DNA from: Sphingomonas psychrotolerans
GTDB lineage: Bacteria > Pseudomonadota > Alphaproteobacteria > Sphingomonadales > Sphingomonadaceae
Direction: 5' to 3'
Assembly: GCF_002796605.1 (NCBI RefSeq)
Contig: NZ_CP024923.1
Coordinates: 3,727,501 to 3,791,500, forward strand
Length of the DNA: 64,000 nt
Shown here: positions 1 through 64,000 of the stretch, piece after piece
Numbering within the stretch: position 1 is the first letter of the stretch
Layout: each line of letters begins with the position of its first letter
The notes under the pieces: generated by a model
What the model was told of the DNA's origin: nothing
What the model saw: only the letters and a program-made list of their open reading frames with translations
Database searches by the model: none
Translations under genes and position numbers: made by a program

Positions 1-559
1 CTTCGCACACTTGGGTCTCGTTGACGCCGAGGCCGATCGCGCCGACCGCGCCGCTGTCGCGCAGTTCGCGCATCGCGCGGTAGCCGCCCTCCATGAATTC
101 GGCGAAGCGGCGCTGGTGATCGTCGCCATGGGTCATGCGGCCGATGTCGTGCGCATAAAGGATATCGATGCGGTCGCGCCGCAACCGGGCGCAGCTCGCT
201 TCGTACGATCGCATCACTGCGTCGTAGCTGTAATCGAACACGCTTTCGAACGGCTCGGGGGTGACGAACGCCTGACGCGGCACCGTGAGGTCGGTGCCGG
301 ACGGAACCGGATCGAGCCGGCGGCCGACCTTGGTCGAGAGGATCGCGCGTTGCTCCGGATCGATTTCGGCGAGCGCATGTCCGAGGCGCTTTTCGCTCAG
401 GCCGAAGCCGTAATGCGGCGCGGTGTCGTAATAAAGCAGACCGGCGTCCCACGCACTGCGCACGGCAGCGGCGGCGTCTTCGTCGGGCATTGCGCGATAG
501 AGATTGCCGATCGAGGCCGCGCCGAAGCCCAGCCGCCCCAAGGCATTGAGATCGACCAT
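1..559 (-). CDS. Aldo/keto reductase, sugar (aldose) 1-dehydrogenase-like, 3' end outside window
   Basis: Partial gene: the start is inside the window and the C-terminus runs off the left edge. The translation opens MVDLNALGRLGFG and carries the AKR catalytic tetrad: Asp45 and Tyr50 in YDTAPHYG, Lys77 in STKVG and His137 in YAHD. It resembles L-fucose / D-threo-aldose 1-dehydrogenases, which oxidise a free aldose to its lactone in the cytoplasm with NAD(P). The ATG at 559 is preceded by a GGAG-type ribosome site. It lies just downstream of a lactonase-like amidohydrolase on the same strand and is preceded by a repeated TCATACGTC motif, so lactone formation followed by lactone hydrolysis is the natural reading. 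The exact sugar is inferred and unknown. Confidence 0.8.
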   Translation of the reverse strand, partial: MVDLNALGRLGFGAASIGNLYRAMPDEDAAAAVRSAWDAGLLYYDTAPHYGFGLSEKRLGHALAEIDPEQRAILSTKVGRRLDPVPSGTDLTVPRQAFVTPEPFESVFDYSYDAVMRSYEASCARLRRDRIDILYAHDIGRMTHGDDHQRRFAEFMEGGYRAMRELRDSGAVGAIGLGVNETQVCE

Positions 560-603
560 CGCACCCGGCTCCGACTGACTGAACGACGCGTCAGCTAAAG
601 CTT

Positions 604-620
604 GTCATACGTCATACGTC
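604..620. promoter_or_regulatory. Candidate GntR operator (tandem TCATACGTC)
   Basis: The sequence GTCATACGTCATACGTC holds two overlapping copies of TCATACGTC just upstream of the aldo/keto reductase and across the end of the amidohydrolase. The same 9-mer occurs at 9299-9313 and, inverted, at 19408-19422. It is probably a binding site for the GntR protein encoded at 1463-2203; that assignment is inference. Confidence 0.5.
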
Positions 621-1439
621 AATGGCGTAGAAGCTTTTCGCAGCTCCCTCGAACAGTCGTTCGAGCGCAGCCGATGTCATCGTGCCGACCAGATCGCGAG
701 TTGCGCGGATCCAGTCGGCATAACTGTCGCCGGCATGGCGCAGCACCGGCCAGTCGCTGCCCCACATCAAGCGTTCGCCGAAGCTCGCTACGAGATGCGC
801 GACATAGGGGCGCAACGCCTCGTAAGGCTGGCCCGTCGCCTGTTCGGTGCGCAGGCCCGAGAGCTTGCACCAGAGATTGGGGAGCGCTGCTAGCGCGGTG
901 ATCTCGTCGCGCCACGGATCGAGTTCACCCCGCGCCGCATGGGGTTTGGCGGCGTGATCGATCACGATGGGCAACTCGGGCCAGCGCGTGGCGAAGCGGT
1001 GGAGCGTGCCCAGATGACGCGGCTCGATCAGCGCGTCGAACCGCAACCCGTGCGCGAGCATTGCCTCGATTGCCGGGTCGAGGCTGGGTTGCAGGACCCA
1101 CTCGGTATCGGCGATCCCCTGGAGCATCGGACGCAGGCCCCGGATTCTCGGCTGGCGGGCCAGTTCGGCAATGCGGCGCGGCGCTTCCGGGTGGGCGAGA
1201 TCGACCCAGCCGACGATCGCGCGAATGAGCGGGTCATCGAGCGTGAGCATCCAGTCGGTATCGCGGTCGTCGGGCTGGGACTGGACGAGCACGCCGCCGA
1301 CCACGCCCAGACCCGCCGCCTCGGCGCGCAAATCATCGGGCACGAAATCGCGATGGATAAGCGGCCAGTCGGCGTCGGGCCAAGCGTGGCCGGGCCCGCC
1401 GATCCGCCAGAAATGGATATGCGAATCGAGGATGCGCAT
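612..1439 (-). CDS. Amidohydrolase-2 family sugar lactonase-like protein
   Basis: A 275-residue TIM-barrel amidohydrolase when started at MRILDSHIHFW; the longer frame to 1535 adds a low-complexity Arg-rich stretch that does not belong to the family. The metal-binding HIH follows DS at residues 4-8, an IDHAAKP motif lies in the middle, and GSDWPV near the C-terminus supplies the last Asp. This pattern is typical of L-fuconolactonase / L-rhamnonolactonase-like enzymes that open sugar lactones. It lies between the GntR regulator (end 1463) and the aldo/keto reductase, with short gaps on the same strand. 4-sulfomuconolactonase-like or dicarboxylate lactonase activity is the main alternative. Confidence 0.78.
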   Translation of the reverse strand: MRILDSHIHFWRIGGPGHAWPDADWPLIHRDFVPDDLRAEAAGLGVVGGVLVQSQPDDRDTDWMLTLDDPLIRAIVGWVDLAHPEAPRRIAELARQPRIRGLRPMLQGIADTEWVLQPSLDPAIEAMLAHGLRFDALIEPRHLGTLHRFATRWPELPIVIDHAAKPHAARGELDPWRDEITALAALPNLWCKLSGLRTEQATGQPYEALRPYVAHLVASFGERLMWGSDWPVLRHAGDSYADWIRATRDLVGTMTSAALERLFEGAAKSFYAIDV

Positions 1440-1462
1440 CGTGCCGTGCCGCTTCGTGTCGA

Positions 1463-2203
1463 TCAGCGGCGCGGCAGTCGCGCGGCGCGGCGGCGCGCCC
1501 ATGACGATTCGATATGGTCGCGCATCGCCCGGCACGCGCGATCGGCATCGCCATCGACGATCGCGGCATAGATCGCTTCGTGCGAGGCGTGGGTTTCGCG
1601 GACATGCTCGACGGTCAGCTTGCCGCTATAGCCGTGGTTGCGCAGCGCCTCGGCTTGCACGCCGTCGATCACCGCCTTGCTCAATTTGTCGCCCGACATG
1701 CGCATCAGGATGTCGTGGAAAGCGATGTCCTCGTGGACATAAGCGGCGGGGTGCGGGATCAGCTTCTGGAGCTTGGCCATCTGCTCGCCGAGCTCGGCGA
1801 GCGCCTCGGGCGTGCGGCGCTCGGCGGCCTTGCCCGCCATTGCGCCTTCGAGCAGCGAGCGGATTTCTGACAGATTGTCGAGATAGGACAGCCCGTCCTC
1901 GCGCTTGAACAAGGCGGCGAGGATCATCGGGTCGAGCATGCCCCATGCGCTCGAATCGCGGACGATCGTGCCGCGGCCCTGTTGCGACACGACGAGGCCC
2001 TTTTCGGTGAGCGCCATCGTCGCTTCGCGGACCACCGTGCGGCTGACGCCATACATCTCGCCGAGCATGCCTTCGGGCGGCAGCGCGGTGCCGGCCGGAT
2101 AGGTTTCGGTGACGATCGCGTTCACCAGATCCTCGACCACTGCCTCCGCCAGGCGCGGACGGCGCCGGATGCGCATCGGCTCGGGGGTGGGACGGTCGTT
2201 CAT
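1463..2203 (-). CDS. GntR-family (FadR subfamily) transcriptional regulator
   Basis: A 246-residue cytoplasmic regulator starting at MNDRPTPEP. An N-terminal winged helix (about residues 15-80) includes the GntR signature LGEMYGVSRTVVREA followed by GLVVSQQGRGT. The C-terminal FCD ligand domain has the metal-site histidines in EDIAFHDIL and ETHASHEAI. FCD regulators normally sense sugar acids or other small carboxylates, which fits the surrounding sugar-acid genes. It is divergent from the enolase-superfamily gene at 2351, with the palindrome AATACGTATT between them. It is the obvious candidate to bind the TCATACGTC-like sites found across the first 20 kb. Confidence 0.9.
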   Translation of the reverse strand: MNDRPTPEPMRIRRRPRLAEAVVEDLVNAIVTETYPAGTALPPEGMLGEMYGVSRTVVREATMALTEKGLVVSQQGRGTIVRDSSAWGMLDPMILAALFKREDGLSYLDNLSEIRSLLEGAMAGKAAERRTPEALAELGEQMAKLQKLIPHPAAYVHEDIAFHDILMRMSGDKLSKAVIDGVQAEALRNHGYSGKLTVEHVRETHASHEAIYAAIVDGDADRACRAMRDHIESSWARRRAARLPRR

Positions 2204-2294
2204 TGCAGGTGCGTCTCGTTCATGAAGGCGGTCGATTGCCGCACGTTGAGCGCTTGGCGGCGGCTTCGTCAACGCCTTGCCAATAGGAAAGATA

Positions 2295-2312
2295 ATACAT
2301 AATACGTATTCT
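2295..2312. promoter_or_regulatory. Candidate GntR operator in divergent intergenic region
   Basis: AATACGTATT at 2301-2310 is a perfect 10-bp palindrome within TACATAATACGTATTC, between the divergent regulator (start 2203) and enolase-superfamily gene (start 2351). Its ATACGT core matches the other candidate operators in this region, which would allow autoregulation plus control of the 2351-7579 unit. Confidence 0.5.
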
Positions 2313-2350
2313 GCATCGTAGGACCTGACGATTGCAGTGAAGGGGCATGA

Positions 2351-3502
2351 ATGAAAGTCACCGGCTATCGTAGCCTGGTCACCTCGCATGATTGGGGACG
2401 CCCGGTGGGCGACGCGAATGGCGTCGTCGCTTCCGGCATCACCGAGGTGCCGATCCTGATCCTCGAAACCGATTCGGGGCTGGAGGGTATCGGGCTGGGC
2501 CAGCATGCCGATATCGACCGGGTGTTTCCGGCGGTCGAGGGGCAGGATCCGCGCGCGGTTCCGGCGCTTTACGACAGCATGTTGTCGCACGTCTTCAAGA
2601 GCGGCCATGCCGGGCTGACCTATGGCGCGATCGCCGCGATCGACATGGCATTGTGGGATCTGAAGGCGAAAATGGCCGAGGAGCCGCTGTGGCGGACGCT
2701 GGGCGCGCTCGATCGCTTCGTCCGCGGCTATGCGTCCGGCCTGTGCTACGGCCTCGACGACGACGCCTTCGACGCGCTGTATGCGCGCTGGGCGGAGCGC
2801 GGTTTCACGTCGGCGAAGATCAAGGGCGGCAAGGATCTGGCGCGCGATATCCGCCGGCTGAAGCGTGTGCGCGGCATCCTGGGAAGCAATACGCCGGCCC
2901 CCGCGCTGATGCTCGACGTCAACGAAAGCTGGAACCGCAAGCAGGCGATCCGCCACCTCGCCGAAATCGAGACCGCGGGCGTGGACCTGACATGGATCGA
3001 GGAGCCGGTCCGGCGCTGGGACGCCGCCGGGCTTGCCGCGATCAGCCGCGCTGCGCGGTGCGCGGTGGCGACCGGCGAGAATTTGACCGGGCTCGAGCAA
3101 TTCGCGCCTTTGCTCGATGCCGGCGCGGTCGATGTCGTCCAGGCCGGCAGCGTGTGGGGGATCACCCATTTCCAGCGCGTCGCGATCGCCGCGCACGTCC
3201 GGGATCTGCCGGTATCGCCGGTCGGCTATGACGGCAATCCGATCGCGCATGCCGCCGCGGCGGCGCCGAACATGATCGGGATCGAAGTGCAGGATATGAA
3301 TTGGCCGATCGGGCTCGATATCGACCAGGAGATCGCCGACGGCGGCATCGTGCTCGGCGATCGTCCCGGGCTGGGGATTTTGGTCGACGAGGCGCGGATC
3401 GCACGCGACCGCGCCGATGGCAGCTGGACCTCCGGCGCCGGTCCGCACCGCCGTCCGCGCGAGGCGGGGCTGCGGCTGGTCCCCGAGGGACCCGTGCATT
3501 GA
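2351..3502 (+). CDS. Mandelate racemase/enolase superfamily protein, sugar-acid dehydratase-like
   Basis: A 383-residue cytoplasmic protein with an enolase-type capping domain (about 1-125) and a barrel. The Lys-x-Lys of the family is present (SAKIKGG, K156 and K158), as are the three metal ligands: D189 in LDVNESW, E217 in WIEEP and E243 in TGENL. The His-Asp dyad of the mandelate-racemase subgroup appears to be missing. The usual QPD reads QAG (264-266), and the usual His after the seventh strand is Val291 in VSPVGYDG. Family members dehydrate or epimerise aldonates, which suits the lactonase and reductase next door, but the missing residues make a standard dehydratase assignment unsafe. 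Its stop overlaps the transporter start. Confidence 0.82.
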   Translation: MKVTGYRSLVTSHDWGRPVGDANGVVASGITEVPILILETDSGLEGIGLGQHADIDRVFPAVEGQDPRAVPALYDSMLSHVFKSGHAGLTYGAIAAIDMALWDLKAKMAEEPLWRTLGALDRFVRGYASGLCYGLDDDAFDALYARWAERGFTSAKIKGGKDLARDIRRLKRVRGILGSNTPAPALMLDVNESWNRKQAIRHLAEIETAGVDLTWIEEPVRRWDAAGLAAISRAARCAVATGENLTGLEQFAPLLDAGAVDVVQAGSVWGITHFQRVAIAAHVRDLPVSPVGYDGNPIAHAAAAAPNMIGIEVQDMNWPIGLDIDQEIADGGIVLGDRPGLGILVDEARIARDRADGSWTSGAGPHRRPREAGLRLVPEGPVH

Positions 3503-4755
3503 GCGCCGCGACCAACGCGCCGAACTATGTGCAGGGACGTCAGCGGAGGCGGCTGCAGGTCTCGCTGATGATCAATTTCTTCCTGCTCATGGCGCTGTAC
3601 AGCGGCGTGCTCGGGGTGCTGCTGCCCAACCAGATCGCCGAGCTCGATCCGGGCAACAAGGCGAACAACCTCGCGCTCTTGTTCGCAATCACGTCGGTCT
3701 TCTCGACGCTGGCGACGCCGATCGCGGGCGCGCTGTCGGATCGGACGCGCAGCCGCTGGGGCCGGCGCACGCCGTGGATCGCGATCGGATCGCTGATCGG
3801 CTCGCTCGCGCTCTTCGGCGTGTCGCTGATGACCAGTTTCTGGTCGCTGATCGTGCTCTGGGTGATGGCGGCGGTCGCTTACAATTCGATGCAGCCGGCG
3901 ATGACCACGCTGATCGCCGATCGCTTCGCACCCGAAGCGCGCGGCGGGATATCGGGGATCGTCGGCGCCGGGATGACCGCGGGGCTGACCGCCGGCACGG
4001 TGGTCGCGGGCTATCTGGCGGGCGCTGCGATGCTCGCTTACGGCCTGTTCGCCGCCGCCATTGCGGTCTCGTGCCTCGCTTTTGTCGGGCTCAACCGCGA
4101 GCCGTCGAGCGCAGCGATGCCGCGGCGTCCGATCGTGTGGGGCGAGTTTCTGCGCGGCTTCTGGATCAGCCCGCGCGAGCATCCCGATTTCGCCTGGGCG
4201 TTCCTCAGCCGCTTCACCATCTATATGGGCTATCAGGCGGTAGCGGCGTATCTGCTCTACATCCTGCGCGACTATATCCGGCTCGAAGACGGCGCCTCCA
4301 ACATCGCCATCGCAAACATGGCGATCGTCACCTTGATCTGCCTCGTCGCGTCGTCGCTGATCTCGGGCTGGTGGTCCGATCGCATCCAGCGCCGCAAGCC
4401 GTTCGTCATCGCCGGCAGCTTGATCATGGGCTGCGCGATGATCGCCCCGCTGGCGCTGCCGTCGATGTCGGGGATGTGGATCTACGCCGCGGTGATCGGA
4501 ATCGGCTACGGCATGTTCATGTCGATCGACATCGCGCTGATGACCCAGGTGCTGCCGCAGAGTGCGCTGGGCGACGAGGGGCGCGATCTCGGCGTGCTGA
4601 CCACGGCGGTGAACATCCCCCAGATCCTCAGCCCGGTGATGGCCGCGGCGTTGCTCGGCGCGACCGGCGGCGACTATCGCGTGATCTTCTGGGCGGCGAT
4701 CGTCTTCGTCTTCGGTTCCGCTCTGTGCGTCCTGCCGATCCGGTCCGTCCGCTAA
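3499..4755 (+). CDS. MFS sugar transporter (GPH-like)
   Basis: A 418-residue integral inner-membrane transporter with about 12 hydrophobic segments. The loop after the second segment, GALSDRTRSRWGRRTPW, is the signature seen in glycoside-pentoside-hexuronide and sucrose-type symporters, so a sugar or sugar acid is the likely cargo. The start is taken as TTG at 3499, overlapping the TGA of the upstream gene (TTGA) with GAGGGA eight to nine bases before it. The frame extends upstream to 3301 only as an Arg-rich out-of-frame shadow of the previous gene. Translational coupling with the enolase-superfamily gene is likely. It would import what the TonB receptor at 4832 brings into the periplasm. 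Confidence 0.85.
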   Translation: MSAATNAPNYVQGRQRRRLQVSLMINFFLLMALYSGVLGVLLPNQIAELDPGNKANNLALLFAITSVFSTLATPIAGALSDRTRSRWGRRTPWIAIGSLIGSLALFGVSLMTSFWSLIVLWVMAAVAYNSMQPAMTTLIADRFAPEARGGISGIVGAGMTAGLTAGTVVAGYLAGAAMLAYGLFAAAIAVSCLAFVGLNREPSSAAMPRRPIVWGEFLRGFWISPREHPDFAWAFLSRFTIYMGYQAVAAYLLYILRDYIRLEDGASNIAIANMAIVTLICLVASSLISGWWSDRIQRRKPFVIAGSLIMGCAMIAPLALPSMSGMWIYAAVIGIGYGMFMSIDIALMTQVLPQSALGDEGRDLGVLTTAVNIPQILSPVMAAALLGATGGDYRVIFWAAIVFVFGSALCVLPIRSVR

Positions 4756-4756
4756 A

Positions 4757-4800
4757 CGTAATATGTATGATCATCATTTGACAGGTGATGCATATTATGG
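4757..4800. promoter_or_regulatory. AT-rich region with operator-like palindromes before TonB receptor
   Basis: This stretch contains ATATGTATGATCATCAT (4761-4777; ATGATCAT is self-complementary) and a second AT-rich element GATGCATATTATG. It resembles the ATACGT/TATGAC sites elsewhere in the locus and lies about 35-75 bases before the receptor start, so it is likely to contain a promoter or operator. The exact boundaries are uncertain. Confidence 0.35.
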
Positions 4801-4831
4801 TGGACGGGAGAAAATAATCGGAGGGGATAGC

Positions 4832-7579
4832 ATGACGTTTTCGGCCCGTAATTTTCGTGTCGCGTTGCTCGCGGCGCCCGCCTTGGGTGCCTTGCTGTGG
4901 AGCGGAGCCGCTGCCGCGCAGACGGTCGAACCGGTCGCGCAGACCACGGCTTCCGACCCCGCGTCTGAAGAAACCGACGAAATCGTCGTCACCGGCATCC
5001 GCGCCGCCGAGCGCGCCGCCATCGACATCAAGCGGAATTCGGTCGCGGTGGTCGATTCGATCGTCGCCGAGGATCTCGGCAAGCTTCCCGACGGCAACGT
5101 CGCCGAATCGCTCCAGCGCGTCTCCGGCGTCACGATCGAGCGCAATCGTGGCGAGGGGCGGTTCGTCACCGTCCGCGGCTTTGGTCCCAAATTCAACGCA
5201 GTCACGGTGAACGGCCGCACGCTGGCGACCGACAATAACGGGCGCGAATTCTCGTTCGACGTGCTGCCGTCCGAAATCATCTCGGGCGCCGACGTCTACA
5301 AATCGCCGCAGGCCAACATCAACGGCGCGTCGATCGGCGCCACCGTCGACGTCCGCACGCTGCGCCCGCTCGATCAAAAGACCGGGTTCAAGCTGGCGGG
5401 ATCGGCGTCGGGGATGTGGTCGGAGCTCGCCGACAGCTGGAATCCCGAATTCTCGCTGGTCGGCAGCTGGAAGAACGAGGCGGGCACCTTCGGGGTCGCG
5501 CTGGCGGGCGTCTATTCGGAGCAGGAGCACCGCTACGACGAATTCACGATCGGCGCCGGTCACGTTCGTCGATCAAGCACCGATTCCTATTATAATCGGG
5601 CCGGCGTCCCGGGCGGCCGCATCGGTCCGGGAGTCGCGCCGTTCAGCCGCGTCTCGATGCCGTCGAACCTGTCGCCGTTCTTCTTCGAGCGCGATTTGAC
5701 TCGCTGGGGCGCGAACGTATCGGTCCAGATGCGGCCGAGCGACAAGTTCACCGTCACCATCGACGGGCTGTATTCGAAGGCGCGCTTCGTCGAGCAGCAA
5801 ACCGGGCTCGCTTATGACTTCGCGGGCGGGACTCTCGCCGAGCAGGTCGTCGAGGGCGGAGAGGCCGTCTATCAGCGGTATGTCGGCGGCTTCGTCGACC
5901 AGATCATCCAGTATGACGATCGCGACGTCACCACCGATCAGCTCGGAATCAACGTCGACTGGCGCCCGACCGACGATTTGCGGCTTCGGCTTGACGGGTC
6001 GGTGTCCGATGCGCGCCGTCGCGGCAAGGAGAACAATCTGTTCACCACGATCCGGCGCAAGAATGTCGACCTTTCCTTCGATCGGCGCAGCGGCAGTCCG
6101 ATCTATGACTATACGTTCAGCAGCCCCAATTATGCGAACGCGGCCACCAATCCGCAGGGCGTGACCGCGCATTATTACATCTGGGGCGGCGGCGCCGACA
6201 TCGACGACGAGATCGAGGAATATCGCGGCGATGTGGAATGGAAGCCGGGCGGCGGCGCCTTCACCCTGAGCGCCGGCGCGATGGCGCAGAGCCGGATCAA
6301 GACGATCACCGCCGACGAGACGCCGTTCGGCGAGCAATGCGCCTATTGTGACTCGAATCGCGTGCTGCCGACGTCGCTTTTCCAGCCGACCAACCGCAAT
6401 TTCTTCTCCGGCGGCGGCGGCAACATTCTCCGCGACTGGCTGATCTACGATCCGCTCGCGCTGGTCCAGACCGTCGACCAGTTCGCCGCACAGGACGGCA
6501 AGGCGTTCAATCCGGCGGTGTTCTCTCCCTCGGCATCGTCGGTGGTCGATGAGAAGGTGCGGGTCGGTTATCTGATGGGGTCGCTCGACACGCAGATCGG
6601 CGGCATGCCGCTCGCGATCAATGTCGGGGTGCGCTACGAGAATACCGATTATACCTCGTCGGGCGCATCGCGCACCGTCACCAGCGCGCGTCCGAACGGG
6701 GCGGGGCAGAACATCATCGTCGTGTCGCCGGTGATCCCGGTCAGCTTCCGCGGGAAGTATGACGATTGGCTGCCGTCGCTCAACGCACGGCTGTCGCTCA
6801 CCGACAATCTGCTGCTGCGTTTCGCCGCCTCGAAGGTGCTGACGCGGCCGACCTTGTCCGATCTGTCGCCGCGCCAGTCGATCCAGACCAACCCGGGCAA
6901 CGAGACGATCCGTCGCGGCAACCCCGATCTGCAGCCGTTCCGCGCGAAGCAGGTCGAACTCGGCGCCGAATGGTATTTCGCGCCGGATTCGCTGCTGAAC
7001 GCCGCTGTTTTCTACAAGGACATCGAATCCTTCGTGACGTTGATCACCACGCCGCAGCTGGTCGATCAGGTCACCTTCCAGGTCACCGTGCCCGGCAACG
7101 GCAAGGGCGCGACGGTCAAGGGCTTCGAAGTCGGCTATCGCCAGTCGTTCGGGTCGTGGTTGCCGTCGCCGTTCGACGGCTTCGGCGTGCAGACCAGCTT
7201 CAATTACACCGAATCGAATGCGAACTATACCAACGCCGTCGCCAATGTGTCGTTCGGGCTCGAGGGGCTGTCGAAAACTTCGTACAGCCTCGTCGGCTTC
7301 TACGAGAAATACGGCATCTCGGCGCGCGCCGCTTATACCTATCGGGATAATTTCCTGCAGGTCGCGTCGGGGCGCAACGGCGAGCCGGAATATTTCGATG
7401 CCTATGGCCAGCTCGACGTCAGCCTGTCGTACGATATCGGATCGCACTTCACGGTCTTTGCCGACGCAGTGAATCTGAACAATGCCAAGGAATTCATCTA
7501 CTCGGTCAGCGCGGATCGGACCAAGGAGTTCCGCCAGACCGGCCGGCGCGTCTCGGCAGGTGCGCGCATCCGCTTCTGA
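4832..7579 (+). CDS. TonB-dependent receptor (Xanthomonas/Caulobacter type), carbohydrate locus
   Basis: A 915-residue outer-membrane receptor. The signal peptide ends near AAAAQT (about residue 29). The TonB-box-like EIVVTGIR follows, then a plug domain with LGKLPDGNVAESLQRVSGVTIER and VRGFGPKFN, then a 22-strand barrel ending in Phe (GARIRF), as porin-type barrels do. The IDIKRNS...IVAEDLGKLPD signature marks the TIGR01782-like group common in sphingomonads and often linked to oligosaccharide uptake. The start at MTFSARN has a strong GGAGGGG site; the upstream ATG at 4763 lacks one. Its position between a sugar transporter and a GH28-like enzyme suggests uptake of a plant-glycan fragment, which is inference. 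Confidence 0.92.
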   Translation: MTFSARNFRVALLAAPALGALLWSGAAAAQTVEPVAQTTASDPASEETDEIVVTGIRAAERAAIDIKRNSVAVVDSIVAEDLGKLPDGNVAESLQRVSGVTIERNRGEGRFVTVRGFGPKFNAVTVNGRTLATDNNGREFSFDVLPSEIISGADVYKSPQANINGASIGATVDVRTLRPLDQKTGFKLAGSASGMWSELADSWNPEFSLVGSWKNEAGTFGVALAGVYSEQEHRYDEFTIGAGHVRRSSTDSYYNRAGVPGGRIGPGVAPFSRVSMPSNLSPFFFERDLTRWGANVSVQMRPSDKFTVTIDGLYSKARFVEQQTGLAYDFAGGTLAEQVVEGGEAVYQRYVGGFVDQIIQYDDRDVTTDQLGINVDWRPTDDLRLRLDGSVSDARRRGKENNLFTTIRRKNVDLSFDRRSGSPIYDYTFSSPNYANAATNPQGVTAHYYIWGGGADIDDEIEEYRGDVEWKPGGGAFTLSAGAMAQSRIKTITADETPFGEQCAYCDSNRVLPTSLFQPTNRNFFSGGGGNILRDWLIYDPLALVQTVDQFAAQDGKAFNPAVFSPSASSVVDEKVRVGYLMGSLDTQIGGMPLAINVGVRYENTDYTSSGASRTVTSARPNGAGQNIIVVSPVIPVSFRGKYDDWLPSLNARLSLTDNLLLRFAASKVLTRPTLSDLSPRQSIQTNPGNETIRRGNPDLQPFRAKQVELGAEWYFAPDSLLNAAVFYKDIESFVTLITTPQLVDQVTFQVTVPGNGKGATVKGFEVGYRQSFGSWLPSPFDGFGVQTSFNYTESNANYTNAVANVSFGLEGLSKTSYSLVGFYEKYGISARAAYTYRDNFLQVASGRNGEPEYFDAYGQLDVSLSYDIGSHFTVFADAVNLNNAKEFIYSVSADRTKEFRQTGRRVSAGARIRF

Positions 7580-7590
7580 ACCATTTCAAA

Positions 7591-7614
7591 GCCCCTTCCC
7601 TGAAGGGGAGGGGC
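7591..7614. terminator. Stem-loop between convergent genes
   Basis: GCCCCTTCCC, a TGAA loop and GGGGAGGGGC form a near-perfect 10-bp stem just after the receptor stop. It lies between the convergent genes ending at 7579 and 7630. No long T-run follows, so it may be a weak or bidirectional terminator. Confidence 0.55.
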
Positions 7615-7629
7615 CAAGAACAACCCGTT

Positions 7630-9255
7630 TCAGTCTCCCCAGGTCGTGACCTCGCCCAGCGCGACATCGCGGCTGTCGCGGGTGTCGAGCACGGCGTCGC
7701 GGAGCATCGGCGATGCGATCCCGTCGACGATCGCACCCTCGACGTTGCGCAAGGCGATGACCGGCCGGGCATCAGCGGCGGCGGTGCGCAGGCTGACGTC
7801 GCGGATCGTGAGCCGGCGGGCGTGGCGGGCATAGAAGCCGGCGGCGGGCAGGGTGCCAAGATAGCTGACTTCGAGGCTGGTTTCACGGCGATATTCGGGC
7901 ACGCGCGACGCGTCTTCGCGGGTGCCGCCGCCCTGCGCGGCGATGTCTATGTTGCGAAAGGTGACGTCCTCGACCGGGGCATCGGCGATGCCCTCGACTC
8001 CGCAGGGAAAGCGCGAATGCGCACCCGATACCGTGACATCCTCGAACCGTACCCGGCGGATCCGGCCTACCGGCGTGCCGCGCGGCGCGCGCATCCGGGC
8101 GCCGTGATGGACGAACAGCGGGTGATTGACCGGATCGCGCAGGATGATCCCCGATACCGACACGTCTTCCAGTGTCCCGCCATCGACGATCCCCATCAGG
8201 ATTCCGCGGCTGTTGGTGCAGATGCAATCGCTGATCCGGACATTGCGGAAGCCGCCATTGGTCTCGGTACCCAGCTTGATCCGGCCGAGCGGCCCGAGCT
8301 TGTCGGGAGAGAGATAGTCCGACGCACGATAGCTGCCGTCGAGCAAAGATCCCATCGCATAGCCGCTGGTCTTGCAGCCCGAGATCAATATGTCCTCGCA
8401 CATCACCGCGCGGCCGAGCGCGTAGCTGCTCTTCAGGACGATCGCGTCGTCCTTGGGCGCGTTGACTGTGCAGTTCACCACGCGCACGTCGCGGCATGCG
8501 TCGATATCGATGCCATCACGGTCGGTGTCGATCACCACACCGTCGATCTGCATGTTGGTGCAGCCGTGCGCGATTATTCCGAAATGTCCGGCCTGGAGGA
8601 TCGTGAACCCATCGAGCCGAACGTTGCGGCAGTTCATCAGACCGATCGTCTTGTTGGCGCGGCCGACCGGCGCCCGTTCTTTGGGGTCGCGCAACGCCAA
8701 TTCACGCGGCGTGATGCCGAGCGCGGCCGCCGACTGCCAGCCCCGGCGGGCATGCCAGCGATCTCCAGGACCTTCGCGATCGAGCCCGAGACCGTGGAGC
8801 ATGCCGGGGCCGAGGATCGAGACGTTGGAAACGCCGTCGCCGCGGATCAGGCTGTTGTGGACATGGGTGATCCCGAAATCCTGGAATTGCTCCTCCCTGT
8901 AGTTTTCCGGCGGATCATAATGCGCGCCGTGGGTGTCGGGATTGGCGGCCACGATTGTCGCGCCGGCGGACAGCACGAGCGCGATATTGTCGCGCAGCCG
9001 CAGCGTGAAGCACAGATAGCGGCCTGCGGGCACCACGACGGTGCCGCCGCCGCGCTTCGCTGCGGTCTCGATCGCGCGATTGATCGCCGGGCTGTCGATC
9101 GCCACGCCATCGCCGCGGGCACCATGGCGGCGGACATCTTCGAACACGCCCGTGGCGACGGCCTGCGCCTCGTCCGCCAGGCCGGCCGCGAGCAGCACGG
9201 CGCCCGTGCCGAGCAGGGTGGATCGACGGTTGATCAAAGTGGCGGCCGAAAACAT
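7630..9255 (-). CDS. GH28-like (polygalacturonase-type) secreted parallel beta-helix hydrolase
   Basis: A 541-residue protein starting at MFSAATLINRR, preceded by GGGAGAG. The N-terminus NRRSTLLGTGAVLL...EAQA looks like a Tat or Sec signal. An FEDVRRHGARGDG opening and repeated beta-helix coils follow. GH28-like elements are TDRDGIDIDAC, PKDDAIVLKS (paired Asp) and RIKLGTETNGG (the RIK-type substrate site). The family hydrolyses galacturonan or other pectin and rhamnogalacturonan bonds in the periplasm or outside. The divergent beta-helix gene at 9372 shares an operator with it. Activity on polygalacturonate itself is not assured, because GH28 also contains xylogalacturonan and rhamnogalacturonan enzymes. 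Confidence 0.82.
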   Translation of the reverse strand: MFSAATLINRRSTLLGTGAVLLAAGLADEAQAVATGVFEDVRRHGARGDGVAIDSPAINRAIETAAKRGGGTVVVPAGRYLCFTLRLRDNIALVLSAGATIVAANPDTHGAHYDPPENYREEQFQDFGITHVHNSLIRGDGVSNVSILGPGMLHGLGLDREGPGDRWHARRGWQSAAALGITPRELALRDPKERAPVGRANKTIGLMNCRNVRLDGFTILQAGHFGIIAHGCTNMQIDGVVIDTDRDGIDIDACRDVRVVNCTVNAPKDDAIVLKSSYALGRAVMCEDILISGCKTSGYAMGSLLDGSYRASDYLSPDKLGPLGRIKLGTETNGGFRNVRISDCICTNSRGILMGIVDGGTLEDVSVSGIILRDPVNHPLFVHHGARMRAPRGTPVGRIRRVRFEDVTVSGAHSRFPCGVEGIADAPVEDVTFRNIDIAAQGGGTREDASRVPEYRRETSLEVSYLGTLPAAGFYARHARRLTIRDVSLRTAAADARPVIALRNVEGAIVDGIASPMLRDAVLDTRDSRDVALGEVTTWGD

Positions 9256-9298
9256 GCGCTCTCCCGATGATAGCGCGCTTGCATGCGTGCTAAACATA

Positions 9299-9313
9299 AG
9301 ACATCATACGTCT
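9299..9313. promoter_or_regulatory. Candidate GntR operator AGACATCATACGTCT
   Basis: This 15-mer is identical, in inverted orientation, to the site at 19408-19422. It lies between the divergent GH28-like (start 9255) and beta-helix (start 9372) genes. An exact 15-base repeat placed before two separate minus-strand units strongly suggests a shared regulator-binding site. Confidence 0.65.
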
Positions 9314-9371
9314 ATCGCGAACGCTGTCCATCGGCGTTTGATCAACGAGAAGCCATCCGGGAGCAGGATCG

Positions 9372-11390
9372 ATGAACGCTGGCGCACCTCGATCGCCGAT
9401 CCGCGTCCCCCTGCGAACGGCGTTGGCAATGGTGGCATTGCTCTCGGCGACGAGCGCTCTCGCGCAGGCGGTGATCCACGTCGCGCCGAGCGGCGATGAT
9501 CGCGCGCTTGGCAGCAAGGCGCGCCCGGTCCGTTCGCTCGAACGCGCGCAGGCCTTGGCGCGCGCGGCCAATGCCGGTGGCGACGTCACCGTCGTCCTCG
9601 CCGACGGCACCTACAGCCTCGATCGGCCGCTCCGCTTTCGGGCCGCGGACGGGGGCCAGCGGGGCCACCATGTCGAATGGCGCGCCGCCGATGGCGCCCG
9701 GCCGATGCTGTCGGGCGGCCTGACGGTCAGCGGCTTTCGTCCCTATGACGAAGAGCGGCGGATCTGGGTTGCCGACGTGCCCAAGGGAGTCGATGCGCGC
9801 CAGCTCTGGGTCAACGATCAGCTCGCCGAGCGGCCGTGGATCGAGATCAAGGCCGCCGATCTGGCATTCAACGCCACCGGCTTCGACATCGTCAATCCCG
9901 ATCTGGCCTATGTCGCCGCGATCAAGCGGGCGGACCGGCTGGAAGTGGAGGCGACTGGCTTCTTCACCGATCGCTTTTCGCCGGTGAAGTCGATCTCGGG
10001 GCGCACGGTGACGATGCAGCAACCGGCGTGGGACAATAACAGCTGGGGCTACGACACGATCACCAAGCCGATCTTCCCGGCGGATTCGCGGCTGTTTCTC
10101 GTCAATGCGCTCGAGTTCATCGGCAAGGTGAATGACTGGCATGCGGGGACGTATCAGTGGTTCCTCGATCCGCAGGCGGGCAAATTATACCTCCGGATCG
10201 CGCAGGACGACGACATCAGGCGATTGAAGGTGGTGCTGCCGCGGCTCGATGCGCTGGTCTCGATCGCCGGGACGCCGGCGGCGCCGGTCGAGCGGCTGGC
10301 GTTCCGGGGCCTGCGTTTCTCGTACACCAGCTGGATGGGGCCCTCGCAGCCGACCGGCTATGCCAATCAGCAGAGCGGCGCCTTTCTGTCCGAAACCTCG
10401 CCGATCCGGCCGGCAGCGGCATGGCAGAGCTGTGGCTGGGGCTGCGTCGAGTTCGAATCGATGCGTCAGCGCTGGAACCAGATGCCCGCCGCTGTCCAGG
10501 TCGCCGCCGCGCGTGACGTCACCTTTGAGAATAACCGCTTCACCCAGCTCGGCCAGATCGCGCTCGGGATCGGCAACGACGCCAATGCGAATTTGAGCGG
10601 CGTCGGTCTCGCCACCGCGCGGATACGAGTCGCGCGCAATCATTTCGCGGTCCTGTCGGGCAGCGCGATCATGGCGGGCGGTATTCGCGTCGACGCGCAC
10701 CATGCCGGCGACCCTGCGCTGGTCAACCGCGACCTCGTCATCGAGGACAACAATGTCGCGACCGTGAGCCAGGACTATAAGGACAATGCCGCGATCCTGA
10801 CCACCTACATCAGCGGCGCGCGGATCGCGCACAACGATGTGAGCGACGCGCCGTATGACGGCATCGCGGTCGGCTGGGGCTGGGGCTATAACGATGCCGG
10901 CGGCAATCCGAATTACGACGAGAACCAGAAGGGTTATGTCCACAACACGCGCTACACCACCCCGACCACGCTGCGCGACACAGTGGTGGAGAACAACCGC
11001 ATCCACGGGGTGAAGACGTGGTTCATGGATGGCGGCGCGATCTACAATCTGTCGGCCAATCCCGGCGCGGTGATCCGCGGCAACCACATCTTCGACATTG
11101 ACGACAAGATCGCGATCTATCTCGACGAAGGCAGCAAGCATTTCCGGGTGACCGGGAACGTCGTCGAGACGCGCGGCAAGTGGCTCAACATCAACACCGC
11201 CGGCAAGATGTTCCGGCGGCGGATCTCGACCGACAATCTGGCGACCGGTAACTGGCACAATTCGGATGCCACCGGCGGGCGCTGGCTCACCGAGATCGGC
11301 AACACCGAGCGCGATAACCCCCTCATCCCCGACCGCGACTGGCCCGCCGAGGCGAAGGCAGTGATCGCCAATGCGGGCGTCCGCCGCTGA
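9372..11390 (+). CDS. Secreted right-handed parallel beta-helix protein, GH141-like candidate glycosidase
   Basis: A 672-residue protein with a Sec signal ending at SALAQA. AVIHVAPSGDDRALGSKARPV follows, then LADGTYSLDRPL, an opening typical of DUF1565/GH141-type parallel beta-helix proteins. Coils with repeated ENNRF, EDNNVA and ENNRIHG motifs run through residues 370-640. GH141 founders act on plant cell-wall side chains (fucose or xylose linkages in rhamnogalacturonan II and xylan), but family membership here is inference from the overall pattern. It is divergent from the GH28-like gene and is followed by a clear terminator. A lyase or a non-catalytic binding role is possible. Confidence 0.75.
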   Translation: MNAGAPRSPIRVPLRTALAMVALLSATSALAQAVIHVAPSGDDRALGSKARPVRSLERAQALARAANAGGDVTVVLADGTYSLDRPLRFRAADGGQRGHHVEWRAADGARPMLSGGLTVSGFRPYDEERRIWVADVPKGVDARQLWVNDQLAERPWIEIKAADLAFNATGFDIVNPDLAYVAAIKRADRLEVEATGFFTDRFSPVKSISGRTVTMQQPAWDNNSWGYDTITKPIFPADSRLFLVNALEFIGKVNDWHAGTYQWFLDPQAGKLYLRIAQDDDIRRLKVVLPRLDALVSIAGTPAAPVERLAFRGLRFSYTSWMGPSQPTGYANQQSGAFLSETSPIRPAAAWQSCGWGCVEFESMRQRWNQMPAAVQVAAARDVTFENNRFTQLGQIALGIGNDANANLSGVGLATARIRVARNHFAVLSGSAIMAGGIRVDAHHAGDPALVNRDLVIEDNNVATVSQDYKDNAAILTTYISGARIAHNDVSDAPYDGIAVGWGWGYNDAGGNPNYDENQKGYVHNTRYTTPTTLRDTVVENNRIHGVKTWFMDGGAIYNLSANPGAVIRGNHIFDIDDKIAIYLDEGSKHFRVTGNVVETRGKWLNINTAGKMFRRRISTDNLATGNWHNSDATGGRWLTEIGNTERDNPLIPDRDWPAEAKAVIANAGVRR

Positions 11391-11426
11391 AGCAACTCCT
11401 GTAGCCGGCCCCCAACCCCGGTCCTC

Positions 11427-11462
11427 GGCCGCTGCGCCTCAACGGCGCGGCGGCCTATTTTT
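11427..11462 (+). terminator. Rho-independent terminator after beta-helix gene
   Basis: GGCCGCTGCGCC, a TCAAC loop and GGCGCGGCGGCC form a 12-bp stem with one mismatch, followed by TATTTTT. It ends the plus-strand unit at 11390. It also lies against the 3' end of the convergent eight-gene operon, whose last stop is at 11462. Confidence 0.8.
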
Positions 11463-12265
11463 CAGGCAATCAGGTTCCGGTCGACGTCGAGGCGCAGCAC
11501 CAAATCCGCGCGTGCCGGCATTTCGTCGAGGATCCAGCACGTCAGCCGCTCATAATGCGCGACGAACCGCAGTACGGCGGGGGCATCCATCAGGCCCGCC
11601 GTACTGCGGCCCTGTGCTTCGAGCGTTCGCCGGAGCGCTTCCTCCTGCTCGAGGCGCCAGCGCGCGACGATCTCGAAGCCCGGCGCAGCGAGGAGGACCA
11701 GACGGTCGATCCGCGCGAACAACTCGGCATATCCCGTGCACAGGGCAGCGTTGACCGCGCGACGCCAGCTGCCGTCGGGATCCGCGTCGCGTTCGAGGGC
11801 ATTGATCGGTGCCGCGACGGCGGCGTCGTCCTGCGCGCGGGCGCCGACGCACCAGCCTTCGAAGATCAGCAGGTCGAGCTTGGCCGGGACAGGCTGGCGC
11901 TGCGCTTCGGGTTCGTCGCGAGCCTTGTCGAAACGCGGGAAGGACGTGGCCTCGCGACCCCGCACCGCGTCGAGCAACGCAATTCCGTGGGCAACGTCGT
12001 GCGTCAGCGGAACCCCGCGCGTGCGCAGCAACGGGTGGATGTCCCGCGCCGTTGCCGCCCGCGCATGGCCCGACAGATAGAGATCATCGAGTGAGAGGAG
12101 TGCGGTGGCGATACCGCGCGCCTCCATCCGGTCGCGCAGTCCCTTCGCGAGGGTCGATTTGCCCGATCCCTGCGCACCGCACAGACCGAGAATCAAAGGC
12201 CGGCCCGTCCCGGAATCGAGCCAGCCGCGAACGGCCGCCTCGACGCGATCAAGCGACCCGGTCAC
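11462..12265 (-). CDS. Glycerate-kinase-like P-loop kinase
   Basis: A 267-residue protein read from GTG at 12265 (VTGSLDRVEAAV), overlapping the end of the upstream dehydrogenase by 17 bases. The longer frame to 12418 is out-of-frame Arg/Cys-rich sequence. A Walker A GLCGAQGSGKST is followed by LLSLDDLYLS and RGVPLTHDVAHG, then a RFDKARDE loop and LLIFEGWCVGA. This is the pattern of plant-type D-glycerate 3-kinase (GLYK) and related uridine-kinase-like proteins. As the last gene of the operon beside a hydroxypyruvate/glyoxylate-reductase-like enzyme, it would plausibly phosphorylate glycerate into central metabolism. The substrate is inferred. Confidence 0.78.
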   Translation of the reverse strand: MTGSLDRVEAAVRGWLDSGTGRPLILGLCGAQGSGKSTLAKGLRDRMEARGIATALLSLDDLYLSGHARAATARDIHPLLRTRGVPLTHDVAHGIALLDAVRGREATSFPRFDKARDEPEAQRQPVPAKLDLLIFEGWCVGARAQDDAAVAAPINALERDADPDGSWRRAVNAALCTGYAELFARIDRLVLLAAPGFEIVARWRLEQEEALRRTLEAQGRSTAGLMDAPAVLRFVAHYERLTCWILDEMPARADLVLRLDVDRNLIA

Positions 12266-13205
12266 GCGGCGGCGCACCCGCGAAGAAGGCGTCGAGATTG
12301 TCGGTGACGCGCATCCCCATCGCAATGCGCGTCTCGCGCGTCGCGCTGCCGAGGTGCGGCAGCAGCACCGCATTGGGGCAGGCGAGCAGTGCCGGCCCCA
12401 CCCGCGGCTCGTTCGCATAGACGTCGAGCCCCGCGGCCGCGATCGTCCCTCTCGTCAGCGCCGATACGAGCGCGGCCTCGTCGACCAAGGTGCCGCGTGC
12501 GGTGTTCACCAACACGGCCGTCGGGCGCATCGCCGACAGGAAGGCGGTGTCGACCATGTGCCGCGTCGCGTCGCCACCGGGTGCATGGAGCGAGACGACA
12601 TCGGAATCGGCTGCGAGCGCAGCGGGCGTCGCGCGATAGGCCTCTGCCGGCATGTCGTCGGCTGGGTGGCGGCTATGATAGATCACCGTCATCCCGAACG
12701 CCCGCGCACGAACGGCGGTCGCGCGCGCGATGCGGCCATAGCCGATCAGCCCGAGCGTCTTGCCGCCAAGGCTGGTGCCGAGCAGATGCGTCGGCCGCCA
12801 ACCCGACCATTCCCCGGCACGCAACTCGCGCTCGCCTTCGGACGCGCGGCGGGTGGCCATCAGGATCAGCATCATCGCGATATCGGCGGTTGCATCGGTC
12901 AGTACGTCGGGGGTGTTGGTGACAATGATCCCAGCGGTGCGGGCAGCGTCCAGGTCGATATGTTCGAAACCGGCGCCGTAATTGGCGATGATCCGGGCGC
13001 GGCGATCACTGACTGCAACGATGTCCTGGGGCAGCCGGTCGGTCACGGTCGGGCAGACCGCGTCATAATCGCGCATCGCGGCGGCAAAAGCGGCGGCGTC
13101 CAGCGGGAGATCGTCGAGATTGGCCGTCACGTCGTAGCGTTCGGCCAGTCGATCCTCGACTTCCGCCGGCCAGCGCCGGGTCAGCAGGATTCGCGGGCGG
13201 CTCAC
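12249..13205 (-). CDS. D-2-hydroxyacid dehydrogenase (glyoxylate/hydroxypyruvate reductase-like)
   Basis: A 318-residue cytoplasmic NAD(P)-dependent oxidoreductase. The start is GTG at 13205, overlapping the preceding stop as GTGA. The Rossmann motif GLIGYGRIARATAVRA sits near residue 150. The catalytic residues are Arg in VNTARGTLVDE, Glu in YANEPRV and His in LLPHLGSAT. Family members interconvert glyoxylate/glycolate, hydroxypyruvate/glycerate or other 2-oxo/2-hydroxy acids. With the kinase encoded next it could form a hydroxypyruvate to glycerate to phosphoglycerate step. The link is by context; formate- or phosphoglycerate-dehydrogenase-type substrates cannot be excluded. Confidence 0.87.
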   Translation of the reverse strand: MSRPRILLTRRWPAEVEDRLAERYDVTANLDDLPLDAAAFAAAMRDYDAVCPTVTDRLPQDIVAVSDRRARIIANYGAGFEHIDLDAARTAGIIVTNTPDVLTDATADIAMMLILMATRRASEGERELRAGEWSGWRPTHLLGTSLGGKTLGLIGYGRIARATAVRARAFGMTVIYHSRHPADDMPAEAYRATPAALAADSDVVSLHAPGGDATRHMVDTAFLSAMRPTAVLVNTARGTLVDEAALVSALTRGTIAAAGLDVYANEPRVGPALLACPNAVLLPHLGSATRETRIAMGMRVTDNLDAFFAGAPPRDRVA

Positions 13206-14368
13206 AACAGCCCGCGGGCGGCGAGATTGCGCATCAAATCCGCAATGCCGAACGCCCATGGCGCACATGCATCGGTCGCCGTCACGCGGTTGACCAGCGC
13301 GCCGAGCGGATCGCAGCTGATCCGCACGACGTCGCCCTCGTGATGGGTGAAGCCCTTGCCCTCGGCATCGCGATCTTCGGTCGGTGCGAACATGGTGCCG
13401 AGATAGAGCACGAGCCCGTCGGGATAGCGATGGTGCGCGTTGATCGCCTGCGCGACGAGATCGGCGGGCGGCCGGCTGATCGCCGACATCGCCGATCGGC
13501 CCTCGAGCACGAAACCGTCGGTGCCGGTGACTGTCAAGGCCACGTCCGCCGCTTCCACATCGGCGAGCGCGAAACGATGGTCGAACAGCCGTACGAACGG
13601 CCCGACTGCGGCGGCGCCATTATTGTCCTTGGCCTTGCCCAGCAACAGCGCCGATCGTCCCTCGACGTCGCGCAGATTGACGTCATTGCCCAGGGTCGCA
13701 CCGACGATCCGACCGGTCGAGGCGACGATCAGCACGATCTCGGGCTCCGGGTTGTTCCAGCTCGAGGCCGGGTGGACGCCGATCTCGGCCCCGACGCCGA
13801 CCGTCGATAGCGGCTGGGCCTTGGTGAAGATTTCCGCGTCGGGGCCGATCCCCACCTCGAGATATTGGCTCCACGCGCCCGCTGCGATCAGCGCATCCTT
13901 GAGTGCCATCGCCTCGGCCGAGCCGGGGCGCAACCGGCGGAGATCGTCGCCGACGAGCGCACGGACTTGCTCGCGGATACCCGTGGCGGCGTCGGCATCG
14001 CCGCGCGCGCGCTCCTCGATCACGCGTTCGAGCATCGAGGTCGCGAAGGTCACCCCCGCCGCCTTCACTGCCTGGAGGTCGATCGGCGACAGCAGCCACG
14101 GGCGGCGTTCGTCGCGATCATGCGGGTCGGTGTTGGCGAGGATTTCAGTGAGTGGCCCGATATCCTCTCCCGGCGCATCGCGCAGCACCGCGGCGGGGTC
14201 GGTTGCCTCGCAGACATCGCGTGCGGTGGCGAAGACCGCACTGATGTCGATCAGGCGATCGCCATGGACGCGGACCGGCGAAGGGCCGCAGCGATCGGGA
14301 CGCCAGACGCGGCCGAGCAGCAATGCGTCGCGGTCGCGCGGCAGAATGTCGTCAGGGTCCAGCAGCAT
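13202..14368 (-). CDS. Fumarylacetoacetate hydrolase family protein, 2-keto-3-deoxy-pentonate dehydratase-like (XylX type)
   Basis: A 388-residue protein with a C-terminal FAH fold. The region TKAQPLSTVGVGAEIGVHP, NNPEPEIVL and GNDVNLRDVEGRSALLLGKAKD gives the acidic metal ligands and substrate loop. The length and these motifs match the long FAH subgroup that includes Caulobacter XylX-like 2-keto-3-deoxy-sugar-acid dehydratases rather than the roughly 280-residue acylpyruvases. It would act on a 2-keto-3-deoxy aldonate made by an upstream dehydratase. It is separated by two bases from the enoyl-CoA hydratase gene and overlaps the dehydrogenase start, so it sits mid-operon. Hydrolytic C-C cleavage of a diketo acid is the main alternative. 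Confidence 0.82.
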   Translation of the reverse strand: MLLDPDDILPRDRDALLLGRVWRPDRCGPSPVRVHGDRLIDISAVFATARDVCEATDPAAVLRDAPGEDIGPLTEILANTDPHDRDERRPWLLSPIDLQAVKAAGVTFATSMLERVIEERARGDADAATGIREQVRALVGDDLRRLRPGSAEAMALKDALIAAGAWSQYLEVGIGPDAEIFTKAQPLSTVGVGAEIGVHPASSWNNPEPEIVLIVASTGRIVGATLGNDVNLRDVEGRSALLLGKAKDNNGAAAVGPFVRLFDHRFALADVEAADVALTVTGTDGFVLEGRSAMSAISRPPADLVAQAINAHHRYPDGLVLYLGTMFAPTEDRDAEGKGFTHHEGDVVRISCDPLGALVNRVTATDACAPWAFGIADLMRNLAARGLL

Positions 14369-14370
14369 GT

Positions 14371-15141
14371 TCAGCGCCTTTTGAAATCGGGTGCGCGCTT
14401 TTCGGCGAAGGCGGCCCGGCCCTCGCGGGCGTCGTCGGTCGCGAAGCAGATCGCCTGCAGATCGCGTTCATATTCGATCGCCTTGTCCCACGGCATCGTG
14501 AACGCGGCGCGCAAATTGAGCTTGGCGGTCTCCGCGGCGATCGGCGCGCGCGATGCGATGACGCCTGCAATCTCGTGGGCGCGCGCGACGAGGCGATGGG
14601 GGGCCAGAATTTCGCTGACCAGCCCCCATGCCAGCGCGCGATCGGCGTCGATCATGTCGCCGGTCAGCAGCATCATGGCGGCGTTCGAAGTGCCGACGGA
14701 ATAGGCCAGCCCCGCGGCCATGCCGCCGCCGCCGATCCAGCCGAGCTTGATCTCGGGCGCGGCGAAGCGGGCGTTGGTGGAAGCAATGCGGATGTCGCAG
14801 GCCATCGCGGTCTCCAGCCCGCCGCCTAGCGCATAGCCGTTGATCGCGGCGATCACTGGCTTGCGGCACGCGCGCAGGGCGTCGCAATAATCGGCGCGGT
14901 TGCGGAAATCCCATGCGGTCGCATAGCCGTCGAGCGTAGTGATGTCCGATCCGGCGCTGAACGCCTTCTCGCCCGCGCCGGTCACCACGACGGCACGCAC
15001 AGCGTCCGAGGCGTTGCACTCCGCGACGGCCGCGACCAGCGCGCTCGCCATCGCAGGAGTCATCGCATTCAGCTTGTGCGCGCGATCGATCAGGATCGTC
15101 GCGACGCGATCCTGAATCGTGAAGCGCAGGTCTTCGGTCAT
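14371..15141 (-). CDS. Enoyl-CoA hydratase/isomerase (crotonase) family protein
   Basis: A 256-residue crotonase-fold protein. The oxyanion-hole segments are FSAGSDITTL and NGYALGGGLE. Both catalytic glutamates of classical hydratases are kept (GGGLETAMACDI and AAPEIKLGW), so water addition or elimination on an acyl-CoA is feasible. Its ATG overlaps the stop of the upstream solute-binding-like gene (ATGA). Together with the CaiB transferase two genes upstream, it implies that a CoA thioester is made and then hydrated or dehydrated. That is unusual for a sugar-acid locus. The acyl group is unknown. Confidence 0.85.
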   Translation of the reverse strand: MTEDLRFTIQDRVATILIDRAHKLNAMTPAMASALVAAVAECNASDAVRAVVVTGAGEKAFSAGSDITTLDGYATAWDFRNRADYCDALRACRKPVIAAINGYALGGGLETAMACDIRIASTNARFAAPEIKLGWIGGGGMAAGLAYSVGTSNAAMMLLTGDMIDADRALAWGLVSEILAPHRLVARAHEIAGVIASRAPIAAETAKLNLRAAFTMPWDKAIEYERDLQAICFATDDAREGRAAFAEKRAPDFKRR

Positions 15142-16256
15142 GTTTCCACTCCGGGAATATGATGTCGGGAATAAGCAGCTTCGACTGCGTCGAGCACCGG
15201 GTCGGCCGGCGACCCATCGAGCAGACCGGCGCGCAATAGCGCGGAGGCCTCGGTCTGGAACGCGATGGCATGGTCATGGCGCGGACGGACCAACGCTGTC
15301 TCGATTGTCGCGCGCGTGGCGCTGTAGAAACCCCCGGCGGCGGCATCGACCCGCGGGTCGGTCCAGGCGGATCGCAGCGACGGCTGGCCATCGTGCGTGG
15401 GAATGAAGTCGCGCTGCACGGCGTCGGACATCAGCCAGCGGAGATGCTCGAGCAGCTCCGGCGTCACCTTCGCGCGGCGCGATACGGCGATGCCGGTGCC
15501 GCCGAGGGTCGATCCGATCCGGCCGCCGGGTCCACGCGGCGCGTCGGCATAAGCGATGGTGCCGCGCGCCGAATAGTTCACATAGCCGTAGATCAGCGGA
15601 CACAAAGCCGGCCCGTCCCCCGAGGCCATCGCCTCGAGCATCGCGATCGGATTGAGACCCGCCGCGCGGCGCGTGGCATCGCCGGTCAGGCGTGCGAGGA
15701 TCGCATAGGCCAGGCGGGCAACGGCGCGGTCGAGGAAGCCGTCGCGCGGCTGGGGCGGCTCGGCACCGAGCGCGCCGCACGCAGACTGGAAACTGAGCGC
15801 GGCATGCGGGCCGGCGAGCGACAGCGCCACGGGCGCACGTTCGGCGAGCGCGATCACTGCATCCCAGCTGGCTGGCGGATTTTCGGCGAAGTCACGGCGA
15901 TATGCCATCACCTGCGTCGCGGCATCGAGCGGCAGCGCCCAGTGTCGGCCCGCATAAAGATAGCTTTCCAGCGACGGACCGATCGCCGCATTGCCCCATT
16001 GCGCGAGTTCGTCGCCCGCGAAGAGATCCTCGAGCGGGACGAGGCAATCGGCCGCGACTGCTTCGCCGACATGCGGATGGTCGAGCACGACGAGATCGTA
16101 GAGCGCGCATTGCTCGGCGATCGATCGGGACTCGAAGCCTTCGAGCGAATGCTTGTCCCACGCGATCGCCACGTCGCACGCGGCGTCCGCCGCGGCGGCG
16201 AGCGCATTGTAGCCGCGCGGGTGATCCCAAGTGAGACCGCGATATTTTTGCGTCAT
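15138..16256 (-). CDS. Extracellular-solute-binding-protein-like protein without signal peptide
   Basis: A 372-residue protein resembling type-1 carbohydrate ABC solute-binding proteins. It has DLVVLDHPHVGEAVAADCLVP-like and LPLDAATQVMAYRRD segments, then PPASWDAVIALAE. Unlike a transport binding protein it has no signal peptide or lipobox: it starts directly at MTQKYRGLTWDHPRGYNAL, with the ATG overlapping the CoA-transferase stop. No ABC permease or ATPase gene is near. The ORF is tightly embedded between CaiB and enoyl-CoA hydratase genes, so a cytoplasmic role is implied: an enzyme on a binding-protein scaffold, a chaperone or a ligand sensor. The function is not known to me. Confidence 0.75.
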   Translation of the reverse strand: MTQKYRGLTWDHPRGYNALAAAADAACDVAIAWDKHSLEGFESRSIAEQCALYDLVVLDHPHVGEAVAADCLVPLEDLFAGDELAQWGNAAIGPSLESYLYAGRHWALPLDAATQVMAYRRDFAENPPASWDAVIALAERAPVALSLAGPHAALSFQSACGALGAEPPQPRDGFLDRAVARLAYAILARLTGDATRRAAGLNPIAMLEAMASGDGPALCPLIYGYVNYSARGTIAYADAPRGPGGRIGSTLGGTGIAVSRRAKVTPELLEHLRWLMSDAVQRDFIPTHDGQPSLRSAWTDPRVDAAAGGFYSATRATIETALVRPRHDHAIAFQTEASALLRAGLLDGSPADPVLDAVEAAYSRHHIPGVET

Positions 16257-17443
16257 ATGTGCTGGCGTACCACGCCCGATTCGACCAGCCGATCGATCGC
16301 GTCGAGGTCCAGCCCCAGCTCGGTCAGCACCTCACGGCTATGTTCGCCGACCAAGGGCGCACCGCGGTCGATCTGCGACGGAGTTTTCGAAAAGCGGATC
16401 GGGAAGCCTGGCGTCTTCACCCGGCCTTCGGTCGGATGCTCATATTCGACGAAGGTGCCGTTGTGCTTGATCTGCGGATCGTCGACGAGCTCGGCATAGC
16501 CATAGACCGGGCCTGCCCAGATATCGGCGGCGCGGAAGCGGTCGAGCCATTCGGCGCTGGTCGCCGACAGCAGCTTGGCCTTCACATGCGCGAAGATCGC
16601 GTCGCGGTGCGTCCAGCCATCGGTCTGGTCGTCCATGTCGGCGAAGAACGGATCGTCGAGCAACGCGCCGAGCTTGGCCAGCGGTGCCATCGCCAGTGTG
16701 ATATAGCCGTCGCTGGTCTGGAACACGCCGTAGGGCGCGCGGATATAGCTGTGGGCGTGCGCCTCGGCCGAGCGCGCCTGTGGCTTGCCGCCGACCGTGA
16801 ACACCGACAATTCCTGCATCTGGATCGTCGTGATCGCATCGAGCATGTTGATCTGGACCAATTGGCCCTCGCCGGTGCGTTCGCGGTGGAACAAGGCGGC
16901 GAGCGCCCCCTCGAACGCTGAATAGGCCGTCACTGCGTCGACCAGATATTGCCCGGCGGGGGAGGGCGGTTGCCCCTCCGCACCCGCCGACAGCATCGCG
17001 CCCGACATGCCCTGCAGCAGCAGATCCTGTCCGGGATAGCTGCGATAGGGGCCGTCTTCGCCATAACCCGACATCGAGATGTAGATCAGCCGTGGATTGA
17101 TCGCCGACAGCGTCGCGTAATCGACCCCCAGCCGCTCGGCGACGCCGGGACGGTAATTCTGCAGGAAGACGTCGGCGGTCTTGACCATCTCGACCAGCAA
17201 CGCCTTGCCCTCGGCCGCCTTCAGGTCGACCGCGAGCGAGCGCTTGTTGCGATTGAGCGACAGGAACGAGACGTTGATCTGGTTGCCGGTCGCGCCGCCG
17301 GCCGCGGCGTGGCGCTGCCATTCGCCCGAGGTCGGCTCGACCTTGATGACGTCGGCGCCGAGATCGCCGAGGCGCTGCGCGGCGAACGGTCCGGCCATCG
17401 CGATCGAGCAATCGAGCACGCGGATGCCGCTGAGGATATTCAT
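16253..17443 (-). CDS. CaiB/BaiF family (class III) CoA-transferase
   Basis: A 396-residue class III CoA-transferase. The N-terminal GIRVLDCSIAMAGPFAAQ and DLGADVIKVEP motifs, the LSLNRNKRSLAVDLK segment and the catalytic Asp169 in GQYLVDAVTAY (the position used by formyl-CoA transferase) are all visible. It would move CoA from a donor thioester to a free acid in the cytoplasm. It lies 15 bases after the SDR gene and overlaps the solute-binding-like gene. With the crotonase downstream, it suggests activation of a sugar-derived acid as a CoA ester. Donor and acceptor are unknown. Confidence 0.88.
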   Translation of the reverse strand: MNILSGIRVLDCSIAMAGPFAAQRLGDLGADVIKVEPTSGEWQRHAAAGGATGNQINVSFLSLNRNKRSLAVDLKAAEGKALLVEMVKTADVFLQNYRPGVAERLGVDYATLSAINPRLIYISMSGYGEDGPYRSYPGQDLLLQGMSGAMLSAGAEGQPPSPAGQYLVDAVTAYSAFEGALAALFHRERTGEGQLVQINMLDAITTIQMQELSVFTVGGKPQARSAEAHAHSYIRAPYGVFQTSDGYITLAMAPLAKLGALLDDPFFADMDDQTDGWTHRDAIFAHVKAKLLSATSAEWLDRFRAADIWAGPVYGYAELVDDPQIKHNGTFVEYEHPTEGRVKTPGFPIRFSKTPSQIDRGAPLVGEHSREVLTELGLDLDAIDRLVESGVVRQHI

Positions 17444-17458
17444 GGGTATCGCTGGTCC

Positions 17459-18205
17459 TTAGGCCATGACCCAGCCGCCGTTGACGTGCAGCGTCTGGCC
17501 GGTGATGAAGCTCGCCTCGTCGGCGGCGAAGAAGGCGATCGCCGCGGCGATGTCCTCGGCCGATCCGCGACGCTTGATCGACTGCGCGTCGAGCACCATG
17601 CGGTTATAGCCTTCGGGATCGGGGTGAATCTTCTCGGCGTCGGTCGGGAAGGCGCCGGGCGCGATCGCGTTGACGGTGATGCCGTACGGACCGAATTCGC
17701 GTGCCCATGCCCGCGTCAGCCCAATCAGCGCGCCCTTCGACGCGACATAAGGCGACAGGTTCGCCCAGCCGCCCGAGATGGTGATGCTCGATATGTTGAC
17801 GATGCGGCCGAAGCCGCGCGCGCGCATCCCCGGCAACGCCGCCTGCACCGCGACCACGCCGGCATCGACGTTCACCCGCTGGACGAACTGATGCTCCTCG
17901 ATCGTGTAGTCCTCGAAGGGTTTCGACGGATAGATCGCGGCGTTGTTGACGACGACATCGAAGCCCCCGAGTTCGGCGATCAACCGGTCGAGTTCGGCAC
18001 GGAAGCCCCCGAGGTCCGAGAGATCGGCGGTCGAAACGACGAGCCGACCGGTCTCGACCGCGGCGGCTGCGTCGCGCAGCTTCGCAACCTTGGCGGGATC
18101 GTTGTCGATCGCGACCACGGTCGCGCCGCGCCGCATCAACAACAGACTGGTATCGAGGCCGAGCCCGCCCGCCGCGCCGGTGTAGAGGATCGTGCGGCCC
18201 TTCAT
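17459..18205 (-). CDS. SDR-family oxidoreductase
   Basis: A 248-residue classical short-chain dehydrogenase. The start at MKGRTILYTGAAGGLG overlaps the DUF4432 stop (ATGA); the frame extends further upstream without a start that fits the family. The nucleotide-binding TGAAGGLGL, the NNAA motif (residues about 88-91), the catalytic Ser in NISSIT, YVASK with the Tyr-Lys pair and the C-terminal ITGQTLHVNGGW are present. The DNDP segment after the second strand favours NAD. It would oxidise a secondary alcohol of a sugar acid or lactone. In L-fucose and L-rhamnose oxidative routes an SDR acts on the 2-keto-3-deoxy acid, a reasonable but unproven model here. Confidence 0.87.
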   Translation of the reverse strand: MKGRTILYTGAAGGLGLDTSLLLMRRGATVVAIDNDPAKVAKLRDAAAAVETGRLVVSTADLSDLGGFRAELDRLIAELGGFDVVVNNAAIYPSKPFEDYTIEEHQFVQRVNVDAGVVAVQAALPGMRARGFGRIVNISSITISGGWANLSPYVASKGALIGLTRAWAREFGPYGITVNAIAPGAFPTDAEKIHPDPEGYNRMVLDAQSIKRRGSAEDIAAAIAFFAADEASFITGQTLHVNGGWVMA

Positions 18206-19383
18206 GCCAAGCATCCGGGGATCGCGGGGAAGTTGCCGCTGGGTTGCGGATATTCCGCGTCGGGCTGGCGCGCCACGCGCTCGATCCGGGCGACGGCATC
18301 GGACACCGAAGCGGCGTTCGGCAGGGTGCGCAGCACCGTATCGTAGCGGCGCTCGTCGCCATGCTCGAGCCAGATCAGTTCGCCGCGCTCGCGCGCAAAA
18401 TCCTTGCCGAGGACATGGTTGGTCGATGGCTCGATGCCGAGCGCATAATGGCCGGCGTGGAAGTTCTGCCACTGATACATTGCCGGGAACTGGCTCTTGA
18501 GCGTCTCGACCTCGAAGCCGAAGCCGAGCCGCTCGTTGACCAGAGCGACGTTGACGCGACCGTCGCCGTCGGCGGCCATGTCGTGCTGCCAGACCTGCTC
18601 GTGGAAATTGGTGATCGGGGCGGGGGCGGTGCGATAGCCGACGCCCTGCGCTTCGTACTTATCCGCGTGCGCCGCCCACAACACCTCGCGGATCGGCGCG
18701 ACGTAGCGCGATCCTTCGGCGAGCACCGGATGGCCGACATTGATGTGGTAGCAATACATGTGCGGCGTGCGGTAAAAGCCATGGTTGACCACGCGATCGT
18801 GCAGGCGGATCTCGTCGCTGCCGACATTTGCCTCGATGCGGCGGATCAGATGCAGATCCTCGCCGAACACGGTCGATTGTTGGACCACGCCCTCAGCCCA
18901 CAGCACGCACTCGTCGCCCTCCCAGCGCTCGCCATAGCCGGTGAGGCGCGCGGGGATCGTCCCGACGCGGCCGTGCAGCGACGACGACACGGTTTTGCGG
19001 GGGCCGTAGAAATAATGGCCCGCGGGGTCGTCGTGCATGAACAAAGTATGGTCGAGGCCGCAGGTGATGTTGAGGCCGGACATCGAACGGAACCAGCCGA
19101 GCCCCCCTTCGCCTTCATAATCGTGGAGGCCGGGATGCCGGAAACCCGATGGCGAGTGCCAGCCGATTGCGCGGCCGGCATGTTCGCATTCGGCGATGTC
19201 CATGGCGCGGTCGATCAGCACGGTGAAGCGCAGGCCGGTGCCGGTGCGGAACTCGAGTCGGCGGACGCCGCGCTCGACGCCGTCGCCGAGCGTCGAAAGC
19301 TGCACCCCGGCGAATTGCGACAGGCTGCCGGTCCGTTCGGCGAGCGCCCGCCGCGACAATCTCTCGCCGAATAGCGCGACCAC
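18202..19383 (-). CDS. DUF4432 (aldose-1-epimerase-like) protein, first gene of catabolic operon
   Basis: A protein of about 393 residues with the DUF4432 galactose-mutarotase-like fold. FTVLIDRAMDIAECEHAG, MYCYHINVGHPVL and LGIEPSTNHVLG are the recognisable conserved blocks, the last carrying the likely catalytic Glu. The family includes sugar or sugar-lactone isomerases and epimerases acting on carbohydrate rings. I chose the GTG at 19383 because GGAGGGG lies five bases before it and the candidate operator (19408-19422) then lies upstream rather than inside the gene. The ATG at 19446 is the alternative. It leads the eight-gene operon running to 11462. Confidence 0.78.
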   Translation of the reverse strand: MVALFGERLSRRALAERTGSLSQFAGVQLSTLGDGVERGVRRLEFRTGTGLRFTVLIDRAMDIAECEHAGRAIGWHSPSGFRHPGLHDYEGEGGLGWFRSMSGLNITCGLDHTLFMHDDPAGHYFYGPRKTVSSSLHGRVGTIPARLTGYGERWEGDECVLWAEGVVQQSTVFGEDLHLIRRIEANVGSDEIRLHDRVVNHGFYRTPHMYCYHINVGHPVLAEGSRYVAPIREVLWAAHADKYEAQGVGYRTAPAPITNFHEQVWQHDMAADGDGRVNVALVNERLGFGFEVETLKSQFPAMYQWQNFHAGHYALGIEPSTNHVLGKDFARERGELIWLEHGDERRYDTVLRTLPNAASVSDAVARIERVARQPDAEYPQPSGNFPAIPGCLA

Positions 19384-19407
19384 CAGCCCCTCCAACGCGA
19401 ATTTATA

Positions 19408-19422
19408 AGACGTATGATGTCT
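19408..19422. promoter_or_regulatory. Candidate GntR operator AGACGTATGATGTCT
   Basis: This is the exact reverse complement of the 15-mer at 9299-9313. It lies 25 bases before the GTG start of the DUF4432-led operon. A position overlapping or next to the promoter fits repression by the local FCD-type GntR protein. Confidence 0.65.
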
Positions 19423-19467
19423 AACTGGCGATCCTCTAGCCGTCAATCAGATGACACGTGTCTTGTT

Positions 19468-19486
19468 ATATGACGACATATGATAT
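19468..19486. promoter_or_regulatory. Second operator-like element in divergent region
   Basis: ATATGACGACATATGATAT contains GACATATG-type sequence related to the ATACGT motif. It sits about 50 bases before the plus-strand hydrolase start at 19537. With the site at 19408 it could allow joint control of both divergent units. Confidence 0.4.
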
Positions 19487-19536
19487 TATGTTTTGGAGCC
19501 GGAAAGAGTCATAAAGATGTGTCGGGGAGAGAGCCG

Positions 19537-21113
19537 TTGACGGTTTCGCGCAGGACGATGTTGGGAGCGACGCTGGGAACGGGCGCGGCGGCGCTGATAC
19601 CGCAAGCCTCCGCCGCGAGGGTCGCGAGTGTCGAACGCTGGGGCCTGTACGAGATCGCGCTGGACGGCCCGGCCGCCGGCAATCCGTTCGACGACGTCCA
19701 GCTCGCGGCGGTCTTCGAATTCGCGGGGAAGAAGATGGCGGTTCCCGGCTTCTACGACGGCCAAGGCGTGTATCGCGTCCGCTTCAGCCCCCCGAGCTCG
19801 GCCGCTGGACGTGGCGGACGACGAGCAACATGGCCGCTCTCGACGGTCGCAGCGGCGCCGTAGAAAGTGTCGCGCCCCGTACCGGCAATCGCGGTCCGGT
19901 CCGCATGACGCCGGACGGTTATCACTTCGTCTATGCCGACGGCACGCCGTATCGGCCGATCGGCACCACTGCCTATTCGTGGGCGCTGCAATCCGACGCG
20001 CATTGCGCCGAGACGCTCGCCACGCTGAAGGCCGCTCCGTTCAACAAGATCCGCATGTGCGTGTTTCCTAACGTGCCGTCGGTCGCGACCGATCCGTTCG
20101 TGCGGACCGGGAGCGGGGCCAGGGACTGGGATCCGACCCGGTTGGACCCTGCTTATTTCCGGCGGTTCGAGGATCGCATCCGAAAGCTGGGCGAACTGGG
20201 GATCGAGGCGGATGTCATCCTGTTCCATCCCTATGACAAGAAGCGCGGCTATTCGGGCATGCGGCGCGCCGACGACGAGCGCTATCTGCGCTACGTGGCC
20301 GCGCGCTTCGGGGCATTCCGCAACGTCTGGTGGTCGATGGCCAACGAATATGACATCGTCGAAGACAAGGTCGTCGCCGACTGGGACCGTCTGTTCGAAA
20401 TACTGGTCGCCGCCGATCCGCACGACCGGCTACGCTCGATCCACCAGCTCGACGTCTATTACGACCATCGCAAGCCGTGGATCACCCATGCGAGCATCCA
20501 GCATGGCGCCGCGGTTCTCGACGACGGCCGGGTCCATCCGCATCGCAACTTCGCGCAGAAGGCAGTGATCTTCGACGAAGTGATCTACGAAGGCAATTCG
20601 GACAAGCGCTGGGCGCGGCTGACCGGCGAGCAACTGGTCGAGCGCTTCTGGTGGGGAACCGTGGGCGGCGCCTATGTCGGGCACGGTGAAGTGATCACCG
20701 ATAGCGGCGACCCTGATCATTCGTGGCTGGGGCAGGGCGGGCGCCTGCGCGGTACGAGTCCGCCGCGCCTCGCCTTCCTGCGCCGCATCCTCGAAAGCGG
20801 GCCGCTGCCGGGCATCGATCCGATCCAGCAATTTTGGGACTATCATCTCGGCGGGCGCGATTTCAGCTGGTATCTGAAGTATTTCGGCGGCACGCGGCCG
20901 AGCGAATGGGCCGTCGTGCTGCCGACGCGGGCCAAGGATCCGCACAACAGCTATCGTGTCGACGTGATCGATACATGGAATATGACGATCACGCCGGTCG
21001 ACGGTGTGTTCCGCATGGCGCAGCTCAATGAATATGAAGTGCAGGACCCGCGCCGCCCGACGATCGCGTTGCCGGGCAAACCCTATATCGCGGTTCGCTT
21101 GACCAAGGTTTGA
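19537..21113 (+). CDS. DUF5060/DUF4038-type glycoside hydrolase, interrupted by a one-base frameshift
   Basis: This gene is split over two frames joined at a C6 run (19788-19793). With one more C the reading continues RFSPPELGRWTWRTTSNMAALDG and the length becomes 526 codons. The TTG start at 19537 follows GGGGAGAGAG and gives a Tat-like signal (SRRTMLGATLGTG). Residues about 27-110 form a DUF5060 beta-sandwich (VERWGLYEIAL), and the rest is a TIM-barrel hydrolase. Its putative acid/base Glu is in WWSMANEYD and its nucleophile Glu in VIFDEVIYEGN. Relatives include GH140-like enzymes acting on pectic side chains. It is divergent from the eight-gene operon. The break may be an assembly error. 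Confidence 0.78.
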
Positions 21114-21120
21114 GGCATGC

Positions 21121-21142
21121 AGCGATCCGCCGCTTGATCGCT
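21121..21142. terminator. Small stem-loop between convergent genes
   Basis: AGCGATC and GATCGCT form a 7-bp perfect stem with an 8-base loop, between the convergent hydrolase (end 21113) and CopB (end 21142) genes. There is no T-run on the plus strand, so support is modest. Confidence 0.35.
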
Positions 21143-22080
21143 CAGAACCAGGTCCTCAAGCCAATGAGGAAGCTGAAGCCTTCCGTATCGCCGCGCGCCC
21201 GCGCCAGATCGCGGGTGCGGCCGAATGCGCGTTCATATTTGATGCCGATATAAGGCGCGAACTCCGGGATCAACGCGTAGCGCAGCCGGAGGCCGGCCTC
21301 GGCCGTGGAGAGGCCGGCGCCGATGCCGAGCTCTGGCACGTCCTGGGCGGCAAGATCGAATTCGAGGTTCGGCTGGAGAGTCAGCTTCCGGGTGAGGCGC
21401 TGGTCGTATTCGGCTTCGAACCGGCCGGTGAGATCGCCCTTTGTCGAGAGAAACAGCGCGCCGGCCACGTCGAACCAATAAGGTGCCAGACCCTGGAGGC
21501 CGAGCACGAAATGCGTCCGGTCCGGGCCTGCCAGATCCTGGCGCAAGCCTGCCTGCAGGTTGAACCATGGATCGATCGCACGGCTGTAGAGCGCTTGCAC
21601 TTTAGCCGTATCGGGTGCTTCGCTGAACGTTCCCTCGCCTTCCGACTTGATCCAGAACCGGTCGACGTCGCCGCCATACCAGCCCTGCGCCTCCCAGGCG
21701 TAGGATTGGTGGCCCTGCCGGAACCCGGCCTCGACCCGGTCGATCAGCACCTTCGACGTGACGATGTCGCCATGTTCCTTGCGGAGTACCGCACGGGCAT
21801 CCGCCATCGCGTCGGTGCCGTAAACCTGATCCGCGGCATTCATGGGGCCGCCCAGCGCCCGGGCCGAGGGCGGCGCCACTGGAGGGCCAGCAACGCCCGG
21901 CTCCTGCCCGCTTGCGGTTCCCGCCGGCCTGGGCGTGCAATGGCCCATCGCGGCATGCTCGGGCGGGCATGACGGGTCGATAGCGGCAGCCGGCTGGGCA
22001 GTAGCCGCATGGCCGCTGTGCTGCGCGAAGGCCGGGGTGGCGAATGCCAAAGGGCCGAGCAGAAAGAGCATGGTTCTCAT
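21142..22080 (-). CDS. copB: Copper resistance protein B (CopB/PcoB), outer membrane
   Basis: A 312-residue outer-membrane protein with a Sec signal ending at AFAQH. A Met/His/Cys-bearing N-terminal region (HSGHAA, PPEHAAMGHC) is followed by the conserved CopB barrel: GYGTDAMADAR-like, DRVEAGFRQGHQSYAWEAQGW, DRFWIKSEGEG, then LQPNLEFDLAAQD and the terminal LRTWF. CopB proteins work with the periplasmic multicopper oxidase CopA, probably in copper sequestration or export. Its ATG overlaps the CopA stop (ATGA), so the two are translationally coupled. The N-terminal PEHAAMGHC motif recurs in the small protein at 23875-24153. Confidence 0.93.
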   Translation of the reverse strand: MRTMLFLLGPLAFATPAFAQHSGHAATAQPAAAIDPSCPPEHAAMGHCTPRPAGTASGQEPGVAGPPVAPPSARALGGPMNAADQVYGTDAMADARAVLRKEHGDIVTSKVLIDRVEAGFRQGHQSYAWEAQGWYGGDVDRFWIKSEGEGTFSEAPDTAKVQALYSRAIDPWFNLQAGLRQDLAGPDRTHFVLGLQGLAPYWFDVAGALFLSTKGDLTGRFEAEYDQRLTRKLTLQPNLEFDLAAQDVPELGIGAGLSTAEAGLRLRYALIPEFAPYIGIKYERAFGRTRDLARARGDTEGFSFLIGLRTWF

Positions 22081-23792
22081 GCGGCCTCTCCCGGAAGCGG
22101 CCGCACTGTGACGACACGGAACATCCCGGCATGCATGTGGAGCAGCAGGTGGCAGTGGAACGCCCAGTCCCCGGGCGCGTCCGCGGTCAGGTCGAAGGCG
22201 ACCTTTCCCCCCGGGAGCACCATGACGGTGTGCTTCACCGGATGGTTCCCGATGTGGCCGTTCACCACCTCGAAGAAGTGCCCGTGGAGGTGGATCGGGT
22301 GAGTCATCATGCTGTCATTGATCAGCACGACGCGGGTCCGCTCGTTCAGCTCGAAGCGGATCGGCTCCGCCCCCTCGCTGAACTTTTTACCATCGAACGA
22401 CCACATGAAGCGCTCCATGTTGCCGGTAAGGTGCACCTCCACGGTGCGTGCAGGCGGGCGCGCGTCGGGGTTCGGGGCGAGCGAGACGAGGTCGCGATAG
22501 GTGAGCACCTTGTGACCGACATTCTCGAGGCCAATTCCGGGTTCCCCGGTCCGATCGACGGGGGCCATGGCAATCGCGTCGACGCCGACGCCCACCTTGA
22601 CGTTGGGGGGCACACTGGATTTGTCGCGCATGTTCATGCCGCGCATGTCCATCGCGCCGTGATTCATGCCGCCCATGCCCATGTCCTTCATCGTCAGGAC
22701 GGGTCGATCGCGCAGCGGCGGTACGGGCGCGCGCATGCCGAGACGCGGCGTCAGCGTCGCGCGGCCCATGCCCGAACGGTCGATCGACTCCGCGACGAAG
22801 GTGAAGGCGCGATCCTCGGTCGGCTGGACGATCACGTCGTAGGTCTCGGCATTGCCGATCTGGAATTCGTCGACCGTCACGGGACGCACATTCTGGCCGT
22901 CCGCACTCACCACGGTCATCCGGAGTCCCGGAATGCGGACGTTGAAGATCGTCATCGCGGCCGCGTTGACGATCCGCAGGCGGACGCGCTCGCCGGGCCG
23001 AAAGAGACCGGTCCAGTTTTCGTGCGGCCCGTGGCCGTTGATCAGATAGGTATAGGTGGCGGCGGTGACGTCGGCGATGTCGGTCGGATCCATCCGCATC
23101 TTGCCCCACATGCGGCGATCTTTCGCCGACATCCGGTCCTCGGACGCGCCGGAAAGCTGGCCGAGCAGCGTCTGCTTCTGGCGGTTGAAATAGCCGCCCT
23201 CCTGCTTGAGCCTGGTGATCAGCTGATGGGGGTGGAGGAAGCTCCAGTCGCTGAGCACGATCACGTGCTCGCGGTGATAGGCGACGGGATCGGCCGCAGC
23301 GGGCTCGATGATCAGCGGACCGTAATGGCCCTGCTGTTCCTGATGACCCGAATGGCTGTGATACCAATAGGTGCCGCTCTGCCGGATCGGAAATTCATAG
23401 GTGAAGGTCGACCGCGGCTTGATGCCGGGGAAGCTGACCCCCGGAACGCCGTCCATCTGGAAGGGCAAAAGAAGCCCGTGCCAATGGATCGAAGTGTCCT
23501 CGTCGAGCGCGTTCTCGACATGGATCCGGACATTCTGTCCCTCTTTAAGGCGGATGAGCGGCGCGGGCAGCACGCCGTTTAGCGTAACGGCGTGCCCTTT
23601 GCGGCCGCCGACGGAGAACATGTCATGCCCGACGCGCAAGCGGATGTCCGCACCGCTGAGCGTCTCCATGTCGGGGACGAGGCCAGGCGTGCCGTTCTGC
23701 GCCCATGCGGGGAACAGGCCTGCCGCGCCGAGTCCGGCAGCGCCCAGGGCTCCCGCCCGCAGGAACGCCCGCCGTTCGATAAGCTGGTGCAT
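22077..23792 (-). CDS. copA: CopA/PcoA-type periplasmic multicopper oxidase
   Basis: A 571-residue multicopper oxidase that probably oxidises Cu(I) in the periplasm. The N-terminal RRAFLRAGALGAAGL is a Tat signal, as expected for a folded copper protein. The four copper-binding blocks are HWHG (about residue 100), YHSHSGHQ, HPIHLHGHFFEV and HCHLLLHMHAGM at the C-terminus. A Met-rich stretch (MKDMGMGGMNHGAMDMRGMNMR) lies in the middle, typical of CopA. The start at 23792 (MHQLIERR) follows GAGGAA. It is encoded upstream of and overlaps copB. This is distinct from the Cu(+)-ATPase at 24660, which is also named CopA in enteric bacteria. Confidence 0.95.
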   Translation of the reverse strand: MHQLIERRAFLRAGALGAAGLGAAGLFPAWAQNGTPGLVPDMETLSGADIRLRVGHDMFSVGGRKGHAVTLNGVLPAPLIRLKEGQNVRIHVENALDEDTSIHWHGLLLPFQMDGVPGVSFPGIKPRSTFTYEFPIRQSGTYWYHSHSGHQEQQGHYGPLIIEPAAADPVAYHREHVIVLSDWSFLHPHQLITRLKQEGGYFNRQKQTLLGQLSGASEDRMSAKDRRMWGKMRMDPTDIADVTAATYTYLINGHGPHENWTGLFRPGERVRLRIVNAAAMTIFNVRIPGLRMTVVSADGQNVRPVTVDEFQIGNAETYDVIVQPTEDRAFTFVAESIDRSGMGRATLTPRLGMRAPVPPLRDRPVLTMKDMGMGGMNHGAMDMRGMNMRDKSSVPPNVKVGVGVDAIAMAPVDRTGEPGIGLENVGHKVLTYRDLVSLAPNPDARPPARTVEVHLTGNMERFMWSFDGKKFSEGAEPIRFELNERTRVVLINDSMMTHPIHLHGHFFEVVNGHIGNHPVKHTVMVLPGGKVAFDLTADAPGDWAFHCHLLLHMHAGMFRVVTVRPLPGEAA

Positions 23793-23874
23793 GTAAATTC
23801 CTCGGCTGCCCCGAACGTGCGGAGCCGATGTCGTGAGATCCGGGAGGCGCCGGTGCGGCGCCTCCCGGGCCGTC

Positions 23875-24153
23875 TCAGTGGCCGTTATGGCCCGCTTGCG
23901 CCCTCTTGTCGCAGCAGACCATCTTGCCGTCAGCGCCCTTTTGGCAGCAGTCGCCCTCCCTGTCGTGACCGGCATGGGGAGCGGCGGCAGGAACAGCGAG
24001 CTTGTTGAGGGTGCAATGACCCATCGCGGCGTGCTCGGGTGTGCAGGCAGTGGCGGGCGCGGTCTGCGGTTGGCCTGTCGGATTGGCGGGCGCGGTCTGC
24101 GCCACGGCAGGCGTCGCGATCGCAAGCGCGATCGTCGTCAGAAACATTTTCAT
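23875..24153 (-). CDS. Small periplasmic Cys/His-rich protein of the copper cluster
   Basis: A 92-residue secreted protein. The Sec signal MKMFLTTIALAIATPAVAQ is followed by a Pro/Ala/Thr-rich linker, CTPEHAAMGHCT, HAGHDREGDCCQ, MVCCDK and HNGH. The six cysteines and several His and Met residues suggest metal (copper) binding. It lies about 80 bases upstream of copA on the same strand and probably leads that operon. The block PEHAAMGHC is the same as in the N-terminus of CopB (21142-22080), suggesting a shared docking or metal site. No family name is recognised. Confidence 0.8.
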   Translation of the reverse strand: MKMFLTTIALAIATPAVAQTAPANPTGQPQTAPATACTPEHAAMGHCTLNKLAVPAAAPHAGHDREGDCCQKGADGKMVCCDKRAQAGHNGH

Positions 24154-24191
24154 TTGGTAGCTCCAGAAAATCAGAACGAAGAACGGGTGGT

Positions 24192-24530
24192 TCAGATTTC
24201 TGAAGCGATTCGCGGCGGGGGAGTCTCTCCCTCGGGCCGGATTCCGGAAAGCGCCTGCGTCGGCACCATTGCAGCCCTGGATTTGGGATGGATGAACCGG
24301 GCGCGCACGGTGGCCGGCGTTCCCGGAATGGCTGCGCAGGCTGCCGCGCAGTTCATCTTCAGGCCCGACTTCTGCTCGTGCTCCGGGGCGGGATCATGCA
24401 TTCCGGCGCAGCCGCCATCGGAAATGCTGGCGGTCGTCTGCGCCATGGCCATGCCGACGCCCATCTCCATCGCCAGCGGCGAGAAGAACATGGCGAACGC
24501 CACGAGAAAAGAGGCGAGAAGCCGGGTCAT
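24192..24530 (-). CDS. Small secreted protein of unknown function at copper locus
   Basis: A 112-residue protein with a Sec signal (LLASFLVAFAMFFSPLAMEMG) cleaved near AMAQT. The mature part has GGCAGMHDPAPEHEQK and MNCAAACAAIP, with three Cys and several His and Met residues that could bind metal. It is not a recognised family. The start MTRLLASF lies at the edge of the divergent region facing the Cu(+)-ATPase. The very long antisense frame covering 24192-27026 is a shadow of the ATPase, and only this last part is a plausible gene. Expression with the copA-copB operon is likely from spacing and direction. Confidence 0.6.
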   Translation of the reverse strand: MTRLLASFLVAFAMFFSPLAMEMGVGMAMAQTTASISDGGCAGMHDPAPEHEQKSGLKMNCAAACAAIPGTPATVRARFIHPKSRAAMVPTQALSGIRPEGETPPPRIASEI

Positions 24531-24604
24531 CAAGCCCTCATTGTAGGGTCGGGAGGACACGGCCGCAAGGAAGTTGGGTCCCTGACTCCTTTCGCCGATA
24601 CCGC

Positions 24605-24635
24605 TTGACCCTGACATGATGTCAGGCCTCACAAG
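24605..24635 (+). promoter_or_regulatory. CueR-type (MerR) promoter with 17-bp palindrome
   Basis: CCTGACATGATGTCAGG (24610-24626) is a perfect 8-1-8 palindrome directly after the -35-like TTGACC (24605-24610). It lies about 35 bases before the Cu(+)-ATPase start. A palindrome inside a long -35/-10 spacer is the hallmark of MerR-family promoters, and the cueR gene at 27008 is the obvious activator. The -10 element is not clear. Confidence 0.65.
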
Positions 24636-24659
24636 AGACGGCGTTGGAGGAATCGTTCG

Positions 24660-27007
<2,348 letters not shown>

Positions 27008-27011
<4 letters not shown>

Positions 27012-27394
27012 ACATCGGCCAGGCATCGGGTGCGAGCGGGGTCTCGCAGCGAATGATCCGTCACTACGAGAAGATCGGACTCATCCCGGAGCCGCCGCGC
27101 CGCGACAGCGGCTATCGCGACTATTCGGATACGGATGTGGCGAGGCTGCGGTTCGTCGCCCATGCCCGCGATCTGGGTTTCCCCATCGAGGAGATCCGCT
27201 CGCTCCTCGGCTTGTGGCAGGACAGGGCGCGCTCGAGCGGGGATGTGAAGGCGCTTGCCACAGCGCGGGCCGAAGAGCTCGGGCGGAAGGCTCGGGCGCT
27301 GGAGGAGATGCGGTCGACGTTGCTCGATCTCGCGGCCCGTTGTCATGGGGACGACCGTCCCGATTGCCCGATCATCGAGACGCTGGCACGCTGA
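27008..27394 (+). CDS. cueR: CueR-like MerR-family copper-responsive regulator
   Basis: A 128-residue MerR activator. The start is GTG at 27008, overlapping the ATPase TGA. The winged helix contains [19 protein letters not shown] and the wing [15 protein letters not shown] dimerisation helix follows. The metal loop near the C-terminus has [12 protein letters not shown], the Cys-x7-Cys spacing of CueR and HmrR Cu(I) sensors. It should activate the ATPase promoter at 24605-24635 when Cu(I) rises. The palindrome there may also serve the divergent minus-strand gene. Confidence 0.93.
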
Positions 27395-27410
27395 TCGTTC
27401 CGAGGTGATA

Positions 27411-27427
27411 TTGCAAACCATTTGCAT
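27411..27427. promoter_or_regulatory. Palindrome TGCAAA-N3-TTTGCA, candidate iron (Fur-family) box
   Basis: TGCAAACCATTTGCA is a perfect 6-3-6 inverted repeat 40 bases before the siderophore-receptor start. Fur and related sites in alphaproteobacteria are often of the TGCAAA...TTTGCA kind. The regulator assignment is inference from that and from the gene downstream. Confidence 0.55.
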
Positions 27428-27465
27428 ATAAGCCAGGGGCCTCCGGATCGATCCTCGGGGGAAGA

Positions 27466-29610
27466 ATGGCGCGCACTGGCAATCGAGTTCGGCCGTCCAG
27501 GGTTGGGCGAACGCAAGCGTTCAAACAGAACAGCGTTATGGTCGCCTCGGCGTCGTTGCTGGCGTGTAGCCCCGTTTCCGCCCAGACGGCACCCGGCGGT
27601 GCCGCGCCATCGAGCGACGAAGAGACTTCCGGCGACATCGTCGTCACCGCGGATCGGCTGGGCAGCTTCAGCGCGGACTTCGTGCAGGCGGGCACCTTCC
27701 GCGATTCCCGGCTTCGCGATACTCCGCTGACCGTCGCGGTAATGACGCGTGAACTGCTCGACGCACAGGAAGCGCGCTCGCTGATTGACGCCGTGCGCAA
27801 CACCCCCGGCGTCACCCAGGCGCAAATCAACACGGTGATCTACAGCAACCTCTCGATCCGGGGCATCCCGGTCAACAATTTCGCTAATGTCCGCTGGAAC
27901 GGCATCCTGCCGGTCGTGAATTTGGTCGAGCAGCCGATCGAGAGCAAGGACCGGATCGAAGTGCTTAAGGGCGCGGCGGGTCTCTATTACGGCTTCGCCA
28001 ACCCCTCCGGCATCGTCAATCTCGTCACCAAGCGGCCGATCGATGGTCCCGTCACGCGCTTCGAGATCATCGGCAACAGTCACGGCACGATCGGCGGCAG
28101 TTTCGACGTCAGTCGCCGCTTCGGGTCGGCTGGCCTACGCGTCAACGCCGGCAGCGCGATCCTCGAGCCCGGCGTACGCGCCGTCGAAGGCGAACGCCAT
28201 TTCGTCACCGCCGCGTTCGACTGGCGGCCCGCCGAAGGTCTCGAGATCTTGCTCGACGCCGAAACTGTCTACAAGACGATCAGCGAGCCGACCGAGTTCG
28301 CCCTGCCCGCCGCGGCGAATGGCGTCATTGCCATCCCGCCGCTGCAATCGCCTTCCAAGAACCTCGGCGCCGAATGGATGCAGGCCAAAGGGTGGGAGCG
28401 CAATCTGCTCGCGCGGGCCAATTATGAAGTCGCACCGGGCTGGCGGCTGGCGGCCGCGATCGGCGACTCCTTCCTCTCGCGCGACCGGGACTATTCCTCC
28501 TTCGGCAGCTACGATCTCGCCACCGGGAACGGCATTGTCGCGGTCGCGATGACGAGCGGAAACGACTATCGTAACACCATCTATCGCGGCGACCTTTCGG
28601 GAGCTTTCCACACCGGCCCACTCGAGCATAATCTGCTGGTCGGCGTTTCGTACACCACGCGCGATTCCCGGGTGCCGACCGCGGTGCGACGCTCCTTCGC
28701 GCAAAATCTCTACGATCCCGTCGCGATTCCGCAGCAGCCCACGCCGCCGGCCATCGTCCCCAATCCCTCGCGTATCGAGGATCTCGGTGTCTATGCCTTC
28801 GACCGGATCACTTACGGCGAATGGTTCCAGGCGACGATCGGCTATCGAAAGACCGATTATAGCGATGTCAGTCGCACCAGCGCCTATGCGCTCAAGCCCG
28901 GCACTTTCTCCTGGGGATTGATGGTGAAGCCCGTTTCGTGGGCCAATCTCTACGGGAACTATATCGAGGGGCTGGAACCCGGCGCGATCGCGCAGCAGAT
29001 CGCCAACAATGCCGGCGAAATCCTGCCCGCAGCGCTCAGCAAGCAAAAGGAGGTCGGGGCCAAATTGGAGCCGATGCGCGGCCTGCTGCTGACCGCCGCA
29101 TATTTCCACATCACCCGGCCATCCTCCTATCTCAATGCGCAGAACTTCTTCGTGCAGGATGGCGGCGCCGTCTATGAAGGCGTCGAGTTCAGCGCCACGG
29201 GCGAGGTAACGCCCAACCTCTCGCTCATGGCGAGCGGCATCGTGCTCGACGCGACCCAGGAATCGGGCGCGGCGGCGGTGGTCGGCAAGCGCATCGAGAA
29301 CACCGCGAAATTCTCCGGTTCGCTGTTCGTCGAATATCGCGTGCCCCAGATCGCAGGCGTGCGCGTATCGGGCGGCTTGTTTCACGTCGGGCGCCGCGCA
29401 GTGAACGCGCTCAACCAGGGCCATGTGCCGGGCTATACGACCTTCGACCTGGGGATGAGCTACACCTTCCGGCTGCGCGGCAACCGCATGATCGCGCGCG
29501 TCTATGGCGAGAACATCGCCGGCACGCGCTATTGGGCGGCGACGGGATCGAGCCTGCTCGCGCAAGGGCTGCCGGCAACCGTCAAATTCTCGCTCTCGAC
29601 TGCGTTCTGA
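27466..29610 (+). CDS. TonB-dependent siderophore receptor
   Basis: A 714-residue outer-membrane receptor of the FhuA/FoxA-like siderophore group. A signal region ends near SPVSAQT. The TonB-box-like DIVVTADR follows, then a plug with RDTPLTVAVMTRELLDAQ, NTPGVTQAQ, SIRGIPVNN and VLKGAAGLYYGFANPSGIVNLVTKRP, all typical of TIGR01783 receptors. The barrel ends in Phe (LSTAF). The ATG at 27466 follows GGGGGAAG. It carries ferric-siderophore across the outer membrane with TonB energy. Its neighbours are an AraC regulator and a siderophore-interacting reductase, and a Fur-like palindrome precedes it. Confidence 0.92.
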   Translation: MARTGNRVRPSRVGRTQAFKQNSVMVASASLLACSPVSAQTAPGGAAPSSDEETSGDIVVTADRLGSFSADFVQAGTFRDSRLRDTPLTVAVMTRELLDAQEARSLIDAVRNTPGVTQAQINTVIYSNLSIRGIPVNNFANVRWNGILPVVNLVEQPIESKDRIEVLKGAAGLYYGFANPSGIVNLVTKRPIDGPVTRFEIIGNSHGTIGGSFDVSRRFGSAGLRVNAGSAILEPGVRAVEGERHFVTAAFDWRPAEGLEILLDAETVYKTISEPTEFALPAAANGVIAIPPLQSPSKNLGAEWMQAKGWERNLLARANYEVAPGWRLAAAIGDSFLSRDRDYSSFGSYDLATGNGIVAVAMTSGNDYRNTIYRGDLSGAFHTGPLEHNLLVGVSYTTRDSRVPTAVRRSFAQNLYDPVAIPQQPTPPAIVPNPSRIEDLGVYAFDRITYGEWFQATIGYRKTDYSDVSRTSAYALKPGTFSWGLMVKPVSWANLYGNYIEGLEPGAIAQQIANNAGEILPAALSKQKEVGAKLEPMRGLLLTAAYFHITRPSSYLNAQNFFVQDGGAVYEGVEFSATGEVTPNLSLMASGIVLDATQESGAAAVVGKRIENTAKFSGSLFVEYRVPQIAGVRVSGGLFHVGRRAVNALNQGHVPGYTTFDLGMSYTFRLRGNRMIARVYGENIAGTRYWAATGSSLLAQGLPATVKFSLSTAF

Positions 29611-29720
29611 CGGCATCGTGCGAAGCCTGGAGGCTGATCCTTCCCGGCAGGCAAGATCCTGACGCGCGGTTTGGAACGTCCCCGCCCGGCTTCGTATCCG
29701 ATGTTAGCCGCGTGGCGGTC

Positions 29721-30533
29721 TCAGTGCCGCCCGGCGTGACGTTCGGCCATGTAGCGGCCGGGTGAGGTTCCCAGCGCCTTGCGGAACATGGTCACGAAGC
29801 TTGGTACGCTCTCATAGCCGAGGTCGCCCGCGACCTGCTTGATGGAACCGCCGGCGGCGAGCCACTTGACCGCGAGCATGATGCCCAATTGCTGCCGCCA
29901 GCGACCGAAACTCATCCCTGTCTCACGGCGTATCAGTCTGGCCAAAGTCCGCTCGCTGAGTCCGGCACGCCCGGCCCAGGCGTCGATGGTTCCTCGATCG
30001 GCGGGTGCAGCCATCATTTCCTCGACGATCCGTCGCAGCCGCGGGTCGCTTGGCATGGGCAGGTGCAGGTCCTCAATCTCGGCCGACCCGAGCTCATCGA
30101 GCAGCACCGAGATCAGTCGCGTATTCACGCCATTCTCCGCGTAGAGCAGCGGCAGATTCGCCGCCCGCGCCAGCAGCTCGCGGAGGAGTGGTGTTACGGA
30201 GATGGCGCAGCAGCTCGTGGGCAGCCCCGCGCTCCACGCCGTGTCGATGAACGCGCCATAACCATCCAGCGTACCACTCACCTTGATCGCGTGCAGCGCG
30301 CCGCCGGGGATCCACACCGCGCTACGCGGCGGAACGATCCACAGTCCGCCGTCGACCTCGCAGCTCAGGGCGCCACGCTGCACCAGCACGATCTGGCCCT
30401 TGGCGTGCCGGTGGAGGTCGAGTTCGAGGCCGCCGAAATCTTCGGCCATGAAGCCATAGGTCACTACCGGACGGGGAACGTCGTCGGGCTCGACCCAATC
30501 GGATTCATCGCTGAGCTCGGTCAGAATAGGCAT
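29721..30533 (-). CDS. AraC-family transcriptional regulator of siderophore cluster
   Basis: A protein of about 270 residues starting at MPILTELSDESDW, where GAGTGGGG precedes the ATG; upstream in-frame ATGs (30602, 30716) are alternatives. The N-terminal cupin-like domain has LELDLHRHAKGQIVLVQRGAL and WIVPPRSAVWIPGG. The C-terminal double helix-turn-helix has AGLSERTLARLIRRETGMSFGRW and LGYESVPSFVTMFRKALGTSPGRY. It lies between the receptor and the divergent reductase unit. By analogy with RhrA or PchR, it probably activates receptor expression in response to the siderophore. Confidence 0.88.
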   Translation of the reverse strand: MPILTELSDESDWVEPDDVPRPVVTYGFMAEDFGGLELDLHRHAKGQIVLVQRGALSCEVDGGLWIVPPRSAVWIPGGALHAIKVSGTLDGYGAFIDTAWSAGLPTSCCAISVTPLLRELLARAANLPLLYAENGVNTRLISVLLDELGSAEIEDLHLPMPSDPRLRRIVEEMMAAPADRGTIDAWAGRAGLSERTLARLIRRETGMSFGRWRQQLGIMLAVKWLAAGGSIKQVAGDLGYESVPSFVTMFRKALGTSPGRYMAERHAGRH

Positions 30534-30655
30534 GATGCCCCACTCGCTCGATTGGCGGAAATGGATAACATTATGTCCGCCCTTCGCAATGACGCCATTC
30601 CTCATTGCCTCTATCGAGTCGGACCAGATCGGTCGAGCCGGGAAGGGCGAAGCAA

Positions 30656-30961
30656 GTGAACACATTGGAAACGGGAAATGTCGCGTCGCTGCTGGACAAG
30701 CTGCACCAGGACGCACACGTGGCCGACCACGCGCATGTCGAGAAGGTGATGGCCGAGATAGAGGCGTCGGGCGAGGGCGCCGGGCAATGGGCTACCAAGC
30801 TGCTCGAGCCGCATCTGCGCACTGGAGCAATGGCGCTCGGCGGGAACGCCTTCGATCCACAATACCAGGCCTATGTCCGCGATCCCGCCAATGGCTATCT
30901 GTCGCAGGCGCTCGCGATCGACGAGGGGCGCGGCAACGAATTCACCGTGAGGACCCGGTGA
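30656..30961 (+). CDS. Small hypothetical protein of siderophore cluster
   Basis: A 101-residue cytoplasmic protein read from GTG at 30656 behind GGGAAGGG. It has no signal peptide, no cysteine and no recognised family. Visible segments are VASLLDKLHQDAHVADHAHVEKV, which is His-rich and helical, and NAFDPQYQAYVRDPANGYLSQAL. Its stop overlaps the likely start of the siderophore-interacting reductase by one base (TGATG), so the two are co-translated and probably co-functional. A role in haem or iron-siderophore handling is only suggested by context. Confidence 0.65.
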   Translation: MNTLETGNVASLLDKLHQDAHVADHAHVEKVMAEIEASGEGAGQWATKLLEPHLRTGAMALGGNAFDPQYQAYVRDPANGYLSQALAIDEGRGNEFTVRTR

Positions 30962-31706
30962 TGCTGCCGATGGAATCCCCGAACGTGTCGCGCCCAAGGT
31001 CCCTGGCCGGCTGAGCCAGGCGGTAATCCGCCTGCTGATGAAGCGGGCGGCGGTGACCGCCAACGAGCAACTGGCCGAGCGGTTTCGCCTGATCACGCTC
31101 GAAGGTCCGGCGCTCGAGGGCGTCGCCTGGGTGCCGGGGCAGAAGATCCAGATCGCGATGGGGTCGGCGTTTACGTCGCGCACCTACACGCCGATCGAAT
31201 GGAACTCCGCAACGGGGCGCGCCTGTATCCTGGGATATGTCCACGGCGAAGGACCGGGCAGCACCTGGCTGCGCGACGTGGCACCGCACGATATGTGCGA
31301 CATCTTCGGTCCTCGACCGTCTCTCGATATGCGACGCATGGCCGGGCCGCTGGCGATATTCGGGGACGAGACGTCGATCGGGCTCGCTTATGCGCTGGCG
31401 CAGGGAGGGCGGAACGGCCCGGTTGCCGGCTGCTTCGAGGTCGCGGACGTCAGAAGCTGCCGCGAGGTCATGGCGCAGCTAAAGCTCGGCGAGTTTGCGC
31501 TGATCGCCCGGGATGCACACGATGCGCACCTTCCTGAGATCGAGGAACAGTTGGCGAGGCTGGCGGCAACCGGCGCGTCGTTCGTGCTGACCGGCAAGGC
31601 CGGCACCATCCAGCGGCTTCGTCAGGGGCTGAAGCGGCTGGCCGTTCCGGCGAGCCGGATCGCCGCCAAGGCATATTGGGCGCCAGGCAAGAGCGGACTC
31701 GATTAG
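30961..31706 (+). CDS. Siderophore-interacting protein (ferric-siderophore reductase), 5' frameshift
   Basis: An FAD-binding siderophore-interacting reductase. The open part from 31038 shows FRLITLEGP, SRTYTPIEWN (flavin-binding Arg-x-Tyr-Thr), VHGEGPGSTWLRD and FGDETSIGLAYAL, ending YWAPGKSGLD. No start lies in frame upstream, but the frame stays open to 30951. Adding one C to the C4 run at 30977-30980 joins it to ATG 30961 or 30970 and gives 249 codons opening MLPMESPERVAPKVPGRL, a normal start for this family. It reduces imported ferric-siderophore in the cytoplasm. The missing base is probably a sequencing error. Confidence 0.78.
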
Positions 31707-32132
31707 TCGGGCCGCGGCGAAGGCAGTTTCTGGCAACAAATTCATTCACATGTCACGAGCCGGAGGGGGTAATTTCCTTCCGCCATAATAGCGCACGCGG
31801 GCTACGGTCCGCACAAAGGATTCTGGATGAGCGCGCAGGGGCGCCGGGGGCGACCAGCCGTCGGTAGAGAGCGAACTCATCGCCTGGGAGCAGCTCGCGA
31901 TCTTGCAGCGGGTCCTCGACGGGTCTGCCGGTACGAACGCGAATCATCTTTCGCCGCTTTCGGATCGACGGAGTGCCCAGCGGGTGCAGGAGCAACAGGA
32001 AAACCGGATCGCTTGTCTATTCGGCTGCCCCGCTGTCGCGGATCGCTGCCGATGAGCCGTGCCATGGACGTGCACATCACAGCGACCCCGGATTCTTGCC
32101 CTCGGGAACAACGAAAAGAGGTCGATGCGCGC
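31707..32132. other. Gene-poor 426-bp stretch with one possible frameshifted small ORF
   Basis: No confident gene is seen. In one frame, 31847-32053 reads PSVESELIAWEQLAILQRVLDG and ends ACLFGCPAVADRCR, which looks protein-like. It lacks a normal start unless the G5 run near 31846-31850 is altered, in which case ATG 31826 joins it to give about 75 residues. Low confidence. No repeat or RNA gene was found. Confidence 0.3.
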
Positions 32133-32666
32133 CTAGCCGGCGCGGCACTTGGCTAGCGCATCGCGCGACGGGGCGTCCCACCAGGTATTGGTGACGATCA
32201 CCATGCCCGTCCACTTGCCCTGTGGGCGGTCGGCGATGGCGACCGCGAACCAGACATCGCCGTTCCGGAAGGAAGCGCCCCTGGTCAAGGTGGGCGCGAC
32301 GGTATCGGCAGGCGTCCAGCCTTCCTGCAACTGCTGCCGATAGCTCGCCAGGACCCCGGCCGCGCTGCCGGCCGGGACACGCAGGAAGCGCGCCTCCGCG
32401 CATTCGGCGCCCTGCTGCCGCGCGCGACGCAGCATCAGATCGGCGCTCTGCACCAGATCGGCGCGATAGGGATCGGCAAAGGGTATCCGCGCGTCGGCTA
32501 CCGCGCCCGGCGGGTCGAACGGGGACGCGACCGGTGCGGCCTGGGAGCAAGCCGCGCCGATCAGTGCCAGGCCCAGCGCCGCGGCGAGGCTACGGCTTGG
32601 CGTTGGCCGAGACGAAATTGAGCGTCGACAGGAAAGCCGAGCGCGAATCGGAGAGCGACGAGTCAT
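32133..32666 (-). CDS. Small envelope protein (possible lipoprotein), overlaps upstream gene
   Basis: A protein of about 177 residues. An Arg-rich leader precedes a hydrophobic segment, LAAALGLALIGAACSQAAP, which resembles a lipoprotein signal with Cys after GAA (a weak lipobox). The mature part, ADLVQSADLMLRRARQQGAE then VWFAVAIADRPQGKWTGMVIVTNTWWD, shows no known domain. The start is uncertain: the frame overlaps the end of the 523-aa gene by about 77 bases whichever ATG is used. The coupled arrangement behind a larger unknown protein resembles an effector followed by an envelope immunity protein, but this is a guess from layout. Confidence 0.55.
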   Translation of the reverse strand: MTRRSPIRARLSCRRSISSRPTPSRSLAAALGLALIGAACSQAAPVASPFDPPGAVADARIPFADPYRADLVQSADLMLRRARQQGAECAEARFLRVPAGSAAGVLASYRQQLQEGWTPADTVAPTLTRGASFRNGDVWFAVAIADRPQGKWTGMVIVTNTWWDAPSRDALAKCRAG

Positions 32667-34161
32667 TGCCCGCTGCGTCGGTCGGAAGTGCCGCATCGGT
32701 CAAGGCCTGGGTGGGATCGCTCGCGCCAGCCCCGTTCATCGAGTTGGTCGCCGTGCGTACCCAATCTTTGGCCACGGCCATGGCGGTGGCGGCGATGCCG
32801 GACTTGTCGAGCAGCGTCAGGCCCGATGCGAGCGTATTACCGATCAGCTGGTTCTGCTCGGCATTGTCGGTCTTGATCGACCTCGCCGCAGCCGATGCCG
32901 CGCCGATGAAATAGCCGAGCCCGGTAGCGGTGCGATACTGGCCGTCCACCGCATGGTCGAACGCCGTGTCGCGGTTCGGCTGGCCGTCGCTGCCCGCGGC
33001 GACCTGCGCCATCTGCGCGCCGAGCCTGCCCTGCGGGCCTTGGCCGCTGTCGAGCATCACCCGCGCATAGCTGGCGAGCGCGTTGCCGTTGGCGGTGGCA
33101 ACGTCGCCCGAGCCGGCCGGCGGCTGGCGGAATTTCGAGAGGTCATTGACGATGCCGCTCGGATCGCTGTCGATGATGTTGCCGAGCGCCGCCGCCATCT
33201 CGGTCATCGCGCGTTGGGGCTCGCTGGTGTTCTGGCCGGTGAGCACCGCGGCGTTCCCGGGGCGTTCGCCGCGCATCACTTCGGCGCCGACCGCGAAGGC
33301 CTGCGCCTTCTGGTGCGCATCGGGCATCGTCGCGAGCGCGGTGGTGATCTCGCCAAACAGGCGGGTATCGTACCCCGGCGTCCAATTGCCCCCCCGCTGG
33401 CCGGTAAAGTGCGTGGAGGTCTCGCCGATCGCGGCCTGGAACACTGCGCTCTGCTGGTTGCTGTCGAGCGCGTTGAACGCTTCCTGGGCCTGGGCGCCGC
33501 GCAGCGAGCTCAGCACCTCGCCGACCGCGACTGCCTGGGGATTGCCGTAATAGCTGGTGCGGCTGAGCAGGCCTGCGTCGAACTGCGAATCCTTGCCGGC
33601 GGCGACGGTGTCGGGGCCGAGCGCGCGGACGAAATCGATCTTGGTCTGCGCGGTGGAATGCGCCGCGATCGCGTTGCCAAGGTCCTGGACATAGCCGGCG
33701 CCTTCGCGGCCATCATCGCCGCCGATCGTGTCGAAGGCGCGGCTGAGCGAGGCAAGGTTATTGCCGTCGAGCTTGCCGGCCATGTCGGTGAAGAACTGGT
33801 TGCGCTCGTCGGCTGAGAGCGAGCCGGTGAACAGGCTGCCGGAGGTAACCGTCCCGGCCAGGTCGTCGAGGCGGCCCGAAGCCTGGAGATCGGCGACGAC
33901 GGCATTGGCATCGCTCGGTGAAAGGCCGGCGAGCGTGCTGGCGATCGCCTGGTCGTCGCCATGCGTCTGGACGCCGAAGGTCCCGGTGCCATCGAGGCGG
34001 CGATCGATCTCGGTGCGTGCAGCCTGCGCCTGGGGCGTAAGACCGCCTGGCTGAGCGGGGACTTGCGCGGGGGCCTGGGCGAGCTGGACCGTCGTCGGGG
34101 CCTGGACCGGCGGCGGCGGCGGCGCGGTTCGTGTACCGGCACTGTCGACGGCTAGGGCCAT
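32590..34161 (-). CDS. Large unknown protein with Pro/Gln/Ala-rich N-terminus
   Basis: A 523-residue protein with no signal peptide or membrane helix. The start MALAVDSAG has GAGAGAG a suitable distance upstream; an ATG six bases earlier is too close. The N-terminus is a Pro-rich linker (PPPPPVQAPTT). A long Ala/Gly/Asp/Gln-rich helical body follows, with no Cys and motifs such as GTFGVQTHGDDQAIASTLAGLSP, GSLSADERNQFF and SYYGNPQAVAVGEVL. I do not recognise a catalytic domain. Similar architectures occur in secreted toxins, phage-tail-like and exported structural proteins of Gram-negative bacteria. It is followed by an overlapping small envelope protein. Confidence 0.7.
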   Translation of the reverse strand: MALAVDSAGTRTAPPPPPVQAPTTVQLAQAPAQVPAQPGGLTPQAQAARTEIDRRLDGTGTFGVQTHGDDQAIASTLAGLSPSDANAVVADLQASGRLDDLAGTVTSGSLFTGSLSADERNQFFTDMAGKLDGNNLASLSRAFDTIGGDDGREGAGYVQDLGNAIAAHSTAQTKIDFVRALGPDTVAAGKDSQFDAGLLSRTSYYGNPQAVAVGEVLSSLRGAQAQEAFNALDSNQQSAVFQAAIGETSTHFTGQRGGNWTPGYDTRLFGEITTALATMPDAHQKAQAFAVGAEVMRGERPGNAAVLTGQNTSEPQRAMTEMAAALGNIIDSDPSGIVNDLSKFRQPPAGSGDVATANGNALASYARVMLDSGQGPQGRLGAQMAQVAAGSDGQPNRDTAFDHAVDGQYRTATGLGYFIGAASAAARSIKTDNAEQNQLIGNTLASGLTLLDKSGIAATAMAVAKDWVRTATNSMNGAGASDPTQALTDAALPTDAAGNDSSLSDSRSAFLSTLNFVSANAKP

Positions 34162-34424
34162 GTCCATCTCTCTCGCTGCTATTGGGCTCGCGAGTGGAAT
34201 AGAAGCCGCGGCCGCGGCTGTCGGTAATCGGATAGACTATAGGTCCGCGGGCCAGCCGATGTCGCGGCGGCAAAAGGCAGTGGACGAACGTTTCGATCAA
34301 GCGCCGCCAACGCTTATTCCTGTCGCCTTTGGCAGCTATGGACTGCGTCTCGTTTTGGCGGGCTCTGCCTCGAACACGACGGGTTTCACCAACAAGGCGC
34401 ATATCGAGCGTAGCGGAACCCCGC

Positions 34425-35831
34425 TCAGTCGAGCGCGAGCGCGTCCCGGATGATGTAGTGAAGGTCGGTCTGATCGAGCAGGCCGGAGACATTGACTGCG
34501 CGCGGACCAAAAGCGGCGATGCGCAACTGGGTGCCGGTATGCCCCTGCGACCCTTCCTCGGCGGTGCCGTAATTGACTGTCATCACCCCGCCTTCGCGCG
34601 TGTTGAGCGCCGCCGTGAGCCCCGGTGCACGCGTGCCGTTGCCGACGATCTGGCTGGTATGCGCATGATCGGCGGTGACGATGACCAGCGTGTGCCCGTC
34701 CGCCCTGGCGAATTCGAGCGCGACCTGGACGGCCTCGTCGAGGTCGACAGTCTCGCCGATCTGCCCGCACGGATTGGCGGCGTGATCCTCCTTGTCGATC
34801 GATGCGCCCTCGACCTGGAGGAAGAACCCCTTGGGCTTGTCCTTGAGCAGTGCGATTGCCTTGCGCGTCATCGCGGCGAGCGTCGGCGTGGCGGCGGTGC
34901 GCTCACTATTGGGCTGGCAGGTGATGGCGGGCTTGTCGATATTGCCGTGGTAGCTCGCACGCGGGCCGGTCCAGCGTACGGGCATATTCCCTTCCGCGAA
35001 CAGACCGATCAGCGGCTGGCGATCGTCGGCGCGCGTCACGGCGTCGAGGTCGGCGGCGTTGCGGACGATGCGATAGCCGCGCGCCTGCGCCTGGTCGAAA
35101 AGCGTGCGGCCCTTCCACTTTCCCGCCATGGCGGATTCGGCGAAGCTTGCGGCGCCGCCGCCGAGGACGAGATCGGCGCGCGTGTCGAGCAACTGCTCGG
35201 TGATCGAGCCGGCGCCGCCATTCTCGAGCGCGTTCTCCGGGCAGGTCTTGCTGGTCACCGCCGGCGCGAAGCATTTGCGCTGAACGACATGGGCGATCTG
35301 CGCGCCGGGGGTCGCGTCCTGGATCTCCGAGGTCGACACGTCGCCAGTGGCGAGCCCCGCCGCCTTGGCGCGTTCGAGCAGCGTCTGGTGCGGCTTGCCT
35401 TGGATATCGACGCCGATCGCGCCGTTATAGCTCTTGACCCCTGACGCCCAGGCAGTCGCGGATGCCGCGGAATCGGTCACGTAATTGGGTTTGCCGGTCT
35501 CGCGGTCGAGCGAATAGTGGGTGTACTGGCCGGTGAAGGGGAGGGCGTCTATGCCCTTGAAATAGCCCCCGGCACCCTCGGCATAGTTGCGCGCGAGTGT
35601 GATTTCCGAATCTCCCATGCCGTCGCCGATCAACAGGATGACGTTGCGAACTTCGCCCTTGGCGCTCAGCTTGCGATAGGTCTGGCGCATATCGCCCGGA
35701 AGCCGCCGCGCGCCGCCGGGCTGACGCACATCGCCGCGCGCCGCGCGCGACAGATCGGGTGCGGCATCCTGCGCCAGGGCAGGCCGGCTGGCGACAGCGA
35801 GCAGAGCGATGATTGCAATGCGGGAGATCAT
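34425..35831 (-). CDS. phoA: Alkaline phosphatase PhoA
   Basis: A 468-residue periplasmic phosphomonoesterase. The signal peptide [21 protein letters not shown] is followed by [23 protein letters not shown] (metal-site Asp). The nucleophile Ser is in the classical [13 protein letters not shown], then [25 protein letters not shown] supplies zinc and magnesium ligands, [10 protein letters not shown] the Asp-His pair and GSQGHTGTQ the last His. It releases phosphate from organic esters. It lies 75 bases after a TonB receptor on the same strand, so the pair may serve organophosphate scavenging. No clear Pho box was seen. Confidence 0.95.
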
Positions 35832-35905
35832 GGGGCGATGCTTTCCTAAGTGGAGCTAATCGTGCGGGCCCTCGTCGCCATACTGCGGCGAGAGCCCGCA
35901 ACGGT

Positions 35906-38652
35906 TCAGAACTGCGCGCGGACGCCCAGGCTGATCCGGCTTCCCGAGAATTCGTAGGTCGTCGGGAAGGACGGATCCATGGTGTAGCCCGTGGTCTTCT
36001 CGTTCCCGACATTGATGCCCTGCAGCTCAACGCGGAAGTTCGGCGTCAACTGGTAACTCGCCGAGACGTCGAACTGGCCATAGGCATCGCGGTACACCGG
36101 ATACATGTTGCGCTCGATTCGCTCCACATAAGCCCCTTGCGGTTGTACGACACGCGCAGCGAGAGCGGACCCTTGTCGTAGAAAATGGTGGCGTTGTAGG
36201 TGTTGTCGGCCAGCCCGATCGGCGAGGTCGCGATGTCGAGGTCGGATTCGCCGGTCAGTGAACTGTCGAGGAAGGTGACGTTGGCATTGACGCCGAAGCC
36301 GTCGAGCCAGTCGGCGAACATCCCGAACGGCACCACTGCGTTGAGCTCGACGCCGCTCACCGTGTACGAACCCTCGGCATTGACCGGCTGGTAGACGTCG
36401 AAGTCGTAGACGCCGTCGATCGTGCCGTTGGCGTTGTATTTGGTGACGTCGGGGACGGTGCCCGTCAGCTCGTTCTGTACCACGCCCTTGATCTTCTTCC
36501 AGAAATACGACGCCGCCAGGATGCCGCCGCGGCCGAGATACTTCTCGACGCCGACTTCCCATTGGTCGGCATAGGTCGGCTTGAGATTGGGGTTTCCGTC
36601 GGTGAAGCGGAAGTCGTTCCAGCTCGCCGTGCGCTTGTAGGCGAGGTCGGTCAGCGCGGGCCGGATCAGCGTCTGCGACGCGGCGGCGCGCAGGTAAAGG
36701 CTGTCGGTCAGCTCGGCATGCGCATTGAACGAGGGCAGGAATTTGTCGTAGCGGCCCTCGCTAGACACGGGCGCCGGGGTGAGGCCGGTGGTGCCATTCG
36801 GGTTCTGGATCTGGTGGAAGCCCTCCGAACGGATCGCGGTGCGCAGGTAGCGACCGCCGAGATTGACGAACAGCGGCACCGACACGTCGAATTCGAAATC
36901 GACCATTGCATAGCCGGCGAGCGTCTCTTCCTTGACCTTGTAATAATTGGCATCGCCGAATGGCGTGACGAAGCCGGCAGGCCGGAAGAAGTCGCGGGCA
37001 TATTCGTTCGAGATCTGCGCCCAGTCGAGGTCCCGCGCCTGATAGGCTTTGCCGCCGACGATGTCGGTCACCTTCTCGAGCGGGCTGTCGGCGAGCGTAC
37101 GGCGGTTGATATAAGCCGTGCTGCCGCGCGTCGGACCCTGGATCTTCTCTTCGCCATATTCGCGCTCGTTGGTCTTGCGGGTGTAGCGCCCGCCGAAGTT
37201 GAGTCGCTTCAACGCAGACGTGTCGAACTGGTAGCTGACATCGAGCTGGGCTGCGTATTTGTCGTCCTTGATGCGCTCGCGCGTCGTCTCATACGCCTCG
37301 AACAGATAGGAGGACGGCGCATTATACATGTCGATCGTGCGCGGATTGGCGCTCGGGATCGTCTCGCCGCCATTCTCGGTATACCGGGTGCGCGACGGCG
37401 CGTAGGCGACGTGCTTGAGGTTGGCGAAGTCCAGCGTCTTCCGCGCGCCCGAATAGCCACCCAGCGCGTTGATCTTCCAGTTGCCGGTCTCCCAGTTCAT
37501 CTCGCTGCCGAACTGGCGATAGTCGGTCTCGTTGACATATTCCTTGCTCAGGAATTCGTGCTGGGTGTTGGTGTAGGAGACGTCGCGCAGCACGATGATG
37601 CCGTCGTCCGCCAGCGTGGTGGCGTCGAAGTCGTGGATCGTCTCGAGCGTCGAATTGCTCGACGCCGAATAGCCCGCCGCATCATATTCGTCCTCGACCG
37701 TGTCGTAGGAGCCGACGAACGCGTCGAAGGCGAGGCTGAAGCTCTCGCTCGGCTTGTACTGGATCGAGCCGGAAAGGCCGAGCCGATCCTGATCGTTCTG
37801 ATAGACGCGGTCGCCGACCTTATCGAGGAAGACGATTCTGTTCTTGAGGTCGTTGGTGAAGGTCACGCCGGCATCGCGCTGCAGCACTGCGATCGCCTGG
37901 TTCCGGTTGGCGCCGGTGCGGTCGGTCCAGCGCGAGATCGGGCGGAAGTTGATCCCCGAGTTCGAATCGGTGCGGTTGGTGCGCTGCTGCTTGGCCACCG
38001 AGACCAGCACGCCAAAGTCGCCGAAGGTGTTGCTGGCGAGGAAGGAGAAGTTCGGGTCGATCTTCTCGGAGATCGAATTGTACGCGCCTTCCGCGCTGCC
38101 AACGAGGCGCAGGCCGGGCGTGTCGAACGGGCGCGCAGTGCGGATCGAGACCGAGCCGGCGATGCCGCCTTCCTCGTCCGCCGCGGTCGGGGACTTCTGC
38201 ACGGTGACCGACTGGATCAGTTCGGAAGCGAAAATGTCGAACTCGACGTCGCGGCCGCCCGAACCGGACGCGGTCGCCAGCTTGTTGATCGACACAAAGG
38301 TGAACTCGCTCGGCAGGCCGCGGACATTGACGCGCGTGCCGAGACCCTTGTCACGCTCGATCGTCACGCCAGGGACGCGCTGGAGCGCTTCGGACAGATT
38401 CTGCTCGGGGAAATCGGCAATGTCGGTGGCGACGATCGAGTCCGAGAAGCCGATCGTGTCGCGTTTGATGTCGATCGCCTCCTGGAGGCTGCGGCTGTAG
38501 CCGGTAACCACGATATCCTCATCTGCGCCCGCCTCGTCCGCCGGTGGCACCGACGCGGTCTGGGCGGCGACGGGGGCAGCGGTGAGTGCGACGAGAGCGG
38601 CTCCGAGAAGGAGCGGTGTCGTGCGGTCGAGGTTCCTGAACTTCCGGTTCAT
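35906..38652 (-). CDS. TonB-dependent receptor next to phoA, interrupted by a one-base frameshift
   Basis: An outer-membrane receptor of the TIGR01782-like group. The signal ends at APVAAQT, then DIVVTGYSRSLQEAIDIKRD, FPEQNLSEALQRVPGVTIERDKG and VNVRGLPSEF follow. Near the C-terminus the frame changes at a C4 run (36133-36136; G4 in the gene). One extra base restores SYNRKGAYVERIERNMYPVYRDAYGQ and the terminal SLGVRAQF, giving 916 codons. Without it, the last barrel strands and terminal Phe are lost and outer-membrane insertion would fail. The start has AGGAG. Direction and spacing suggest co-expression with phoA, so uptake of a phosphorylated compound is plausible. Confidence 0.82.
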
Positions 38653-39113
38653 TTCGAATTCTCCTGTGTCTCTTCTGAGTGGCGGCTCGCCGGCTCGAGC
38701 GCCGGGGCGAGCAAATTCGTCCCCCCGAACCGCGGGCCGCGAGAGGACGGGTCTGTCGTAGAATTGAGTTGCGCGAGCAGCGTGCGCGCTCGGTGACCTT
38801 CAGCGCGCTGATTCGGCTACAGGCGGACTTGTCAAAGTTCCTGCTGCCCCCGCTGGCATCGCTGCGTCAGGATGACTTGTGCGAAATCTTTTCCGCGCCA
38901 ATCGGCGTGTTGCATCGGCAAACACCGGCGAATAGCCGTGATCCAAACCATTGCGCTCCCCCGGGCGTTATTCGCCCCCGCCGAGCCCGGTGGGGAAGAG
39001 TTGTGACGCGCCTGTTACGAGACTCGGATTATCTTGACTTTCAGCCGGCACGAAAACCAGGGGCGCGAAGCAGCGCTGTTCGCGGATCCGTATTTAGAGA
39101 TCCTCCCGTGGGC
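38653..39113. other. Intergenic 461 bp upstream of the TonB receptor
   Basis: This holds the receptor upstream region and then non-coding sequence up to the IS481 remnant. No gene is supported: the only frames are Arg-rich and lack family features. The promoter for the receptor-phoA unit should be here, but I cannot point to a convincing Pho box or -35/-10 pair. Confidence 0.4.
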
Positions 39114-39457
39114 TCACTCGCGCAGCGCGGTCTGGATGAAGCGCTCTGCCTTGCCGTTCGTGCGGGGCGTATGGGTTTGGTGCGGATGTGCTTGAGGGCG
39201 AGGTCGCGACAGGCGAGGCGAAAGGCCTCCGAGAGGTAGCAGCCGCCGTTGTCGGTCATGATGCGCGCTACGGTGACGCCGAGGCTTTGATAATAGGCCA
39301 CTGCATGGCGGAGCGCTGCGGCGGCGCTGCTCGCTTTCTCATCGGGCAGGATGTTGGCGCAGGCGATGCGTGAGGCATCGTCGATCGCGACCTGCACATA
39401 CTCCCGTCCGCTTTCCCTGATGCCGGAAGACAGACTTACACGGTCTACGCGCTGGAC
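39114..39457 (-). pseudogene. IS481-family transposase remnant
   Basis: Only part of the DDE catalytic core survives. GREYVQVAIDDASRIACANILPDE and VTVARIMTDNGGCY match the IS481/IS3-type integrase core (Asp in AIDD, Asp in TDNG). After KHIRTKP the frame shifts, and the expected PRTNGKAERFIQTALRE continues in another frame to a TGA at 39114. The N-terminal helix-turn-helix part is absent and no terminal inverted repeats were found. It marks an old insertion between the receptor-phoA unit and the adhesin gene. Confidence 0.8.
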
Positions 39458-39797
39458 GGATACGTGAAATATGGCCGCGTTCCGGGTGGCCGCGCCTGGA
39501 CCGCCAGTCAGTAAAGCGCTCACTTGTTGCCGACCAGAGGAGAGGGCTCGCGCACTTCACAAAAGCCTGTCGTCCATTCTTCCTGGAACGCGGGGGAGGT
39601 TGAATGTCCCGCGTCGGTGGATGCGGTCCGGGCTCCGAGCGAACGAATGCGCAAGCCCCATCGACGCTCAGGGTCAATCCTGGACACAACAGAGGGGAGC
39701 ACCGAGACCTGCTTTCCCCGGAAAAACGCGATCACGACGCCTCGGCGCGGACTTTGCGAGCTTCATCTGCTTTGGTATCGAATTTCCTTCGGGGAGA
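39458..39797. other. Gene-free stretch between IS remnant and adhesin gene
   Basis: Several short overlapping frames occur on both strands (for example 39520-39735), but none has a ribosome site, a domain or a sensible composition. It is probably residual IS flank plus the downstream region of the adhesin. Confidence 0.4.
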
Positions 39798-41083
39798 TTA
39801 CAGTCCGAAGCTGATGCCTATGCGCCCGGCAGTTGATCGGCGCACGGTTGATCCCCCGACTCCGGCGTTCACGTAGATTTTCGGTGAAATCCGCCCGACG
39901 ACGGAGCCCGAAAAGCCTTGCTGGCCGCGATATGTGGCCAGATTGAACGACATGGAAACGGCGCTGTCCGGTACGATCATCGTGCCCCCAGCGCTACCGC
40001 GGCCGCGATGCCGCCATTTGCTTCCCGGATGTTCCGGCGCAGCCCGTTGACCGAGGTCTGCAACCCGCCGACATCATCCCGCAATGTGCTGATCTGGCCC
40101 GACTGCATGGTGTTAACGGCCTCGATCGCGGTCATCCGCGAATCCTGGCTGACATCCTTCGCCTCGATCGATGTCATCCGCACATCCTGGCTGATGTCTT
40201 TCGTCTCGATAGATGCCAGTCGGGTGTTCTGAGTGCCGTTCTCAGTCTCCGCTACGCCGAGCCGCGCGTCCTGCGCCGCGTTGGTGTCCACGACCTCGGC
40301 GATGCGCGCCTCCTGGCGGTTGACCTGGTCGTTCAGCGTCGTCACGTCCGTCGCGACGCTCGCAACCATCACATCGACATAGGTCTTGTTCGCTGCGTCG
40401 GTGCCCGTTGTGGGCGAACCCACATTCTGTATGCGATTGCCACCCATTTCGACCGTCGCGCCCGGGGCGACCGCCAGTCCGGCGGCAACCTCCAGGGTCT
40501 GAACGTTGGTAGTGCCCAGAATGGCAGCGCCGCCGTTGAGCGTTGCTTGCTGGTTGACCCTCAGAGTGCCGCGCATCAACGTGTTGTTGGTCACTTCCAG
40601 CGCGCCAAGGTCAGTGCCGTTGGTCACCGATAGCGTGCCTATCTGCGCCACGCTCATCGTCGTGCGATTTGCCACCGACAAGGTGTTGAGCGTGGTGGCG
40701 CCAGCTACTTCGAGCCGGCCGGTGGAGACCAGGCCGCCATTGGCGATATTGGCGCTGACGACCCTCCCGTTGAATGTCGTCGTGGCGGCGTTGAAAGTCG
40801 CGGTGCCATTGAGCGCGAACGTCGTTCCGGTCGTGGTCGAGCCTATGCGCAGCCCGGTTGGAGGATAGAAATTCAGCCCGCCACCACAATCGTCGCTGTT
40901 GATGGTCACGGCAAGCATGCCGTCCGCCGAACAGACGGCAGAGATTTCCCCCGCCCCTTCGCCTCCGATCGTCACCTGCGCGAAGGCGGGGCCTGAGGTG
41001 CAAAGCAGGGTAACGAACGCGGAAGGTGCGATTAACGCAAGGCAGGCGCCTTTGGAGCGTCGGCAAAAGCGCATATTGGTCAT
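39798..41083 (-). CDS. YadA-like trimeric autotransporter adhesin, interrupted by a one-base frameshift
   Basis: A short surface adhesin starting at MTNMRFCRRS behind GAGGGG. The signal ends near GPAFAQV. A Thr/Asn/Gly-rich passenger of beta repeats follows (LNGTATFNAATTTFNG and similar). A neck AGNRIQNVGSPTTGTDAANKTYVD-like block leads to a coiled coil with 14-residue repeats (SIETKDISQDVRMT, SIEAKDVSQDSRMT). The anchor follows: NGLRRNIREANGGIAAAVALG, then SFNLATYRGQQGFSG and GRIGISFGL. The anchor is out of frame at a C5 run (39985-39989; G5 in the gene). One more base gives ALGGTMIVPDS and 429 codons. Without it the membrane anchor is lost. Confidence 0.78.
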
Positions 41084-41242
41084 GATGAATCCCCTCGGAA
41101 AGGTCACTCCGCGCCACGTGCGGCACGCGGCCTGACCTATTGGGAAGGGCCTCCTCCAGAAAGGACGCCAGCCTGACTTGAAGCTGATCTTTTCCTGATT
41201 TCTCGGGGGTTACTGGGTCGCCGGCCCGCGCAGGGGCCTATA

Positions 41243-43279
41243 TTATTTGCCTGCCGCCTGCCTTGCCGATGCTGGTGGCCGTTCTGTGACCGCGCGTCGA
41301 CGCTCCTCCATCAGCGAACTCAGTTCGGGGGTGGAGCGCCAGAGCGCGAAATAGCGCGGGTCCCGCCGAACCGCGCCCGGAAATTCGAACGCGCCGTAAG
41401 GCAGGGCCCAAGGCAAATATAGCGAGCCGCCCTTCACGGCTTCCTGCAGGCACCGGATCGCATCTTGGGTCGCGCCGGCATGCGCATATTCGAAGGCGAG
41501 CACGAACAGCGCATCGGGCAAGGTGCGCGTGAAGCCCGCGCGCGCGGGTGCGCTGCTCCGCACCTCCCGCTCGTCCTTGCGGATCATTGCCAGGTAGCGC
41601 GCCGGCCGCCCCTCGATCGCCTCGGCCGCCGCATCGAATCGGTCGAGCCGCACGGCGACCGGCGGGATTGGCTTACCCGCCCAGACGCGCTCGCGAATGT
41701 GCTTCGAAACAGCGCGGAGTTCGGACGCACTGCGATTGCCGAGCAGGATGAGGTTGAGATCGCCGAGCACGAACACATGCGTGCGATCGCGGCGGATCAG
41801 CGAGAGATAGGTCTTGACCGCCTCGGCCGAGCGACCCGCGCATTGCAGCAGTCGCGGCACCGCAAGCCGTCGCCATGTCCGCTCGGGTTCGAGCGCGGCG
41901 GCAATCTGCGCGTGGCGCAGTCCCTCATCGCATTTTCCGGTCACGCCCACGGCATAAGCATACCAGGTATTGGCATCGGCTGAATTGGGCGCGAGCGCGA
42001 CCGCCCGGTCGAGCAGTCGTCGCGAATCGTCCCAGTGTCGCGCGCTCTCGAATTGTGCGGCGGCGGCGATCAGCACCTCGGGATCGTCGGGGTTGATTGC
42101 CAGCGCCTTGTTGACCGCTTCGGTCGCGCGGGCCTGGCGCGCTCGAAACGCGGCGAAATCCTCTCCTTCGCGCGGATGACGCGGTGTGATCGAAACGCGA
42201 TAGCGCAGCATCAATGCGGCGACCGAGGCCGGATCCATCGCCAGCGCCTCGTCGCTCAGGGCGCGTGCGTCCATGCTGAGCCGTTTCGAGGTCGGCCAGT
42301 CGCCCAGCTCGCGCGCCTCGCTTGCCTGCGCATATTTCCTGTCGGCGCCCCCAACCAGCGTGAGGACGTCCGGATCCTCGGGCTCGCGCGCCGCCGGAAG
42401 GCCGGCGCGGCGGTCGCCCAGCCAGAGCGCGAGATAGCGTGTCGCGGAGGAAATCGCCCGCTCCTCTGCAACAAGCCCCGGCGCGCTGCGGGAGTCGAAG
42501 GTCGCACCCCATACCCGCACACCAGTCCGGCCGTCGTTGAGGCTGAGGGTGATCGTCTCCCGGCCGGCCGCGGTAGCGACGCCGCCGCTGAGCACCAGGT
42601 CGGTCGCCGAACGCTTGCCCGGCTCGCCGATCACCGCGGTGTCGACGACGCGCATGCCGCTCATCCGCGACACTGCAAGGCGCAGCCGTTCGGCAAGATG
42701 GCCCAGCGCCTCGGAATGCGGCTCGTTCGGCGCCGAGGGCAAGACGGCGATCGTGTACCCTGCGGCGCGCGCGACGGGCGCGGCATCGGTGCCCTTGGCG
42801 CCCGGCCAAACGGTGATCCCAACGCCCGATACGACCAATCCCGCAACGGCCAGCGCCCCGATGATCCGCCAGGTTCGCCGCGGGGGCGCTTCGGGCTCGG
42901 GAATGGCCGGACCGGGCGATGCGTCCAGCCGCGGCTCGGACGGCACTGGCGCGGTCGCGCCTTGCGGGGGATCGATTCGATAGCCGACCGAACGGATCGT
43001 GGTGAGGCCGAACGCGCCGGTCCGTTCGGACAGGCGGCGAATGCGCGAGATGACGCGGTTGATCGCATCTTCGCTGACGGCCCTGCCGTCCCAGCATTGC
43101 TCGACCAGCGCATCGCGCGAGACCACCCGACCCTCGCTACGGGCCAGCACGAGCAGCACCTGGACCACTTGCGGTTCGAGCGTCCCGGTGCCGCCTGACC
43201 AAGTGAACTCGCATGTCGGCGGCCGAAGCGTACCGGCCCCCAGCGCAAGCTCGGGCTCGTTGGCCAAAGTCGTCTTCAC
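41243..43279 (-). CDS. CadC-like membrane-bound winged-helix regulator with TPR-like periplasmic part
   Basis: A 678-residue protein. Residues about 20-104 form an OmpR/CadC-type winged helix (VVSRDALVEQCWDGRAVSEDAINRVISRIRR, TIRSVGYRI). A Pro-rich linker and a single membrane helix (about 138-157, IIGALAVAGLVVSGVGITVW) follow. The periplasmic region resembles adenylate-cyclase/TolB-associated TPR proteins (NKALAINPDDPEVLIAAAAQ and DRAVALAPNSADANTWYAYA). Such proteins bind DNA while tethered to the membrane and respond to envelope signals. Targets may include the adjacent adhesin or the divergent secreted protein at 43410; this is only positional inference. Confidence 0.85.
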   Translation of the reverse strand: MKTTLANEPELALGAGTLRPPTCEFTWSGGTGTLEPQVVQVLLVLARSEGRVVSRDALVEQCWDGRAVSEDAINRVISRIRRLSERTGAFGLTTIRSVGYRIDPPQGATAPVPSEPRLDASPGPAIPEPEAPPRRTWRIIGALAVAGLVVSGVGITVWPGAKGTDAAPVARAAGYTIAVLPSAPNEPHSEALGHLAERLRLAVSRMSGMRVVDTAVIGEPGKRSATDLVLSGGVATAAGRETITLSLNDGRTGVRVWGATFDSRSAPGLVAEERAISSATRYLALWLGDRRAGLPAAREPEDPDVLTLVGGADRKYAQASEARELGDWPTSKRLSMDARALSDEALAMDPASVAALMLRYRVSITPRHPREGEDFAAFRARQARATEAVNKALAINPDDPEVLIAAAAQFESARHWDDSRRLLDRAVALAPNSADANTWYAYAVGVTGKCDEGLRHAQIAAALEPERTWRRLAVPRLLQCAGRSAEAVKTYLSLIRRDRTHVFVLGDLNLILLGNRSASELRAVSKHIRERVWAGKPIPPVAVRLDRFDAAAEAIEGRPARYLAMIRKDEREVRSSAPARAGFTRTLPDALFVLAFEYAHAGATQDAIRCLQEAVKGGSLYLPWALPYGAFEFPGAVRRDPRYFALWRSTPELSSLMEERRRAVTERPPASARQAAGK

Positions 43280-43409
43280 GGGCGCCTCTTACCCCAGAAA
43301 TCAGCCAAAAGTCAGCCTCAAGTCAGGCCCGGGTCCTTTTTGACCAAAGCCACCGCCCGATAGGCCGGACGCAGCGAGATCATCCGGCCATCGCAGGATA
43401 GGGACTTGT

Positions 43410-43826
43410 ATGCGAAACCATCATTACACCGCGCGACATCGCCGGCTGACGGCTACGCTCGCCCTTTCGGCCGGCCTCGCGTCGAGCCCGTCCGTCGCGA
43501 CGCCGGTGCGTGAGACTACGCCCTGCCGGCTGGGCGTCTTGTGGCAGGTCACCCATGCCGACGGCACTTTCGCCCGGGTCGAAATCGCCCAGATAGACAC
43601 ATATTTCTCCGGGAGCGTCACGACGCCGACGGCGGCCAGAGGCATGCTGCACGATGGTCGAATCCATGGCCGCAATCTCAGCTTCCGCGTGCGATGGTCG
43701 AATGGCCGCAGCAGCGCCTATCGCGGCCATATCCGCCCCGATGGCCATGTCGAAGGCAGCTACTTCGCGCTCGCCACACCCGATGCGCAACAGCTCTGGG
43801 TCCTGAAACAGCGAATCAGATGCTGA
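43410..43826 (+). CDS. Secreted small protein of unknown function
   Basis: A 138-residue protein with a signal peptide (LTATLALSAGLASSPSVA). The mature domain begins TPCRLGVLWQVTHADG and continues GRNLSFRVRWSNGRSSAYRGHIRPDGHVEGSYF, a compact beta-rich pattern. Two cysteines (in TPCR and at the C-terminal RIRC) could form a disulfide. No family is recognised. It is divergent from the CadC-like regulator and may be its target. Confidence 0.6.
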   Translation: MRNHHYTARHRRLTATLALSAGLASSPSVATPVRETTPCRLGVLWQVTHADGTFARVEIAQIDTYFSGSVTTPTAARGMLHDGRIHGRNLSFRVRWSNGRSSAYRGHIRPDGHVEGSYFALATPDAQQLWVLKQRIRC

Positions 43827-43864
43827 GCGGCATCACCAGCGCATGAGGCAGGAGAGCAGGATCT

Positions 43865-44188
43865 ATGGGCATCGGTATCGACAAGGGCGCAAGGCGGCGA
43901 CTGCGCAAGACAGGGGCACTGGTCTTCTGGATTGTCGCGTGCAGTGCCGCGTTCGTCATGTGCGGCCGCCTTCTCTGGCTGGCCTGGGCTACGCATTCGA
44001 CCTTCATGCCGCGGCGGTGGGGCGGGCGCTGGGTCACGCTCGAGCAGGAACCGGGGTTCTTCTGGGCCGCGGTCACGATCTACGCCATCGGGTTCCTGTG
44101 CGGCCCGATGGCGGTGTTGACGCAGCTCGGCGACCTGATCGAGCAGATCCGCGGGCGTCGACGCAGATTGCGCGAACGGCGGCCTTGA
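43865..44188 (+). CDS. Small two-helix membrane protein of unknown function
   Basis: A 107-residue protein with a basic start and two membrane segments (about residues 19-42 and 66-88). A short soluble loop with RRWGGRWVTLEQEPGFF joins them, and the tail is Arg-rich. No family is recognised. It starts at MGIGIDKGARRR, 38 bases after the previous gene. Confidence 0.5.
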   Translation: MGIGIDKGARRRLRKTGALVFWIVACSAAFVMCGRLLWLAWATHSTFMPRRWGGRWVTLEQEPGFFWAAVTIYAIGFLCGPMAVLTQLGDLIEQIRGRRRRLRERRP

Positions 44189-44261
44189 ATGCCGCGCTGC
44201 GTGCGCGCGTCGCAAGGCGGCAGTCAGGCTCGGTATGACATTCAGATTGGGGAGACCAACC

Positions 44262-45380
44262 ATGCGCACCACGCGTCGCGGTTTTCTGGGCGGAACGACT
44301 GCCGGCCTCGCGATGACCGGCCCGGTCGTCTCTGCGCGCGGCCGGCCCAACACGGTGCCGATCCGCAAGATCGCCACGGAAGAAGCGTTTGCGACGCCCG
44401 CCCTCGCCAAAGCATGGCTGGAGATTGCACGTACAGATCCAAAAGCGAGCCTTGATGTGCCGACCGGCATTCTCTCGATCTTCGACAATCCGCGCCCGGG
44501 TTCGAACCAGGACCGGTTTCGCCGCCAATTGCTCGATCTCGACGGCGAGCGCCTCGCCGACATGGATCAGGCGGGGGTCGACGTGCAGGTCCTCTCCGTC
44601 ACGATCCCTGGCGTGCAGATGTTCGAGCCGGCTGCGGCAAGTGCGTTCGCCATCGCCACCAACGATCATCTCGCGGCGGCGATCTCGCGCCATCCCCGGC
44701 GCTTCGCCGGACTGGCCTGCTTCGCCCCGCACGATCCGATTCGCGCCACGCTGGAAATGGAGCGCGCGGTGAACAGGCTCGGGCTGAACGGCTTCATCGT
44801 CAATTCGCACACCGGGGATCTGTATCTGGATGACCCGCGCTTCGCGCCGATTCTCGAAGCGGCGCAGGCGCTCGACCGGCCGATCTATCTGCACCCGCGC
44901 GCGCCGTCGAACGGGATGGCGGCGCCTTTCCGCGACTATAGCATGGGCGGATCGATCTGGGGCTTCGGCGTCGAGGCCGGAACGCACGCCGTGCGGCTGA
45001 TACTCAGCGGCGTGTTCGATCGCTATCCGCGCCTGCGTATCGTCCTCGGTCACATGGGCGAGGCGCTGCCATTCTGGATGTGGCGCCTCGACCATATGGC
45101 GGCACGCCGAGCCAGAGACGGGCGGATGAAGCCGCTTGCGCTGGCGCCGAGCGAATATTTCCGCCGCAATTTCGCCGTGACGACAAGCGGATTCGAATCC
45201 CCCGACCTGCTCGACCTGGTGCTCAAGTCCGCAGGAAACGAGAACGTGATGTGGGCAGTCGATTATCCGTATGAAAGCTCCCATGATGCGGTTGCATTCA
45301 TTGAAGGGGTGAGCCTGACCGGCGCGCAGCGTGCCAGCATCTTCCATCGTAATGCCGAACGTCTTTTCAGGTTGAAATGA
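44262..45380 (+). CDS. Tat-exported ACMSD-type amidohydrolase/decarboxylase family protein
   Basis: A 372-residue protein starting at MRTTRRGFLGGTTAG, a twin-arginine signal behind GGGGAGA. The mature part begins KIATEEAFATP, where the family's metal-site Glu replaces the usual HxH, as in gamma-resorcylate and dihydroxybenzoate decarboxylases. It continues with LACFAPHDP, IYLHPRAPS, LGHMGEALPFWMWRLD and a late Asp in WAVDYPYESS. The domain would be a metal-dependent non-oxidative decarboxylase or hydrolase acting on an aromatic acid. Export is unusual because characterised relatives are cytoplasmic. It is followed 56 bases later by a secreted propeller protein. Confidence 0.78.
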   Translation: MRTTRRGFLGGTTAGLAMTGPVVSARGRPNTVPIRKIATEEAFATPALAKAWLEIARTDPKASLDVPTGILSIFDNPRPGSNQDRFRRQLLDLDGERLADMDQAGVDVQVLSVTIPGVQMFEPAAASAFAIATNDHLAAAISRHPRRFAGLACFAPHDPIRATLEMERAVNRLGLNGFIVNSHTGDLYLDDPRFAPILEAAQALDRPIYLHPRAPSNGMAAPFRDYSMGGSIWGFGVEAGTHAVRLILSGVFDRYPRLRIVLGHMGEALPFWMWRLDHMAARRARDGRMKPLALAPSEYFRRNFAVTTSGFESPDLLDLVLKSAGNENVMWAVDYPYESSHDAVAFIEGVSLTGAQRASIFHRNAERLFRLK

Positions 45381-45436
45381 GGCATCCGGGTTCCGCGTCC
45401 CGACAGCGTCGAACCCTTTGATTGAGGAGAGCCACT

Positions 45437-47248
45437 GTGAGTTTAAGTCGATACGCCTTGCTGATGGCTGTCCCGACCTTGTTACTCGCCCTCGCCGGTT
45501 CAGCCACCAGCCAAACCGCCGAGTATGAGATCGCCTTCGCCAGCTTCGCGCCGCTCAATGCTGATATCTTCATCGCCGACGCCGATGGCGGCAATGCCCG
45601 CCCTTTCCTCGCACACCCCGAAGCTGATGCGAATGCCAGCTTTTCGGCTGACGGCAGGTGGATCGTCTTCGCTTCGCGCCGCGCGGGTTCGTACGACATC
45701 TATCGCGCGCGGCTCGACGGCTCGGGGCTGGAGGCGCTCGTCAGCCACCGTGCCTATGACGACCAGGCCGCGCTCTCCCCGGACGGAAGCACGCTGGCAT
45801 TCGTATCGAGCCGGAGCGGAAACGCCGACATCTGGCTGCTCGACATGCGGACACGACGGGTCAAAAATCTCACCCGGGCACCCGGAGGTGATTTCCGCCC
45901 CTCCTGGTCGCCGGACGGGAAGTGGATCGCCTTCTCGTCCGACCGCGAATCGCGCAAGCCGAGGCTTCCCGCACGCGATTTCACCATCCGCCATTCCACC
46001 GAAATCCACATCGTGCGGCCCGACGGAAGCGGCCTGCGGCGGGTGTCGGTGGACGATGCTTTTGCCGGAAGTCCCTCCTGGTCGCCCGACGGCACGCGGC
46101 TCGCTTTCTACACCGCGCCGATCGGCGAGGTGGCCAAGGTAACGGCCGCACGGCGCCTGCGGGGAACCACGCAAATCGAGACGCTGGAACTGGCGACGGG
46201 GCAACGGACCGTCCTGACGACCGGCGACGGCGAGAAATGGTCACCGCGCTGGCTCGGCGAGCAATCGATCGCTTATGTGTCGGGAGGCCCCGAGGGTGGC
46301 GTCGAGCGCGCGGCCGGATCGCCCGGCGCGCGCGGCGCCTTCAGCAACCCGGCCTGGTCGCCGGACGGCCGGAAGGTGATCTTCCACCGCGACGTCGAGA
46401 GCACCTGGCCGCCGCACCGCGCCTGGACCTCGCTCGACCCGCGCTTCAGGATCATTCGAACGGGCATTTTCCCGTCCTACACACCCGATGGCGACCACAG
46501 GGTGAGCAACGATCAGACCGCGGGCATCCTGCACAACAGCATCCTGACGATGGCGGCGGACGGCTCCGGTGCAAAGCGTGTCTTCGGCGAGGCCGAACGA
46601 AGCGCGCTTGCCCCTGAATTGTCACGCGACGGTACGCATATCGCCTTCGGCCTCGGTCAGTTCTTCCAGAACCTGAAGGGTCCCGCCCGGGCGGACATCG
46701 CGACGATCAACCGCGAAGGCGGCGACCTCAAGGTGCTCACCGATGGCGCGGGCAATTACGGGTTCCCGAGCTGGTCGCCCGATGGCAGCCAGATCGTCTT
46801 CCGCAAGGCGGGAGCCGGCGGGAACGGGCTCGAAATCGTCAATGCCGCCTCGGGCTCGCGCCGCACGCTGCTGAGCGGCCCGGCACATTATAATTTCCCG
46901 TCCTGGTCGCCGGTGTCGAACAGGATCGCATTCACCGCCGATATCGACGGCGACTACGAGATCTGGACGGTCAATGCCGACGGCTCGGGATTGCAGCGGC
47001 TGACGAACGCGCCCGGCAACGATGCCCACAACAGCTGGTCGCCCGATGGCAAGTGGATCGCCTTCGCGAGCGCGAGGAGCGGGTTCAAGGACGAGGCACT
47101 GCTGCATCCGGCGAACCCCCAGCCTTATGGCGAGATCTACGTCATGCGGGCCGATGGCAGCGACGCGCATGCGTTGACCGACGATCCGTTCGAGAAGGGA
47201 ACGCCCGCCTGGCGGCCGCTCGGTGGACCGGCGCCGCGACGTCACTGA
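45437..47248 (+). CDS. TolB-like beta-propeller (PD40/WD40-like) periplasmic protein
   Basis: A 603-residue secreted protein. The GTG start at 45437 follows GAGGAGA, and the signal ends at LAGSATSQT. The body is at least eight PD40-type blades with the repeat WSPDGKWIAFxS: SFSADGRWIVFASRR, RPSWSPDGKWIAFSS, SPSWSPDGTRLAFYT, FPSWSPDGSQIVFRK and NSWSPDGKWIAFASA among others. It is longer than TolB (about 430 residues) and lacks its N-terminal domain, and no peptidase domain follows. It is probably a periplasmic binding or scaffold protein, perhaps functioning with the exported amidohydrolase just upstream. Confidence 0.8.
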   Translation: MSLSRYALLMAVPTLLLALAGSATSQTAEYEIAFASFAPLNADIFIADADGGNARPFLAHPEADANASFSADGRWIVFASRRAGSYDIYRARLDGSGLEALVSHRAYDDQAALSPDGSTLAFVSSRSGNADIWLLDMRTRRVKNLTRAPGGDFRPSWSPDGKWIAFSSDRESRKPRLPARDFTIRHSTEIHIVRPDGSGLRRVSVDDAFAGSPSWSPDGTRLAFYTAPIGEVAKVTAARRLRGTTQIETLELATGQRTVLTTGDGEKWSPRWLGEQSIAYVSGGPEGGVERAAGSPGARGAFSNPAWSPDGRKVIFHRDVESTWPPHRAWTSLDPRFRIIRTGIFPSYTPDGDHRVSNDQTAGILHNSILTMAADGSGAKRVFGEAERSALAPELSRDGTHIAFGLGQFFQNLKGPARADIATINREGGDLKVLTDGAGNYGFPSWSPDGSQIVFRKAGAGGNGLEIVNAASGSRRTLLSGPAHYNFPSWSPVSNRIAFTADIDGDYEIWTVNADGSGLQRLTNAPGNDAHNSWSPDGKWIAFASARSGFKDEALLHPANPQPYGEIYVMRADGSDAHALTDDPFEKGTPAWRPLGGPAPRRH

Positions 47249-47625
47249 CATTCGGAAGGCAGATCGAGGGGGCAAGTTTTTGATACACGTTGTGACACTC
47301 TTGAACATCCGAGCCTGGGCGAATCCTCAAATGTGGTGCGGCGCGTTCCCGCCGTGAGGCCATGCGGATCTACCTCAGCGGTCAGCAGAAAACCGCTGAC
47401 CGGCGGTTTCGGCCCGCTCGAGGATGGGTTTGGGCCGGCTAGCGCGCTTGGTCAGCCGCACTGATGTGATCGAGCGTACCTGGTGGCTCGACCAGCAAAG
47501 CGCGACCAAGCTTTGCGGCTGTCTAGCTATGTATCATAGCATTTATTGACATCCCCCCAAGCGCGATCCATGATCCACCGGCCGACACAGCGGGGCGAAC
47601 TCGCGGAAGGCCAGGGGAGGAAGAC
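47249..47625. other. Intergenic 377 bp with stem-loop and MarR-type palindrome
   Basis: No gene is supported. CGGTCAGC (47379-47386) and GCTGACCG (47395-47402) form an 8-bp stem that could end the preceding unit. GCTATGTATCATAGC at 47526-47540 is a candidate operator for the TonB receptor at 47626. The rest shows nothing recognisable. Confidence 0.5.
47526..47540. promoter_or_regulatory. Palindromic operator GCTATGTATCATAGC
   Basis: A perfect 6-3-6 palindrome about 85 bases before the TonB-receptor start. It is very similar to GCTATGTTATATAGC (57155-57169) before the vanillin-dehydrogenase gene, and its GSTATGT half-site recurs at 51952 and 58549. It is probably a MarR-type site for the regulator at 52227-52670. 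Confidence 0.6.
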
Positions 47626-50037
47626 ATGATCGAATCGCCGCTTCGTCACGTATTGTCCGCTTGCAGCCTGGCCTCGATCGCGGCGTGTCTCTGCGCAGTC
47701 GCTCCGCCCGCGATCGCGCAGACTGCGGCGACCGATCAGCAGCCTTCGGCAGAGAGCGATCAGCAGGATCCCCAGTACGGCGAAATCCTGGTGACTGCCC
47801 GGCGCCGCGCCGAGCGGCTGCAGGACACGCCGGTCGCGGTATCGGCCTTCACCGCCGAAATGCTCGAGACCCGGCAGATTCTCCAGACCCAGGATCTCGA
47901 GCGCGTCACGCCGAGCCTCCAGTTCAAGCCCGCGGGCCAGCTTTCGGGCAATAGTGCGTCCTCGGTGGTGTTCATCCGCGGCGTCGGTCAGGTCGATCCC
48001 ACTGCGGCAGTCGATCCCGGGGTCGGCATCTATCTCGACGAAGTCTATCTGGGCCGCGCGGTCGGCGGCGCGATCGATTTCGGCGACATCGACGGAGTCG
48101 AAGTGCTGCGCGGACCGCAGGGCACTTTGTTCGGGCGCAATACCATCGGCGGCGCGATCCTGGTGCGGACGCGCCAGCCCGAACTCGGCGTGTTTGGCGG
48201 CAAGGCGCGCTTCCGTGTCGGCACCGACAATCTCTACGAAGGCTTTGCCGCGCTCAACATCCCGCTCGGAGACACCGCTGCCGCCCGCATCTCCGGCGGC
48301 TTTCGCAAGCGCGACGGCTATGTGATCCGTGCGTTCGACGGGCTCGATCTGGGGAACGACAACAGCCAGTCGTTCAACGCCGCCGTCAAATGGGCGCCGT
48401 CGAGCGCCTTCGACCTGTTCATCCGCGCCGATTATTCGAAGCGCCGCGAACATGGCGCGCCGTTCGTCTTTGCCGAGATCAACGAGCAGGCACCCGTTGC
48501 CGCGATCGTCAGCGTCGCCGCCGGCTGCCCCGGCGCGACGATCCCGTTCGCGCCGATCGCCCCGGGCAATCCGCGCTTCGGCGCGCCCAACGTGCCGCTG
48601 ATCAACGATGCCCGCTGTGCCAACGACTTCCAGGCGCGCGGTAATTATGTCAACGGCGGCACCGCGCCGGTGCTCAGCACTTCCGAAGTGTGGGGCGCGG
48701 CCGCCACTGCCAACATCCACCTCACCGAACAGGCGTCGATCAAGCTGATCAGCGCCTATCGCGAGACCGAATCGCGCGGCGTCCGCGATGCCGACAATAC
48801 GCCGTTCCTGATGATCACCACCGATGTCGGCGGCAAATCGCAGCAGTTCAGCCAAGAAGTCCAGCTCCAGCTCGATTTCAACGCGGTTAGCGCGATCCTC
48901 GGCGGCTATTATTTCAATGAGGTCACCCGCGAACGCGCGACGGTGCCGCTGGCATTCCCGCCCTCGCCCCCGGTGATCCGCTCGATCCTGGCAGGCGGGC
49001 CGACCAGCCGCGATCTTCAGGTCTCGCGGCTCAAGACCGATTCGGTGGCGGCGTTCGGCGAAGTCAGCGTCAAGCCCGCGACCGGGCTCGAGATCAGCGG
49101 TGGCCTGCGCTATACCACGGACCGCAAGACGTATCAGGGGACGGTGTTCAACCTCTTCCCCTCCACGCTGCCCGATCCCAGCCCGCTGCCGACGCTGGCG
49201 ACGTCGCAGGGCGGGCCGCTGTTCATCTTCAATCGACCCTTCGCGCGAACCTTCTCGGCGCTCACTGGCTCAGCCAGCCTGCAATATCGCTGGAACGACG
49301 CGATCAGCACCTATGCGTCCTATGCGCGCAGCTTCAAATCGGGCGGGTTCAACACGCGCTACAATGCCGCGCCGGCGGGCAATCTGCCGGTGCCGTTCGA
49401 TGAGGAAAAAGTCACCAGCTACGAAGTCGGCGTCAAGACCCAGTTCGGCAGGGTGCGGCTGAACCTCGCGGCGTTCCAGGCAGAATATCAGGACATCCAG
49501 CTGATCTTCCGCCAGGGCGTCGTGCCGCTCTTGTTCAACGCCGGCGAAGCGCGGATGCGCGGCGTCGAGGCGGAGCTGAGCTATCGTTCGCCCTGGGGCC
49601 TGACCTTCGATGCCGCCGGCAGCTATCTGCGCGACAAGATCAAGAGCATCACCCCGGTTCCCGGCGCCACTGCCACCGTCGCACCGGGCGACGATCTGCC
49701 GTTCACCCCCGAATTCCAGGGCAGTGTCGGGATTTCCTATGCGATCGAACTGGGCAACGGCATGAAGCTGACCCCGCGCTTCGACGGCAGCTACACCGCC
49801 AAGGAAACCTTCATCACCGGCAGCATCCGCTCGATCGAGGAGGACGGCTATTTCGTCGCCAACGCTTCGGCCACGCTGGTGCTCGGCAACGGCATCGAGG
49901 CCACCGCGGGCATCGCCAATCTGTTCGACGAGCACTATCTGATCCAGGGCAATGCATCGCTGGGAACGCTCGGTTATGCCGAGCGCATCTATGCGCGGCC
50001 GCGCAGCTGGTTCGTGCAGCTGTCGAGCAGCTTCTGA
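47626..50037 (+). CDS. TonB-dependent receptor of aromatic-catabolic locus
   Basis: An 803-residue outer-membrane receptor. The signal ends near APPAIAQT, and EILVTARRRAERLQDTPVAVSAF opens the plug. FIRGVGQVDPTAAVDPGVGIYLDEVYLGR and VEVLRGPQGTLFGRNTIGGAI follow, the form typical of the large sphingomonad receptor group that includes the SYK-6 aromatic receptor DdvT. The barrel ends in Phe (VQLSSSF). The ATG follows GGGAGGAAG. A palindromic operator shared with the vanillin-dehydrogenase gene precedes it and ligM follows, so uptake of lignin-derived aromatics such as ferulate, vanillate or dimers is likely, though the ligand is inferred. Confidence 0.9.
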   Translation: MIESPLRHVLSACSLASIAACLCAVAPPAIAQTAATDQQPSAESDQQDPQYGEILVTARRRAERLQDTPVAVSAFTAEMLETRQILQTQDLERVTPSLQFKPAGQLSGNSASSVVFIRGVGQVDPTAAVDPGVGIYLDEVYLGRAVGGAIDFGDIDGVEVLRGPQGTLFGRNTIGGAILVRTRQPELGVFGGKARFRVGTDNLYEGFAALNIPLGDTAAARISGGFRKRDGYVIRAFDGLDLGNDNSQSFNAAVKWAPSSAFDLFIRADYSKRREHGAPFVFAEINEQAPVAAIVSVAAGCPGATIPFAPIAPGNPRFGAPNVPLINDARCANDFQARGNYVNGGTAPVLSTSEVWGAAATANIHLTEQASIKLISAYRETESRGVRDADNTPFLMITTDVGGKSQQFSQEVQLQLDFNAVSAILGGYYFNEVTRERATVPLAFPPSPPVIRSILAGGPTSRDLQVSRLKTDSVAAFGEVSVKPATGLEISGGLRYTTDRKTYQGTVFNLFPSTLPDPSPLPTLATSQGGPLFIFNRPFARTFSALTGSASLQYRWNDAISTYASYARSFKSGGFNTRYNAAPAGNLPVPFDEEKVTSYEVGVKTQFGRVRLNLAAFQAEYQDIQLIFRQGVVPLLFNAGEARMRGVEAELSYRSPWGLTFDAAGSYLRDKIKSITPVPGATATVAPGDDLPFTPEFQGSVGISYAIELGNGMKLTPRFDGSYTAKETFITGSIRSIEEDGYFVANASATLVLGNGIEATAGIANLFDEHYLIQGNASLGTLGYAERIYARPRSWFVQLSSSF

Positions 50038-51871
<1,834 letters not shown>

Positions 51872-51952
51872 GACCTCGGGCACAGGTCGCCCCGGCTTCG
51901 TGCCGGGGGACCTCCGTGCCGCGCGCGATGGTCATGAGGCGCTTGCTAATCG

Positions 51953-51967
51953 GTATGTAACACGTAC
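51953..51967. promoter_or_regulatory. Palindrome GTATGTAACACGTAC before small ORF and marR
   Basis: An imperfect 15-bp palindrome (GTA-x-GT...AC-x-TAC) 47 bases before the small ORF at 52015. It is a likely autoregulatory MarR site, with the same GTATGT half-site as upstream of ligM. Confidence 0.55.
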
Positions 51968-52014
51968 AAATGCGCGGCGCGCGATACCGTGCCGCCAGAG
52001 CAAGGAGGGGTGGG

Positions 52015-52194
52015 ATGACGATGGTCGAACGGATCGCCTCGGCGATCGCCGCGAGCCGCACCGGCACGACCGCCGGATGGCAATTCTATCGCGACGACGC
52101 GCTCCGCATGATCGCGGCTGCACGCGACTTTCGATCGCTGCGCGCGCGCCGGGTGGGCGATGTTCGCCACGATCGCCCGCCGCACGCTGGTTGA
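52015..52194 (+). CDS. Small hypothetical protein preceding marR
   Basis: A 59-residue ORF with an unusually strong ribosome site (AAGGAGGGG) seven to eight bases before the ATG. It opens MTMVERIASAIAASRTGTTAGWQFYRDD, then ALRMIAAARDF, after which composition turns Arg-rich. The other frame stays open into the MarR gene, so the 3' part may have been shifted by an indel or the peptide may be a short leader coupling translation to marR. No known domain, although the N-terminal pattern resembles small hypothetical proteins common in sphingomonads. Confidence 0.5.
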   Translation: MTMVERIASAIAASRTGTTAGWQFYRDDALRMIAAARDFRSLRARRVGDVRHDRPPHAG

Positions 52195-52226
52195 CTGCCG
52201 CGGCAAACCCCGCTTTCACCTGCGCG

Positions 52227-52670
52227 ATGTCGCGCAAAACCATCAGCTTCGGCAGCCTTTCTCCCCTTGTCGGCTTCCACCTTCGCCGCGCGTCGGGCGA
52301 GTTCGCGCTCGATTTCCGATCGGCCGTCGAAGGCACCGGCATGCGCCAGGTGCTGGTCGGCATCCTCGCCGTCGTCGAGGCCAATCCGGGGATCAATCAG
52401 GGCGCGGTCGGCAAAATGCTCGGCATCAAGCGCGCCAACATGGTCTCGCTGATCAACGAGCTTGTCGAGCGCGGTGCGCTCGAACGGACGATGACGCCGC
52501 GCGACCGCCGCTCCTTCTCGCTGGAGCTCACCGTCTCGGGCAAGGCGCTTCTCGCCGAATGCATGACGCGCATCGCCGTGCACGAGAAGAAGCTGCTGGC
52601 GGGCTTGAGCGATCTGGAGCAGCAATTGCTCCTCAACCTGCTTTCGCGGATCGAGAGCCCGGCGGGGTAG
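52227..52670 (+). CDS. MarR-family regulator (FerR-like)
   Basis: A 147-residue MarR regulator starting at MSRKTISFGSLSPLVGFHLRRAS. Helices lead to the winged helix: NPGINQGAVGKMLGIKRANMVSLINELVERGALERTMTPRDRRSFSLELTVSGKALL. In SYK-6 a MarR protein, FerR, represses the ferBA operon and is released by hydroxycinnamoyl-CoA. This gene stands tail-to-tail with ferA (three bases between stops), so it is a good FerR candidate. Likely targets are the GSTATGT palindromes before the receptor, ligM, vanillin-dehydrogenase and transporter genes, plus its own promoter. Confidence 0.85.
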   Translation: MSRKTISFGSLSPLVGFHLRRASGEFALDFRSAVEGTGMRQVLVGILAVVEANPGINQGAVGKMLGIKRANMVSLINELVERGALERTMTPRDRRSFSLELTVSGKALLAECMTRIAVHEKKLLAGLSDLEQQLLLNLLSRIESPAG

Positions 52671-52673
52671 AGG

Positions 52674-54767
52674 CTATTCGGCCCGGATCAGCGCGTCGAG
52701 CGCGATCACGCCTTGCCCGCGCGGATAGACGATCACCGGGTTGAGATCGATCTCGCGGATGGCCGGCGTGCCGGCTAGCACTGCGCCCAGCCGCGCGATC
52801 ATCGCCGCCAGCGCCTCGAGGTCGAGCGCCGGCGATCCGCGGAAGCCGTCGAACAGCGCCGCGCTCTTCAGCTGTCGCAATTCGGCGATGATTGCGGCTT
52901 CGGTGAGATCGGGAGCGATCAGCCGCACGTCATGGGTCAGCTCGGCCTGGACGCCGCCCATCCCGACCAGGATCACCGGACCCCATTCGGCATCGTTGCG
53001 CGCACCGACGATCAGTTCGACGCCCCGCGCGCCCATTGCCTCGACCAAGACGCCCTCGAGCGTCGTGCGGGGTGCGTGTCCGGCGATGTTCGCGTGAAGC
53101 TGGTCCCATCCGCGCGCGAGTGACTCGGCATCGGGGAGACCCAGGATCACGCCGCCGGCGTCGCTCTTGTGCGACAGTTCGCAGGCTTGTGCCTTGATTG
53201 CCACCGGATAGCCTACGCGTTCGGCGATGGTTTGCGCCTTCTCGATCGTGGTCGCCAGATCGCCAGCCGGAAAGGCAATGCCGGCCCGCGCCAGCAATTG
53301 CTTGGCGCGATATTCGGGTGTGATTCCCGCCTGGAGCCCATCGAGCGCGATCGGTTTGGCGCCGCTTGTGCCTTGATCGCGCGCCGCGTGCCGCGACAGT
53401 CGCGCCAGTGCCCGGAATGCCCGATCGGCCGAAGGGAAATAGGGCACGCCCAGCGCACGCAGTTGCTCGACATATCCGGCTGGCACCATTGCCCCTTCGT
53501 CGAGGCCTGCAAAGACCATGGCCTTGCGCGGCGCCAGCGCGGTAAGCGCATCGATGATCGCGGGGAATTTGCGTGCCGACGTCGCTTCGTCGGTCTGGAT
53601 GATCGCTAGCACGACCGCCGAAATGGCCGGATCGTCGAGCAACGGTTCGATCGCGCGCCGGTACAGATCCGGGTCGACCAACGCCTGCGCAGTCAGGTCC
53701 ATCGGGTTCGATACCGGGATGAAATCGGGCATCGCCGCGCGGAGCCGCGCCGCGGTATCCCCGTCCAATGTAGGCAGTGCCAAGCCGATCGCTTCGGCAA
53801 GATCCAGCGTCAGTGCCTTGAACGCTCCGGATTCGGTCAGCACCGCCGTGCCGCCCGCGCCGAGCGGCTGCGCGCGAAGCGCCAGATCGACCAGATCGCC
53901 CAGCTCCTCGAGGCTATCGGCCAGCAATATCCCGGCGCGCTCGACCTTGACGCGCATCACGTCCCAGTCGCCGGCCATCGCGCCGGTGTGAGTGGCGGCG
54001 GATTCGCGCGCCGCGCTTGATTTTCCGGGGTGCAGCAAGACGATCGTCTTGCCGGCGGCGTAGGCCTGCGCCGCGAGCGCTAGGAAGCGCGCGGGATTGC
54101 GGAACTGCTCGACGATCATCGCGATGACGCGGGTGTGCGGCGCGCCGATCAGATGCGCGACGTAATCCTCGACGCCGCTGGCCGCTTCGTTGCCGGTCGA
54201 AACCGAGAGCGAGATGCCGAGGCCCTTGCCCATCAGCACGGTGCCCAGCACCACCGCCATCGCCCCCGATTGCGAGACGATCCCGACCCCCGGCCGGCTG
54301 CCCAGCCGCAATGCCGGCGTCTCGACGAAGGTCAGCGGCACGCCTTCGACATAATTGACCATGCCGAGGCAATTGGGGCCCTCGATCACCATGTCGTGCT
54401 GCGCGGCGATCCGGCCGACTTCGGCCTGCGCCGCCAGGCCTTCCTCGCCGCCCTCGGCAAAGCCCGCCGCAAAGACGATCGCCGCCCCCACGCCGCGCGC
54501 CGCCAATGCCCGCAATGCGTCGATCGCCGCAGCGCCCGGGATCGCCAGCACCGCGGCGTCCACGCCCTCCGGCAGCTCTTCGATCGACTTGAGGCATGGC
54601 CGGCCATCGATCGTGTCGCGCCTGGGGTTGATCAAATGGATGTCGCCGGCAAAGCCGTGGCGCACCAGATTGGCGAGTACCGAATTGCCCAACGCGCCAA
54701 GGGTAGGCGAAGCACCGACGATTGCTACCGAGCGCGGCGTGAGCAGGCGGGAAAGATCGGGCATCAT
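52674..54767 (-). CDS. ferA: Feruloyl-CoA synthetase FerA (ADP-forming acyl-CoA synthetase family)
   Basis: A 697-residue enzyme of the nucleoside-diphosphate-forming acyl-CoA synthetase superfamily. A CoA-binding domain (SRLLTPRSVAIVGASPTLGALG, about 5-125) is followed by ligase domains with VSQSGAMAVV and the phospho-His loop ATHTGAMAGD. A C-terminal ATP-grasp domain (YRAKQLLARAGI to IREIDLNPVIVY) follows. SYK-6 FerA belongs to this family rather than to the AMP-forming 4CL family and activates ferulate, 4-coumarate, caffeate and sinapate with ATP and CoA. The gene directly follows ferB with a 71-base gap, giving the ferB-ferA order of SYK-6, and converges on a MarR gene. Confidence 0.88.
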   Translation of the reverse strand: MMPDLSRLLTPRSVAIVGASPTLGALGNSVLANLVRHGFAGDIHLINPRRDTIDGRPCLKSIEELPEGVDAAVLAIPGAAAIDALRALAARGVGAAIVFAAGFAEGGEEGLAAQAEVGRIAAQHDMVIEGPNCLGMVNYVEGVPLTFVETPALRLGSRPGVGIVSQSGAMAVVLGTVLMGKGLGISLSVSTGNEAASGVEDYVAHLIGAPHTRVIAMIVEQFRNPARFLALAAQAYAAGKTIVLLHPGKSSAARESAATHTGAMAGDWDVMRVKVERAGILLADSLEELGDLVDLALRAQPLGAGGTAVLTESGAFKALTLDLAEAIGLALPTLDGDTAARLRAAMPDFIPVSNPMDLTAQALVDPDLYRRAIEPLLDDPAISAVVLAIIQTDEATSARKFPAIIDALTALAPRKAMVFAGLDEGAMVPAGYVEQLRALGVPYFPSADRAFRALARLSRHAARDQGTSGAKPIALDGLQAGITPEYRAKQLLARAGIAFPAGDLATTIEKAQTIAERVGYPVAIKAQACELSHKSDAGGVILGLPDAESLARGWDQLHANIAGHAPRTTLEGVLVEAMGARGVELIVGARNDAEWGPVILVGMGGVQAELTHDVRLIAPDLTEAAIIAELRQLKSAALFDGFRGSPALDLEALAAMIARLGAVLAGTPAIREIDLNPVIVYPRGQGVIALDALIRAE

Positions 54768-54838
54768 ATATCCTGACCCAGCGGGCGGAGAGGGGCTGGC
54801 AGAGACAGGGCGCGCACGCCCCTAATCGACGATCGACC

Positions 54839-55675
54839 TCAGACGTCGGCCTTGGATCGATCATAGGCGCCGAGCCCGGGCTTGTAGCTCTTCTCGTCGA
54901 TGAACTGGCGCGTGGCTTCCTTGCGCCCTTCGGAATCGAAGCTGTTGGCCGCTTCCTGCGCCCGGATCAGATAGTCCTCGGCATTGTCATAGCTCATCTC
55001 GCGCACGCGGCGGATCGCGTCCTTGGTCGCCTTGAGTGCGACCGGGTTCTTGGCGAGCAGCACCTTGGCGACTTCGGTGACGCGATCCTTGAGCTGCGCG
55101 AGCGGCAGCGCTTCGTTGACCAGTCCCCATTCGGCGGCTTGGGTGCCGCTGAGGTTCTCGCCCATCATCGCATGATACATCGCCTTGCGGAACGGCAGCA
55201 GCTCGGTCGCCACCTTCGATGCGCCGCCGCCCGGCAGGATGCCCCAGTTGATTTCCGAAAGCCCGAACTGCGCTTCCTCCGCGGCGAAGGCGAGATCGCA
55301 GCCGAACAACGGGCCATAGCCGCCGCCGAAGCACCAGCCATTGACCATCGCGATCGTCGGCTTCTGATACCAGCGCAGCCGCTCCCACCAGCTATAGGCC
55401 TCGCGCTGCGCCTGGCGCGTCGCGCCGAGGCCCTTGGCTTCGTTCTCGCGGAAATATTCCTTGAGATCCATGCCAGCAGACCAGGCGGCGCCTTCGCCGC
55501 TGAGCACCAGCACACCGACATCGCTGCGGAATTCGAGCGCTTCGAGCACCGCCAACATGTCGCGGTTGAGCGTCGGGCTCATCGAGTTGCGCTTGTCGGG
55601 GCGATTGAAGCGGACCCAGGCGATGCTGTCTTCGACTTCATAGGCGACGACGCCGGCGTTGCTCAGTTCAGTCAT
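54839..55675 (-). CDS. ferB: Feruloyl-CoA hydratase/lyase FerB
   Basis: A 278-residue crotonase-fold enzyme that hydrates feruloyl-CoA and cleaves it to vanillin plus acetyl-CoA. The family landmarks are VRFNRPDKRNSMSPTLN, SAGMDLKEYFRE (with the substrate-recognising Tyr), GWCFGGGYGPLFGCDLA and LSEINWGILPGGG. The last carries the catalytic Glu of hydroxycinnamoyl-CoA hydratase-lyases. Length is as expected (about 276). It stands between the vanillin-dehydrogenase and ferA genes on the same strand with short gaps, so the three form a ferulate-to-vanillate operon led by the dehydrogenase. Confidence 0.92.
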   Translation of the reverse strand: MTELSNAGVVAYEVEDSIAWVRFNRPDKRNSMSPTLNRDMLAVLEALEFRSDVGVLVLSGEGAAWSAGMDLKEYFRENEAKGLGATRQAQREAYSWWERLRWYQKPTIAMVNGWCFGGGYGPLFGCDLAFAAEEAQFGLSEINWGILPGGGASKVATELLPFRKAMYHAMMGENLSGTQAAEWGLVNEALPLAQLKDRVTEVAKVLLAKNPVALKATKDAIRRVREMSYDNAEDYLIRAQEAANSFDSEGRKEATRQFIDEKSYKPGLGAYDRSKADV

Positions 55676-55714
55676 GGTTTCGGCTAATCCTTTTAGTGTC
55701 TGGCAGGCGATCGA

Positions 55715-57136
55715 TCAGATCGGGAAATGGCCCGGCTCGGTCTCGATCGTGATCCAGCGCAGTTCGGTGAAGGCATCGATCCCGGCCTTGCCGCCGAAGC
55801 GGCCGTACCCCGAGGCCTTGACTCCGCCGAACGGCATCTGGGGCTCGTCATGGACGGTGGGGCCGTTGATATGGCAGATGCCCGATTGGATCTGCCGCGC
55901 GACCCGCAGCCCGCGCGCCGTATCGCGGGTGAAGACCGAGGCCGACAGGCCATATTCGGTATCGTTGGCCAGCGCGATCGCATGCGCCTCGTCGCGCGCG
56001 CGGACGATGCCGACGACCGGGCCGAAGCTCTCGTCGCGGAACAGCCGCATCGCCGGCGTGACCCGGTCGATGACATGCGCCGGCATCAGCACGCCGTTGG
56101 CGTCGCTGCCGACCAATTGCTCGGCGCCATTGGCGAGCGCGTCGTCGATCAGGCCGCGGACGCAGTCGACGGTCTTCTGATCGACCACCGCGCCGAGCGG
56201 AGTCTTGCCCGCGCGCGGATCGCCCACCGCCATCGACGCGACCTTGGCCTTGAACTTCGCGGCGAACGCGTCGGCGACGCTGTCTTCGACGATGATCCGC
56301 TCGGTCGACATGCAGATCTGGCCCTGGTTCATGAACGCGCCGAACGCCGCGGCCTTCACCGCTTCGTCGAGATCGGCATCGGCCAGCACTATCAGCGGCG
56401 CCTTGCCGCCTAGTTCGAGCAAGACCGGCTTGAGATGCTGCGCCGCGCGCACTGCGATGATCCGTCCGACATGCGTCGACCCGGTGAAATTGATGCGGCG
56501 GACATGGGGATTGTCGATCAGCGCGCCGACGATTTCGGCGGCATCCTCGGGCGCGTTGGTGACCAGGCTGACCGCACCCTCCGGCAGCCCGGCCTCGGCA
56601 AATGCCTCGGCGATCAGCGCGTGGGTGCGCGGGCATTGCTCGCTCGCCTTGAGCACCACCGTATTGCCGCAGGCGAGTGGCACCGCGATCGCGCGGACGC
56701 CGAGGATGATCGGCGCGTTCCACGGCGCGATGCCGAGCATCACGCCGACCGGCTCGCGCAGCGCCATCGCCAGGCATCCGGGCTTGTCCGAGGGAATGAC
56801 CTCGCCGGTGATCTGGGTGGTGAGCGCCGCGGCCTCGCGCACCATGCCCGCGGCGAGCATCAGGTTGAACCGTGCCCAGCCTTCGGTGGCGCCAATCTCG
56901 CCCATCATCGCCGCGACGAAATCCTCGGCGCGCGCCTCCAGCGCGACCGCCGCCTTCATCAGCAGTGCGCGGCGCGCATTGGGGCCCAGCGCAGACCATT
57001 TGGGAAACGCCGCGGCCGCCGCCGCGCACGCCGCATTGGCGTCGGCCACCGTCGCGGCGGGCGCGCTGGTCGCGACGTCGCCGGTCACCGGATTGCGGCG
57101 GTCGAACGTCCGCGCTTCTTCAACCAAGGTTGCCAT
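55715..57136 (-). CDS. ligV: Vanillin (benzaldehyde) dehydrogenase, LigV/Vdh type
   Basis: A 473-residue NAD-dependent aldehyde dehydrogenase. The nucleotide-binding region contains LGIAPWNAPIILGVRAIAVPLA and FTGSTHVGR. The general base Glu is in LLELGGKAP and the nucleophile Cys in NQGQICMSTERI, with MPFGGVKASGYGRFGG near the C-terminus. The NQGQICMST block is typical of vanillin/salicylaldehyde dehydrogenases. The position just before ferB supports oxidation of the vanillin released by FerB to vanillate. The start MATLVEEAR has GGAGAGG upstream. A GCTATGTTATATAGC palindrome lies at the promoter, pointing to MarR control. Confidence 0.87.
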   Translation of the reverse strand: MATLVEEARTFDRRNPVTGDVATSAPAATVADANAACAAAAAAFPKWSALGPNARRALLMKAAVALEARAEDFVAAMMGEIGATEGWARFNLMLAAGMVREAAALTTQITGEVIPSDKPGCLAMALREPVGVMLGIAPWNAPIILGVRAIAVPLACGNTVVLKASEQCPRTHALIAEAFAEAGLPEGAVSLVTNAPEDAAEIVGALIDNPHVRRINFTGSTHVGRIIAVRAAQHLKPVLLELGGKAPLIVLADADLDEAVKAAAFGAFMNQGQICMSTERIIVEDSVADAFAAKFKAKVASMAVGDPRAGKTPLGAVVDQKTVDCVRGLIDDALANGAEQLVGSDANGVLMPAHVIDRVTPAMRLFRDESFGPVVGIVRARDEAHAIALANDTEYGLSASVFTRDTARGLRVARQIQSGICHINGPTVHDEPQMPFGGVKASGYGRFGGKAGIDAFTELRWITIETEPGHFPI

Positions 57137-57154
57137 TGAGCCTCTCCGGATATT

Positions 57155-57169
57155 GCTATGTTATATAGC
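57155..57169. promoter_or_regulatory. Palindromic operator GCTATGTTATATAGC
   Basis: A near-perfect palindrome 19 bases before the vanillin-dehydrogenase ATG, almost the same as the site before the TonB receptor (47526-47540). It is probably the operator of the ligV-ferB-ferA operon, bound by the MarR protein at 52227-52670. Confidence 0.65.
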
Positions 57170-57200
57170 TTAAAATGTACGCCTGCAATACTATCGTTCT

Positions 57201-58511
57201 TCATCCGGACGCGCGCCGACGGCCGGCGAGGCCGAACAGCGCCAGCGCACCCACCGCCGAGCCCAGCGCCATCAGGATCGCGACGGTCGCCAGCGGATAG
57301 CCGGCGGCGAATAGCAGCCCCGCCAGTGCGGGCGCGAGCGCCGAGCCGCCGCGACCGATGCCGATCACGAACCCCGTGGCGGTGGCGCGAAGCCCGGTCG
57401 GGAAGCTGCGCGCGACCAGTGCGTATAGCCCCACCACCCCGGCATTGGTGGCGAAACCGGCGGCTGCCGCGAGGTGCGACAGGGTGGCGATATCGCTGCC
57501 GCCGCGGCCGAACAGGATGACGAGCGCCACCGATGCGAGCATTGCGCCGATCGTTAGCGGCAGCAGCCTGACTCGCGAAGTCAGCAATCCGAGCAGCAGC
57601 GATCCGATCGCACCGCCTGCGCTGGCCCAGACCAGCACTCCTGCCGCTTCCGACGGGGCATGGCCCATGTCGACGACGATCTTCGGAATCCATTTGAGGA
57701 TGAAGTAGAAAGTCATGATATGCGCGAGATAGGCGAGGGTCAGCAGCACGGTCTGGCGCCTGAGGCCGACCGAGAACAATTCGATCGCGGACGTTTTGCG
57801 CGCCATGGATTCGGGCTCGGGCAGCGAAGCGATCGCGGCGTGGCCCATCCGTGCCAGCGCATGGTTGATCTTCGCCAGTGCGTCGGGTGGGCGTTTGTGA
57901 AGCAGGAACGCGATCGACTCAGGCGCTGCGAGAAGTACCACAGGGACGAAGCAGGCACTGGCCACGGCGCCGAAAACGAAAACCGCCTGCCATCCGTAAT
58001 AAGCGAGCAGCACCGCAGAGATCGAGCCGCCGATGATCGTGCCGAGCGGGTAGCCCGCGGCCATCAGCACGACGCATAATGCCCGCCGCCGGGCATTGGC
58101 GGCTTCCGCCACCGCGGCGTTGGTGGCGGCCAGCATGCCGCCGATGCCGAGGCCGGTGATCAGCCGCCAGGTGGAGAGCAGGTAGACGTTGGTCGAGCTT
58201 GCGGCGGCGAGCATTCCGGCGGTCATGATCGCGAGGCAGGTCAGGATGGTCGCGCGCCGGCCGATCCGGTCGGCGATCCCGCCAAGCGCCAGCGACCCGG
58301 CCGCCATGCCGATCAGCTCCATCGACAGCACCAGCCCGAGCGCGGCGCGCTCGATCCCCCAGTCGTGCGCAATTCCCGGCGACGCGAAGCTGATCGACAG
58401 CACGTCGAATCCATCGAGCGCGTTGAGGCCGACCATGACCGCGACGACTCCCCATTGCGCGCGCGACATCGGGGCGCGATCCAGAATCTCCTGGGGATTG
58501 TCGTCAGGCAT
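57201..58511 (-). CDS. MFS aromatic acid transporter (AAHS, PcaK/VanK-like)
   Basis: A 436-residue inner-membrane symporter with 12 hydrophobic segments. The first segment holds the DGFD motif (LNALDGFDVLSISFASPGIA), essential for aromatic-acid:proton symport in PcaK. GGIADRIGRRATIL and LGIGGMLAATNAAVAEAANARRR follow, the MFS loop signatures. The start MPDDNPQEI follows GGAGAGGAC; the ATG at 58562 is less likely. It would import 4-hydroxybenzoate, vanillate, protocatechuate or ferulate across the inner membrane after the TonB receptor step. It lies directly upstream of the ligV-ferBA operon on the same strand. Confidence 0.88.
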   Translation of the reverse strand: MPDDNPQEILDRAPMSRAQWGVVAVMVGLNALDGFDVLSISFASPGIAHDWGIERAALGLVLSMELIGMAAGSLALGGIADRIGRRATILTCLAIMTAGMLAAASSTNVYLLSTWRLITGLGIGGMLAATNAAVAEAANARRRALCVVLMAAGYPLGTIIGGSISAVLLAYYGWQAVFVFGAVASACFVPVVLLAAPESIAFLLHKRPPDALAKINHALARMGHAAIASLPEPESMARKTSAIELFSVGLRRQTVLLTLAYLAHIMTFYFILKWIPKIVVDMGHAPSEAAGVLVWASAGGAIGSLLLGLLTSRVRLLPLTIGAMLASVALVILFGRGGSDIATLSHLAAAAGFATNAGVVGLYALVARSFPTGLRATATGFVIGIGRGGSALAPALAGLLFAAGYPLATVAILMALGSAVGALALFGLAGRRRASG

Positions 58512-58548
58512 CGTCCTCTCCACGATTTTCGGGAGCCTCGCGCAAAAT

Positions 58549-58563
58549 GCTATGTCACGCAAC
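58549..58563. promoter_or_regulatory. Half-palindromic operator-like GCTATGTCACGCAAC
   Basis: This shares the GCTATGT half-site with the palindromes at 47526 and 57155, and lies 38 bases before the transporter start. The second half is poorly conserved. GCATGTACCGCATAC at 58627-58641, before the MetE-like gene, is a related element. Confidence 0.4.
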
Positions 58564-58626
58564 AGTGATTGCGCGCTGATTCGGCGATTCGCAGCCGTGC
58601 AGACTTGTCAACACTGGCGTGGAAAT

Positions 58627-58641
58627 GCATGTACCGCATAC
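58627..58641. promoter_or_regulatory. Operator-like GCATGTACCGCATAC before MetE-like gene
   Basis: Read on the minus strand this is GTATGCGGTACATGC, with the same GTATG half-site as the ligM and marR elements. It lies 31 bases before the MetE-like ATG, so the methyltransferase may be controlled together with ligM. Confidence 0.4.
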
Positions 58642-58671
58642 CAATTTTCCTGCCGTATCGGAGCCGTGATC

Positions 58672-59782
58672 ATGCCCAAGCCGCCCTTCCGCGCGGATCA
58701 TGTCGGCAGCTTCCTGCGCCCCGCCGCGCTGCTCGAGGCGCGTTGGGCTTTCAAGCAAGGCCGGATCGACACGGCGGCGCTGCGTGTCGCCGAAGACGCG
58801 GCGATCCGCGATGTCGTGGCGATGCAGGAATCGCTCGGCTTCCACGGGATTACCGATGGCGAATTTCGCCGCACTTATTTCCACACCGATTTCCTGCTCC
58901 AGCTTGACGGAGTCGACGAAGCCGGCGGCACCCAGGTCAAGTTTCACCAGCATGGCGGCAAGGAGCTCGAATATGCGCCGCCGGTGATGAAGGTGACCGG
59001 GCCGGTGCGCCACGCGCACGATATCCAGCGGCGCGATTTCGAGTTCCTCGCATCGTGCACGTCGCAAACGCCCAAGGTGACGATCCCCTCGCCGACGATG
59101 CTGCATTTCCGCGGCGGGCGCGACGCGATCGACGCTATCGCCTATCCGGACCTCGACCAGTTCTACGAGGACATCGCCGCGGCCTATCGCGCCGAGATCG
59201 CGAGCCTCGCCGATGCCGGGTGCCGCTATCTCCAGCTCGATGACACCAATCTGGCGTATCTCTGCGACGAGACCCAGCGCGACAATGCCCGCCACCGCGG
59301 CATGGATCCCGACGAACTGCCGCGGCTCTATGCCCGGATCATCAACGACTCGATCCGCGACGCGCCTGCCGACATGGTCATTTGCGTCCATCTGTGCCGC
59401 GGCAATTTCCGCTCGTCCTGGGCTGCCGAGGGCGGCTACGAGCCGGTCGCCGAAGTGCTGTTCAACGACCTCGCCGTCGACGGCTATTTCCTCGAATATG
59501 ACGATCCGCGCTCGGGCGATTTCGCGCCGCTGCGGCATGTACCCAAGGGCAAGACCGTGGTGCTCGGGCTGGTCACGACCAAGCTCGCCGACATGGAAAG
59601 CGCCGACGACGTCAAGCGCCGGATCGACGATGCCGCAATACCTGCCGCTCGACCAAGCGGCGCTTTCGCCGCAATGCGGCTTCTCGTCGACGGTGCACGG
59701 CAACGATATCGCGATGGAGCAGCAATCGGCGAAGCTGCGGCTGGTGATGGGAGTCGCCCAAGACGTCTGGGGCACGATCTGA
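58672..59782 (+). CDS. MetE C-terminal-like (cobalamin-independent) methyltransferase, frameshifted near 3' end
   Basis: A single-domain protein of about 370 residues resembling the catalytic half of methionine synthase MetE (YxjG/YxjH-like). RADHVGSFLRPAALLEAR opens the barrel. The zinc ligands appear as His and Cys in CVHLCRGNFRSSW and as Cys in LSPQCGFSS. The frame changes around 59632-59637. Two extra bases (DDAAQYLPLDQAALSPQCGF) or one fewer restores it; the uncorrected frame loses the last zinc Cys and runs on to 59994. In this locus it could take the methyl group from 5-methyl-THF made by LigM, regenerating THF. Substrate unproven. Confidence 0.75.
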
Positions 59783-59845
59783 CGGATCAGTCGGTGGCGC
59801 GTTCCTGGGTCGGGAGCGAACCGGGCGTGCGCTCGGGCAAAACGC

Positions 59846-61015
59846 TCACAAGGGCAGCCCTACGTAATTCTCGGCGATCGCGGTCTGCATCGCGCGCGAG
59901 GTCGCGACATAGTCGATTTCGGCGCGCTGCATACGATGCTCGAATGCACCGTCTTCGGGGAAGCGATGCATCAGCTTGGTCAGATACCAGCTGAAGCGCT
60001 CGGCTTTCCAGATACGGGCCAGCGCCCGCGCTTCGTAGCCGGCGAGCGGCGCCGCGTCGCCCTTGGCGAACCAGGCGATCAGCGCCTCGGCAAGATAAGC
60101 GACATCGGAGGCGGCGAGGTTGAGCCCCTTGGCGCCGGTCGGAGGGACGATGTGCGCGGCATCGCCCGCCAGGAACAGGCGGCCGCGGCGCATCTTCTCG
60201 AACACGAACGAGCGCAACGGCGCGATCGACATTTCGAGCGCGGGGCCCCGGGCGACACCGCGGTCCGAAATCGAGTCGAACCGCGCGGCGAGTTCGTCCC
60301 ACAGCCGATCCTCCGACCAATCCTCGATCCGCGCGGCCTGCGGCACCTGGATATAATAGCGGCTGCGGGTGGGTGAGCGCATCGACGCCAGCGCAAAGCC
60401 ACGCGGGCCGTTGGCGTAGATCAGTTCGGGGTGACAGGGCGCTACGTCGGCCAATATACCCAGCCAGCCGAACGGATATTCGCGCTCGAACGTCCGCGCC
60501 GGATGGTCGCCGACCGCCTTCCGCGAAGGGCCGTGAAAGCCGTCGCACCCCGCGATGAAGTCCGCATCGATTCGCTGCGATTGCCCGTCGACGACGTAGC
60601 TGATCCACGGCCGCTCGCCGTCCACATCGTGGAGCGCGACTTCGCCGGCTTCGTAGACGATCGGCAGGCCACGATCGAGCGCGGCATCCATCAAGTCGCG
60701 AGTCAATTCGGTCTGGCCATAGACCGTGACGTACCTCCCGGTCAGCGCCTCGATATCGATGCGGATCATCCGGTCATCGTCGGCCAAGTTGAAGCCGTGC
60801 TCGATCATCCCTTCGGCGTTCATTCGTGCGTCCAGACCCAGCCGGTGCATCAATTGGGTGGTGACGCTTTCGAGCACGCCGGCGCGGATTCGCGACAGGA
60901 TGTGTGCCGCCGACTGGCGCTCGACGATGACGCAGTCGATCCCCTCGCTGCGCAGCAAATGGCCGAGCAGCAATCCGGCGGGGCCGGCACCGATGATCGC
61001 CACCTTGGTCTTCAC
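59846..61015 (-). CDS. pobA: 4-hydroxybenzoate 3-monooxygenase PobA
   Basis: A 389-residue FAD monooxygenase (p-hydroxybenzoate hydroxylase) read from GTG at 61015 (VKTKVAIIGAGPAG); the frame to 61228 is an out-of-frame shadow of ligC. GAGPAGLLLGHLL binds the FAD ADP moiety. IVERQSAAHILSRIRAGVLE, the conserved middle DADFIAGCDGFHGPSR and RLFLAGDAAHIVPPTGAKGLNLA are classical PobA blocks. Length is as expected (about 390). It converts 4-hydroxybenzoate to protocatechuate with NADPH and O2, feeding LigAB. It is the last gene of the ligJ-A-B-C-pobA array, with only a five-base gap after ligC. Confidence 0.95.
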   Translation of the reverse strand: MKTKVAIIGAGPAGLLLGHLLRSEGIDCVIVERQSAAHILSRIRAGVLESVTTQLMHRLGLDARMNAEGMIEHGFNLADDDRMIRIDIEALTGRYVTVYGQTELTRDLMDAALDRGLPIVYEAGEVALHDVDGERPWISYVVDGQSQRIDADFIAGCDGFHGPSRKAVGDHPARTFEREYPFGWLGILADVAPCHPELIYANGPRGFALASMRSPTRSRYYIQVPQAARIEDWSEDRLWDELAARFDSISDRGVARGPALEMSIAPLRSFVFEKMRRGRLFLAGDAAHIVPPTGAKGLNLAASDVAYLAEALIAWFAKGDAAPLAGYEARALARIWKAERFSWYLTKLMHRFPEDGAFEHRMQRAEIDYVATSRAMQTAIAENYVGLPL

Positions 61016-61020
61016 TGGGC

Positions 61021-61962
61021 TCAGCCGGCCAGCTGCTTTTCCAGCGCGTCGAGCACGCGGTAGCAGGGCATCACTTGCGCGACGCTGGCATTCGGCTCGC
61101 GCCCTTCGCGGATCGCGGCGACGAATTCGCGGTCCTGCAACTCGATGCCATTGCTCGACACCGTGACGCCGCTCAGGTCCACCGCTTCCTCGCGCCCGGT
61201 GACCAGATCGTCGTAACGCGCGATCCATGTGCCCTTGTCGCAGATGTAGCGGAAGAAGGTGCCGAGCGGCCCGTCATTGTTGAAGCTCAGCGACAAAGTG
61301 CAGATCGCCCCGCTTTCGCTCTTGAGCTGGATCGCCATGTCCATCGCGATGCCGAGCTCCGGATGGATCGGCCCTTCGAGCGCATGGGCGGCAACAATGG
61401 GACCAGCCTGCCAGGCGAACAGATCCACCGTGTGCGCGGCGTGGTGCCACAAGAGATGGTCGGTCCAGCTGCGCGCCTCGCCCTTGGCGTTCATGTTCTG
61501 GCGGCGGAAGAAATAGGTCTGGACGTCCATCTGCTGGATCGCGAGGTCGCCGGCCGCGATCTTGCCGTGCAGATATTGATGGCTGGGATTGAAGCGCCTG
61601 GTGTGGCCGACCATCGCCACCAGCCCGGTCTCCTGCTGCTTCGCGAGCACCGCCTCGCCGTCGGCGAGATTGTCGCACAGCGGGATCTCGACCTGGACGT
61701 GCTTGCCTGCCTCCAAGCACTGGATCGTCTGCGCCGCGTGCATCTGGGTCGGCGTCGCGAGGATCACTGCGTCGAGCCCCGGCTGTTCGAGCGCCTCGGC
61801 GAGATCGGTGCAGGCATGGCCGATGCCGTATTTGTCCGCCACCGCGCGCGTCGGCTCGAGCCGACGCCCGACCACCGACACGACTTCGACTCCGTCGATC
61901 AGCCTGAGCGCGTCGAGATGCTTTTCGCCAAAGGCACCGGCGCCGGCGAGTGCGATTTTCAT
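61021..61962 (-). CDS. ligC: 4-carboxy-2-hydroxymuconate-6-semialdehyde dehydrogenase LigC
   Basis: A 313-residue Gfo/Idh/MocA-family oxidoreductase. The Rossmann start is KIALAGAGAFGEKHLDALR, followed by VILATPTQMHAAQTIQCLEAGKHVQVEIPL. The second domain carries MVGHTRRFNPSHQYLH and WTDHLLWHHAAHTVDLF, characteristic of LigC. It oxidises the hemiacetal form of the LigAB ring-cleavage product to 2-pyrone-4,6-dicarboxylate with NAD(P) in the cytoplasm. The gene stands directly behind ligB, as in SYK-6 ligJABC, and before pobA. Confidence 0.94.
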   Translation of the reverse strand: MKIALAGAGAFGEKHLDALRLIDGVEVVSVVGRRLEPTRAVADKYGIGHACTDLAEALEQPGLDAVILATPTQMHAAQTIQCLEAGKHVQVEIPLCDNLADGEAVLAKQQETGLVAMVGHTRRFNPSHQYLHGKIAAGDLAIQQMDVQTYFFRRQNMNAKGEARSWTDHLLWHHAAHTVDLFAWQAGPIVAAHALEGPIHPELGIAMDMAIQLKSESGAICTLSLSFNNDGPLGTFFRYICDKGTWIARYDDLVTGREEAVDLSGVTVSSNGIELQDREFVAAIREGREPNASVAQVMPCYRVLDALEKQLAG

Positions 61963-61978
61963 GGTCGATCCTGGTCCT

Positions 61979-63277
<1,299 letters not shown>

Positions 63278-63281
<4 letters not shown>

Positions 63282-64000
63282 AGGCCTTTCTCCTTCAATA
63301 TCGCATCGAGCCGGGGGAAGACGCGCCGCGCATTCCCCTCGAAGATCGCATGGCGCTGCGCGTCGGTGATCGGCAGCGCGTCGACATAGCGTTTGGTGTC
63401 GTCGAAATACTGGCCGGTCTGCGGATCGATTCCGCGTACCGCGCCGACCATCTCGCTGCCGAACAGGATGTTCCTGGTGTCGATCACCTTTGCCAGCAGG
63501 TCGATCCCCGGCTGGTGATAGACGCAGGTATCGAAGAACACGTTGCGCATCAGATGCTCGCCGAGATCAGGCTGTTTGAGCATATCGGCCAGCCCGCGAT
63601 AGCGGCCCCAATGATAAGGCACCGCACCGCCGCCATGCGGGATGATGAAGCGCAGCGTCGGGAAATCGGCGAACAGATTGCCTTCGATCAGCTGCATGAA
63701 GGCGATCGTGTCGGCGGCGATGTAATAGGCACCGGTGGCGTGCATCGCCGGATTGCAGCTGCCCGAGACATGGATCATCGCCGGCACGTCGAGCGCGACC
63801 ATCTTCTCGTAGAAGGGATACCAATATCGGTCGGTGAGCGGCGGCGCAGTGAAGTGCCCGCCGCCCGGATCGGGATTGAGATTGCAACCGATGAAGCCGA
63901 GTTCGGTAACGCAGCGCTCGAGTTCGGCGATCGACCCGTTCAGCCCCGCCTCGGGGTTCTGCGGCAGCATGCACACGCCGGCGAACACGTCCGGATACAG
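63278..64000 (-). CDS. ligJ: 4-oxalomesaconate hydratase LigJ, 5' end outside window
   Basis: The C-terminal 240 residues of an amidohydrolase-family hydratase; the start lies beyond the right edge (family length about 340). GGGHFTAPPLTDRYWYPFYEKM, MIHVSGSC, IPHGGGAVPYHWGRYRGLADML, FDTCVYHQPGIDLL and FGSEMVGAVRGIDPQTGQYFDDTKRYVDALP match LigJ of the protocatechuate 4,5-cleavage pathway. It hydrates 4-oxalomesaconate to 4-carboxy-4-hydroxy-2-oxoadipate. It is co-transcribed with ligA-ligB-ligC, the SYK-6 order. The remaining pathway genes (ligI, ligU, ligK) are not in the window and may lie beyond it. Confidence 0.93.

Follow-up and report, generated by a model that had tools for sequence, protein, structure and literature searches.

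A CaiB-type CoA-transferase, a sugar-binding-fold protein and a hydratase form the core of a Sphingomonas psychrotolerans operon that may dehydrate sugar acids as CoA esters

An eight-gene operon on the minus strand of the window, the 64,000-nucleotide stretch of the Sphingomonas psychrotolerans genome analysed here, has three genes as its core. They encode a class III CoA-transferase (CaiB), a protein that has the fold of sugar-binding proteins and no signal peptide (SBPl), and a member of the crotonase / enoyl-CoA hydratase family. We suggest, with a probability of about 0.45, that the operon is an oxidative route for a sugar in which the central step is the CoA-dependent dehydration of a sugar acid, in the manner of the carnitine enzymes CaiB and CaiD.

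The operon runs from position 19383 to 11462, and its eight genes, with starts read by eye, are all open and are joined by overlaps or by gaps of at most 17 bases. The first gene (18202..19383, GTG start at 19383) encodes an aldose-epimerase-like DUF4432 protein (PF14486, 322 bits) and putative mutarotase. Its end shares a 4-base ATGA overlap with the gene for a short-chain dehydrogenase (SDR; 17459..18205, ATG at 18205). This putative aldose 1-dehydrogenase has pyridoxal 4-dehydrogenase (3ndr, E 2e-41) as its best solved relative, and its top NCBIfam match reaches 188 bits against a cut-off of 325. After a gap of 15 bases follows CaiB (16253..17443, ATG at 17443; PF02515, 360 bits), which reaches the cut-off of none of the seven NCBIfam models listed. 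ATGA overlaps lead from CaiB to SBPl (15138..16256, start at 16256; PF13416 and PF01547, 37 and 32 bits) and from SBPl to the crotonase (14371..15141, start at 15141; PF00378, 198 bits). Two bases further on lies the gene for a long FAH protein (FAHL; 13202..14368, start at 14368; PF01557) of the 2-keto-3-deoxypentonate dehydratase type, which matches the solved structures 9kkt (E 2.8e-126) and 2q18, a KDA dehydratase (E 1.9e-17). A GTGA overlap joins it to a glyoxylate/hydroxypyruvate reductase-like D-2-hydroxyacid dehydrogenase (12249..13205, start at 13205; PF02826/PF00389; NF009714 at 270 bits, cut-off 455). The last gene (11462..12265, GTG at 12265) encodes a D-glycerate 3-kinase-like P-loop kinase, with D-glycerate 3-kinase 7xpc as its best solved relative (E 4.5e-11). 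A previous sequence-only reading had listed these eight contiguous genes, and all are open in the places that it gave, with families matched by Pfam or structure. The spacing that it described, 4-bp overlaps or gaps of 15 bases or less, holds at every junction but the last, where dehydrogenase and kinase overlap by 17 bases.

Comparison across genomes sets the three core genes apart. Among 80 named loci, all chosen by SBPl, the order DUF4432-SDR-CaiB-SBPl-crotonase is kept on one strand in 44, which exceeds chance; the carriers include sphingomonads, Nitrospirillum, rhizobia, rhodobacters and a Verrucomicrobiota MAG. DUF4432 was found in 50 of the 80. With matches over at least 70% of the window protein's length, CaiB is present in 75 (all except L017, L056, L071, L077 and L087) and the crotonase in 78 (all except L084 and L087), the exceptions still being counted among the 80. 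CaiB lies no more than 300 bases from SBPl in 74 of these SBPl-chosen loci. A phylum-wide draw gave 21 further SBPl sites, one of which (L183) lies on the same contig as L042 and was left out. CaiB lies within 2 kb of SBPl at 17 of the 20 new sites, and all 17 have a hydratase, either a crotonase or a MaoC protein, within 6 kb; at the other three, CaiB and crotonase are found 7-9 kb off on the same strand. Some query ORFs for these 20 sites had out-of-frame extensions, and only the counts for CaiB, crotonase, MaoC and FAHL are used; MaoC was matched here by tblastn, and the Pfam check was made on two MaoC proteins elsewhere. The 15 SBPl-bearing genomes counted have 76 CaiB copies, a mean of 5.1 each, which puts chance adjacency to SBPl at an estimated 0.5% or so per site. 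CaiB, SBPl and a hydratase are one set. The sequence-only reading was right that a solute-binding-like gene is present, but missed that it belongs to the core of the set and is not part of an adjoining transporter. SBPl occurs in 17 of 397 sampled species of Pseudomonadota (about 4%, own genome left out) and in single MAGs of two other phyla (L092, L096). Some loci are represented twice (e.g. L027/L102, L038/L106) and some ORF counts include duplicates; gene-cluster groupings rest on mechanical ORFs.

In the simplest relatives, the product of the trio appears to enter the chemistry that leads from 2-keto-3-deoxypentonate to alpha-ketoglutarate. Six minimal Azospirillum loci (L040, L052, L058, L060, L062 and L063) contain LacI, CaiB, SBPl, crotonase, FAHL, an aldehyde dehydrogenase and an ABC transporter. 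Searched with window proteins, 30 of the 80 named loci have FAHL (a count of 55/80 was set aside as inflated by query ORFs with out-of-frame extensions). It follows the crotonase in 24 of the 80, and in all 24 checked the crotonase alone separates SBPl from FAHL. Of the 30, 15 have an aldehyde dehydrogenase no more than 1 kb from FAHL, and 26 have neither an IlvD/EDD nor an enolase-type dehydratase in the locus. IlvD/EDD was found in none of the 80 loci by tblastn with eight queries. Other recurrent neighbours, by homology, are SDR or other aldose dehydrogenases, DUF4432 or other putative mutarotases, and three lactonase families; a 361-residue family without a Pfam match is putatively also a mutarotase.

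Several counts speak against this picture. The Azospirillum aldehyde dehydrogenase scores 94 bits of 750 against the alpha-ketoglutarate-semialdehyde models, and no dehydrogenase for this semialdehyde is among the eight operon genes. Only 4 of 17 sphingomonad relatives have a full-length FAHL in the operon, and only one of the 20 new sites has FAHL within 6 kb; each of the 17 SBPl genomes searched, the window's own among them, has a FAHL somewhere. Its presence in a genome does not mark the trio, being recorded in 9/9 SBPl-positive against 35/51 SBPl-negative genomes of the same genera (own left out). Enzymes for a C5 product also leave the glycerate-type last two genes unexplained. In the window and in 21 of the 80 loci an enolase-type dehydratase is found in the cluster as well, so that there the trio is no plain replacement for that enzyme. 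We claim no ligand from the ABC-transporter binding proteins, since the two that were tried have no close solved relative (one match at E 2.4e-12 for one; ten matches, the best at E 1.7e-26, for the other).

The operon is probably one regulon with other genes of the cluster. An operator-like motif, AGACATCATACGTCT, stands in perfect form before it at 19408..19422 (minus strand), in agreement with the single operator proposed earlier, and is common to four other promoters of the cluster, a sharing absent from that account. Perfect copies lie at 9299..9313 (plus strand), between divergent genes for a GH28-like pectinase-family beta-helix protein (7630..9297, minus) and a second beta-helix protein (9372..11390, plus; glycoside hydrolase BT_1002, 5mqp, E 3e-33) that we take to be GH141-like, and at 2295..2309 (plus), between a GntR/FCD regulator (1463..2203, minus) and an enolase-superfamily sugar-acid dehydratase-like gene (2351..3502, plus; best 169 bits, cut-off 500; PF13378 on a homologue) that is in the same cluster, outside the operon. 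Copies with two mismatches precede a TonB-dependent receptor (motif 4754..4768, minus; gene 4763..7579, plus) and an aldo/keto reductase (motif 607..621, plus; gene 2..559, minus), which runs past the window edge, is complete in L097 and was assigned to its family from a homologue. Nine motif matches were found, the same site on both strands being counted among them. The motif lies ahead of DUF4432 in 13/13 loci L017-L029 and in none of L030-L038. The common motif makes it probable that the operon, the GH28/GH141-like genes, the TonB receptor and the L-fucose-type genes are regulated together, and the GntR/FCD regulator is the candidate reader of the motif. The cluster also holds an L-fuconolactonase-like Amidohydro_2 lactonase (612..1535, minus; NF052480, 145 bits, cut-off 400) and an MFS-type transporter (3538..4755, plus, approximate start), assigned from weak NCBIfam transporter matches and a reading of its translation. 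One conserved unit, with a motif in common with pectinase-like genes, bears out the earlier proposal that sugar-acid and CoA-ester chemistry are joined here.

SBPl could be an ordinary transport binding protein with a mis-called signal peptide, and the CoA genes a passenger unit for fatty or organic acids; its predicted structure has the fold of sugar solute-binding proteins, and in databases it is often labelled 'extracellular solute-binding protein'. We regard this as very improbable. The relatives examined often carry that name yet lack an export signal, their N-termini open straight at the first strand, and no signal peptide or lipobox was found when N-termini were read by eye. In addition, the 4-base overlap with CaiB in the window is matched by junctions of -20 to +30 in 60 of 77 same-strand loci, and CaiB and a hydratase are linked at all 20 new SBPl sites, same-strand operons included. 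SBPl differs from LpqY (7ape)-type periplasmic sugar-binding proteins in being without a signal peptide and genetically tied to CaiB; its invariant residues are His12, Arg14, Asp54, Asp59, His62, Asp111 and Arg326. As for the hydratase, the sequence-only reading had the CoA ester cut to a C2/C3 acid. We also first favoured, with an apiose-like sugar, a retro-aldol cleavage in which a 3-hydroxyacyl-CoA breaks into a carbonyl compound and a short acyl-CoA, for instance glycolyl-CoA, for use by the hydroxyacid dehydrogenase and glycerate kinase. Such a reaction is carried out by feruloyl-CoA hydratase/lyase, another enzyme of the crotonase superfamily, and the last two genes would suit a C2/C3 product. 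Active-site comparison and the exchange with MaoC led us to drop it, and we now think it quite unlikely. The earlier observation that the crotonase keeps both hydratase glutamates is confirmed, Glu110 and Glu130 being present in 75/75 aligned sequences (some loci fetched twice), whereas the window's own feruloyl-CoA hydratase/lyase (54839-55675) has Gly in place of the first; the lyase-type change was found in none of the 75. At some paralogous trio loci the structurally unrelated MaoC takes the place of the crotonase. Outside the sphingomonad group, the dehydrogenase occurs in only 4 and the kinase in only 4 of 63 named loci. The interchange of the two folds and the retained glutamates make dehydration or hydration of an acyl-CoA likely, and not cleavage.

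The crotonase residues are equally compatible with hydration. Crotonases and MaoC enzymes run both ways, and the enolase-type dehydratase, which shares the operator motif, could supply an unsaturated or deoxy sugar acid that the trio hydrates as a CoA ester. This seems rather unlikely to us, given that in the minimal Azospirillum loci no enzyme that makes an unsaturated acid stands ahead of the trio, and the trio is followed by a homologue of 2-keto-3-deoxypentonate dehydratase. The trio could also serve another sugar from the same polysaccharide, such as an O-methylated or epimeric acid beyond the reach of the L-fucose-type genes, whose CoA ester would lose methanol or water to give the same pool of 2-keto-3-deoxy acid. 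One motif ahead of both gene sets would fit this, as would the enolase-type gene and rhaM near the trio in other groups (L070, L072, L090, L186, L187 and L195-L197). It is nonetheless unlikely, since no gene or structure indicates a methyl group and the enolase-type gene is absent within 10 kb at 59 of the 80 loci.

Under the favoured reading, a CoA-dependent dehydration, DUF4432 and the SDR would convert an aldose via the lactone to the aldonate; the starting sugar is probably a pentose or one that resembles it in configuration. CaiB would then place CoA on the aldonate by way of an acyl intermediate on Asp169, which is present in 96/96 aligned ORFs (97 rows, with the window's own CaiB entered twice; some loci fetched twice) and which we take to be the catalytic Asp. 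SBPl, a former sugar-binding protein that would now be cytosolic, may bind the polar sugar acid and present it to the CoA-transferase, or complete that enzyme. The crotonase would strip the aldonyl-CoA of its C2 proton and C3 hydroxyl, giving the enol of 2-keto-3-deoxyaldonyl-CoA, and CaiB, as in the carnitine system, would hand the CoA to the next aldonate and release 2-keto-3-deoxyaldonate. From this, the long FAH would produce alpha-ketoglutarate semialdehyde, and the last two genes could salvage a product at the level of glyoxylate, hydroxypyruvate or glycerate.

In L-carnitine metabolism, CaiB is a CoA-transferase and CaiD a crotonobetainyl-CoA hydratase. Both systems place a class III CoA-transferase with its Asp beside a crotonase, and the operon would likewise dehydrate a 3-hydroxy acid as a CoA ester with CoA recycled. 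However, the operon's CaiB scores 149 bits against the L-carnitine CoA-transferase model and does not reach its cut-off of 413, sugar genes stand in place of cai genes, and we know of no counterpart of SBPl in the carnitine system. Route III for L-fucose and L-rhamnose is not known to use CoA. Its genes are found in the cluster (aldo/keto reductase, L-fuconolactonase-like lactonase, enolase-type dehydratase, SDR and rhaM), and two promoters of this type (607 and 2295) bear the operon's motif. Its 2,4-diketo-3-deoxy acid hydrolase, a short FAH, was not found in the cluster; one homologue lies 1.35 Mb off in the window's genome (G000:C1:2376040), and in G018 (L101) one lies about 20-30 kb from the operon. 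Weimberg-type Route II shares with trio relatives an aldose dehydrogenase, the long FAH (by homology only) and an aldehyde dehydrogenase; it differs in that no IlvD/EDD gene was found in the 80 named loci, with CoA genes in that place. The COG3970-type long FAH is described as a 2-keto-3-deoxypentonate dehydratase in the Route II paper (PMC6336799), the main text of which contains no word starting with 'CoA'.

The literature searched, in which most subscription journals are not covered, contained no description of CoA-dependent sugar-acid dehydration and no xylonyl-, aldonyl-, arabinonyl-, gluconyl-, ribonyl- or galactonyl-CoA. It likewise contained no operon of CoA-transferase and enoyl-CoA hydratase for apiose and no work that joins four of CaiB, enoyl-CoA hydratase, solute-binding protein, monosaccharide and lactonase; DUF4432 was absent among the matches listed, 15 of 64. 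To our knowledge, no CoA ester of a sugar acid has been reported.

More tentatively, CaiB, a cytosolic subunit with a sugar-binding fold and a crotonase or MaoC may form a widespread and undescribed machine in which CoA thioesters of sugar acids lose water, or methanol in the case of 3-O-methyl sugars. Besides the metal-dependent enzymes of the IlvD/EDD and enolase types, this would be a third chemistry for dehydrating aldonates, with a former transport protein as part of an enzyme and two hydratase folds for opposite configurations at C3. If this is true, sugar acids can be degraded via CoA thioesters, and tools that seek only metal-dependent dehydratases would miss the route, for which SBPl would be the marker gene. 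The SBPl family, of which the best 240 matches were listed and which may be much larger, would gain a function as well, and the operon would offer a defined setting for testing how a binding protein becomes part of an enzyme.

The genome of Sphingomonas psychrotolerans (5.04 Mb, two contigs) carries the eight-gene operon on the minus strand of the window, from 19383 down to 11462, as delimited by family searches and reading of the sequence. It encodes, in order, DUF4432, SDR, a class III CoA-transferase (CaiB), a solute-binding-fold protein without signal peptide (SBPl), a crotonase, a long FAH protein of the 2-keto-3-deoxypentonate dehydratase type (FAHL), a D-2-hydroxyacid dehydrogenase and a glycerate-kinase-like P-loop kinase. 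Four junctions are 4-base overlaps, two are gaps of 15 and 2 bases, and the last, before the kinase, is a 17-base overlap if GTG at 12265 is the kinase start. The sequence-only reading was right about gene set, order and place; its spacing rule of 4-base overlaps or gaps of at most 15 bases does not cover this last junction.

The core of the operon is a trio of CaiB, SBPl and a hydratase. Scanning named genomes with SBPl gave 82 confirmed loci, and the 80 listed come mainly from Alphaproteobacteria, plus one Verrucomicrobiota MAG and one Ferruginibacter MAG. If a match is counted only when it spans 70% or more of the window protein, these 80 loci contain SBPl (80), crotonase (78), CaiB (75), SDR (59), DUF4432 (50), FAHL (30), kinase (18) and hydroxyacid dehydrogenase (17). 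In 74 of the 80, no more than 300 bases separate CaiB from SBPl. Where the two share a strand (77 loci), their junction falls in the range of -20 to +30 bases in 60. The order DUF4432-SDR-CaiB-SBPl-crotonase recurs in 44 of the 80. Across 63 loci outside the sphingomonad group, each protein being taken over the loci that have it, median identity to the window proteins is 74% for CaiB, 69% for DUF4432 and crotonase, 67% for SDR, 59% for FAHL and 54% for SBPl.

Of 398 genomes in a phylum-wide draw, 18 have SBPl, the window's own among them; the draw yielded 21 other sites, one of which repeats locus L042, leaving 20 new ones. CaiB lies within 2 kb of SBPl at 17 of these 20, and all 17 have a hydratase within 6 kb (MaoC at 14, crotonase at 4, both at one). 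MaoC and crotonase have unrelated folds and the same reaction type. At the remaining three sites CaiB and crotonase are encoded on the same strand, together with SDR and an ABC transporter, and begin 7-9 kb away from SBPl. Given 5.1 CaiB copies per genome (76 in 15 genomes), we estimate chance adjacency at about 0.5% per SBPl site.

The window's own genome has a MaoC version of the trio at C1:2777646-2785227, where a second SBPl (45% identical) is accompanied by two CaiB genes, a MaoC hydratase and a ribose-type ABC transporter (L098). Locus L066 has MaoC, CaiB, SBPl and crotonase together, and L084 has MaoC, CaiB and SBPl without crotonase; by gene content, both appear to be intermediate states of hydratase exchange. 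In MaoC-type loci there is also a second solute-binding-fold protein (PF01547; L108:3225-4415, 113 bits; L114:15689-16879, 108 bits), whose N-terminus by eye has no signal peptide and which has a homologue in L112. Possibly, then, one MaoC-type system has two cytosolic binding-fold proteins.

The operon shares an operator motif, AKACATMATACGTMT, with its neighbours. Perfect copies are at 2295, 9299 and 19408; copies that differ at two bases are at 607, 4754 and 2302, the last of which overlaps the copy at 2295. The promoters they mark are those of the aldo/keto reductase, the GntR/enolase pair, the TonB receptor, the GH28/GH141-like pair and the eight-gene operon. When three mismatches are allowed, 9 matches are counted in the window, some sites being read on both strands; the expected number is 1.84, and 9 was not reached in any of 100 shuffles. 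All three perfect matches in the genome lie inside this cluster, as do 6 of the 10 that differ at no more than two positions; the reversed control gave a single match. The motif stands ahead of DUF4432 in all 13 related loci L017-L029; 30 scanned sequences gave 55 matches versus 1 in one shuffle of each, with the motif absent from 12 of the 30 (L030-L038, L048, L106, L107). Because the motif is common to their promoters, the operon is probably induced together with the polysaccharide genes. We infer that the GntR protein reads it, with AGACATCATACGTCT as candidate target.

Left of the operon are the aldo/keto reductase (followed by SDR and rhaM outside the window, at L097), a lactonase related to L-fucono-1,5-lactonase (145 of 400 bits), the GntR/FCD regulator, an enolase-superfamily dehydratase-like gene, an MFS-type transporter, the TonB-dependent receptor, a GH28-like protein and a beta-helix protein. 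The last, which we take to be GH141-like, has glycoside hydrolase BT_1002 as its closest solved relative (5mqp, E 3e-33). These sugar genes resemble an L-fucose-type oxidative route; a homologue of that route's last enzyme, a short FAH hydrolase, lies 1.35 Mb away in the same genome.

Divergent from the operon at 19480-21113 (+), a DUF5060 ORF (19480-19863) and an overlapping apiosidase-like/DUF5605 ORF in another frame (19830-21113) have the look of a single glycosidase interrupted by a frameshift or sequencing error. What looks like a copper-resistance block adjoins the sugar cluster at 21142-27011, with CopB (PF05275, 272 bits) next to multicopper-oxidase-like and metal P-type-ATPase-like ORFs, both labelled by reading of the translation. 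Hydroxycinnamate/lignin-type genes occupy 52674-62869 (-), comprising an acyl-CoA ligase family member, an aldehyde dehydrogenase, an aromatic-acid MFS transporter, a p-hydroxycinnamoyl-CoA hydratase/lyase (456 bits, cut-off 276) and a class III extradiol dioxygenase (531 bits, cut-off 317).

The trio's substrate is probably an aldonate, because its companions by homology are aldose dehydrogenases, lactonases from three families and putative mutarotases, which belong to DUF4432 or to an unnamed 361-residue family. Crotonase alone separates SBPl from FAHL in 24 of the 80 listed loci, and an aldehyde dehydrogenase lies within 1 kb of FAHL in 15 of the 30 FAHL loci. One of these dehydrogenases reaches 539 bits with the model for alpha-ketoglutaric semialdehyde dehydrogenase, whose cut-off is 770; that of Azospirillum scores just 94 bits against 2,5-dioxovalerate dehydrogenase. 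Long-FAH-type enzymes convert D- or L-2-keto-3-deoxypentonate to alpha-ketoglutarate semialdehyde (PMC6336799). Homology search found an IlvD/EDD gene in none of the 80 loci, and an enolase-type dehydratase is also absent from 26 of the 30 FAHL loci. Read together, the aldonate-type companions, the downstream FAHL and the missing dehydratase genes suggest that the trio occupies the place expected for an aldonate dehydratase.

Against this, an enolase-type gene, often with rhaM, shares the neighbourhood in 21 of the 80 loci (16 in the sphingomonad and Nitrospirillum-type groups; the others L039, L048, L070, L072 and L090) and likewise at several drawn sites; at such loci the trio must act on a different sugar, or on a different form of the same sugar. 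FAHL is full length in just 4 of 17 sphingomonad-group loci and lies within 6 kb at just 1 of the 20 new sites. The last two genes, which hardly occur outside the sphingomonad group and Nitrospirillum-type loci, suggest a product at the level of glycerate or hydroxypyruvate; our guess is that they would suit a non-deoxy hexose that is split into pyruvate and glycerate.

The analysis shows gene order, conservation, residues, predicted fold and operator motif; the reaction type, hydration or dehydration, is well supported but indirectly. Substrate, SBPl role and product fate are what we infer, and so is direction, which sequence does not reveal. Searches of an open-access collection, which leaves out most subscription journals, turned up no account of the trio. 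The simplest chemistry for the trio would be that of carnitine CaiB/CaiD, in which CoA would be transferred onto the sugar acid, the aldonyl CoA ester dehydrated across C2-C3, and the CoA then handed to the next acid molecule.
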